38,833 nt of DNA from a virus, in IMG/VR virus record IMGVR_UViG_3300044638_006414, positions 1 through 38,833 of that record. The stretch is one strand, 5' to 3'. This document shows, piece by piece, positions 1-38,833 of the stretch. Position numbers and translations under genes: made by a program. How positions within the stretch are numbered: position 1 is the first letter of the stretch; every line of letters starts with the position of its first letter. The notes below the pieces were generated by a model, which made no database searches, was not told where the DNA came from, and was given only the letters and a program-made list of their open reading frames with translations.

Positions 1-1974
1 GCACCTGATAAATCTTTTGATGGTTGGACTTATTTCAATACCGAAGATCCTAATATTTTAAATTTTTTGATTTCTTATGTTAAAGAAAAAGATCCTGAAA
101 ATTACCATAAAATGCTTCCTGAAGAATATTTAACATCAATTAAACAAAAGGAAGAGGGTTTAACTGACTTACAACTTATTTCTACATTGGAAGGTGAAAG
201 AGCGACTAAATGGTTGAGTTATAAATATAATTTAAAAATTGGAGATGCTATAGTTAAGAAATTGGATTTATTAAAAGGTAATGTTACGGAATATTTAGGT
301 GATTGGTTTACAAATGGTGAAAAATCGTATTTAATTAGAAATAAAGAAAACTTGTTAGAACCAAGAGAATTGACGTGGATGGATTTTATTCGTAGTTACC
401 ATCAATTAGCAATTACTACCGAATACTCACCTAGTGAGTTTATTAATAGTTTTTTAGGTGGTGATAAAAATAAAGCTTTAGAGATTGGTAAAAATGATTT
501 AACTATATTATATTGGTTGGCTAGAGGTGGTAAATATATAGAGGATTTGGGTCGTTTGTATGGGGCAGAAAAACTGTTTAAATATATAATTAAGAATAAA
601 ACCAACCCTATATTTAGTTTAACAAGTATTTTACCTGGTTTATTAACAAACGAAACCCCAAAAAAGAGAAAAGAATTATATGAAATGGCGTATAAGTTTG
701 ATGGAAAAGATCGCAATTATTCTTTTGTTGATTATTTTCTTAGACAAGTACCTAAAGAAACTTTTATCGCTTCATTTAATAAAGGTGATGGTAATGAGAT
801 TGAACCTACTTCATACGGAAGAGCTTTTCTATACCTTAAACAAAATGAACCTGAAAGTATTGGTAGGGTATTTGAAGTTGGAGATATAAATAAAATATTC
901 AAATCACAGGAAAAGGCTTTTTCTTATTTCTTAAAAAATTATGGCGATTTTATTGGTGATTTATCTATTGAAAATCTAGTTGAGGTGTTCAATGTTGAAG
1001 TTCCTGAAAGTATATATGGTAAGTATATGTCTAATTGGGAAAAGAGAAATGTGACTAATTTATATGAAATAAACGAGGGTTCTAGAAAACTTTTTAATTT
1101 TATCCTTAAAAAGTTTTCATTTAAAAAATTGGCTGATATTATTGGATATGATGGTGTATTTAAATTATTTTGTATTGTTAATTTTAAAAAAGGTATAAAT
1201 TATATGATTGAAAATAAGGTTGGTGATATTAAAATTGATGATATTAAAATTAAAAATGGTGAACCAATTTTACTTGTTAATGATAGAACCGATTATGCGT
1301 TTTTATTTAAGGATGAAAATTTGGCTGAAAAAATATTAGGTGATAATTTAGATTGGGATCCATATAATGATACTTTTTATAATTGGTATGACGATGTATG
1401 GGGTTGCGTTAATTCAAAGTCAATCCAATATATTAAATCTTGGATTAAGGAGAATATTACTGAATATGAAAATGAGGAGGGTGAAAATATTGATATTGGT
1501 GATACATTCTTAAATGAAATATCTGATGATGATTTAGGTGGTATAATAGATGAGTATGATGAGTTTGGTGAATTAAAAAAAGAAATGGGTTGGGCTTACG
1601 ATAGCGCTTATAATTCCGCAGCTCAAAGTGATATTATTGAAAATACTCAAAACGAATTAGAAACTTATTTAGGTGAGTATAGTGGATATGAGCCATATAA
1701 AATAACTAAAAGGGTTAGGAATAGTGAAACTGGTGGATATGAATCAAAAGAATATACGGAATATAGATTTTTATATGATTTAGGTGATAGTTTGTATGAA
1801 ATATTACGTGATTATAGCATAAACAATTGGGGTTATACTGTTGACTACGACACATATTTTAGTTCGTTATTAAAAGAAAGTGAACCTAAAAAATTATATA
1901 TTGAAACAGAGTCTTATCCTGATAGTTTAGAAGTATGTGAAAATTTTAATGATGATTTACCGGGTAGAATATGA
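1..1974 (+). CDS. Large hypothetical protein, 5' end beyond the window
   Basis: The reading frame is open from the first base, so the gene starts upstream; 657 residues are visible. A TTG at 67 could serve as a start, but the uninterrupted sense codons before it make a truncated view more likely. I do not recognise a family. The protein is rich in Tyr, Asp, Glu and Lys, with a very acidic stretch around visible residues 480-530, and shows no obvious signal peptide, membrane segment or catalytic motif. Its TGA stop overlaps the ATG of the next gene (ATGA), so the two are probably translated together. Because that neighbour carries a possible capsid-targeting tag, this gene could belong to the same packaged-protein group; that is inference, since its own N-terminus is not visible. 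Confidence 0.8.
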   Translation, partial: APDKSFDGWTYFNTEDPNILNFLISYVKEKDPENYHKMLPEEYLTSIKQKEEGLTDLQLISTLEGERATKWLSYKYNLKIGDAIVKKLDLLKGNVTEYLGDWFTNGEKSYLIRNKENLLEPRELTWMDFIRSYHQLAITTEYSPSEFINSFLGGDKNKALEIGKNDLTILYWLARGGKYIEDLGRLYGAEKLFKYIIKNKTNPIFSLTSILPGLLTNETPKKRKELYEMAYKFDGKDRNYSFVDYFLRQVPKETFIASFNKGDGNEIEPTSYGRAFLYLKQNEPESIGRVFEVGDINKIFKSQEKAFSYFLKNYGDFIGDLSIENLVEVFNVEVPESIYGKYMSNWEKRNVTNLYEINEGSRKLFNFILKKFSFKKLADIIGYDGVFKLFCIVNFKKGINYMIENKVGDIKIDDIKIKNGEPILLVNDRTDYAFLFKDENLAEKILGDNLDWDPYNDTFYNWYDDVWGCVNSKSIQYIKSWIKENITEYENEEGENIDIGDTFLNEISDDDLGGIIDEYDEFGELKKEMGWAYDSAYNSAAQSDIIENTQNELETYLGEYSGYEPYKITKRVRNSETGGYESKEYTEYRFLYDLGDSLYEILRDYSINNWGYTVDYDTYFSSLLKESEPKKLYIETESYPDSLEVCENFNDDLPGRI

Positions 1975-3146
1975 AAGAACTAATAAGAAAAATATTAAGA
2001 GAAGAAATTATAACTGAGGCTCGTGTTAAAAAGAGTGATAGGGTTCAACTATATAAGGATGAAAACATTATTGTTGTTGTCCCACTAACACATATTGCAC
2101 TAAGAAAGTACGCAAATAGTTGTCAATGGTGTATTAACGATGATAAAGATGAGTGGGAAGATTACCATAAAGGTAAGCATGCGGTTATCATACAAAGAAA
2201 CCCCAAAAAAGTAAAAATAGGTATAACAGGAAACCCAATGCCAAGTGAAATATTTTTTATCAATAAATGGGATAATGGTGATAGTACTTTTCAAGATATA
2301 TGTCGTATATTAGGTTATGAATTTAAAGATGAGGATAATATGAAAGATTACTATCTTAATCTAACAAACAATATTAATAATTTTGGGACTAATATTGTTT
2401 ATTATTCACCAGAAAACAGTATATATGATATGGAGGACAACCTTCTATGGAATTTTAATTATGAAATATCTGACATTCCAAATGTAACTCCTGAAGTTAT
2501 AAAAATAATGAATGATTATTTATCTAACTCATTTTATAGTTTCACTCATCAACTCTCTGAACAAAAACTATTAAAGGAAGAGATCGAACACGGAGGTGGT
2601 ATTTTTTACCATAATTCTGATTACGATATTAAATCATTTATCCCTCAAGTCAAAAAAACAAAAAAAACTAATTTTTTATTTTTTAGTAACGAACCTAATA
2701 CTTTTATTGATAGAAAGTTTACTTACAAAGTTAAGTTGGAGTTCAACCCAAATAAAATCTTTAACACATTCAGACACATAACTAAGTATGGTATTAAATA
2801 TACCTTAGACGAATATAAAGGTGAGGTTTTGAGGTTATTTGAGAATAACACAGAATATTTCATTAAAGAATGGGAAAATACAGGGGTGGATAGTGTTGGT
2901 GAGGTTATGGAATATTATCTTGATGAGGGTGGTAATGAAGATGATATGGTTGGGTTATTATATTATTTTATCACAAAATGGAATGATTCGTGGGCAATAA
3001 TTGAAACTGATTTATTTTTAAATTTTATTGAATCTAAAGGTTATACTGGATTTGTAACACAAGAAGAAGGTTTAATAAACATCGCTTGTAAAGATTTCCT
3101 ATCAATAGATATAATTAATAAGCAAAATATGTGGGATATGAATTAA
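1971..3146 (+). CDS. Tagged protein: Trp-Cys-Ile module plus ADP-ribosyltransferase-like domain
   Basis: The 391-residue product has three visible parts. Residues 1-12 (MKELIRKILREE) form a basic amphipathic tag that recurs at 32631 and includes L-R-E, which fits the L/I-x-E cleavage rule of T4 prohead protease. Residues about 35-115 hold a module centred on Trp-Cys-Ile at 53-55, also present in the protein at 13527. Residues about 205-390 resemble an ADP-ribosyltransferase fold: Phe-Tyr-His at 212-214, Leu-Phe-Phe-Ser near 236-239, a K-V-K-L-x-F-N-P strand near 253-260, and a C-terminal Lys-Gly-Tyr-x-Gly turn followed by two strands. T4 Alt is a packaged ADP-ribosyltransferase with a cleaved N-terminal peptide, so an Alt-like injected effector is plausible. 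The catalytic Glu is not assigned, so activity is unproven. The gene overlaps its upstream neighbour as ATGA. Confidence 0.6.
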   Translation: MKELIRKILREEIITEARVKKSDRVQLYKDENIIVVVPLTHIALRKYANSCQWCINDDKDEWEDYHKGKHAVIIQRNPKKVKIGITGNPMPSEIFFINKWDNGDSTFQDICRILGYEFKDEDNMKDYYLNLTNNINNFGTNIVYYSPENSIYDMEDNLLWNFNYEISDIPNVTPEVIKIMNDYLSNSFYSFTHQLSEQKLLKEEIEHGGGIFYHNSDYDIKSFIPQVKKTKKTNFLFFSNEPNTFIDRKFTYKVKLEFNPNKIFNTFRHITKYGIKYTLDEYKGEVLRLFENNTEYFIKEWENTGVDSVGEVMEYYLDEGGNEDDMVGLLYYFITKWNDSWAIIETDLFLNFIESKGYTGFVTQEEGLINIACKDFLSIDIINKQNMWDMN

Positions 3147-3160
3147 TAATTACTATTCAA

Positions 3161-3688
3161 TTAGAAGCCACGAAATTCTGTAATATCTACCGGTGTACAT
3201 AAAATTTTATTATAGAAAGTTTTATATCCACCACGAGTTTTTTCGGTTTCAGCGTCAATCCTATTAGGATCTATAACTTTATAATATTTAACATTTGTTT
3301 CACTATCCGCATATCCGATAAAATCACCCAATTCTATATTACATTTCTTTTCTTCTAATTGCTTTTTATAAATATAAAATGTAAGATTTCCATAATCTTC
3401 GTAAAATAAAGTTCCATTTGAGTTATATGATTTTGGACCAGCATCTTCAATATTAACTAATACTTTAAGTTCAATCGGAGGATGAAATCTAATTTCATCC
3501 TGAAGGGTTTCACCATATATGTCATCATAGTTAGTTTTTTGTCTATCTACCCTATAAAGAACAACTGTGAAATTATTATCATCCTCTAAGTATTCTCTAC
3601 CCATTTCAATATCAAGGGCGAAATCAGTATCATCATACCATTTAGATAATCTGGTAATTGGTATTTTTTTGTTAGTTAATGGATTCAT
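3161..3688 (-). CDS. Probable virion structural protein (neck or head-tail region?)
   Basis: A 175-residue protein on the minus strand, convergent with the gene ending at 3146 and with only 14 bases between them. It is rich in aromatic and acidic residues and predicted beta strands, and has no signal peptide. Features include L-Y-R-V-D-R near residues 44-49, a G-N-L-T-F-Y-I-Y strand near 100, Gly-Asp-Phe-Ile-Gly-Tyr near 122, and a Gly-Gly-Tyr-Lys-Thr-Phe-Tyr segment near 153. The overall pattern resembles a conserved family of small structural proteins in large myoviruses, which I recall only loosely. A neck or head-completion role is an inference. No confident promoter is visible for it; the host-type promoter in the intergenic region at 3689-3750 points the other way. 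Confidence 0.55.
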   Translation of the reverse strand: MNPLTNKKIPITRLSKWYDDTDFALDIEMGREYLEDDNNFTVVLYRVDRQKTNYDDIYGETLQDEIRFHPPIELKVLVNIEDAGPKSYNSNGTLFYEDYGNLTFYIYKKQLEEKKCNIELGDFIGYADSETNVKYYKVIDPNRIDAETEKTRGGYKTFYNKILCTPVDITEFRGF

Positions 3689-3701
3689 TAAAAATAAATA
3701 C

Positions 3702-3732
3702 TTGTTTTTTAATAAATTATACTATATATTTG
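3702..3732 (+). promoter_or_regulatory. Bacteroidota-type promoter for the 3751 gene
   Basis: TTG at 3702-3704, a 20-base spacer, then TATATTTG at 3725-3732, matching the Bacteroidota primary sigma consensus (TTTG, about 20 bases, TAnnTTTG). The ATG follows 19 bases after the -7 element. The element runs on as TTTGTGGTA, as does the promoter at 37494. Confidence 0.65.
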
Positions 3733-3750
3733 TGGTAATTAAAAGAAGTT

Positions 3751-4230
3751 ATGAGAAGATTTGATATAACGAAAAAAATGGTAATGGTAAACGCTAAGAA
3801 TATTAAAGATATAAAGGGTTATATTAGTGATTATATTAGTAATAATGGTAATGTAAGATTATATATTGGTTGCGATTCAAAGCAATCTGGAGATTTTACA
3901 ACCTATGCGGTATCTGCTGTTCTTTATAAAAAAGGATTAGGTGGTCATGTTGTTTATTTTATGGAAAAAGTTCCAAGAATTAGGGATATGTTTACTAAAT
4001 TATGGGGTGAAGTAGAAAGAACAAAAGAGTTTTTAGAATATTTAGGTGATGATATGAAACCTTTTGTTGAGGAAGTTCATCTTGATCTTAACTCAAAACC
4101 CACACATAAATCAAATATGGTTTATGATGGTGGGATTGGTTTGATTAGTTCTATGGGGTATAAAGCAATTGGTAAACCTAATGGTTGGTGCGCTAGCTAT
4201 GTGAGTGATCGTGTCTTAAAAAATAAATAA
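3751..4230 (+). CDS. YkuK-type RNase H-fold protein (DUF458-like)
   Basis: The 159-residue product matches the YkuK/DUF458 family, which has an RNase H-like fold and no settled biochemical role. The first core strand ends in Tyr-Ile-Gly-Cys-Asp-Ser-Lys at 38-44, with Asp42 as the expected metal ligand. It is followed by a second strand (TYAVSAVLY) and a Gly-Leu-Gly-Gly turn. A helix around 81-99 carries Glu87, and His-Leu-Asp-Leu-Asn at 110-114 supplies a further acidic residue (Asp112). Nuclease activity is possible but unproven. It starts 19 bases after a host-type promoter and is followed 8 bases later by a phosphatase gene, so both are probably expressed early from one transcript. Confidence 0.75.
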   Translation: MRRFDITKKMVMVNAKNIKDIKGYISDYISNNGNVRLYIGCDSKQSGDFTTYAVSAVLYKKGLGGHVVYFMEKVPRIRDMFTKLWGEVERTKEFLEYLGDDMKPFVEEVHLDLNSKPTHKSNMVYDGGIGLISSMGYKAIGKPNGWCASYVSDRVLKNK

Positions 4231-4238
4231 TTTGTGAA

Positions 4239-4712
4239 ATGGTTAAAGTATTATCAAGGTTTTTATTTTGGGGTTTGTTAAAGAAACAAGGTTTAAATGA
4301 TAACAATGTTGAGGAATTGAATGATACATATTTTATATCAATTAATTCAACTGAAGGGAACGATAATCAACCTTATTTTGAAAAACAACATGCGAACGTA
4401 TTGACATTATATTTTGATGATTGTAATGAATATAAAAAACATCCTATAATTGGTTCTTCTGGTGGGTTCTATGAGCAAATACCTATGAGTGAAGAACAAG
4501 CGTTAGAAGTGATTAAATTCGTTGAAAAAATGGATAATAACTCTAATGTATATGTTCATTGTACTGCTGGTGTATCAAGAAGTGGTGCGGTTGGTGCTTT
4601 CATAAATGATTATTTTGGTAGGAGTTGGGATAAGTTTAAGTTTGATAATCCACAAGTGATACCAAATTCACACATATCTTCTTTATTAAAGAGGGTTTAC
4701 TACGAAAAATAA
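4239..4712 (+). CDS. Dual-specificity / tyrosine-type protein phosphatase
   Basis: The 157-residue product has the cysteine phosphatase signature H-C-T-A-G-V-S-R-S-G at residues 107-116, i.e. the HCx5R loop with nucleophile Cys108 and phosphate-binding Arg114. Asp60 or Asp61 about 47 residues upstream is well placed as the general acid. The length suits a compact dual-specificity phosphatase. It would remove phosphate from Tyr/Ser/Thr residues or from another small phosphoester; the substrate cannot be told from sequence. It is the second gene after the promoter at 3702 and ends inside a two-way terminator. A role in early host takeover is an inference from promoter type. Confidence 0.85.
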   Translation: MVKVLSRFLFWGLLKKQGLNDNNVEELNDTYFISINSTEGNDNQPYFEKQHANVLTLYFDDCNEYKKHPIIGSSGGFYEQIPMSEEQALEVIKFVEKMDNNSNVYVHCTAGVSRSGAVGAFINDYFGRSWDKFKFDNPQVIPNSHISSLLKRVYYEK

Positions 4713-4737
4713 AAAGGAGTTTTTACTCCTTTTTTTA
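4711..4737. terminator. Bidirectional intrinsic terminator
   Basis: AAAAAGGAGT pairs with ACTCCTTTTT across a short T-rich loop, followed by a T run on the plus strand and by the complement of the A run on the minus strand. It sits between two convergent genes whose stop codons lie in its flanks, so it can end both transcripts. Confidence 0.85.
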
Positions 4738-5502
4738 TTTACAATTGATTTCATTTATAACAAAATCAATTCCTCTTTCTTTGTAATCATACTCCCAAAT
4801 TGTAAGAACAATAAAACCCTTACTTTCACCTAAAATTGTTTTTTGTTTATCATATTCCCATAATTCTTTTGCTGTCATACCCTTTTTTTTATTGATATAA
4901 TCACTTTTATATATCTTAGGATTACAATGCCAGTAATCACCATTAAACTCAATAAGAAGGTTTTTATTGGGTATGTAGAAATCAAATAACTTACCATCTA
5001 TATTAAAGTTTATTTTAATATCTTTGTAATGTTTTTTAAGTAGAGAAAATATTTTATTTTGTGATTTTGATGTTGGTGAAAACTTTAATTTACCTGATTT
5101 GTGTTTATTATACATATTATTTTTACATATATCCCTAACATGTTCTAATTTACCATCCGACCAACTTTTTTTAAGTCCATCAGACACTTTTTTTCTATTT
5201 TCAGATTTACTCATTGAATTATTTTCACCAATACCCTTACCTTTTCTTGATTTGGAAATTATTTTTAATGTATCTTTTGTGTGTTTTTTACCTGCAAATG
5301 GATTGCCATCACCTGTTTGGGATATTACTTTACACTTATGGCATTTAGTATTATTTTTTATTGAAGTTTTTATGTTCCTAATTAAATAATATTTGGCGTG
5401 TTTTTGATTACCATTGGTTGAATGTGTTATTTTATCCCCACAAATAGGACAATTTCTATCGGCGTAATACCTACCATTTTCGTATGTTACTTCTATATCC
5501 AT
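4735..5502 (-). CDS. Vsr-like mobile (homing-type) endonuclease with zinc finger and NUMOD3-like repeats
   Basis: The 255-residue product has three regions. Residues 18-57 contain Cys-Pro-Ile-Cys and Cys-His-Lys-Cys, forming a probable zinc-binding site. Residues about 64-115 are basic and carry NUMOD3-like pieces (G-N-P-F-A-G-K-K-H and similar), which bind DNA in homing endonucleases. The C-terminal half, from about 147, is a Vsr/PD-(D/E)xK-like nuclease: F-D-F-Y-I-P with Asp174, then L-L-I-E-F-N-G-D-Y-W-H with Glu185, Asp189 and His192. This matches the EDxHD class of phage homing endonucleases. It is free-standing rather than inside an intron. Its start codon overlaps the stop of the small upstream DNA-binding gene, so the two are translationally coupled. 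Confidence 0.8.
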   Translation of the reverse strand: MDIEVTYENGRYYADRNCPICGDKITHSTNGNQKHAKYYLIRNIKTSIKNNTKCHKCKVISQTGDGNPFAGKKHTKDTLKIISKSRKGKGIGENNSMSKSENRKKVSDGLKKSWSDGKLEHVRDICKNNMYNKHKSGKLKFSPTSKSQNKIFSLLKKHYKDIKINFNIDGKLFDFYIPNKNLLIEFNGDYWHCNPKIYKSDYINKKKGMTAKELWEYDKQKTILGESKGFIVLTIWEYDYKERGIDFVINEINCK

Positions 5503-5675
5503 TATATTATGAAATCTTCATTTATTTTATTGTTTTTTAATAAATCCCTATAAATTAAATGTTCAATATACTTAGATTTATTCTTATGTAATTCACCCAT
5601 AATCTTATCTAATTCAGGGTTTAGAGTTATACTCACCTTAACTTTCTTTTTTTCGTCTTCTATCTTATTTCTCAT
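5502..5675 (-). CDS. Small ribbon-helix-helix DNA-binding protein
   Basis: A 57-residue ORF beginning with ATG at 5675. After a charged leader it has the strand KVKVSITLNPEL, then helix DKIMGELHKNK, then S-K-Y-I-E-H-L-I-Y-R-D-L-L, the order and spacing of a ribbon-helix-helix repressor of the Arc/CopG type. Its TAA stop shares bases with the ATG of the endonuclease gene (TAATG), so it is the first gene of a two-gene unit. By analogy with other mobile-element regulators it may repress its own promoter in the AT-rich divergent region 5676-5771 and so limit endonuclease expression. The fold assignment is from pattern; the regulatory role is inference. Confidence 0.7.
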   Translation of the reverse strand: MRNKIEDEKKKVKVSITLNPELDKIMGELHKNKSKYIEHLIYRDLLKNNKINEDFII

Positions 5676-5771
5676 ATTATATAAATACGCAAAAAAAATA
5701 AAAAAACAAGATTTTTATAGTATTTTTTTACAAATATTTATTTTTAGTGGTATCTTAGTTATATATAGTGT

Positions 5772-5864
5772 ATGAAAAATAACGAAATTACGGGAGAACA
5801 AAAAAACAACCCTGGCAAGATCAAGATGTTGGTGACAACTATTGATGGTGCTGGGGTTGGTTGA
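5772..5864 (+). other. Displaced N-terminal codons of the glycosyltransferase (frame change)
   Basis: An ATG at 5772 opens a 30-codon frame ending in TGA at 5862. Its last part, M-L-V-T-T-I-D-G-A-G, looks like the first strand and glycine loop of a GT-B glycosyltransferase, and the next gene in the -1 frame starts just where this one stops without such a strand. The downstream frame is only open from 5846, so the change must lie between 5846 and 5861, which includes a GGGG run at 5853-5856. One extra base there would join the two frames. Confidence 0.6.
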
Positions 5865-7024
5865 ATAAAGGTGCTTACAGAATGAGATGGCCTCATATAC
5901 ATTTACAAGAGATGTTTCAAGATGATATCCATATAGATATTATTGATATATCTGACTTTACGGATATTACAAGATATAAAGATTATAATATTATATTTTG
6001 TCATAGAAGTTTAACCCCTGATATTGGTGCAACTCCAGAAATATATAAAAGATTAAAACAACAAAACCCAAATCAAATTATTATTGGTGATATTGATGAT
6101 CATTGGTTGGTTGATCCATCGCACGGATTGTATCAATTAATAAAACACCAGCAAATAGATAAGAAAATTGTTGAAAATCTTAGGGTGTTTGATTATGTAA
6201 CTACTACTAATAATTATTTTGCTTCTAAGATTAGAATGTATAATAAGAATGTGGTTATATTCCCAAATGCTGTAAATCCAAGAGATAGACAATTCATACC
6301 TAATAGAGAGGAAAATGATAAAATTGGTATTGGTTATTTAGGTGGTTCATCACATTTAAAGGATTTGCAATTATTACAAGGTGTAACAAATGTTCTATCA
6401 GGTGATAATTCTATTATGGGGAAGATACAATTTGTATTATGTGGATTTGATTTAAGGGGGACAAAAACAACCATAAATTCTCAAACTGGGGAACAAACCC
6501 AAGAACCTATTAAGCCGCATGAAACGGTGTGGTATGATTATGAAAAAATTGTAACAGATAACTATAAGATAATTTCACCTCAATATAAAAACTTTTTAGA
6601 AAGGTTTACTCAAGGTACTTACGATGAAAAGAATGAACCATATAGAAGAAGATGGACTTTACCGATTAACAAATACGCCATAAATTATAATTACTTTGAC
6701 ATTTCATTAGCTCCTTTGATAGAAACTGAGTTTAATAGGGTTAAGTCATCGTTAAAGGTAATGGAAGCTGGTTTTCATAAAAAAGCGTTAATTGCGTCAC
6801 ATATTGAACCATATTCGGAAGATATTATTGATGGAAAGAATGGGTTTTTGGTTGAGCAAAAAAGAAGTCATAAAGATTGGCATAAAACAATTAAAAAGTT
6901 GGTTAATAATCCTCAACAAATAAAAGATATGGGTGAAGCGTTATATGAAACTGTAAAAGAAAAATATAACTTAGATTTCGTATCAAAAAATAGGATGGAG
7001 TTTTATAAATCAGTTTTGAAATGA
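5861..7024 (+). CDS. GT-B fold glycosyltransferase (GT4-like)
   Basis: The frame from TTG 5861 encodes 387 residues; the likely true N-terminus is the displaced piece at 5772. The N-terminal half contains I-I-I-G-D-I-D-D-H-W near residues 77-86 and ends in a strand with F-P-N-A-V-N, typical of GT4 proteins. The C-terminal half opens with I-G-I-G-Y-L-G-G-S and carries L-K-V-M-E-A-G-F-H-K-K-A near 306-317 followed by N-G-F-L-V, the usual nucleotide-sugar binding region of the family. It would transfer a sugar to a phage or host acceptor, such as virion protein, modified DNA or surface glycan; the acceptor cannot be read from sequence. Its TGA overlaps the ATG of the capsid-fragment gene (ATGA). 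A pseudogene, a programmed frameshift and a base-calling error are all possible. Confidence 0.75.
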   Translation: MNKGAYRMRWPHIHLQEMFQDDIHIDIIDISDFTDITRYKDYNIIFCHRSLTPDIGATPEIYKRLKQQNPNQIIIGDIDDHWLVDPSHGLYQLIKHQQIDKKIVENLRVFDYVTTTNNYFASKIRMYNKNVVIFPNAVNPRDRQFIPNREENDKIGIGYLGGSSHLKDLQLLQGVTNVLSGDNSIMGKIQFVLCGFDLRGTKTTINSQTGEQTQEPIKPHETVWYDYEKIVTDNYKIISPQYKNFLERFTQGTYDEKNEPYRRRWTLPINKYAINYNYFDISLAPLIETEFNRVKSSLKVMEAGFHKKALIASHIEPYSEDIIDGKNGFLVEQKRSHKDWHKTIKKLVNNPQQIKDMGEALYETVKEKYNLDFVSKNRMEFYKSVLK

Positions 7025-7236
7025 TATCAATAAACCAATACTTTAAAGAAAAAAAAAGTAAGGTAAAAATTAAAGTTAGATGGACGCCTGAAATGGCTCA
7101 AGATATTAGCGCATTCCATAACATTGACGCAGAAGCTGAATTAATTAGAATTTTATCTGAAGAAATCGCGGCGGAAATTGATATGAGGATAATAAGGAAT
7201 ATGAGATTAAATTACGGAACAATAAGTGTTAATTAA
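7021..7236 (+). CDS. Stand-alone fragment resembling gp23 major capsid protein
   Basis: A 71-residue product. Residues about 13-60 (S-K-V-K-I-K-V-R-W-T-P-E-M-A-Q-D, then A-F-H-N-I-D-A-E-A-E-L and I-L-S-E-E-I-A-A-E-I-D) align closely with the internal T4 gp23 segment that reads A-Q-D-L-R-A-V-H-G-M-D-A-D-A-E-L followed by I-L-A-T-E-I. Only this helix-turn-helix piece of the roughly 520-residue capsid protein is present. It begins with its own ATG overlapping the glycosyltransferase stop, and its TAA overlaps the start of the next gene (TAATG), so it is translated as part of a tight operon and does not look like random debris. A full capsid gene presumably lies elsewhere in the genome. Function unknown. 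Confidence 0.7.
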   Translation: MISINQYFKEKKSKVKIKVRWTPEMAQDISAFHNIDAEAELIRILSEEIAAEIDMRIIRNMRLNYGTISVN

Positions 7237-7448
7237 TGAGAAGTTTAAGATATTTAAAAAATAGGGAAAAACCTTTATTTGATACAAACAACACACCTAA
7301 TTTTACATTAACACCTATTAACCATATTGGTGTAAGTACAATTAGTGTTAATAGTGTTCTTAGAGTGACTGGTTTACCGAACAGTCCAATAGGATTGACT
7401 GAAGGTGATGTTTGGCGAGATGATAATGGGTTTTTAAGAATTGTTTGA
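7236..7448 (+). CDS. Small virion-like protein with short beta C-terminus
   Basis: A 70-residue protein starting with an ATG that overlaps the preceding stop. The N-terminus is basic (M-R-S-L-R-Y-L-K-N-R). The C-terminal 30 residues, G-L-P-N-S-P-I-G-L then G-D-V-W-R-D-D-N-G-F-L-R-I-V, resemble the short beta repeat that ends many small phage structural proteins, where a Trp-Asn/Arg-Asp turn precedes a hydrophobic terminal strand. The words T-I-S-V-N appear both here and at the end of the preceding protein, which may reflect a local duplication. A capsid or tail decoration role is an inference; no family is recognised with certainty. Confidence 0.55.
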   Translation: MRSLRYLKNREKPLFDTNNTPNFTLTPINHIGVSTISVNSVLRVTGLPNSPIGLTEGDVWRDDNGFLRIV

Positions 7449-7479
7449 TTTTGTAAATGTTTTTTAGTAGAATTAAACT

Positions 7480-8496
7480 ATGGTAAAAACACTAATAATA
7501 GATGGTAATTATCTATTAAAAAGAGGTACTAAAGGTGCTAAAAATGTTATATTTAATGGGGATAAGATAGGTGGGTTATATCAGTTCATCATTACAATAA
7601 AAATGATGATAAATAAAATATTTCCGGATCGTGTGGTTGTATTTTGGGATGGTGAATACTCTAAGGATATTAGAAGAACATTTTACCCTGAATACAAAAT
7701 ACAACGAGAGGAGATAAATAATAAAATTGATAAAGACTATCAATTTAACATTCAAAAAGTTAAATCCCAATATTATTGCGAGGAATTATATTTAAGACAA
7801 TTTGAGGACGAGGGTTCTGAGGCTGATGATTGCATGGCTTATTATTGTTTAAACACCCCAAATGAGTACAAATATGTATATACAAATGATAGGGATATAT
7901 TACAACTAATAAGTAGCAATACTGAGGTTTTTTTAGCCGACAAAAGAGATTTTGTAAATGAAAAAAATTGGTCTAAGTATTTAGATTATACTCATAAAAA
8001 TGTATCTTTAGTAAAAGTTTTGACAGGTTGTAATTCAGATAACATAGCGGGTGTTTATGGTATGGGAGAACCAACATTATTTAAGTTATTTCCTGAGTTG
8101 ATAAAAGAAGAAAAAACATTAGAATGGGTTATTGAAAAGGGGAAACAATTATTACCTGAATCCAGAGGAAGAGAAGCGTCGGTATTACGTAATTTAATTA
8201 ATGGTAAATCAAAGCATGGTGTAATGGGTGAAACTTTATACATAACAAATAAAAAGATAATTGATTTAAGTCAACCATTAGTGACAGATAAAGTTAAAGA
8301 AAGAATTAATGATGAATTGATAAATGGTGTATTAAACCCTGAAGGTAGGGATTATAAAGTATTAATGAAACAAATGATTAATGATGGTATCTATTCATAT
8401 ATGCCAAAGTCAGATTCAGGGTTTATTGATTTTTTCAGACCATTTTATATTATTATGGAGAAAGAAAAAAAACTATATAAAAAAGCAATATTATGA
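7480..8496 (+). CDS. rnh: 5'-3' exonuclease / flap endonuclease (T4 RNase H-like)
   Basis: The 338-residue product is a FEN-family nuclease that would remove RNA primers and 5' flaps during phage replication. The acidic metal site is nearly complete: Asp8 in L-I-I-D-G-N-Y, Asp57 in F-W-D-G-E, Glu114/Asp116/Asp117 in S-E-A-D-D, Asp137 and Asp139 in N-D-R-D, and Asp187 in S-D-N-I-A-G-V-Y-G-M-G, the helix-hairpin-helix region that contacts DNA. Length is close to T4 RNase H (305 residues). It overlaps the dUTPase gene by the ATGA arrangement and lies upstream of the replicative helicase, consistent with a replication operon. The gene symbol follows T4 usage and should be read as a family assignment. 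Confidence 0.88.
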   Translation: MVKTLIIDGNYLLKRGTKGAKNVIFNGDKIGGLYQFIITIKMMINKIFPDRVVVFWDGEYSKDIRRTFYPEYKIQREEINNKIDKDYQFNIQKVKSQYYCEELYLRQFEDEGSEADDCMAYYCLNTPNEYKYVYTNDRDILQLISSNTEVFLADKRDFVNEKNWSKYLDYTHKNVSLVKVLTGCNSDNIAGVYGMGEPTLFKLFPELIKEEKTLEWVIEKGKQLLPESRGREASVLRNLINGKSKHGVMGETLYITNKKIIDLSQPLVTDKVKERINDELINGVLNPEGRDYKVLMKQMINDGIYSYMPKSDSGFIDFFRPFYIIMEKEKKLYKKAIL

Positions 8497-8915
8497 GAGT
8501 AAGATTTAAAAAATTAAGTGAAAAGGCGGTGACACCACAATACGCTAAAATGGGTGATGCTGGTATGGATTTGGTGGCGACTTCATTAGTAAAGGGTGAA
8601 GTTTATTATGAGTATGGAACGGATATTGCCGTTGAAATACCGGAGGGTTATGTTGGGTTATTATTTCCAAGATCATCAATAAGTAAAACAAAACAAATAT
8701 TAGCAAATCACGTTGGGGTTGTGGATAGTAATTACAGAGGTGAAATTAAGTTTAGATTTAAAAAATTAACTTGGGATAATGGTGAAGTCTATAATGCGGG
8801 TGATAGGATTGGACAATTAATTATTATGCCATATCCTACAATTGAATTAGAGGAAGTGAATGAGTTAAGTGAAACCAATAGAGGTAAAAATGGTTTTGGT
8901 TCAACAGGGAATTAA
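8493..8915 (+). CDS. dut: Deoxyuridine triphosphatase (dUTPase)
   Basis: The 140-residue protein is a trimeric-type dUTPase that converts dUTP to dUMP and pyrophosphate, keeping uracil out of DNA and supplying dUMP for thymidylate. All five motifs are visible: G-D-A-G-M-D-L at 21-27 (metal-binding Asp26), P-R-S-S-I-S at 59-64, N-H-V-G-V-V-D-S-N-Y-R-G at 72-83 (catalytic Asp78, base-stacking Tyr81), G-D-R-I-G-Q-L at 103-109, and the C-terminal R-G-K-N-G-F-G-S-T-G at 130-139 that closes over the phosphates. Length is typical of the trimeric family. It starts inside the stop of the exonuclease gene and is followed by replication genes. Confidence 0.95.
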   Translation: MRVRFKKLSEKAVTPQYAKMGDAGMDLVATSLVKGEVYYEYGTDIAVEIPEGYVGLLFPRSSISKTKQILANHVGVVDSNYRGEIKFRFKKLTWDNGEVYNAGDRIGQLIIMPYPTIELEEVNELSETNRGKNGFGSTGN

Positions 8916-8944
8916 AAGTTTAACAATTTAAAAAAAAATAAAAT

Positions 8945-9433
8945 ATGAGTAGTATCGGAAACGATAAATTTAAAACACGATTTGAATTTGTGTTAAAACT
9001 GAACAAAGATATTATTGTTCAGAGATTCTTCAATGTAAGGAAGTTTAATGAAAAAGCAGCTAAAAGTTTGTCTATGAAAGACACTACCGATGAAGTTGTG
9101 AGTATCGTTAAAAAAGGTATTATGAAGAAAAGTATTGATCACCTTTGGAATAATTATGATCCTTATGGGTTTTATTATGACGATGATGGTGAGATTGTAA
9201 TTAAGGATATACCGAAATATAATCTTAATGACATTAAAGATAATTTTACGTTTACTGTAAAAGTGGATGGTAAGCCTGTGTCGGAAAGTATGTTTTCGGG
9301 TTATGGATTATGTATCCCTGTATTTTTTGAAAACGGACAAAAAATTAGGTACATTGTAGATATTAAAGATTCTATCTCTACAATAATATCAAAGTTACAA
9401 ACAGCATTACAAATTACGGAAGAAACAGAATAA
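8945..9433 (+). CDS. Conserved-looking protein of unknown function in the replication operon
   Basis: A 162-residue soluble protein with no recognised domain. The N-terminal part (T-R-F-E-F-V-L-K-L-N near 11-20) looks like a beta strand pair; residues 60-100 are acidic and Tyr-rich (Y-D-P-Y-G-F-Y-Y-D-D-D-G); the C-terminus is a long helix. It lies one base upstream of the helicase gene and 29 bases after dUTPase, so a role linked to replication, for example a helicase partner, is possible from context only. There are no cysteine clusters, P-loop or membrane segments. Confidence 0.65.
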   Translation: MSSIGNDKFKTRFEFVLKLNKDIIVQRFFNVRKFNEKAAKSLSMKDTTDEVVSIVKKGIMKKSIDHLWNNYDPYGFYYDDDGEIVIKDIPKYNLNDIKDNFTFTVKVDGKPVSESMFSGYGLCIPVFFENGQKIRYIVDIKDSISTIISKLQTALQITEETE

Positions 9434-9434
9434 T

Positions 9435-10823
9435 ATGAATGATAAAGAAAATTTTGGGTATTTAGGTGATAACTTCCAATCGAAGGTTCTTGCACAGATA
9501 TTTACTGACAGAACATTTGGTGAGAACTATATTAATATTATTGATCCAAAATATTTTGATAATCAATATTTTAGGGTTATCACTCAATATATTAAAGAGT
9601 ATTATATTAAGTATGATAGTATACCAACAATAGATGCTATTGAAAACATTATTAATTCGGAGGCTTCATCAGAGGTAACAAGAAGAGTTCTTATTGACGA
9701 AATAGGTGTTATTAAATCAGCTGAATTGGCTGATAGTAGTTTTATTCAGCATAAAGTTATTAATTTTTGTAAGCAACAAGAATTAAAAAAAGCAATTCAA
9801 AAAGTGCAGAAGATACTAGAGAAAGGTGATTTTGAATCGTATGATAAGTGTGAGGATATTATTAAGAAAGCTATTAACATATCAGAAGATAAAGATAATG
9901 GTGAAGATGCTTTGGATAATATTGAGAATGTATTAGAGAATGATGAAAGAAAACCTTTACCATTTGGTATTGGGGGATTTGATAGATCGACTGGTGGTGG
10001 TTTAGGATCGGGTGAAGTTAGTTTAGGTATAGCACCATTAGGGGTTGGAAAATCTACATGCGCCACTAAAATCGCCAATACTAATTACAATTCAGATAAA
10101 ACGGTTTTCCATATATTCTTTGAAGATAAAATTAGGGATATTAAACGTAAACATTACGCCTGTTGGACAGGTATCCCAATTAATGATTTAAAAGAGAATA
10201 AATCGGCAGTTATTGACATAATTGAAGGTATTAAAGGTAAGGGGAAATTAGTTTTAAAGAAGTTTCCTTCATATGGTACAACGTTTGAAAAAATCCGTAA
10301 TTGGGTTAAAAAACAAAGACAAAATAATATTGTACCAGATATGATTGTTGTGGATTATTTAGATTGTATTCAATTATCTGAGGATAGTTGGACAGCTGAA
10401 GGTGTTTTGGTAAGACAGTTTGAAACATTAGCTGAGGAACTTAAAATACCTATCCACTTATTTACTCAGGGGGGTAGACAATCAATTGGACAAGAAATTG
10501 TGACATCCGATATGGGTGGTGGATCAATTAAAAAATCACAATTTGCTCACTTTTTATATTCTATTGGTAGAACAATGGAACAACAAGAAAATGGTAGGGC
10601 TAATATGTCAATATTGAAGAACAGATTTGGACCTGCTGGTGTTGTATTTGAGAACGCATTATTTGATAATGGTTCAGTACAAATTGATACTGATAATAGT
10701 ACTGAAGAACTTACTTTTTTAGGTGTTGAGAACAAAAAAGAAGAGAAGAAAAGAAATAGGGTTAACGATATCCTACAAAAAAAACAAAAAGAAAAAGTTA
10801 CAGGTGATGAAGAAACCATCTAA
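9435..10823 (+). CDS. Replicative DNA helicase, DnaB / T4 gp41-like
   Basis: The 462-residue product is a hexameric RecA-fold helicase that unwinds DNA at the phage fork. An N-terminal helical domain (residues about 10-125) resembles the DnaB-type primase-interacting domain. The motor domain starts near 175 with P-F-G-I-G-G-F-D-R-S-T-G-G-G-L; Walker A is G-I-A-P-L-G-V-G-K-S-T with Lys206, and Walker B is M-I-V-V-D-Y-L-D with Asp307. A sensor-like Gln in F-T-Q-G-G-R near 338-343 and G-G-G-S-I-K-K-S near 355-362 follow. The last 50 residues are very charged. Length is close to T4 gp41 (475). It closes the operon that begins at 7480. Confidence 0.9.
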   Translation: MNDKENFGYLGDNFQSKVLAQIFTDRTFGENYINIIDPKYFDNQYFRVITQYIKEYYIKYDSIPTIDAIENIINSEASSEVTRRVLIDEIGVIKSAELADSSFIQHKVINFCKQQELKKAIQKVQKILEKGDFESYDKCEDIIKKAINISEDKDNGEDALDNIENVLENDERKPLPFGIGGFDRSTGGGLGSGEVSLGIAPLGVGKSTCATKIANTNYNSDKTVFHIFFEDKIRDIKRKHYACWTGIPINDLKENKSAVIDIIEGIKGKGKLVLKKFPSYGTTFEKIRNWVKKQRQNNIVPDMIVVDYLDCIQLSEDSWTAEGVLVRQFETLAEELKIPIHLFTQGGRQSIGQEIVTSDMGGGSIKKSQFAHFLYSIGRTMEQQENGRANMSILKNRFGPAGVVFENALFDNGSVQIDTDNSTEELTFLGVENKKEEKKRNRVNDILQKKQKEKVTGDEETI

Positions 10824-10832
10824 GGTAAAAAA

Positions 10833-10920
10833 TATTTTCCCTTAATTATTTATAAGTGACTAATATTGATTTTATTAGGTTTTCTTTAAAAAATAATTGG
10901 GGGATTTTTTATTTTCCCTT
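10833..10920. repeat. Pair of 11-base direct repeats upstream of the reductase genes
   Basis: TATTTTCCCTT occurs at 10833-10843 and again at 10910-10920, inside the 159-base gap between helicase and reductase. The gap is about 80% A+T and has no ORF. The copies start 77 bases apart, about seven helical turns, so they could be paired operator sites for the reductase genes; this is an inference. Confidence 0.4.
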
Positions 10921-10982
10921 GTATTTTTCTAAAAAATAACATATTTATATAAACAATAAAAAAATTAAAAAACGATAAAAAA

Positions 10983-11657
10983 ATGAGTAAGAATGGACTT
11001 CAATTAGCGAGTGATTTAAAGTATTATTTAGATTATTCAAGGTGGATTGACGATGAAAATAGGACTGAAACTTGGGAAGATTCGGTTGAAAGAGTTATGG
11101 GTATGCACAAAGTTAAATATTCACAATTTTTAACTAACCCGAGATTTATTGAATTATTTAATAAGGCTGAAGGGGCTTATAAAGATAAATTAGTATTGGG
11201 TTCTCAAAGGGCATTACAATTTGGAGGTGATCCGATTATTAGGCATAATGCTAGAATGTATAATTGTACCAGTACCTACGTAAATAGGGTAAAATGTTTC
11301 CAAGAGATAATGTATTTGTTATTATGTGGTTGTGGTGTGGGTTTTTCTGTACAACATAGACACATTAACAATTTACCTAATCTAACAAAAAGAACTAAAG
11401 GAACAAAAACATTTATAGTTCCTGATTCAATAGAAGGATGGAGTGATGCTTTTGGTATTCTAATATCTTCATATGTAGTAGATGGTGCTGAAACACCATT
11501 TCCTGAATATCAAGGGTATGAAATTAGATTTGATTTAAGTTTAATTAGACCTGAGGGTGCTATGATTAGTGGTGGATTTAAAGCTCCTGGACCTGAGGGG
11601 TTAAGAAAGTCACTTTTAAAGAGTGAAGAATTAATTGAAAGGAAGTTAATTCAATGA
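10983..11657 (+). CDS. Class II ribonucleotide reductase, N-terminal part (split gene)
   Basis: The 224-residue product matches the first third of adenosylcobalamin-dependent ribonucleoside-triphosphate reductase. It holds the substrate-site entry R-M-Y-N-C-T-S-T-Y with Cys95 (corresponding to one of the active-site redox cysteines), the glycine-rich L-L-C-G-C-G-V-G-F-S-V-Q near 107-118, and G-A-M-I-S-G-G-F-K-A-P-G-P near 192-204. It stops at I-E-R-K-L-I-Q, where unsplit relatives continue into the active-site barrel. The TGA overlaps the ATG of the second part (ATGA), in a -1 relation. The two chains would have to assemble to reduce nucleotides for phage DNA synthesis. Confidence 0.85.
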   Translation: MSKNGLQLASDLKYYLDYSRWIDDENRTETWEDSVERVMGMHKVKYSQFLTNPRFIELFNKAEGAYKDKLVLGSQRALQFGGDPIIRHNARMYNCTSTYVNRVKCFQEIMYLLLCGCGVGFSVQHRHINNLPNLTKRTKGTKTFIVPDSIEGWSDAFGILISSYVVDGAETPFPEYQGYEIRFDLSLIRPEGAMISGGFKAPGPEGLRKSLLKSEELIERKLIQ

Positions 11658-13249
11658 AACCTATTATGGCTTATGACTTTATTATGTATATGTCAGATGC
11701 TGTATTATCAGGTGGTGTTAGAAGAAGTGCGACAATTTGTTTATTCTCACCGGAAGATGATGAAATGATGAATGCTAAGGTTGGTAATTGGTATTATGAA
11801 AACCCACAAAGAGGTAGATCAAATAATTCGGCGGTAATTAATAGAAATACCACAACTAAAGAACAATTCAATAGGATTTTCACATCAATCAAAGATTTTG
11901 GTGAACCGGGATTCTATTTTGTGGATGATGAAGATCAAGTAACTAATCCTTGTGTTGAAATTGGATTATACCCTCAAATTGAAATTAATGGTAAAACTGA
12001 ATATGGGTTTCAAGGATGTAATTTAACTGAGGGTAATGGTGGTATGTGTACAACAGAAGATAAGTTTTATGAGGCGTGTGAGTCTTTAGCTATCTTAGGT
12101 ACATTGCAAGCTGGTTATGCTGATTTCCCATATTTAGGTGATATAACAGAATCAATCTTCAGGGGAGAGGCTTTATTAGGTTGTTCATTTACAGGTTGGA
12201 TGGCTAATCCACATATTATGATGAATCCTGAAATTCAAAGAAAAGGTGCTGAAATCGTTAAAAAAGTAAATCAGGAGTTGGCTGAAATTATAGGTATTAA
12301 TCCAGCGTCGAGAACAACTTGTGTTAAACCTTCTGGAAATGCTTCAGTTTTATTAAAATCACCTTCTGGTTGTCACGGAGATCATGCTCCAAGATACTTT
12401 AGGGTAATGCAAATTAATAAACAATCTGAAATTGGTAAGTATTTGAATGAAGAACATTCATATTTGATTGAAGAATCTGTATGGAGTTCTAATAAAACAG
12501 ATTATGTGGCGTATATTCCAGTAATGGCTAATAAGAATGCTAAATTTAAAAAGGATTTAGTTGGTATGAATCAATTAGAAGTGGTTAAAACAATTCAAAA
12601 CAATTGGGTTGAATATGGAACAAATCACGAAAGAAATGTTCAACCGTATTTAAGACATTCGGTTTCAAACACCGTTGAATTGGATTATTCTGATTACGAT
12701 ATGGTGGAAGATTATTTGTTTAATAATAGATATGATTTCGCGGCTGTTTCATTCTTACCTTTAACAGGTGATAAAGATTTCAACCAAGCACCATTTACAT
12801 CGGTATTATCAGGTGAGGAATTATATAATAAGTATGATGATGCGGCTTTCTTCGCTTCAGGTTTAATTGTTGATGGTTTACATGCTTTTGATGGTAATTT
12901 ATGGGAAGCTTGTGATTATGTTAATAAAAGAGATTTAAAATTACAAGGAACAAGGGTTGAAGGTTTAATTAAGAAAGATTGGATTAGAAGAGCTAAACAA
13001 TTCGCTAAGAGATTCTTCAAAGGAGATGTTAAAGAAATGATACTATGTCTTAAAGATTTACATTTATACCACAAATGGGTTAGAGTAAATCGTGAATTAA
13101 AACAAAGGGATTTTAACTTTAATACAGCCATTAAAAAACCTGAATATGTTAATATGGATACTATGGGAGCTGTTTCTTGTAGCGGACCTAACGGATGTGA
13201 AATACCAGCCGATATAATGGAAGCTATGAGATCTTCTATAACTTCTTAA
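11654..13249 (+). CDS. Class II ribonucleotide reductase, C-terminal part (split gene)
   Basis: The 531-residue product continues the reductase. It opens with M-K-P-I-M-A-Y-D-F-I then L-S-G-G-V-R-R-S-A-T-I-C-L-F-S, a hallmark of the class II family. The catalytic loop N-P-C-V-E at 98-102 gives the thiyl-radical Cys100 and Glu102, and Cys122 in Q-G-C-N-L-T is the likely second redox cysteine. Near 227 is the conserved K-P-S-G-N-A-S loop. The C-terminal S-C-S-G-P-N-G-C pair near 515-522 matches the swinging-arm cysteines that reload the active site. All key residues are kept in one chain or the other, which argues for function. Reduction depends on vitamin B12 coenzyme, probably from the host. 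A strong terminator follows. Confidence 0.88.
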   Translation: MKPIMAYDFIMYMSDAVLSGGVRRSATICLFSPEDDEMMNAKVGNWYYENPQRGRSNNSAVINRNTTTKEQFNRIFTSIKDFGEPGFYFVDDEDQVTNPCVEIGLYPQIEINGKTEYGFQGCNLTEGNGGMCTTEDKFYEACESLAILGTLQAGYADFPYLGDITESIFRGEALLGCSFTGWMANPHIMMNPEIQRKGAEIVKKVNQELAEIIGINPASRTTCVKPSGNASVLLKSPSGCHGDHAPRYFRVMQINKQSEIGKYLNEEHSYLIEESVWSSNKTDYVAYIPVMANKNAKFKKDLVGMNQLEVVKTIQNNWVEYGTNHERNVQPYLRHSVSNTVELDYSDYDMVEDYLFNNRYDFAAVSFLPLTGDKDFNQAPFTSVLSGEELYNKYDDAAFFASGLIVDGLHAFDGNLWEACDYVNKRDLKLQGTRVEGLIKKDWIRRAKQFAKRFFKGDVKEMILCLKDLHLYHKWVRVNRELKQRDFNFNTAIKKPEYVNMDTMGAVSCSGPNGCEIPADIMEAMRSSITS

Positions 13250-13268
13250 AATTTAAAATGTGGTTATT

Positions 13269-13299
13269 AAAAGGCGGTTATTATACCGCCTTTTTTTTT
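13269..13299 (+). terminator. Intrinsic terminator after the reductase operon
   Basis: AAAAGGCGGT and ACCGCCTTTT form a perfect 10-base stem with a 6-base loop (TATTAT), followed by further T residues. The GC core is far above the local base composition. It lies 19 bases after the reductase stop. Confidence 0.92.
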
Positions 13300-13320
13300 A
13301 ATTTTTAAAGGGGGAAAATG

Positions 13321-13352
13321 TTTGTCTTTACTAAATTATTTTAATATATTTT
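13321..13352 (+). promoter_or_regulatory. Possible Bacteroidota-type promoter after the terminator
   Basis: TTTG at 13321-13324, a 20-base spacer, and TATATTTT at 13345-13352, one base off the TAnnTTTG consensus. It directly follows the reductase terminator and could drive the 13357 and 13527 genes. Transcription would begin at or within a few bases of the ATG at 13357, so that ORF would be nearly leaderless. Confidence 0.4.
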
Positions 13353-13356
13353 ATAT

Positions 13357-13521
13357 ATGAAAACATTATTATTTAGTTCAATATTATTCTGTATAATACA
13401 AACAAAAGAAGAAAGGGTGGGATATTATAAATATACTATCTGTAATGACACACTCAATTATACGGTATTTAGTAATACCGAATATAATGTTAATGATACT
13501 ATATACCTTAAAAATAAATAA
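13357..13521 (+). CDS. Small hypothetical protein with hydrophobic N-terminus
   Basis: A 54-residue ORF from ATG 13357 to TAA 13521, ending 5 bases before the next gene. Residues 1-15 (M-K-T-L-L-F-S-S-I-L-F-C-I-I-Q) look like a short signal peptide or membrane anchor; the rest is polar, Tyr/Asn/Thr-rich and probably beta. No lipobox matches the cysteine at 12. A tiny exported or membrane-bound phage protein is possible. The near-consensus promoter lies so close upstream that leaderless translation would be needed. It fills most of the gap between terminator and the next gene, which supports it being real, but the evidence is modest. Confidence 0.45.
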   Translation: MKTLLFSSILFCIIQTKEERVGYYKYTICNDTLNYTVFSNTEYNVNDTIYLKNK

Positions 13522-13526
13522 CAAAT

Positions 13527-14669
13527 ATGAATAATTTAGAAATTGATTCAAAGTACAAAAAGTGGTTAAATGTAGTGTGTAAGGATGGTGATTTACACCC
13601 ATCAATTAATTTTATGTGTCAAAAACATAAGAGATTAATTGATAAAATACCAGTTGGATTTAGAGATATTTTTTCATTTAAAACAATTAATGATTTTATC
13701 TTTTATGTTGATGGGTTAGAATCTGAAACAGAGAGGGAAGAAAAAATTAAAAATGATGGTTCTAAAGTAATTTATGAAAATCAAGATTTTATTGTAAAAA
13801 GGGTTTTTACTATGGAGGCTATGAGTTTATATGGTAAAGGAACTAAATGGTGTATATCCTCTGAAATAGGTAATCAATGGGATAGATATACAGAAAATGG
13901 TGATATATTTTTCTTGGTATTATCTAAAAAACTAACATATGAAAGTCAATTTAGTAAGTTTATTGTTCAGTTAACAAGTGACAAAAGATTATTTATTTGG
14001 GATAAAAGTGACAATTCTTACAATTCTAATATTTTTGATTTTCTCAGTATAAAATCAAATCTATTTTTAGATGACTATAATTTATCAATAATAGACAGAT
14101 TATTTAATTTACATATAGATAATGATGTTTTAAAAATATTATCTAATAATAATGCAATAATTGCTGGTGGTGCATTAACATCTTTAATATTAGATGAAAA
14201 AATAAATGACTTTGATATTTGGTTTTCAAATGAAAAGGATTATGAAAAAGCCATCAATGATATGAGTAATTTAGATTATGTATTAAAAAAAAGTTTTAGT
14301 AAGTATACTACTATAAATGCTATAACATTCACTATTGAAAATAAAAAATATCAAATTATAAACCCATCTAAATATTCATTTGGTGATGTTAATGAAATAA
14401 TAAATAAATTTGATTTTACTTGTGTGATGTGTGGTGTTGATATTAACAAAAAACAAATGGTTTATGATGAAAGATTTTTTAAAGATATTAAAACTAAACA
14501 AATAGTTATAAATAAAGCGTTAAAGGCGCCGGCATCTTTAATTTCCAGAATTATTAAATACACTAAAAAAGGTTATAGGGTTTCTATTGATACTGAAAAA
14601 GATATTTTAAGAATATTATCTAAAGTAAGTGAAAAAGAAATAGATGACGCTATATTAACGATGTACTAA
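13527..14669 (+). CDS. Trp-Cys-Ile module fused to a nucleotidyltransferase-like domain
   Basis: The 380-residue protein has two halves. Residues about 80-165 form the Trp-Cys-Ile module: M-E-A-M-S-L-Y-G-K-G-T-K-W-C-I-S-S with Trp108-Cys109-Ile110, then W-D-R-Y and a run of beta strands; it is related to the module in the protein at 1971. Residues about 200-370 resemble a polymerase-beta-type nucleotidyltransferase: I-I-A-G-G-A-L-T-S-L near 211-220, then N-D-F-D-I-W-F with Asp228 and Asp230 as the metal pair, followed by a strand-helix pattern ending in F-D-F-T-C-V-M-C-G-V-D. Nucleotide or nucleic-acid transfer is a reasonable guess; the target is unknown. It converges with the baseplate gene at 14670 with no gap and no terminator between. 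Confidence 0.65.
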   Translation: MNNLEIDSKYKKWLNVVCKDGDLHPSINFMCQKHKRLIDKIPVGFRDIFSFKTINDFIFYVDGLESETEREEKIKNDGSKVIYENQDFIVKRVFTMEAMSLYGKGTKWCISSEIGNQWDRYTENGDIFFLVLSKKLTYESQFSKFIVQLTSDKRLFIWDKSDNSYNSNIFDFLSIKSNLFLDDYNLSIIDRLFNLHIDNDVLKILSNNNAIIAGGALTSLILDEKINDFDIWFSNEKDYEKAINDMSNLDYVLKKSFSKYTTINAITFTIENKKYQIINPSKYSFGDVNEIINKFDFTCVMCGVDINKKQMVYDERFFKDIKTKQIVINKALKAPASLISRIIKYTKKGYRVSIDTEKDILRILSKVSEKEIDDAILTMY

Positions 14670-16472
14670 TTATTTTAATCTAACTACAATATCAATAGAA
14701 GGGTTTAGTATTTGTAATATTTGATTATCATCGGCAAGTATTATCTCTTCTGTTATTTGTATTTCACCATCGGAAGCCACGGTTTGAACTGATGTATTTT
14801 GTGAATAAATACCACCCACTTTATTATAAACTTTAAGTGATGTTAAGTTTAACACACCTGGTGTATTCATAATTGCATTTTTAACAACCCCTAAAAAAAC
14901 ATCATCACCTAAAGCTAAGGTTGATTTATCAAAAATATTTGAGATGTTTGTTACAATCGCTGATGATAAATCGGTTGGTGTGTATTGTTTATTATATTGC
15001 ACATCTAATATAAAGCTAAGATTTACTACTTGAGCTGGTTGAACAACAACATAATCATTTATCATTCTATATTGTGATAAGTAGGTTGCGATATTATTTG
15101 CGATGTTTGAATTAATATTACTTGTTAAATTACCATTTACATCGGTGGTTAGAATATTGACATTTATTTTATTACCTGTTTTGGTAACACTAACTTTAGA
15201 TGGTGCTCCGAACTTACCTGGCATTTTAAATATTTGCGAATCATAATCTTCAAGAGTTACACACCTTTCCTGAGCTCCGAAATTAAATCCAATATAATTT
15301 CTAGCTTCTTCTATTGTTGGTTGATTTGCTCCACCTAATGAAGAAGTAACATTTGTTACACTTAATGAATTAGATACTGCTGTATTAATGGTTGAGTTAG
15401 GACCATTAACTAAAAAATTGGATGATGTAATTCTTGTAAGGGTGTTAGGGTTAAGGATTGATTGTTGTCCTCCACCCACTCTATATTTAACAAATACTGT
15501 TGTGTTTGCTTTTGGTGTTAAACCTAATGTTGGGTTATTAGTGAGTTCATTATAATCAATATTAAACTCATTTAAAGTAAATTGTGTTATTGCGTCATTA
15601 TCTGTTTCAGAACCACCAAATGTAATAATCATAAAGTTTTCTGGTGTATATTCCGTAATAAATTTTTTATTTGTTTTAACCCATTTACCTTGTCTAATAC
15701 CATCCACAACAGGTAGGTTAGGATCATCAATAAAAACTCTTTGTTGTGCTAATGCATCTACTTCAAACCACCTTTGGTTATCATCAAAAAATACGGAATC
15801 TTCTGGTATTGTTGTAATTGATGTTCCATCTTGAACAACTATTGAACTAACAGAAAGAACATTTCTTTCAGGTAAAATAATTTGAAAAAATGGTTTAACA
15901 TTTGATGTATTTACAATTTGTCTAAGTGTTCTTGTTTCACCGTTTACAACAATTTCAGTTTTAATAATTTGATATGAAACTACTTTATTATTCGTATCAA
16001 AAATAGGTAACTTTAATCTATTTTGAGCGCCATTTGAGTTAATTGTTGAGGAGAAATCAATATCATTTATTGTTTCAAATACTTGACCACCACCACTAAT
16101 TTTAGTACCTGCTTTAAGAATACCTAAATAATTAACATCTTCTTTATCACCATCAACAGGGACATTTATACTAAATTGACATACGGCGACTGAAGGTCTA
16201 TTCCCTGGTATTTTTAATCCATATGTTCTTGCTATATTATAGATTGAATTTGTTTGTTGTGCGAATTGAAGGTAAGTTTCTTGGATACTTCTATCAATAT
16301 GGAAGTTTAAGTTATCCGCAACGGCTGCATTGATATCTACTAATACTGAGAATAAACCAGCATCACCAAAATTAGTAATTAAATCAGGGTAATAAGTTTG
16401 AACATAACCAATAAGTTCATTTCTTAAACCTGTGAATTCACGTTCTGCGTATGATATTTTTCTTTCTGCCAT
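14670..16472 (-). CDS. Baseplate wedge protein, gp6 / J-like
   Basis: The 600-residue protein matches the T4 gp6 / phage Mu gp47-P2 gpJ baseplate family, which forms the ring that couples tube, sheath and tail fibres. The N-terminus (Y-A-E-R-E-F near 9-14, then Y-Y-P-D-L-I-T-N-F-G-D-A-G near 27-39 and a helix ending in R-S-I-Q-E-T-Y-L) is the typical start of the family in T4-like phages. The conserved P-T-I-E-E-A-R, A-Q-E-R-C-V-T-L-E-D-Y segment is visible at about 389-416, and the C-terminal G-D-D-V-F-L-G-V-V strand region follows. T4 gp6 is 660 residues. The gene starts inside the stop of gp25 (shared ATAA bases), giving one two-gene unit. Confidence 0.88.
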   Translation of the reverse strand: MAERKISYAEREFTGLRNELIGYVQTYYPDLITNFGDAGLFSVLVDINAAVADNLNFHIDRSIQETYLQFAQQTNSIYNIARTYGLKIPGNRPSVAVCQFSINVPVDGDKEDVNYLGILKAGTKISGGGQVFETINDIDFSSTINSNGAQNRLKLPIFDTNNKVVSYQIIKTEIVVNGETRTLRQIVNTSNVKPFFQIILPERNVLSVSSIVVQDGTSITTIPEDSVFFDDNQRWFEVDALAQQRVFIDDPNLPVVDGIRQGKWVKTNKKFITEYTPENFMIITFGGSETDNDAITQFTLNEFNIDYNELTNNPTLGLTPKANTTVFVKYRVGGGQQSILNPNTLTRITSSNFLVNGPNSTINTAVSNSLSVTNVTSSLGGANQPTIEEARNYIGFNFGAQERCVTLEDYDSQIFKMPGKFGAPSKVSVTKTGNKINVNILTTDVNGNLTSNINSNIANNIATYLSQYRMINDYVVVQPAQVVNLSFILDVQYNKQYTPTDLSSAIVTNISNIFDKSTLALGDDVFLGVVKNAIMNTPGVLNLTSLKVYNKVGGIYSQNTSVQTVASDGEIQITEEIILADDNQILQILNPSIDIVVRLK

Positions 16473-16846
16473 TATATTGTTATATTAATTGTATCTTGCT
16501 TACCGAATATTGAAGCATTATTTATATATTTAATTTGAAGATTTACATTTCTTTCGTTATTTGGATCTGTGTTTATCACTATATCCGTTATTTGTAATTG
16601 TGGGAAATATCTAGTAACAGCGGTTTTTACTTCTTCTTTCATAGCGTCATATGTGGTATTATCATTCGGATTAAATATGAAATTCCTAAGATTTGTTCCA
16701 AAATCTGGATTATAATACCTCTCACCTTTATTAGTTAATAATAAATGTGTTAAAGATGAACGTATTTCATCATTAGTTGTTGTTGTTTGCTTAACAAATT
16801 CAGTTTCACTTTCTGTGAATGGAAAAAATATACCTATACTAGCCAT
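16472..16846 (-). CDS. Baseplate wedge protein gp25-like (GPW/gp25 family)
   Basis: The 124-residue protein is a GPW/gp25 family member, the small wedge subunit that starts sheath assembly on the baseplate. It shows the family layout: an N-terminal strand (I-G-I-F-F-P-F), a helix with N-D-E-I-R-S-S-L-T-H-L-L-L-T, then the signature T-N-K-G-E-R-Y-Y-N-P-D-F-G-T-N-L-R at 38-54, with E42 and R43 of the conserved G-E-R, and a C-terminal beta pair around I-T-D-I-V-I. T4 gp25 is 132 residues. The overlap with gp6 and the two TATAAATA boxes upstream suggest late, coupled expression. Confidence 0.93.
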   Translation of the reverse strand: MASIGIFFPFTESETEFVKQTTTTNDEIRSSLTHLLLTNKGERYYNPDFGTNLRNFIFNPNDNTTYDAMKEEVKTAVTRYFPQLQITDIVINTDPNNERNVNLQIKYINNASIFGKQDTINITI

Positions 16847-16862
16847 ATTTAATAAATATATT

Positions 16863-16894
16863 TATTTATATTTTTTGAAAATCTTTTATTTATA
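16863..16894 (-). promoter_or_regulatory. Two T4-type late promoter boxes (TATAAATA) before gp25
   Basis: The minus strand reads TATAAATA at 16870-16863 and at 16894-16887, in the 54-base gap between divergent structural genes. The nearer copy lies 16 bases before the gp25 start, a good distance for a T4-type late promoter. High A+T content makes chance matches fairly likely. Confidence 0.4.
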
Positions 16895-16900
16895 TATATA

Positions 16901-19516
16901 ATGAAATATAAAATTAAAACTAAAATACTTCCTGAGCAAAATCAATACTTAAAAGTAAATATCGAGCAAGATTTTGATATTCTCGATATCTTAACTTTAA
17001 GTGTTTATGGGACAGATGTTTACCCTAATCCTTGTAGTGATTGGGGTGTTATTATCGGTAGGGTTGTTGATAGTAATAATTTTCCAATGGAAAATGTTAA
17101 AATTGGTTTTATAACACCTTTAGATGATACCGATACAAATAATGTATTAATTAGTACCATTTATAGTAGTATTGTTAGTTCGGATTATCCCTTATTACCT
17201 AATTATAAGGTAAATAAAAACCATTACCCTGTTGGTGGATTTCCAAGTGAGGATGAGGTTTTAGCTAATTCTGCTTTAGAATATGTTTACAAAAAATATT
17301 TTAAATATGTGACATCAACCAATAAAAACGGTGATTATGTATTAGTTGGTATTCCATTAGGTAGTGGTGATTTATTAATGAACTTTGATAGTACGGATGC
17401 GGGTTCATTAAGTACAACACCAGCTCAACAATTAGCTACAGGACAAAAAAATAAAAGTGATTTTAAATCGGATCAACAAGTAAATCTAAGTCCTAAAAGT
17501 GCTAATGGGGGAAAAATAGTTACGGGTAGTACTAAAGGTCAAACTATTAATGTTGGTAATATATCAGGTAGTGGTGAAGGTGGTGGTACTACTGTAATTG
17601 CTACAGGTGCAACTCTTAGTAATTTTGGTGGTGGAACTAGTGTAAAAAATCAAACAGGTGATAATGTTTCTGTAATACAAAAACAATCTCCAAATGATGA
17701 TAAAAATGTCGGGTCTAGTGGTACTTTAATTTCTAGAGGGGTTCAGGTACAAGTAAAATCATTTTTTGGTGATAATGATATTTGTGAAATTGGTATTAAT
17801 AGATACGATTATAAATTGGATTATAAATATCAACCTTGTAATTATATAATAGGTTCATTCTATTCCGATTATAGTGTTTTTAATTCAATAGAACCGACAT
17901 ATGTTATTAATAATATGGCGTTAGCCACATCAAAACAAAATATGGGTGGTAAGGTTTCGTTTTTACTTGATGGTTATGACGTTGATAATCCAGATGTTTC
18001 TGCTGATGTATTTCTTGATGGATCATTTTATGCTGTTATCCCTTGTAAGTGGGATAGATATAATATAGATGAAGAAGGTAATTGGTATAAAACTAATGAT
18101 GATTTTACTCGTAACCCAACCGGAATTCCAACTAAAACACCTTATTGTTTAATGATTTATACTAATAATCAAGTTAGTGTTAATTTGAACGATGGTAAGA
18201 CATATTCAAGAGCGTCTGCGGTTGGATTTAATTTAAATAATAGTGCTGATTTGGTTGAACAAATTGGATTAGATGGATCGACAGGTTTAACTACGGTTAC
18301 TAAGTATGATATTAAATATAATGCTCAATATTATCCCCATTCACCATTTCCTAATGGTTTTTATAATTCATTAGATCCGACATATTATCCATACCCTGAA
18401 CAAAATGCTGGAACTAGATATAGGAATGGTGCGGAGTTAAATTGGGATTATGAGAATAGACGTAGTAATATATATACAATAGCAAGTCAATGGACAAAGT
18501 ACGGTTATTACTCAGCATTAAATATTGAAAATAATGGTATGAGTGATTTAAAATACAATGATATCTTATTAAGAAGTATGTATTCACCATTACCTAATTT
18601 ATACTCGACAAAACCATTAAGCGGTGATATAGAATTAGTTTCTTTTATAAGCACTGTAGGTGTTAATTCACCTGAGAGTAAATTAGGACCGAATGTATTA
18701 CCATTAGATGATGACGGACCTTATGGTTGGCATACACAATTCCAAAAACAAGGTAATTTAGACACTGGATTATATCCTAATGGTGTAATAGGTAGGACTG
18801 GTAGTTCTAACACAGGTTTTGATTTTGTAGATTATTTCAATAATAATAATATTGGTAGTTGGGGTTTTGGTGGGGCTACAAATAGTTATTTTAAGGTTAA
18901 TAATGGGAACGCCGGTACTTTTAAAATAAAAGGTAGAATGGATTTTAAGTTATGGGGAAAGGGTACCAATGCTGTTCATAAACTTTCAATAATGTTATAT
19001 CGTAATGGTGTGAATATAGAATTGGATGAATTTTTTCAAACGGGTGGAGTTGGTTTTCAGTGGATTGATTGGGGGGTGACATTTACTATTGATCAAAATT
19101 ACGATTTACGTGATGGTGATATTGTATACTTTAGGATACAAACATTATTTCTTTTCGATAGAATGAGTTGTCGTTTAGATAATGTATCAATAAAGTTTTA
19201 CAAAGTACCTACAGGTACTGTATTTCCATTGATTGTTGGTAATATGTATTTACCTACATTTGAAGCTACTAAATACGATAGTTCATTTTACCCTATTGAA
19301 ACGCTTAAGGATATTTTTGACACTAATGATGGTGGTGTTAATGCCCCTAAATTAAGTGAAATGGATTTAATGTTATACCCTATAACTGATGAAATATTTG
19401 ATATTGTTGAACATTCACAAGAACGTAATCAATATGATAATAATGTAACAAATTATTATTTCTTTTGTAATCAATTCTGGAAGTTAAGGGACTTCATATA
19501 TAATGAAATAAATTAA
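16901..19516 (+). CDS. Large baseplate/tail structural protein with carboxypeptidase-regulatory-like domain
   Basis: The 871-residue product is the first gene of the plus-strand tail block, divergent from gp25. Residues about 48-165 resemble a carboxypeptidase-regulatory-like beta sandwich: W-G-V-I-I-G-R-V-V-D then T-N-K-N-G-D-Y-V-L-V-G-I-P. A polar Gly/Ser/Asn/Gln linker spans about 180-275. A beta-rich body follows, and residues about 640-765 look like a jelly-roll of the carbohydrate-binding kind, with the W-I-D-W-G-V-T-F-T and G-D-I-V-Y-F-R-I-Q strands. By position beside gp6 and gp25 it may take the place of a large wedge component such as gp7, but I see no direct similarity. Three bases separate it from the next gene. 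Confidence 0.7.
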   Translation: MKYKIKTKILPEQNQYLKVNIEQDFDILDILTLSVYGTDVYPNPCSDWGVIIGRVVDSNNFPMENVKIGFITPLDDTDTNNVLISTIYSSIVSSDYPLLPNYKVNKNHYPVGGFPSEDEVLANSALEYVYKKYFKYVTSTNKNGDYVLVGIPLGSGDLLMNFDSTDAGSLSTTPAQQLATGQKNKSDFKSDQQVNLSPKSANGGKIVTGSTKGQTINVGNISGSGEGGGTTVIATGATLSNFGGGTSVKNQTGDNVSVIQKQSPNDDKNVGSSGTLISRGVQVQVKSFFGDNDICEIGINRYDYKLDYKYQPCNYIIGSFYSDYSVFNSIEPTYVINNMALATSKQNMGGKVSFLLDGYDVDNPDVSADVFLDGSFYAVIPCKWDRYNIDEEGNWYKTNDDFTRNPTGIPTKTPYCLMIYTNNQVSVNLNDGKTYSRASAVGFNLNNSADLVEQIGLDGSTGLTTVTKYDIKYNAQYYPHSPFPNGFYNSLDPTYYPYPEQNAGTRYRNGAELNWDYENRRSNIYTIASQWTKYGYYSALNIENNGMSDLKYNDILLRSMYSPLPNLYSTKPLSGDIELVSFISTVGVNSPESKLGPNVLPLDDDGPYGWHTQFQKQGNLDTGLYPNGVIGRTGSSNTGFDFVDYFNNNNIGSWGFGGATNSYFKVNNGNAGTFKIKGRMDFKLWGKGTNAVHKLSIMLYRNGVNIELDEFFQTGGVGFQWIDWGVTFTIDQNYDLRDGDIVYFRIQTLFLFDRMSCRLDNVSIKFYKVPTGTVFPLIVGNMYLPTFEATKYDSSFYPIETLKDIFDTNDGGVNAPKLSEMDLMLYPITDEIFDIVEHSQERNQYDNNVTNYYFFCNQFWKLRDFIYNEIN

Positions 19517-19519
19517 TAA

Positions 19520-21010
19520 ATGGAAAATAAAAAAATATTATTACCTAATGTAAAATATATTGGGGCTCCTGATAAAGATAACCAGTTAAGAATAAATCTT
19601 CAAAGTAAAGATAAAGGGTCAATTGAGGGTTTATATAATTATACCATTAATTCAAATGAACAATTTTCCCTTGAAAGACGTGGTTCTAATTTATTCAGAA
19701 CTTACTTGAGGGTTAGTGGGATGTATTATAGTAATGGTATAAATAATCCATTCATAAATAATTATTATAAGGAGTTTAACACTAATTATTATTTCAATAA
19801 ACAAGAAATAAATAATCCTAATGATAATAGAAACTTTACTGTTGGGATTTTCACTAATACCGCATTTGTTGGATTAAGTACTAATCAAGTAATACCGTTT
19901 AATACGATAGTAAAGGATTCTAATCCAAGTGGATATGACATTTTAAATTATCGTTATACCGCTCAAGAGTTAACTAGATATATTTTCGGATCAACAACAA
20001 GAATTAATTTAAAGAATATTAGTGCGTCTGCTGAAGATTTTGTGGTTAAAATTAATTTTATAAAAAATGATGCTACTACACCTGAAACAGTTTTCTCACA
20101 AGTAATTTTTAATGGTAATATAGGTCCATTATCTACTTTACCGACATCAAATAATTTAATTACTAGCGGTATTACATTGAATGTTGGTGATACAATAAAA
20201 ATGGAAATTGAAGAATCTAGTTCTAATGGAAGTAATTTAGAATATAGTGTTATTACTGTAAGTGGTTTAAGAACCTTTATTAACTCATTTTATGGTAATG
20301 CACAAGGGTTGAGTTCATTTGACAGTTATTTAAGTAATATTGATTTTTTATACGATCCAATAAAGGTTGTTGGTAATACAAATGTTGTGGATAATGACCC
20401 TGAAGTTACTCAATACACCGCCAAATCTCTTATTTTTAGTATTACCGCTCCATATGATGACATAATAATTAATAATATTTCACCTTTAACGACAATAGGT
20501 TCAGAAAGATTAGTTGAGTTAATTGATTATTGGTATTTACCGACTGATATTAAACGTGATGGTTCATATAATATTGGTAATTATGTTAATAGTCCTGGTG
20601 ATCCTGTTATTGTTAGCGCTTCAACAGGTTGGATTAATATAGGTACTTTTTTATCGGGAACAACGGAAGCTAATTTCACCCAATCAAATGTGTTAAGAAC
20701 TAATTTATCAACATTTAGGGGATCTATGTTAGTAAAAATACCTAAATATAAAACATATTCTTTTTTTGTTACAATTAAGAATGGTGATGATATGACAAGT
20801 AATGAGTTTTTAAAAACGAGCTATGGTTATGATTCTGTTGCTGGTTTTATGGGATTACCGGATACAATGGCTTTAGGTGATAGTTTAAATATAAAGGCTT
20901 ATCAACAATATTGTTGGTTAAACATATGGCCGGACTCATATCAATTAAGTGCAACAACTGTATCAGGTAATGGTTTGTTAACTCCTAATGTTAGTTATAG
21001 GGATTATTAG
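19520..21010 (+). CDS. Tail structural protein, upstream part before in-frame TAG
   Basis: 496 residues from ATG 19520 to a TAG at 21008-21010. The N-terminus (K-I-L-L-P-N-V-K-Y-I-G-A-P-D-K-D-N-Q) and the long Asn/Ser/Thr-rich beta strands fit a baseplate or fibre-attachment protein. Beyond the TAG the same frame stays open for another 718 codons with the same composition, so this is probably the first 40% of one protein of about 1215 residues. Nothing about the last residues (V-S-Y-R-D-Y) looks like a natural C-terminus. Readthrough, suppression or a recent nonsense change are all possible. No enzyme motif is visible. Confidence 0.75.
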   Translation: MENKKILLPNVKYIGAPDKDNQLRINLQSKDKGSIEGLYNYTINSNEQFSLERRGSNLFRTYLRVSGMYYSNGINNPFINNYYKEFNTNYYFNKQEINNPNDNRNFTVGIFTNTAFVGLSTNQVIPFNTIVKDSNPSGYDILNYRYTAQELTRYIFGSTTRINLKNISASAEDFVVKINFIKNDATTPETVFSQVIFNGNIGPLSTLPTSNNLITSGITLNVGDTIKMEIEESSSNGSNLEYSVITVSGLRTFINSFYGNAQGLSSFDSYLSNIDFLYDPIKVVGNTNVVDNDPEVTQYTAKSLIFSITAPYDDIIINNISPLTTIGSERLVELIDYWYLPTDIKRDGSYNIGNYVNSPGDPVIVSASTGWINIGTFLSGTTEANFTQSNVLRTNLSTFRGSMLVKIPKYKTYSFFVTIKNGDDMTSNEFLKTSYGYDSVAGFMGLPDTMALGDSLNIKAYQQYCWLNIWPDSYQLSATTVSGNGLLTPNVSYRDY

Positions 21011-23167
21011 GGTTGGAGTAATAATTTTATATCTTCACCATCGTCAAGTAATCCATATATTTTTACACCAAATACGATTATATCTGCTTACACAAATACA
21101 TATGCTTTTAAGGGTATTGTTAATTATAAAATAGTTCAAAAAGAACCTTATCAATATAGAACACAAAAACTAATATCATATGACGATTATTTTGATTCTG
21201 TTGTTTTATCTAAACAAAATTTAGAATATGTTAATGAAAATACAGTTAATTGGGATTTGTATTCTATGTATTCTTATGATAGGGAAAATAATATTAATTT
21301 ATACATTGTGGAAAGTGGTTTAACTAATACGTTTAAAATTAGTGATGGGATACCTGCAAAATATAATTCTACACTTACGTCATTTGAAATAAGTGCATCT
21401 ACTACTAATGTATTTAATTCGTATTTCGATCATAATCTATCTGTTGGTGATTATATTTCAGTAAAAACTGTATCAGGAACTACTGTAAGTAACATCGGTA
21501 TATTTCCAATAGTTAGTATAGGTAGTAATAATAACGCTAACGAATCTAAATTATTTACTGTTAAAATAAGTGGGTTTACTGGTCAATACATACAATTTAA
21601 AAGATTTACCAACCCAAGAGACATCGGTAGTTTGTCTCAATATTATATTAGGAAATATAAGGTTATTGAAAATAGTGATAATTATACATTAACTACACCT
21701 TTAAGTAGAAATGGTTTTGGTAATAGTAATTATTTTTTAACTAATAAAAATGAAGTTGATTTGAGTAATTTATCGGATGAAAATGGTAATCCTATTACTG
21801 AAATATCTTTATTCTTTAAAAAGAAAAATATCTTATCAACGACTAATCATATTATATCTAGAAAAAAGAATACTTTTTATGATAAATTTTACGAAGGTAG
21901 AAATGGATTTATATCTAATGAGGTGTTAGTTAATAGTGTTAATTTTTTCACATCTGGGACATCATTACATAATATACCTGAATATGGTTTAGGTTTGATG
22001 GTATCTGGTTTAACAAATACTTATCGTAATGGTAGTGTAACAAATAACGATGTTTTTTTGGGTGATGATGTTTCTGTATTTGAGTGTGAAGATAATTTAA
22101 ATATTGGTGATCATATTGAATTTAGTGATTTTGAAGTTTCATTTTTAGGTTTATCGTCATTGACGGAATCTATTATTTATAGGAAAGGGGATGACTTTAA
22201 TTATAATAAAGATAGGTTATTTTCATTATTTAGTCAGTATACTAAAAAACCTATTGGTAGTAATTATTCTAATAATATTATAAGTTTAATGGGTGTTAAA
22301 CCTATTTTATTAAATGTTTTTGGATCTAAAATAGCAGGAAGTAATTTATTACCTAATTACTCTATAGTATATATAGACAATAATTTAAGTAATTTTCCTA
22401 TAGGTAGTTCAATTTTATTTAGAACTGGAAGTACTGGTAGTTTAATATCTGCAAATATAGTTAATTATGAACAAGGTGGGTTATATGCTACGATAGATAA
22501 TTCCACATTTTCAAATACCCCAATAGATAGTGCTGTTCCGTTAGAAACATTACAATATTATGGTAACGATTATAGGGTTAAGAAAAGTAATCTATTATTT
22601 GAGCATTTTGCGGTGTATTATTTAGGTAGTGATGAAACTAAAATATCCATATCCGATAGTATTAATATTGGTGATAATATATTTGGGGATATTGTTGAAT
22701 ATAATGAGAGAGAGTTAAATACGTATGTATTACAAACACCAAATTATCTCTTTAAATTAAAAGATATATATGGGTATACCGGATTAACTTCTTTTAGTGG
22801 TATTACATCAACGAATACTAAAACCGATTTATTATATCCAATAAAACTAAAATATTTCACTAATACGATTTATAGGAGTTCAAACATTGAAGATAAAGAA
22901 AGTTGGGCTGTATTTAACGGAGTTAATAATTTTTGGGAATGGAGGGAATTAATACCTAATGGTGAAATTGATGATTCCGATAATGGTACTAATTTTCCGT
23001 TTTTAAATGGTAGACATTACGTATATAATGATATTATCCTACCGTTTAGGAGTAAATATTGGAATCCAACAAACGGTAATATTAGAAGTTTAAATTATAA
23101 CCCAAATTTTAATTTTGGTGCTGGTTTAGGTACTTTACAATCAATTATTGATATAGATATTTGTTAA
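21011..23167 (+). CDS. Tail structural protein, part downstream of the in-frame TAG
   Basis: The same frame as the preceding gene continues without a stop from 21011 to TAA at 23167. If translated separately, the first usable starts are TTG 21257 or ATG 21266, giving about 636 residues, but the 82 sense codons before them (beginning G-W-S-N-N-F-I-S-S-P) argue that this is the continuation of the upstream protein. The sequence is beta-rich with many Asn, Ser and Thr, has short G-S-N / G-D-D-V turns and a C-terminal W-E-W-R-E-L region, and lacks enzyme motifs. It is likely a tail or baseplate component. It ends one base before the next start. Confidence 0.7.
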   Translation, partial: GWSNNFISSPSSSNPYIFTPNTIISAYTNTYAFKGIVNYKIVQKEPYQYRTQKLISYDDYFDSVVLSKQNLEYVNENTVNWDLYSMYSYDRENNINLYIVESGLTNTFKISDGIPAKYNSTLTSFEISASTTNVFNSYFDHNLSVGDYISVKTVSGTTVSNIGIFPIVSIGSNNNANESKLFTVKISGFTGQYIQFKRFTNPRDIGSLSQYYIRKYKVIENSDNYTLTTPLSRNGFGNSNYFLTNKNEVDLSNLSDENGNPITEISLFFKKKNILSTTNHIISRKKNTFYDKFYEGRNGFISNEVLVNSVNFFTSGTSLHNIPEYGLGLMVSGLTNTYRNGSVTNNDVFLGDDVSVFECEDNLNIGDHIEFSDFEVSFLGLSSLTESIIYRKGDDFNYNKDRLFSLFSQYTKKPIGSNYSNNIISLMGVKPILLNVFGSKIAGSNLLPNYSIVYIDNNLSNFPIGSSILFRTGSTGSLISANIVNYEQGGLYATIDNSTFSNTPIDSAVPLETLQYYGNDYRVKKSNLLFEHFAVYYLGSDETKISISDSINIGDNIFGDIVEYNERELNTYVLQTPNYLFKLKDIYGYTGLTSFSGITSTNTKTDLLYPIKLKYFTNTIYRSSNIEDKESWAVFNGVNNFWEWRELIPNGEIDDSDNGTNFPFLNGRHYVYNDIILPFRSKYWNPTNGNIRSLNYNPNFNFGAGLGTLQSIIDIDIC

Positions 23168-23168
23168 A

Positions 23169-24305
23169 ATGGAAATAAGAAATACAAGCCAAACAAAAAC
23201 ATTAAATATACCATTTACATTAAATTTCAATGACGATAAGGAGGATTTAATTAGGGGTTGGGTAGATAGTGAAGGTTCGGGTAATATAAACCCTGTTATA
23301 GATTTTGAGGTTGATTTATATCAATATGAGGGTAGTGATTTAAATTATCAATTTAATTTCTTTTGTTGTGGGGATGAAAGTGTTGGTGAAAATAATCCGT
23401 TTTACCCTTACTCAAAACAAAATGTTTTTAATCAGGGTAGTGGGTATTTTATTAATTCCTACGCAAATACGCTTAGAGATAATACTAACCTTTCACCTGT
23501 GGAAAATCAAATTATTGGAACTAATAATGGTAATGGTTGGACTATAGATGTTGGTGGTAATAATATTAAGGCGGTGCGAGAAGTTAATTTACTACCTATC
23601 ACAAATCAAGCTATTAGTAATGCTCAATTTATATTCACATATTTTAATAGTAGTAATATATCTAATAGAAAACAAATAGATAGATTATTAGTCAGTGCTA
23701 AATCAACCACATCTGGATATGATCAGTTTTACTATAATAAATTAATATTTACTGGTGATACAGGACAAACAAGTTTTAATTTGGTTGGATATAATGCTAT
23801 AAATTACTCTTCTGTGTTAAATATATTTCCCAATTTCAGTAATTTTTATACGATATCAAAAGGCGTTACTTACGATTCAATAAAGAAACCAAATCTCAAT
23901 CTGGATAGGTATAATAAAACTTTAGGTAATAATATTTATTTACCTAAGAATACTGATTTAACTGAGATTTATTTACAGGTTGCTTTTTATAATCCGAAAA
24001 CCGGAAAGTCTATTCAAATGATTACAAAATCAGGATATACGACAAGTGATATATTAGATCCAAATAAAGATGGTACAATTTTTTATAGAACTCAATTTAA
24101 TGATAATTATACATTTTTAAAATTAAGTATTAGCTCATCAACAAAAACATATGGTATAAGATTATATAATCCAAACACGTTGTCTTTTGATATAAATCCT
24201 ATTGTTAGTGGGGTAACAACAATACCTATGTATGAAAAAATTATAACAGATGTAAGGGTTACAAATCAACCATCAACTAATTTACCGTTACCAAATACAT
24301 TATAA
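23169..24305 (+). CDS. Tail/baseplate structural protein
   Basis: A 378-residue protein with the composition of the tail block: low Lys and Cys, high Asn, Ser, Thr, Tyr and Ile, and alternating strand patterns. A Phe-Phe-Cys-Cys-Gly near 74-78 is the only cysteine pair. No known family is recognised. It begins one base after the preceding stop and its TAA shares its last base with the next ATG (TAATG), so it is part of a coupled structural operon. The N-terminus (T-L-N-I-P-F-T-L-N-F) and that of its neighbour at 24305 (I-Q-I-P-F-M-L-N-I) both carry an I-P-F-x-L-N strand, which may be a shared docking element. Confidence 0.7.
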   Translation: MEIRNTSQTKTLNIPFTLNFNDDKEDLIRGWVDSEGSGNINPVIDFEVDLYQYEGSDLNYQFNFFCCGDESVGENNPFYPYSKQNVFNQGSGYFINSYANTLRDNTNLSPVENQIIGTNNGNGWTIDVGGNNIKAVREVNLLPITNQAISNAQFIFTYFNSSNISNRKQIDRLLVSAKSTTSGYDQFYYNKLIFTGDTGQTSFNLVGYNAINYSSVLNIFPNFSNFYTISKGVTYDSIKKPNLNLDRYNKTLGNNIYLPKNTDLTEIYLQVAFYNPKTGKSIQMITKSGYTTSDILDPNKDGTIFYRTQFNDNYTFLKLSISSSTKTYGIRLYNPNTLSFDINPIVSGVTTIPMYEKIITDVRVTNQPSTNLPLPNTL

Positions 24306-25495
24306 TGGAAAAGATAGAAATAAAAATAAGTACAAATCAGTTAAGTAGTTTACAACTACCGGTTAGGGGTAATACATTAAATATTGGTAATGGTATTATA
24401 CAAATACCTTTTATGTTAAATATAGATACAAGAGAAATTGGTGTGTATGATAATATTGCTTGGGATATTAAACAATTATTAGGGGACATAAACTTTGTTG
24501 CATACCCAAGTGGAACAACAGCGGTTAGTATTGTTAATACGTCCACAGCTCCAACATTTTCTTACTTTTGGGATGTGCAAAATGTACTAACAGCATCCAC
24601 TGAAAACCCACCAATATTATATTCAAGCGTTCCTACCGCATATACAGTATGTTTAACTGCTAGAAATAGTGCTGGTTTTACAAAAACTTGTCAAACTGTT
24701 CATATTGGTAATTATTTAACCGCAATTAATTTAGGATCATCATCGTCATTTAGTAGTAGATATTTTAATTTTTACTTAGATGCTTTTGATAGTAATGATA
24801 ACTTTTTAAAGCGTAATGAAATATTGAGGTATGATAGGGGGTCTTCAGGTTTGGGTCCAAATATTGGTTTAAATTGGACTTATCCTGGTTTTAGATATGA
24901 TTTATACATTTCAGGGAGTAGTAGTGTAAATATTTATAAAACAACTCTTTTTAATACATCATATACTGTGGATAGTAATTATACCACATTAGGAACATCA
25001 ACATTACCTAATACGATTGATTATTACGCTAAACAAGTAACAGGGACAACCGCACAAGGTTTAACTGAAAGTACTTTATTTGAGTTTATTACATATGGAA
25101 CTGGAAAAACTGTAAATGTTGGTTCTGTATCGGCAGGTAAAGAAGTTATAAGTAAAACAAATCAAAGTGATGGATCTGTATTATATATTATTAAACAATC
25201 AGGTAACACTGATTTATATTTTTACGAATATTCGGCAACTACTGGTGTAACAACATTTTATCAATATACACCGAATGGTATGGGTGTTAACGATTTAACT
25301 TTTAGTGCTATAACTAAAAGAGATATATTAGTAGGTATTGTTGAGAAACCTAAAATAAACAATTATGCTTTTATTTTAAGAGGTAATAATAATGTATTTG
25401 AACCATTATTTAGATTTTGTGATATAAATACGGTTGATGATATAAGTGCGTATGATAATAATTTCTTTAAAGTAAAAAAAGAGCAAGAAAAATAA
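24305..25495 (+). CDS. Tail structural protein with PKD/Ig-like domain and duplicated module
   Basis: The 396-residue product contains an Ig/PKD-like sandwich at about 62-136, with F-S-Y-F-W-D, then A-Y-T-V-C-L-T-A-R-N-S-A-G-F closing strands. Residues 152-207 form a module that recurs in the protein at 28542 (residues 43-97): Y-L-D-A-F-D-S-N-D-N-F then Y-D-R-G-S-S-G-L-G and Y-D-L-Y-I-S-G-S. Such domains are common in phage tail proteins that touch the host surface. The start overlaps the preceding TAA. An AT-rich element precedes the next gene. The host-contact role is an inference from domain type. Confidence 0.72.
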   Translation: MEKIEIKISTNQLSSLQLPVRGNTLNIGNGIIQIPFMLNIDTREIGVYDNIAWDIKQLLGDINFVAYPSGTTAVSIVNTSTAPTFSYFWDVQNVLTASTENPPILYSSVPTAYTVCLTARNSAGFTKTCQTVHIGNYLTAINLGSSSSFSSRYFNFYLDAFDSNDNFLKRNEILRYDRGSSGLGPNIGLNWTYPGFRYDLYISGSSSVNIYKTTLFNTSYTVDSNYTTLGTSTLPNTIDYYAKQVTGTTAQGLTESTLFEFITYGTGKTVNVGSVSAGKEVISKTNQSDGSVLYIIKQSGNTDLYFYEYSATTGVTTFYQYTPNGMGVNDLTFSAITKRDILVGIVEKPKINNYAFILRGNNNVFEPLFRFCDINTVDDISAYDNNFFKVKKEQEK

Positions 25496-25502
25496 TTAAA
25501 TC

Positions 25503-25519
25503 AATATTTATAAGATATG
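25503..25519 (+). promoter_or_regulatory. AATATTTATAARATATG element at a structural gene start
   Basis: AATATTTATAAGATATG, whose last three bases are the ATG at 25517. The same 17 bases with one purine change stand at 29559-29575 before another structural gene. It may be a translation-initiation or late-expression element. Confidence 0.3.
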
Positions 25520-26410
25520 AGTACTTTTGGCACAACTAAACCAGCTAATGCGAGTCCTTCAGATATGGAAGTGTTTTCAATATATATCCCAACAAGGGAT
25601 TTTATTGGGGCGCCTACAATTACTAAGTTAAACGCGATCGATATAATAGCCCCTATTTTTAATACGGCAGAAACAGGTGGTAACACTAATGAAATATTAG
25701 GTGGTATGTATAATCTTACATTACCATCGGCAAATTTTAATCAAAAAGGTATATATAATATATATATTAGATCGGCTGAAATAAGAACCAAAATATTAGA
25801 TTGTGGTGTATTAAGCTCATCACCTGATGTAAGAGGTTTAGTGTTTGATGTAACACAAGCGCCAGCTGAATACACTAATAAGTTCATAAATAATGGTTTA
25901 GTTGGTTATAAAGTTGAATATGTTAATTCGGATGGTAGTTTATTACAGAATTATTTTAAAGTAATAACATCTTCTTTTTTATGTGAACCAATTAGTCAGA
26001 ACTTAACAGATAGTAGTCAAAAATCTATTAGGTATAGATACAGTGACACTGGTAATTTATTATTTTGTACTTTAACACCAACAGCGGCTCCAAGTGTAAG
26101 ACCTAACGCAATTCCTTTTATTGGACAACCAAACCAAACGGTTAAATTAACTAATTCATTTTTCAATCCGGTTAACATTGAAGTTGATTTGGTGGAATAT
26201 GATGTGGAAACATTGGCTTATATGTTGTATGGTGAGCAAGTAAAAAATGTGGATGATGGTGTTTATACGATATATGACTTTGATGGTAATATATATAAAC
26301 AATATGATTTATATGAACAAAAAGTTACTCTTACCGATTCTAATTATGAGATTAGGAGATTAAGGGATAATATAGATTTTAATGATAGTAGAGCTAATAT
26401 AATAGGATAA
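25517..26410 (+). CDS. Tail/baseplate structural protein
   Basis: A 297-residue protein. The N-terminal 100 residues (F-S-I-Y-I-P-T-R-D-F-I-G-A-P-T, then G-I-Y-N-I-Y-I-R-S-A-E-I-R-T) form a beta domain; the middle contains L-C-E-P-I and T-P-T-A-A-P-S-V-R-P-N-A, and the C-terminal 80 residues are acidic and Tyr-rich (D-L-V-E-Y-D-V-E-T, V-Y-T-I-Y-D-F-D-G). No catalytic motif or known family is seen. The short gap of 21 bases before it holds the AT element also found before 29573. Its TAA overlaps the ATG of the next gene (TAATG). Role inferred from position in the tail operon. Confidence 0.68.
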   Translation: MSTFGTTKPANASPSDMEVFSIYIPTRDFIGAPTITKLNAIDIIAPIFNTAETGGNTNEILGGMYNLTLPSANFNQKGIYNIYIRSAEIRTKILDCGVLSSSPDVRGLVFDVTQAPAEYTNKFINNGLVGYKVEYVNSDGSLLQNYFKVITSSFLCEPISQNLTDSSQKSIRYRYSDTGNLLFCTLTPTAAPSVRPNAIPFIGQPNQTVKLTNSFFNPVNIEVDLVEYDVETLAYMLYGEQVKNVDDGVYTIYDFDGNIYKQYDLYEQKVTLTDSNYEIRRLRDNIDFNDSRANIIG

Positions 26411-28539
26411 TGGCAACTAAACAATTTAGAAATGGTTCATCTGTATTTGGGGATAGGTTAGTTGGTTTACAATCAACTAAAGGAACTCCATTGTTTAGTT
26501 TTGGTGATTTTAGTATTACAACTAATTTAGAAACATCACAAGGTATGTTACCTATGGCTGAGTTCCCTACGGTATATAATTATCAAACAAATGGATTTAA
26601 CACTAACTTAAATGTGTTTATAAACTTTAATTATTCGGATATTACAAATTATTCTAATTATGGTTCATTAGCTGAAAGATTAAGATCTGCGGTAAATGGT
26701 ATTATTACTGATTTCCCTGCAGGTATTTATTATAATCAAATATTATATGGTTTAACATATAACTCAACCACAAACATCACTCAATTCCAAATACCAATAG
26801 CTTTTATATATAACCCATATAACATCACTTTAACTAGAGATGGGTTATTGGATAGTAGTATTAGTGGTAGGACATTAAGAAACCTTACCAAATATTATGA
26901 TAAGTTTGTATTAGATTACAATAATCAAGAAAACCCATTGGTAAGTTTAACAACAGATGATACTTATTTAACTATAAGTGTAAATGGTAATATATTTTCA
27001 GCGTCAACGGCAGACTTTTTAATTAAACCAAACTATTTGGAGAGAGAGAATGAGTTTAAACAATTTGATGAAATACAACAATTTTTATTAAATAGAGACT
27101 CAACACCATTATATACGGCAAAATTTAATTATCGTAGATATGTGGATGATACATTGGTGGATGATACTACAACTATAACTTGGGAAACCTATTTCTACGG
27201 TTATAATCCGAATATTAATTTAAATTATTTAGAACAATATATAACTACATTAGTGGGTATTGGTAATGACATAGATGAAATTAAATCTAATTTGATAGCT
27301 AGATTTTATGTTTCTGATAGTATTATAGATTTTGACACACCTGATCAAAAAATACAAAAAATGTTACAAGTTTATGGTAGAAGTTTTGATGAAATAAAGA
27401 AATATATAGATGGTTTGGCTTTCGCTAATACTGTTACGTATGATAAAAAAAATAATGCCGCTGATAATCTAATAAAAAACTTAGCGGAAACTATTGGTTG
27501 GAAAGCTGATACAATATACAGTTCAAACGATTTACTAACAAATGTATTTGGTTCTAATACAAAACAAGTTCTTACTAACACAAAAAATAAAACTCCGTAT
27601 GAACTAGATATAGAGTTTTGGAGAAGATTATTTTTAAACTCGGCTTACCTGTTTAAATCTAAAGGGACAAGAAAGGCTTTGGCTTTTATATTAGAATATA
27701 TTGGAGCACCTGAAAGTTTGTATGAAATGAATGAATATGTATATTTAGCTGATGGTAAGATTAGTATTGCTGAGTTAGAATCAGTTATTAGTCTAACTGA
27801 GGTACAAACAAATACAATAATTGACACAAGTACGATACCTGTTGATACTGAAGGTTATCCTTTTATATTAAATAATACGGATACTTTTTATTTTCAGATG
27901 CCGACATACCAACAATATTTTGATAGATTTCCTGGATTAAACTACGGATATGAATTAACACAAGAAATAGATAATAAGAAAGTTTGGTTTGTGTCTGGTG
28001 TAACAGATGTTGTTAGATCTGAATATACTGATGAAAGTTATGCTAATTATGAAACGAATGATGAAAGATTAATTATAAATAACAAGTTTATTGACTTGAA
28101 TTTAAAGTTAAGTAAACCGATTGAAAATGATGTATATAATTATTATTACATATCATTATCAGGTAATACTTGGTTTAGTCAATGGTTAGATGAAACCCCA
28201 CAAGGGTTACAGCATTTTTTAGATGATGTTTATTCTAGATTAATAAATGTGAGGAATAGAAAGGGTATATCAGAATATCCTACCTTGTATAAAGTATATG
28301 AAGAATATTTAAATGCTACAGGTACAACTGGTTTCAGATATGTACATATATTAAAGTATTTAGATAGTATTGGTGATTATTGGACAAATGTGGTTAAACA
28401 ATTTGTTCCTGCTACAACTATATCTTTTGTAGGTGAGAAGATAGTAAATACGAAGTTTCAAACTCAAAAATATGTATATAAAAGAGGTATTGATGAGGGT
28501 AGTGTATTTACATCTAATAATGTTGTTAATAATTTATAA
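26410..28539 (+). CDS. Large baseplate protein, tail protein I-like
   Basis: The 709-residue product is one of the better conserved-looking proteins of the block. Residues about 395-440 read E-F-W-R-R-L-F-L-N-S-A-Y-L-F-K-S-K-G-T-R followed by L-A-F-I-L-E-Y-I-G-A-P, which recalls the P2 gpI / baseplate family signature in which a helix pair ends in K-G-T-x-x-A-I-x-x-L. The N-terminus (K-Q-F-R-N-G-S-S-V-F-G-D-R) is polar. The C-terminus has a long helix near 590-640 (Q-H-F-L-D-D-V-Y-S-R-L). It probably forms part of the wedge periphery that carries fibres. It starts inside the previous stop and ends two bases before the next ATG. Confidence 0.72.
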   Translation: MATKQFRNGSSVFGDRLVGLQSTKGTPLFSFGDFSITTNLETSQGMLPMAEFPTVYNYQTNGFNTNLNVFINFNYSDITNYSNYGSLAERLRSAVNGIITDFPAGIYYNQILYGLTYNSTTNITQFQIPIAFIYNPYNITLTRDGLLDSSISGRTLRNLTKYYDKFVLDYNNQENPLVSLTTDDTYLTISVNGNIFSASTADFLIKPNYLERENEFKQFDEIQQFLLNRDSTPLYTAKFNYRRYVDDTLVDDTTTITWETYFYGYNPNINLNYLEQYITTLVGIGNDIDEIKSNLIARFYVSDSIIDFDTPDQKIQKMLQVYGRSFDEIKKYIDGLAFANTVTYDKKNNAADNLIKNLAETIGWKADTIYSSNDLLTNVFGSNTKQVLTNTKNKTPYELDIEFWRRLFLNSAYLFKSKGTRKALAFILEYIGAPESLYEMNEYVYLADGKISIAELESVISLTEVQTNTIIDTSTIPVDTEGYPFILNNTDTFYFQMPTYQQYFDRFPGLNYGYELTQEIDNKKVWFVSGVTDVVRSEYTDESYANYETNDERLIINNKFIDLNLKLSKPIENDVYNYYYISLSGNTWFSQWLDETPQGLQHFLDDVYSRLINVRNRKGISEYPTLYKVYEEYLNATGTTGFRYVHILKYLDSIGDYWTNVVKQFVPATTISFVGEKIVNTKFQTQKYVYKRGIDEGSVFTSNNVVNNL

Positions 28540-28541
28540 AT

Positions 28542-29420
28542 ATGGATATATTTTTAAGTGGTGATATAAGAAAAGATAAGAGTTCTAATGGGTATATTTT
28601 AAACCCAAATCATTACCCTAATGTTTTTAATTATAGTGGTTCTACATTAACATTAACTTCGTGGCCTAGATTTTATAATATAGTATTAGATTCGTTTGAT
28701 TACTCAAACAATTTTATTGAAAGGAAAAATGGTTTTTTTGATAGAGGTACTGCTGGTTTAGGTTTTGGTGTTGATTTTAACTTTAATAATATAGGATATA
28801 AATATAACTTATACTTATCGGGATCAACTAATTTCACAGGTTTTAGTGGCTTTACAATCACTAATGATAGTTTTTCATATGCTGATTTTAATAAACAATC
28901 ATTTACAATTAATGGATTACCGAATTATACTGGTTTAACAATTACAACTGCCACCACATTATTTGGTAATGTTTTAGTTAAATTAGATATAGGTGAAGGG
29001 GTTTACGTTGAAAATATTCCATATACGGCTAATACATTTAATGTTGGTAGTATAATTTTAGATGTTAGTAATTCATATACTGATAATAGTAGTATAAGTG
29101 GTTTGGTGGTGAGTGATTATGAATTAATAGTTGATTTTGATTCATTAAGTTGTGTGAATTTTCAAATGTTTGATGGTCCTGATGTATTTTCAACTAAAAT
29201 ATATGAATACATTTGTGACGGTACTACTCCATATAATATAACAACCGCCTTTACTGTTAATCTAACATCTGGAATTGTGACATTATATAATTCATCTTTA
29301 TCTGACGTTATAAATGTAAACAGCGTAACTATTAATGAGATTAATTATAATACGATTACAACTTACGCATTAACAGTGTGGATTTTAGTTGCGATTTCTA
29401 TAAAAATAATAAAAGAATAA
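28542..29420 (+). CDS. Tail structural protein with duplicated module (frame lost near its end)
   Basis: 292 residues from ATG 28542 to TAA 29420. Residues 43-97 repeat the module of the protein at 24305 (V-L-D-S-F-D-Y-S-N-N-F, F-D-R-G-T-A-G-L-G, Y-N-L-Y-L-S-G-S). The final 18 residues (L-T-V-W-I-L-V-A-I-S-I-K-I-I-K-E) suddenly become hydrophobic, unlike the rest, while the -1 frame over the same bases reads D-F-S-C-D-F-Y-K-N-N-K-R-I-N-L-Y-G and continues to 29560. The true product is therefore probably about 339 residues, with the frame change between 29345 and 29418. The rest is beta-rich and free of enzyme motifs. Confidence 0.72.
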   Translation: MDIFLSGDIRKDKSSNGYILNPNHYPNVFNYSGSTLTLTSWPRFYNIVLDSFDYSNNFIERKNGFFDRGTAGLGFGVDFNFNNIGYKYNLYLSGSTNFTGFSGFTITNDSFSYADFNKQSFTINGLPNYTGLTITTATTLFGNVLVKLDIGEGVYVENIPYTANTFNVGSIILDVSNSYTDNSSISGLVVSDYELIVDFDSLSCVNFQMFDGPDVFSTKIYEYICDGTTPYNITTAFTVNLTSGIVTLYNSSLSDVINVNSVTINEINYNTITTYALTVWILVAISIKIIKE

Positions 29421-29560
29421 ACTTATATGGTGAAAATGGAAAATATTCTGAAATAATTGATTTTTCTGGTGACACTAAAGATAATACTTGGGTTAACTTC
29501 TCACTTAAAAGTAATGATGAAGTTAAACTAAAAAACATAAAATTTTTTCCATTAACATAA
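29378..29560 (+). CDS. C-terminal continuation of the 28542 protein in the -1 frame
   Basis: An open frame of about 60 residues beginning with a GTG at 29378 and ending with TAA at 29560. Its sequence (V-D-F-S-C-D-F-Y-K-N-N-K-R, then G-K-Y-S-E-I-I-D-F-S-G-D and W-V-N-F-S-L-K-S) has the composition of the tail proteins and reads as the natural end of the protein that starts at 28542. This frame is open only from 29345, because TAA lies in it at 29342. A one-base insertion or deletion, or a programmed -1 shift, would explain the arrangement. A separate small gene is less likely. Confidence 0.55.
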   Translation: MDFSCDFYKNNKRINLYGENGKYSEIIDFSGDTKDNTWVNFSLKSNDEVKLKNIKFFPLT

Positions 29561-29575
29561 TATTTATAAAATATG
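29559..29575 (+). promoter_or_regulatory. Second AATATTTATAARATATG element
   Basis: AATATTTATAAAATATG, ending in the ATG of the gene at 29573 and matching the element at 25503 in 16 of 17 bases. Confidence 0.3.
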
Positions 29576-32185
29576 TCATACATAATAAAAAATAATAACC
29601 CAATATTAAATGTTAAAATCACTGATAAAGGTAGATATAAATTAGCGTCAGGTAATTTAAATTATACGTTCTTTGCTTTAGGTGATAGTGAAATAAATTA
29701 TAATTACCCAACACCATCAGGTCTTAATATACTTAAACCGAAAGATAATAATCCGGATATTAAATATCCTTTAATACCTAATGAATCGGATCCTACTAAC
29801 TTTTTCAAAACTATTGATTATCAGTATGTGGATAAAAATATTATAACAAATACTGCTAAAAATAGAGGTTTTTTTACTGGTTCTTCATTTAATACAATTA
29901 GTTTATATAAGCAAATATTAAATGCTAATAGTGGGGAGTTTATTAATACTTTAACTATATCGGCAACAACTGCGACAACAGGGAATGCTTATATTCCTGT
30001 TAGAAATGATTTAATATTAATTAGTTTTAGTGGTGAAACATCAGTTACAACACCAGTACCTTATTTATGGTATAGAATTACAGGTGTAACAGGAACAATG
30101 GGAACTAATTTTACTATGTCTTTAGATAGATCATTACCCAAATTAAATACATTCCCTAATACAAGGGTTAGGATATTTGTCTATCCAAGTGGAGATTCAA
30201 TTACAAATTATTATGGGTTAAACACGCCGACAGCTTATTGGGATAGTGGTAATTTAAATCTATCTGGAACTTGTACTTTAAGTCAGTATGATGTTCCGGT
30301 TTGGAATTTATCTATTGTATGGAATAAAAATCCTATGGGTTATAATACAGGTTATGGTCCTTACAAAACAGATGCGTATAAGGGTTCTTTAAGTTTATTT
30401 AATAACTATCCGAACAACCTTGAAAATGTGGGTATTATTCATTATACAAACAATTCAGTTGGTAATGAATATGGTGAGTTTATAACTAAAACTAAGTTTA
30501 GTTTTCCGACACTTATGTATCATAGAAGTAATGTGATTGGACATACATTTACAGCTAATACGGAAGATAAGTATTTTACAAATGAAATTGAAACAAATAT
30601 ACCAACAATAAACACACCTAATTTACGAATAACAGGTTTTACGAATGTAGGTGTAGCTAAAATGTTAAGTGGATATACATTCTATGTGTCGGCTTATACT
30701 GATAGGGGTGAAACTTTAACGGATAAGAAGTTTTACTATAAGAAGGATGGTTATTTATTTGATAAAACAACGTTTGGTATTGGATATAATACAGGTGCTG
30801 AAAATACTAGTGTTGTTTTAAGTTGGAGTGGTATAACTAACGCCACAGGATATAATCTATATAGTAGAAAGAATTATTCATTTAGTGGTGTAACAACAGG
30901 AAACTATGGTGATGGTAGAGGGAATGTGTCAATATTTAATATGGTAGATTCAGTTCCATTTAATCCTGGTGATAGGGTAATTATTACCACATTCACAGGA
31001 TCGACGGCAATTGATAATGAATTCACATTACTAAATATAACAAAACCTGGTGGAACTGATTTAAGGAGGTCAATAAATGTTGGATTTAATTTATTAAATT
31101 CAGCTCAAACTGCTAATGGTGTTATTTCATTGGTTAATGATACAAGACAAATTATATTGGATAATGATACTTTATCATATACATTCTTAGATAATGATTT
31201 TTTAAATATATCAACACCACTAGGTTTATTTAATTTACCGACTGGTAATACAACAGGTTTTACAGGTAGAACAGTTAATAGTGATTTTTCTTTAAGATAT
31301 TATGATTTAGTGGATACGATTGATGGTTATAATGTTGGTAAGGTATTTCCTGATTTGAAGGTTGCTATTATGGAAGATAAAGAAATAAATGCGGCTTTAT
31401 CATATAAATCAAATAGAAATTGGACATTACCGACACCTATATTAACTGAAAGTATTGTAGATCCTTGTGGTGAGGATATTATAGGTATTTTATCCGCAAC
31501 AACTGAGCAATTATGGGTGAGTTATATGTTAGGATCATCAACAGGTTTTACAACGGCTTTACCTTGTTTGAATTATTCAACAATTACCCCAAGTAAAAAT
31601 GAACAAACAGACATTTTCTTATCTTTTCCTATTGGTGGGTTTGGTTTCCTTTCTAATTTTAGTAATTTTACTGGTTATACTGCTGATAGATTATATGTAT
31701 TATTAAAGAAAACTATGAGTGGGGATACATATAACTCCGCTGGTTGGACAATATATGATATAACTTCATCGGTAAGAAATCAATCAGTAGGTTTTCCGAT
31801 TATTGGTTCTAATTTAAGTAGTAGTAAGATAAGATTAAGTTATTCGGCTTTAACAAATGGTTCGCAGTTTAATATTGTTAATTATATGTCAGGTAATACA
31901 ACAACATCGTCTTTACAATTAGGTGATGAAGAGTTTTTATTTGGTAATGTATCAACTGATATTGGAGCTACGGTTTATCAAACTAATTTATTATGTGTTG
32001 TTGATGAAACTATGTTTAATAGGTCGGTAAATCCAACATTTAATGTATTTACAGGAACTCCATATATAAGTGAAGTGGGTATTTATAGTGATGATAAAGA
32101 TTTGGTTGGTATTGCTAAATTGGCTACACCAGTAATTAAATCAAGACAAAACTCAACAATATATCAAATAAATTTAGATTTTTAA
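29573..32185 (+). CDS. Large tail fibre / baseplate protein
   Basis: The 870-residue product starts with P-I-L-N-V-K-I-T-D-K-G-R-Y-K-L-A-S-G and F-A-L-G-D-S-E-I-N-Y, a pattern I associate with large tail proteins of myoviruses of this type. Residues about 340-440 look like a fibronectin III-type sandwich (Y-T-F-Y-V-S-A-Y-T-D-R-G-E-T-L, then T-G-Y-N-L-Y-S-R). The C-terminus, Y-I-S-E-V-G-I-Y-S-D-D-K-D-L-V-G-I-A-K-L, is a common ending of phage fibre or baseplate proteins in which the strand E-x-G-L/I-Y is followed by A-K-L. A role in host contact or fibre anchoring is likely but not proven. It is the last large gene of the tail block. Confidence 0.75.
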   Translation: MSYIIKNNNPILNVKITDKGRYKLASGNLNYTFFALGDSEINYNYPTPSGLNILKPKDNNPDIKYPLIPNESDPTNFFKTIDYQYVDKNIITNTAKNRGFFTGSSFNTISLYKQILNANSGEFINTLTISATTATTGNAYIPVRNDLILISFSGETSVTTPVPYLWYRITGVTGTMGTNFTMSLDRSLPKLNTFPNTRVRIFVYPSGDSITNYYGLNTPTAYWDSGNLNLSGTCTLSQYDVPVWNLSIVWNKNPMGYNTGYGPYKTDAYKGSLSLFNNYPNNLENVGIIHYTNNSVGNEYGEFITKTKFSFPTLMYHRSNVIGHTFTANTEDKYFTNEIETNIPTINTPNLRITGFTNVGVAKMLSGYTFYVSAYTDRGETLTDKKFYYKKDGYLFDKTTFGIGYNTGAENTSVVLSWSGITNATGYNLYSRKNYSFSGVTTGNYGDGRGNVSIFNMVDSVPFNPGDRVIITTFTGSTAIDNEFTLLNITKPGGTDLRRSINVGFNLLNSAQTANGVISLVNDTRQIILDNDTLSYTFLDNDFLNISTPLGLFNLPTGNTTGFTGRTVNSDFSLRYYDLVDTIDGYNVGKVFPDLKVAIMEDKEINAALSYKSNRNWTLPTPILTESIVDPCGEDIIGILSATTEQLWVSYMLGSSTGFTTALPCLNYSTITPSKNEQTDIFLSFPIGGFGFLSNFSNFTGYTADRLYVLLKKTMSGDTYNSAGWTIYDITSSVRNQSVGFPIIGSNLSSSKIRLSYSALTNGSQFNIVNYMSGNTTTSSLQLGDEEFLFGNVSTDIGATVYQTNLLCVVDETMFNRSVNPTFNVFTGTPYISEVGIYSDDKDLVGIAKLATPVIKSRQNSTIYQINLDF

Positions 32186-32192
32186 AAAAAAA

Positions 32193-32621
32193 ATGAAACA
32201 AATTATTTTTTATGAGAATATTCTTAGAAATATTTATTTTTTAAATCAACAAATCAGTGATTTAACTAAATATTCTGTAAATTCTTTAAAATTTTGGAAA
32301 GAATATGAAAATCCATCATTTATTATTTCGGAAATATACCCTAAAGTAGATGTTAGTACTCAAAAACCATATTATAGGGCACAATCATCTTTTACAAATA
32401 ATGGTAAAAAAGAAAGGATTTCAGTTTATATTGGACCAATTATAAATTTTGGTGAGAATAAAGAAGATGTAAATTTAAAGAAAATAGCCATTGATAAAAT
32501 AAGGAAACAAATGATTGAAAAATCTAATCTATATGGGTTATATACGGATTCCAATATAATAAATGACAGGTATGTAGATGAAAAATTTGAAGAAATACTT
32601 GAACACCTCAAATCAATTTAG
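32193..32621 (+). CDS. Hypothetical protein
   Basis: A 142-residue protein, starting seven bases after the tail-fibre stop in an A-rich gap (AAAAAAATGA, without Shine-Dalgarno). It has an N-terminal helical region (Y-E-N-I-L-R-N-I-Y-F-L-N-Q-Q-I), a middle beta part (I-S-V-Y-I-G-P-I-I-N-F-G) and a charged C-terminal helix. No known family. It ends with TAG, one of three TAG codons that end or interrupt plus-strand genes in the window. The next gene starts in the same frame nine bases later with a clear N-terminal tag, so here TAG acts as a normal stop. Confidence 0.6.
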   Translation: MKQIIFYENILRNIYFLNQQISDLTKYSVNSLKFWKEYENPSFIISEIYPKVDVSTQKPYYRAQSSFTNNGKKERISVYIGPIINFGENKEDVNLKKIAIDKIRKQMIEKSNLYGLYTDSNIINDRYVDEKFEEILEHLKSI

Positions 32622-32630
32622 ATTTTTAAT

Positions 32631-33107
32631 ATGAAAGATATTATTAAAAAAATATTAAGAGAAGAAAAAAAGAAACTTTTCATCCCAAGAAACATTGACG
32701 ATAGATCTGTTGAATTTGGAAAAATGGTTAAAGGGGAAACCAATAAGTTTTTAATACAAAATAATATTAAATCATTAAAATATATTATTAAAGTAGATGA
32801 ATTGTGGGATGATTTAGAATACGATGATATTGATAATGCTATTAGATATGAAGGTAAAATTATTCTTACTAATGATAAAGATTTGGATATTAAAAGACTA
32901 TATTATAATGTTAAATATCCTGATTTGATAGATTACTCCCATACTATATCTAGTTATTTAAATTATTTAATATCTCAACACAATCCCAAAGATCTTGTTA
33001 TAAATGATTTAGAGATTGAAGTTGATAGTGTGGTTGATAGTATTAAAATGGATTTTATTTTTACACATCAAAATAGAGGAGTTGTTAGTTTTTCTAAAAC
33101 CATATAA
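32631..33107 (+). CDS. Hypothetical protein with putative capsid-targeting N-terminal tag
   Basis: A 158-residue acidic protein whose first 12 residues, MKDIIKKILREE, nearly match the start of the protein at 1971. The tag is basic and amphipathic, and L-R-E fits the L/I-x-E rule of T4-type prohead proteases. The rest is unrelated to the 1971 protein: a helical and acidic body (D-E-L-W-D-D-L-E-Y-D-D-I-D) with Tyr-rich strands and a C-terminal beta segment. No catalytic motif is seen. If the tag is real, this is an internal head protein that could enter the cell with the DNA. It lies directly after the tail block, which fits late expression. Confidence 0.62.
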   Translation: MKDIIKKILREEKKKLFIPRNIDDRSVEFGKMVKGETNKFLIQNNIKSLKYIIKVDELWDDLEYDDIDNAIRYEGKIILTNDKDLDIKRLYYNVKYPDLIDYSHTISSYLNYLISQHNPKDLVINDLEIEVDSVVDSIKMDFIFTHQNRGVVSFSKTI

Positions 33108-33143
33108 TATTTACAATCTTTCATTTCTTTATATATTCCATAT

Positions 33144-33794
33144 ATGGAAAAAGTATTTATGTTATGTCTTGACGTATCAACAACTTGTGTTGGTATCGCT
33201 CTATTTGACTATACGAATGAAAAAGTATTAGAACTTAAACAAATTGAACCAAAGGTTAAAAACGCTACAACGGAGTCTCTATTATATGAAAAAGCCAATT
33301 TAGTTCAAACCCTCATTGAAGAATATAAAGGTATGCCAATTAAACATATTTGGATTGAAGAACCTTTATTAGGTTCAAACAATGTATATACAGTAGCAAC
33401 TCTATTAAAGTTTAATGGTATTATTTCTAAAATGTGTTATGATATATTGGGTGTAGCTCCTAAATATATTTCATCGTACGATTCAAGGGCGAAAGCATTT
33501 CCTAATTTAATGCAAGTTGGTTCAGCTAAGAATAAATTGGTATTATTTGGGGCTTATAAGAAAAAAGCTGAAAGTATTGATGAAATTAAAGAAGAGCATA
33601 GGCATTATTATAAGGTAGATAAAGAAGGATTTGCTACGTTAGATAAGAAAAAAGTAGTATTTGATGAAGTGAATAAGTTATACCCTAAATTAGATTGGTT
33701 AAAGGATACTAAGGGTAGATTAAAGAAGAATAACTATGATATTGCGGATGCTATTACTTGTGGTATTGCGGTATTAAACCAAAAAAATAATTAA
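33144..33794 (+). CDS. RuvC-like Holliday junction resolvase
   Basis: The 216-residue protein has an RNase H/RuvC fold. The first strand ends in C-L-D-V-S-T-T-C-V-G with Asp10; the fourth reads I-W-I-E-E-P-L-L-G with Glu72 or Glu73; the C-terminal helix carries Y-D-I-A-D-A-I-T-C-G with Asp199 and Asp202. These acidic residues form the two-metal site. It would resolve branched DNA during recombination and before packaging, as T4 endonuclease VII does in T4, although that enzyme is unrelated. Residues about 105-165 form an insertion rich in charged residues that may contact DNA. It starts 36 bases after the preceding gene. Confidence 0.8.
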   Translation: MEKVFMLCLDVSTTCVGIALFDYTNEKVLELKQIEPKVKNATTESLLYEKANLVQTLIEEYKGMPIKHIWIEEPLLGSNNVYTVATLLKFNGIISKMCYDILGVAPKYISSYDSRAKAFPNLMQVGSAKNKLVLFGAYKKKAESIDEIKEEHRHYYKVDKEGFATLDKKKVVFDEVNKLYPKLDWLKDTKGRLKKNNYDIADAITCGIAVLNQKNN

Positions 33795-33811
33795 AAAATA
33801 TTAAAAAAATT

Positions 33812-34228
33812 ATGATAATAAGTTTAGATTTTGATGGAACCGTTGTGGTTCACGAGTACCCAAAAGTGGGTCAAGATATCGGAGCAGTTCCGGTGTTAAA
33901 AAAGTTGGTTGAAAATGGACACCAATTAATATTAAATACAATGCGTAGTGGTCACGAATTAGGTGACGCTATTGATTGGTTTAATCAAAATGGTATTGAA
34001 TTATATAGTGTAGGTTATAACCCAACGCAAGCTATTTGGACTAGTAGTTCAAAATGTTACGCTGAATTATATATTGACGATTCAAATTTAGGCGCCCCTT
34101 TAAGTATAATGACAACCAAAAACGAAGAAGGTGAAGAAGTTGCTTACGGTAGACCATTTATTAATTGGGTTGTTGTTGAAGAATATTTAACAAATATGGG
34201 TTTGATAAACCAAGCGAAAGCTGAATAA
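33812..34228 (+). CDS. HAD-like phosphatase
   Basis: A 138-residue compact HAD-superfamily protein. Motif I is S-L-D-F-D-G-T with Asp6 and Asp8, motif II is L-N-T-M-R-S-G with Thr43, Lys81 is a possible motif III lysine, and L-Y-I-D-D-S-N-L-G-A-P at 86-96 gives the acidic pair of motif IV. No large cap domain is present, so a small molecule, nucleotide or nucleic-acid end could be the substrate. Similar short HAD proteins occur in many phages with unclear roles. It follows the resolvase by 17 bases and its TAA is one base before the next gene, so it belongs to the same operon. Confidence 0.8.
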   Translation: MIISLDFDGTVVVHEYPKVGQDIGAVPVLKKLVENGHQLILNTMRSGHELGDAIDWFNQNGIELYSVGYNPTQAIWTSSSKCYAELYIDDSNLGAPLSIMTTKNEEGEEVAYGRPFINWVVVEEYLTNMGLINQAKAE

Positions 34229-34229
34229 T

Positions 34230-34424
34230 ATGGAAGAGTATCAAAAATTAAAGAATATATTAAAAGAGGTTGAGATTTTATCTGAACAATATTATATTAA
34301 AGGTAAGAAAGTATATTCATTTAAGTTGAGAAAAAAATTAAAGGAATTAATGTCCGAAACAAAAGTAATGTGGAAGAATGTAAATAAAATTAAAAAATCA
34401 ATGAAAGGGCACGGAGTAAAATGA
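34230..34424 (+). CDS. Small basic protein, possibly histone H1-like (Hc1-like)
   Basis: A 64-residue, lysine-rich, all-helical product. The pattern L-K-E-V-E-I-L-S-E-Q-Y-Y, then K-G-K-K-V-Y-S-F-K-L-R-K-K-L-K-E-L-M-S-E resembles the helix-turn-helix of Hc1-type small DNA-binding proteins of Bacteroidota, where a K-G-N-K-x-A-G-x-R-A-R-K-A-L motif is usual. The C-terminus is strongly basic (K-I-K-K-S-M-K-G-H-G-V-K). It may bind DNA non-specifically, but similarity is partial and a simple coiled-coil protein is also possible. Its TGA overlaps the ATG of the next gene. Confidence 0.55.
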   Translation: MEEYQKLKNILKEVEILSEQYYIKGKKVYSFKLRKKLKELMSETKVMWKNVNKIKKSMKGHGVK

Positions 34425-34609
34425 CACATATTTTAGTATTTCTTTTTATATTTAGTTTATTAAATTGTATTAGAAATGGATTTCTCTTTTATAAGAGACT
34501 AGTTTCTAATATACCAAGACCATTTAAGATGGGATTAGGTGAATTAGTGGTATTGGGTGTATCAATATCTTTTACAATAACTTGTTTATTTTGTGGGTTT
34601 ACGTTATGA
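34421..34609 (+). CDS. Small two-span membrane protein
   Basis: A 62-residue protein with two hydrophobic segments at about 3-21 and 41-61, separated by a short basic loop (Y-K-R-L-V-S-N-I-P-R-P-F-K) that probably faces the cytoplasm. No known family is recognised. Its TGA overlaps the start of the next membrane protein (ATGATG), and its ATG overlaps the previous TGA. Genes in this arrangement suggest the two membrane proteins work together, perhaps at the inner membrane during infection; a holin-like role cannot be excluded but has no specific support. Confidence 0.65.
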   Translation: MTHILVFLFIFSLLNCIRNGFLFYKRLVSNIPRPFKMGLGELVVLGVSISFTITCLFCGFTL

Positions 34610-34911
34610 TGAGTGTTTTTTTATTTAGTATTATTAGTTTTGGGATTACAACAATTGTAACTCAGAGCAAGATTTTTAAATGGTTAAGGGATTGGACTGA
34701 AAGTATAAATGAATATTGGAGTTCTGTTTTTAGATGTCCTTTATGTTGTGGTTTTCACGTTGGTTGGTTTTTAAGTTTAGTATTATTTAGCCCAACAGCG
34801 GTGTTCATTGGAGGTAGTTTTTTAATAACTACATTCTTTGATGCTTGTTTTTCGGCTGGTATTGTGATTTTATTAGATCATTTAAGATATAAATTAAACC
34901 CTGAATGGTAG
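34606..34911 (+). CDS. DUF1360-like membrane protein with CPxCxGF motif
   Basis: About 101 residues from the ATG at 34606, chosen because it overlaps the previous stop as ATGA; a second ATG follows immediately. The centre reads F-R-C-P-L-C-C-G-F-H-V-G-W, the cysteine-rich signature of DUF1360-like small membrane proteins of phages and bacilli. Hydrophobic segments lie at about 3-20, 53-70 and 73-95. The motif may bind metal or a thiol partner. Function is unknown. It ends in TAG at 34909, with a TAA six codons later in the same frame, so TAG is used as a normal stop here. Confidence 0.75.
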   Translation: MMSVFLFSIISFGITTIVTQSKIFKWLRDWTESINEYWSSVFRCPLCCGFHVGWFLSLVLFSPTAVFIGGSFLITTFFDACFSAGIVILLDHLRYKLNPEW

Positions 34912-34915
34912 TATT

Positions 34916-35308
34916 ATGAAATTAAATAAATGGGAATATTTTGAGCCACTTAAAACTAATAGGTGGATAATTAAATTAAAAGGTTGTGATATCCAAGAAT
35001 ATCTATTTAGAAGATATAAAATCTTTAATGATGCGGATAAATTAATGTTTTCAACTGAAATATATGAAACGGTTCACCACCACATTAATCCAAAAGAATT
35101 ATTTAATATTGAAGAAGTGTTAATTGAATTTTTAGATCCGACAGGTGGTGTTGTTAATGGTTTTATATTTACACCGAAAGGAATACAATTTGAACAATTG
35201 GGTGATTATGGTTCGGATGACTTTTTAAATTATAAAATATTAATGGAAATTGATAAATCAACATTAAAATCAATTTATGAGGGTAAAAAGGAGGAAAAAA
35301 ATGGGTAA
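34916..35308 (+). CDS. Hypothetical protein, possibly tail-tube-like fold
   Basis: A 130-residue protein. The N-terminal T-N-R-W-I-I-K-L-K-G and D-I-Q-E-Y-L-F-R-R-Y, the central strand V-L-I-E-F-L-D-P-T-G-G, and the Y-K-I-L-M-E-I strand follow the order seen in small beta-barrel tube proteins of contractile tails (an N-R-F/W strand, E-F/Y-D-P turn, Y-K strand). The match is weak and by eye only. An unrelated cytoplasmic protein remains quite possible, since the surrounding genes are membrane and nucleic-acid proteins. Its end overlaps the next gene, which has its own strong ribosome binding site. Confidence 0.5.
   Translation: MKLNKWEYFEPLKTNRWIIKLKGCDIQEYLFRRYKIFNDADKLMFSTEIYETVHHHINPKELFNIEEVLIEFLDPTGGVVNGFIFTPKGIQFEQLGDYGSDDFLNYKILMEIDKSTLKSIYEGKKEEKNG
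35288..35294 (+). promoter_or_regulatory. Strong Shine-Dalgarno site that sets the start at 35301
   Basis: AAGGAGG lies six bases before ATG 35301, within the end of the preceding gene. It favours 35301 over the in-frame ATG at 35277. A near-perfect Shine-Dalgarno site is exceptional in this window, where most genes start after A-rich leaders. Confidence 0.75.
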
Positions 35309-35726
35309 TATTGATGGGGTATTTGAAGAATATAAGGGACATGTGTTTTCATTTGAGTTTGATCCTAACGCACAAATAAAGTTAATGAAATGCTATTTCA
35401 ATCCGGAATGGGAAATAGAACAAGAGGGTATAATAGTTAAAAAGAAGGATAATTTAACCTATTTAATAACAAAAGACCCTACAATATCTTTTGTGGATAT
35501 GTTGGGATTTATATCTCAAATTATAAGAGTTAATATTGAAAGAGAAGAAAAGATTAAATTATTAACGGAAAAGAAAAGACAGTTGGATGAATTATTCAAT
35601 TCAACGTCATTAGATGATTTAATTAGACTTGATTTTAATATAAGAAGGGACGATGTAATACCTGAAATAAAGATAATTGAAACTGAAGAAGTTTCCGTAT
35701 CATCAGAAACAAAAAAGGTGGAGTAA
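35301..35726 (+). CDS. Hypothetical protein with coiled-coil region
   Basis: 141 residues from ATG 35301. The N-terminal half is beta-rich with F-E-F-D-P-N-A-Q-I and Y-L-I-T-K-D-P-T-I; residues about 85-110 form a charged helix (I-E-R-E-E-K-I-K-L-L-T-E-K-K-R-Q-L) likely to be a coiled coil. The tail is acidic and then Ser/Glu-rich. No family is recognised. The strong Shine-Dalgarno site suggests it is made in larger amounts than its neighbours. It overlaps the previous gene by eight bases, and its stop lies in the loop of a terminator. Confidence 0.65.
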   Translation: MGNIDGVFEEYKGHVFSFEFDPNAQIKLMKCYFNPEWEIEQEGIIVKKKDNLTYLITKDPTISFVDMLGFISQIIRVNIEREEKIKLLTEKKRQLDELFNSTSLDDLIRLDFNIRRDDVIPEIKIIETEEVSVSSETKKVE

Positions 35727-35740
35727 AATCCACCTTTTTT
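35711..35740. terminator. Bidirectional intrinsic terminator
   Basis: AAAAAAGGTGGA at 35711-35722 pairs with TCCACCTTTTTT at 35729-35740 around a 6-base loop that contains the stop codon of the plus-strand gene. A T run follows on each strand, so it can end this gene and the convergent one ending at 35762. Confidence 0.9.
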
Positions 35741-35761
35741 TATTTAATTATTTCACCATCC

Positions 35762-36751
35762 TTATAATTCATGTTTATCACTTAATAAATTATTAAAATT
35801 ACCAAAATAGTAATCATCTAATCCCATTAATTTATCATTACTTTTCCTATTTGGTTCATTATATGTTTTATATGTTTGAAACATAACTTCTAGCGTTGTC
35901 GGGTAAAGTTCACTTATATTAATACCATCGATATTTGTTAGATAAATAGCGTAACCTGTTTTATATTTATTATTACTTACTTCTTTTGGGTTATTCGGAT
36001 CTGACCAATCATAGTTTGATGAACCTAATACATCTACCACAACCACATTTTTATATTTACCTAATAAACTATCTAATGGTATACCTGTTTTATTATAGGG
36101 TTGTAGTTTACTAACCGTAGTCTGATTAAATGGTAGAATTTGAATAACTTCAGTTGGGGTAATACCATTTGAACCGTAAGCGAAAGAATCGGGATAATTT
36201 TGATTAAAAACTGGACCATATTTTTTTTCTTGATTTGAGTAATCGTGGTATAAGTATCTTGTATTTGAACCTGATTGATTGCCGGCCCAAATATATATTT
36301 TACTCTTAGAATTAACAGGACTATCAAAAAACTCTTTACCTAACGTATTTAAAATATTTGGTTTTAATATAAACCTCGAGTCTTTTGATATGTTATACGA
36401 ATCTTCTTTTTTACAGGAAACCATACCTGATGCTAATATAAAACATACTGCACCTATTTTAAGGGTGTCTATAATACTTTCATTAATAGGTTCTGGTTGA
36501 TCGTCATCTATATCAATAACTTCACCATTTACCATTTTCACTATATTTATCTTCCCTTCTTTACCAGGTCTATTATCTACAAGTTTAATATAGATTTCTT
36601 TTTCACCGCCAATTTGCTGTTTCAACGACTGAATAATTTTTTGATTTTGAGGATCGTTTTTTAAAGTATCTTCGGTTTTAATATCTTCAACTTCCATAAG
36701 ATTCATTAATTTCCTCATTCTATTTATTTCTCGCAATAAAATATTTTCCAT
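35762..36751 (-). CDS. Tagged protein with internal lipoprotein signal
   Basis: The 329-residue product has an odd layout. Residues 1-20 (M-E-N-I-L-L-R-E-I-N-R-M-R-K-L-M-N-L) form an amphipathic N-terminal segment with L-R-E and L-M-E sites, resembling the tags at 1971 and 32631. Residues 25-90 are polar and acidic. A hydrophobic stretch at 97-112 then ends in G-M-V-S-C-K-K-E, a lipobox-like site with Cys113 followed by Lys-Lys-Glu, as in Bacteroidota lipoproteins. The C-terminal 200 residues are polar and Tyr/Asn-rich. A normal lipoprotein begins with its signal, so the 96-residue extension is unusual. A later start (Met73, for example) is possible but lacks a ribosome site. No enzyme family is recognised. 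Confidence 0.6.
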   Translation of the reverse strand: MENILLREINRMRKLMNLMEVEDIKTEDTLKNDPQNQKIIQSLKQQIGGEKEIYIKLVDNRPGKEGKINIVKMVNGEVIDIDDDQPEPINESIIDTLKIGAVCFILASGMVSCKKEDSYNISKDSRFILKPNILNTLGKEFFDSPVNSKSKIYIWAGNQSGSNTRYLYHDYSNQEKKYGPVFNQNYPDSFAYGSNGITPTEVIQILPFNQTTVSKLQPYNKTGIPLDSLLGKYKNVVVVDVLGSSNYDWSDPNNPKEVSNNKYKTGYAIYLTNIDGINISELYPTTLEVMFQTYKTYNEPNRKSNDKLMGLDDYYFGNFNNLLSDKHEL

Positions 36752-36774
36752 ATCATATAAATAGTAATGGACAT

Positions 36775-36804
36775 AAAAAAAGTGACTTAGTTAGTCACTT
36801 TTTT
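36775..36804 (-). terminator. Intrinsic terminator of the 36787 gene
   Basis: On the minus strand AAAAAAGTGACT and AGTCACTTTTTTT form a 12-base stem with a 5-base loop, followed by T residues. The stop codon at 36787-36789 lies within it. It separates the 36787 gene from the minus-strand gene that starts at 36751. Confidence 0.85.
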
Positions 36805-37362
36805 AATTTTGGTTATGTATCGGTAGTGGAAACATTGGATGTTATACCCACCCGCTTCAATTGCGTCAGTTTGGTAGTTGAATAATTGCCCATCATTTAA
36901 GTATTGGAACTCAACACAGAAACCTTTTGGTGTTTTACTAATTCTCACATCGGAACTTAAACTATCTTTATCGGTTAAGTGTTTCATCATTGATTGGGTA
37001 AGTTTCCAAATCTGATTGATTTTATAATCTTCTTTGTATCTATCAAACCATTTATCAAATGATTCTTGGTTATAGACTAACACACTACTTTTTCTAGTGT
37101 CAGGGAATGAATAACTTATTGAATAATACTCAACTGTCCCACCAACTTTATATTTACCTGATATTTGTTGTAAAAATGGTATAATTGGACCGTAAATAAA
37201 CTTTTGATTGGGATCTTGCTTTAAAAACCATTCTTGAAATCTCGTAATTAAAGATTGAAATCTTTTGTTTTCACGTTCCATCGCTTGATTAATTAAATCA
37301 TCACATTTACCGATTACATTGTTAATGATTTCAGGGATGATTACTTCTTTTTTCTTAGTCAT
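36787..37362 (-). CDS. Hypothetical protein, probably early
   Basis: A 191-residue soluble protein, lysine-rich at the N-terminus (M-T-K-K-K-E-V-I), with a helical first half (about 10-55) and a mixed beta region with V-E-Y-Y-S-I-S-Y-S-F near 77-86 and F-C-V-E-F-Q-Y-L near 148-155. No catalytic motif, zinc site or membrane segment is visible and I do not recognise the family. It starts 26 bases after a host-type promoter and ends in its own terminator, so it forms a single-gene unit likely transcribed by the host polymerase soon after infection. Confidence 0.65.
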   Translation of the reverse strand: MTKKKEVIIPEIINNVIGKCDDLINQAMERENKRFQSLITRFQEWFLKQDPNQKFIYGPIIPFLQQISGKYKVGGTVEYYSISYSFPDTRKSSVLVYNQESFDKWFDRYKEDYKINQIWKLTQSMMKHLTDKDSLSSDVRISKTPKGFCVEFQYLNDGQLFNYQTDAIEAGGYNIQCFHYRYITKIKKVTN

Positions 37363-37387
37363 AGTGGTATTGTTTATAATTGTGATA

Positions 37388-37418
37388 CAAAAATAACACT
37401 TTAATTTGATAATACAAG
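37388..37418 (-). promoter_or_regulatory. Bacteroidota-type promoter, minus strand
   Basis: On the minus strand TTG at 37417-37415 (as CTTG), a 19-base spacer, then TATTTTTG at 37395-37388. It fits the Bacteroidota consensus and leads to the gene starting at 37362. It is back to back with the plus-strand promoter at 37494. Confidence 0.62.
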
Positions 37419-37493
37419 TTTTTTTTTATATTTTTTTTAAATATATTCGTTTTTGTGTGAAAAACACCTATAAATTAATTTTTGTAAAAATAA

Positions 37494-37525
37494 TTTGGTG
37501 GTTTAATTAAAATATATTACCTTTG
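37494..37525 (+). promoter_or_regulatory. Bacteroidota-type promoter, plus strand
   Basis: TTTG at 37494-37497, a 20-base spacer, and TACCTTTG at 37518-37525: a full match to the TTTG / TAnnTTTG consensus. The ATG of the HD hydrolase follows 19 bases later. The bases after the -7 box (TGGTAT) resemble those after the promoter at 3702. Confidence 0.75.
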
Positions 37526-37544
37526 TGGTATTAAAAATAAAGTT

Positions 37545-38129
37545 ATGATGAGTAAATTAGAAAATTGGTGTATTAATCAACACAGAAACACAAATCATAT
37601 GTATGATACATATTTACCGTATGAATTTCATTTACGTATGGTATATCAGATAGGGTTGAAATACAAACATCTTTTGGATGATACAAAAGATTACTTTACC
37701 GGTGAACCATGGAGAGGTCCGAAACAAAATCAAGTCACATTAAGAGATGCTTGTTTAACAGCTTGTTGGGGTCATGATTTAATTGAAGATTGTAGGGTAT
37801 CTTATAATGATGTTGTAAGTAATTTAGGGTTAGAGGCCGCTGATATTGTTTATGCTCTTACAAATGAAAAGGGTAAAAGTAGAAATGATCGAGCTAATGA
37901 TAGATATTATGAAGGTATTAGAAATACACCAGGTGCTGTCTTTGTTAAGTTATGTGACCGTATTGCTAATGTACAATACTCAAGTATGACTGGTAGTCGT
38001 ATGTTTGAGATGTATAAGAAAGAAAATAATAATTTTATGATTAAGTTAGGTCGTTACGATTCAAATGGACATGTTAATAACCCATATGAAGAAATGTTTC
38101 AGTACTTAATTATTTTATTTAACGATTAA
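37545..38129 (+). CDS. HD-domain hydrolase, MESH1/SpoT-like
   Basis: The 194-residue protein has the metal site of small (p)ppGpp hydrolases of the MESH1/SpoT type. His29 follows L-P-Y-E-F (compare Y-x-x-H-P in MESH1). Then come W-G-H-D-L-I-E-D with His77, Asp78, Glu81 and Asp82, and V-K-L-C-D-R-I-A-N with Asp138 and Asn142. A central A-L-T-N-E-K-G segment also fits the family. No synthetase or regulatory domain is present. It may remove alarmones and so block the host stringent response, or hydrolyse a related nucleotide. Substrate is not established. It sits directly behind a strong host-type promoter, so early expression is likely. Two start codons (ATGATG) are adjacent. Confidence 0.8.
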   Translation: MMSKLENWCINQHRNTNHMYDTYLPYEFHLRMVYQIGLKYKHLLDDTKDYFTGEPWRGPKQNQVTLRDACLTACWGHDLIEDCRVSYNDVVSNLGLEAADIVYALTNEKGKSRNDRANDRYYEGIRNTPGAVFVKLCDRIANVQYSSMTGSRMFEMYKKENNNFMIKLGRYDSNGHVNNPYEEMFQYLIILFND

Positions 38130-38133
38130 GAAT

Positions 38134-38833
38134 ATGTTGAAAATAAAATTAGAAATAGGACAAAAATTATGGTTCACATCAGATACTCATTATGGACATA
38201 CTAATATATGTCGTGGTGTAAGTAAATGGAAGGATTTTAACGGTAATGTACCTATAAAACAAACTCGTGATTTTAAAACATTAGATCATATGAATGATGC
38301 TATTGTTAAATCAATCAATAGTGTTGTAGGTGAAAATGATATTTTATTTCATTTAGGTGATTGGTCATTTGGTGGGTTTGAAAATATTGCTGAATTTAGA
38401 AGTAGAATTGTTTGTAAAAACATCCACTTGGTATTAGGTAATCATGATCACCATATTGAACACAATAAAGGTGATATACAACATTTATTTAGTTCAGTGA
38501 ATCAATATCTACGGTTACAAGTATCATTATATCCAGGTACTATATTACATACTGGTAAAATAGATTTAGTATTAATGCATTATCCAATCGCAAGTTGGCA
38601 CAACATGAATGATAATGTTATACATTTACACGGACACGTTCATTTACCTCCAAATAAAAAATTGGCACAAGGTAAAGCTATGGATGTTGGAGTTGATGGA
38701 AATTTTTTGGTACCTTATTCATTAAATGAAATAACCAGAATAATGAATAATCAACCTATCGTTAAATTAACTTTACCTCAAGACCACCACGAGGAAAGAA
38801 TAGAAGGTAATGGTGGAAATAAAAAAGGAAGTT
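38134..38833 (+). CDS. Metallophosphoesterase, 3' end beyond the window
   Basis: 233 residues are visible from ATG 38134 to the right edge, with no stop reached. The calcineurin-like metal motifs are in order: S-D-T-H-Y-G-H with Asp17 and His19, H-L-G-D-W at 73-77, L-G-N-H-D at 101-105, M-H-Y-P at 148-151, and H-L-H-G-H-V-H at 164-170. Such enzymes cleave phosphodiester or phosphomonoester bonds; the compact form with G-D-W and no long insertions resembles phage and bacterial proteins that act on nucleotides or small phosphoesters. It begins four bases after the HD hydrolase stop, so both are probably made from the promoter at 37494. A polar, Gly/Asn-rich C-terminal tail is starting at the edge. 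Confidence 0.85.
   Translation, partial: MLKIKLEIGQKLWFTSDTHYGHTNICRGVSKWKDFNGNVPIKQTRDFKTLDHMNDAIVKSINSVVGENDILFHLGDWSFGGFENIAEFRSRIVCKNIHLVLGNHDHHIEHNKGDIQHLFSSVNQYLRLQVSLYPGTILHTGKIDLVLMHYPIASWHNMNDNVIHLHGHVHLPPNKKLAQGKAMDVGVDGNFLVPYSLNEITRIMNNQPIVKLTLPQDHHEERIEGNGGNKKGS

Follow-up and report, generated by a model that had tools for sequence, protein, structure and literature searches.

Small genes built from pieces of the gp23 major capsid protein in a group of T4-like phages

The stretch of viral DNA analysed here (IMG/VR record IMGVR_UViG_3300044638_006414, 38,833 nucleotides, hereafter the window) carries a 71-residue frame, ORF A, between a glycosyltransferase gene and another small frame, ORF C (Table 1). 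The ATG of ORF A lies inside the glycosyltransferase stop (ATGA) and its TAA inside the start of ORF C (TAATG); it is a stand-alone gene overlapping both neighbours, as the preliminary description had claimed. The stop overlap suggests that ORF A is probably translationally coupled to the glycosyltransferase, for which an ATG at 5882 agrees with the start in relatives. ORF C ends in ~25–30 residues that resemble the C-terminal ~29 of a repeat-rich, 2025-aa protein in the relative G007 (E = 2.9e-4); the G007 protein itself has a sub-threshold Pfam beta-roll match. A pattern scan of IMG/VR for the window's ORF C found none, with patterns that missed relatives later located by position, and no counterpart of the G007 ORF C was found in named phages. 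Just 5' of the glycosyltransferase lies a homing-endonuclease-like ORF (4735–5502, minus strand; Vsr-like C-terminal part by eye). Farther on, at 10983–13249, ORFs of 224 and 531 aa with an ATGA overlap correspond to a single 755-aa ORF in G007 and G008, ribonucleotide-reductase-like by eye; the split in the window is either real or a sequencing frameshift.

Table 1 Features of the ORF A locus and of the gp23-related genes in G038
Feature	Position	Strand	Remarks
Group 1 glycosyltransferase, 5' of ORF A	5861..7024	+	Pfam, PHROG
ORF A, mini-gp23 gene, 71 aa	7021..7236	+	Own ATG and TAA; Pfam Gp23 1.6e-13; orthologues in 6 relatives
ORF A leader, residues 1–10, MISINQYFKE	7021..7050	+	Most degenerate copy
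gp23-derived segment of ORF A, residues 16–62, KIKVRWTPEMAQDISAFHNIDAEAELIRILSEEIAAEIDMRIIRNMR	7066..7206	+	Pfam, PDB, alignment to gp23
ORF C, 70 aa; variable middle part after the leader MRSLRYLKNR	7236..7448	+	Found in all 11 genomes
ORF C C-terminal module, RVTGLPNSPIGLTEGDVWRDDNGFLRIV	7359..7445	+	Resembles end of 2025-aa G007 protein
RNase H/flap-endonuclease-like gene (by eye), closes the variable interval	7480..8496	+	87–92% identical in relatives
G038 mini-gp23, 96 aa	302925–303215		2e-13
G038 small gp23-like ORF, 157 aa	12980–13453		1.1e-3, weak
G038 full gp23	124971–126746		Same 335-kb contig as the mini-genes

Residues 16–62 of ORF A match positions 149–195 of the 376 in the Pfam Gp23 profile (PF07068; E = 1.6e-13, 51 bits, curated cut-off 24.4 bits), the major head protein family PHROG 138 is matched at E = 5.8e-13, and the PDB entry of T4 gp23 (3e-5) places residues 10–59 at ~260–308 of the precursor. 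The proposed likeness to gp23 therefore stands, with a different extent: the homologous stretch is 47 residues long and 72% identical to the gp23 of its own lineage (residues 392–438 of the full-length protein on contig L003), not 48 of 71. By the general layout of the HK97 fold, this segment is probably the long P-domain helix. The AlphaFold model of ORF A (seven sequences) has predicted helices at low confidence (pLDDT 57). With 47 of 376 profile positions in 71 residues, ORF A falls far short of a near-full-length HK97-fold chain, and it is missing the region near residues 55–62 in which 11 of 11 full-length gp23s have I-N-E-A (I-Y-E-A in one); by analogy with T4, this I-x-E/A site of the gp23 propeptide would be the cleavage site. 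On sequence grounds, ORF A is derived from gp23 and is not a major capsid protein.

The window has no gp23 match besides ORF A. Close relatives were found in IMG/VR via the two genes that flank the interval, the glycosyltransferase and the RNase H-like gene, and 11 genomes, the window included, span the stretch between them. ORF A is present at the same junction in seven of them and cleanly absent, between the same flanking genes, in the other four. The gene order is glycosyltransferase-A-C in the window, glycosyltransferase-A-B-C, with a second mini-gene, in G003, G004, G005, G007 and G008, glycosyltransferase-(A+B fused, 114 aa)-C in G010, and glycosyltransferase-C in G001, G002, G009 and G011. 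The IMGVR records named in this work are G001, 3300034061_002955; G002, 3300032334_001104; G003, 3300042565_001982; G004, 3300042863_001147; G005, 3300042868_007803; G007, 3300020159_002019; G008, 3300023179_003795; G009, 3300043466_003273; G010, 3300048580_000535; G011, 3300032320_001733; G021, 3300048580_000375; G022, 3300043437_000549; and G038, 3300042391_000634. In G008 (L089:2258–3445), a 395-aa TnpB-like gene (IS605-type, by eye) lies between A and B, both of whose frames are intact.

The earlier statement that no other part of the capsid protein is present holds for the window only, since the relatives have more gp23 pieces as small genes and the group has a complete gp23. Mini-gene B (78–84 aa) contains the YAPYxPxQLxP...SRYASVQVN segment of the gp23 C-terminal region, with 75% identity to the group's gp23 over 53 residues; its G003 copy matches Pfam Gp23 at 9.4e-10 and includes a run, GYVYAPYVPLQLTPTMYNPFTFAPIKGIMTRYA, identical to full gp23. 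At a second locus, 24.8–25.4 kb in G007, two further small genes adjoin a conserved 261-aa gene: N, a gp23 N-terminal segment (Pfam 1.1e-5; gp23 HMM 1.2e-6), and a composite ORF that weakly resembles gp23 (gp23 HMM 0.011) and has no match in Pfam or PHROGs. Both are found in G007 and G021, and N in G022. The gp23 HMM, built from 11 phages and run on 2,508 small ORFs, matched the A, B and N mini-genes (1e-25 to 2e-4) and gave no match in the control genome G012. The mini-genes encode 71–123 aa, of which 47–63 residues correspond to parts of the about 615 residues of gp23: 47–62 around the long helix in A, the C-terminal region in B and the N-terminal region in N. The window and G003 copies are 72–77% identical to the gp23 of their own lineage over 43–53 residues. 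T4 gp23 (PF07068/PHROG 138) is the counterpart of the source of these segments; unlike it, the mini-genes lack most of the chain, stand as separate genes with a leader of their own and cannot form a shell. Chance or an assembly artefact is ruled out by seven independent contigs with the same junction and by the second locus, and derivation of the mini-genes from gp23 is hardly open to doubt. The earlier suggestion of a recruited helical hairpin fails to explain the family, because B is a C-terminal piece that is not a helical hairpin and N an N-terminal one.

Full-length gp23s of the same phage group (613–620 aa; L003, L231, L233, L227 and others) form a clade 87–96% identical to the L003 copy. 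No contig of the window's group has both mini-genes and full-length gp23, and gp23-bearing and junction-bearing contigs share a metagenome in six cases. With the 242-kb relative G012 as the yardstick for gene content, 39 of its proteins were matched only in the junction- or mini-bearing contigs, 14 only in the gp23-bearing ones and none in both; portal and terminase fell in the former set, gp23 in the latter. A single genome broken up into contigs explains this more simply than two phages sharing samples, which should duplicate core genes. The complementary gene content and shared metagenomes argue well for mini-genes and full-length gp23 in one genome. Fragmentation of gp23 throughout without a full gene, raised by G007 (109 kb) and G008 (98 kb), in which no full gp23 was seen, is ruled out by the complementary gene content. 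A full gp23 split with ORF A as its missing piece is ruled out for the group, as the segment is also present within its full-length gp23. In G008 (L164, 12751–17074), the terminase (gp17) and portal (gp20) genes stand together with gp21, gp22 and gp23 not alongside, unlike the usual T4 order.

Among 37 other long T4-like phage contigs, 34 have gp23, and G038 also has small extra gp23 ORFs (Table 1), one of which the gp23 HMM finds at 1.4e-15. For that lineage the coexistence of mini-genes and full gp23 on one contig is settled. No clear mini-gp23 was found on 32 other gp23-bearing contigs, and T4 and 10 other named records have only full-size gp23 and gp24-like genes. Mini-gp23s are uncommon, yet not confined to the window. 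At ~3700–17500 of G038 (L346) lie ~20 small, mostly overlapping ORFs with the leader xFKF[FL] and mostly unrelated bodies, one or more of them gp23-like; this array is similar in architecture to the cassettes of the window's group but has another leader. G028 (L345) is a possible third lineage: two adjoining small ORFs at 94064–94485 resemble the gp23 N-terminal and helix segments, with E = 0.0015 for one, which is not significant alone and was not counted.

By the Nei-Gojobori method, dN/dS ranged over 0.16–0.66 for A, 0.21–0.95 for B and 0.26–0.92 for C (about 0.3–0.7 for ORF C against the window copy), compared with 0.04–0.08 for the glycosyltransferase and 0.02–0.14 for the RNase H-like gene. 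These ratios, roughly 0.2–0.5 for the mini-genes and 0.03–0.1 for the neighbours, point to purifying yet relaxed selection on the mini-genes, with the neighbours more constrained. The mini-genes might be non-functional or only transiently translated gp23 scraps that arose through errors of copying or recombination in an insertion-tolerant gap. The relaxed constraint relative to the neighbours, the clean presence/absence, the dN/dS of 0.95 in the B pair G008-G005 and the TnpB-like gene that separates A from B in L089 would all fit such an origin. However, every frame is intact, even between the window and G007 types at a dS of about 1.3, where 22 of 36 synonymous and 42 of 165 nonsynonymous sites differ; the overlaps are conserved, one leader precedes three gp23 pieces that are not homologous to one another and lie at two loci, and G038 provides an independent case. 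We therefore regard scraps as improbable, and the mini-genes very probably encode functional proteins. Conservation in the relatives and selection both support the initial view of a capsid-segment-derived gene built into an operon. The dS to full gp23 is 0.4–1.5 for the window and G003 pieces and about 1 or more for the G007 type; this spread indicates pieces of differing age, some of which may have been more recently copied or converted from gp23. B, C, N and the majority of A copies begin with similar DNA of the ATGAGRA type, which could aid recombination between cassettes. A role of the pieces as donors for gp23 gene conversion is unlikely, as they are among the least variable parts of gp23.

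The leader MRTI[NK]QY is common to the non-homologous pieces A, B and N and is missing from gp23. A orthologues begin MKTINQYLKE, MRTINQYIIE or MRTIKKYVED, and in the T4 record the internal proteins IPII and IPIII begin MKTYQEFIAE and IPI begins MKTFKEFTST. When residues 2–10 of 853 ORFs were scored against T4 IPII/III (BLOSUM62, untuned), mini-genes took ranks 1–7, representing about three independent families since they are interrelated, and the window copy ranked 70; on the first seven residues alone the mini-genes still scored high, but mixed with other ORFs. A T4-style pattern, devised with the family already known, picked out 14 ORF starts, all of gp23 mini-genes, and 0 of 3,630 internal Met positions. 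A DNA pattern covering MRTI[KN]QY recovered 38 stretches from IMG/VR, in which the gp23-like frames all came from the window's phage group and the rest were short frames or unrelated proteins. In the capsid-targeting sequence (CTS) of T4, residues 4 and 7 are most important for targeting and residues 8 and 10 for processing (PMC9026906), and the CTS packages nearly any cargo (PMC9026906; PMC7697877). All A leaders have a hydrophobic residue 4 and an aromatic residue 7. [IL]xE at residues 8–10 occurs in four of seven A copies and in no B or N, neither of which has Glu at position 10; with a baseline of 2.9% of all ORFs, a putative leader cleavage site is weakly indicated.

The T4-CTS-like leader common to several gp23 mini-genes shifts the best reading to accessory cassettes resembling internal proteins, with cargo cut from gp23, to which we assign a probability of roughly 0.4. 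Each mini-gene consists of a short N-terminal leader and one piece of gp23, copied in this reading from a gp23 of the group. The mini-genes now evolve as intact genes of their own, in overlapping tandem cassettes subject to gain, loss and fusion. From its similarity to the T4 CTS, the leader may direct the products to the core of the prohead, as in T4 IPI-III. As a guess by analogy with capsid-sensing defences, the gp23 cargo would act either on the shell while it assembles or, once ejected, as a decoy on a gp23-recognising host factor. For packaging, cleavage, ejection and function of the products, the sequences offer faint hints.

The T4 internal proteins, which share a leader but have unrelated bodies, are injected to inhibit type IV restriction (PMC12373910). 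The mini-genes are similar in being small and accessory, with a common short N-terminal leader on divergent bodies at variable loci. They differ in that T4 bodies are basic and not derived from gp23, whereas the mini-genes lie among replication genes and their packaging is presumed; body pI is 5.3–8.4 (not strongly basic) for A and 9.7–10.0 (basic) for B and N. Against the internal-protein reading stand the degenerate window leader, the A bodies, the replication-gene location and the different leader in G038. The T4 internal proteins are late genes, and the location of the cassettes suggests early or middle expression.

That location is also compatible with an early, unpackaged decoy or inhibitor, in which gp23 pieces would blunt a host sensor or protease of new gp23 and the leader would be a mere translation-start module. 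Capsid-sensing defences exist, namely CapRel-SJ46 (PMC9712102) and staphylococcal Thoeris (PMC11312562), fast evolution with an intact frame and presence/absence variation fit an arms race, and other small genes in the group begin MRS[LIV]K without gp23 cargo. Yet such a decoy leaves the T4-CTS-specific likeness of the leader unexplained, has no known defence partner in the host, and at 47 residues would be a poor mimic of the hexameric capsid protein that Sau-Thoeris is reported to sense (PMC11312562). We consider it somewhat unlikely. It is doubtful, too, that phages of at least two lineages cut gp23 into small genes tagged with a head-packaging leader and use the pieces as decoys, delivered to the next host to counter immunity that senses capsids.

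Two roles in assembly had been proposed in the preliminary description. Mini-gene products might act against competitor phages as dominant negatives in foreign gp23 shells, the pieces coming from some of the best conserved parts of gp23 and perhaps being able to co-fold with a related gp23. However, the best match is the gp23 of the own lineage (72–75% in the window and G003), so self-poisoning would be expected; the mini-genes are absent in four of 11 genomes, and the low-confidence model provides no structural evidence. Such interference is quite unlikely. Alternatively, they might help the phage assemble its own heads as shell or scaffold cofactors, such as P-domain mimics tuning capsid size or core-shell contact. 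Products of gp23 origin with a CTS-like leader would be expected at the core-shell interface, and loss of T4 IPIII slows head assembly (PMC9026906), but the mini-genes are dispensable, being absent in the same four genomes with the same flanking genes, and diverge rapidly, which makes this role very unlikely. A Lit/Gol reading was set aside, as the Gol region of gp23 presumably lies N-terminal to segment A.

Known precedents are gp23 paralogues and CTS-led internal proteins; mini-genes joining such a leader to parts of the same phage's capsid protein did not turn up in the open-access papers searched, and the titles and abstracts screened gave no description of gp23 fragments as separate genes. 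The T4 vertex protein gp24 is similarly a gp23-related second gene within one genome but is a full-length capsid protein (437-aa frame), compared with 71–123 aa for the mini-genes. CapRel-SJ46 and Sau-Thoeris, which are host systems, would give a reason for capsid-protein decoys, and no capsid-fragment decoy against either was found in the literature searched. Major capsid proteins are known to trigger bacterial immunity, which raises the question of how a phage can evade it while its essential shell stays unchanged. The mini-genes are concrete, easily expressed candidates here, being conserved capsid pieces with a leader like the T4 head tag, and they illustrate that accessory genes can arise piecewise from a virion gene. 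If active in head assembly, they would be natural minimal fragments of an HK97-fold protein; if decoys, they would be a counter-defence by molecular mimicry, carried in the virion and derived from the shell protein of the phage itself.

A second recurrent leader (MKKIKLTExDLxxIVKRVIxE, MKELIRKILREE) occurs in the window at 1971–3146 and 32631–33107 and on many ORFs in G007 and G008. It stands on otherwise unrelated proteins, is often followed by KKGKLFIPRxIDER, and is a candidate for a second head-targeting or processing signal.
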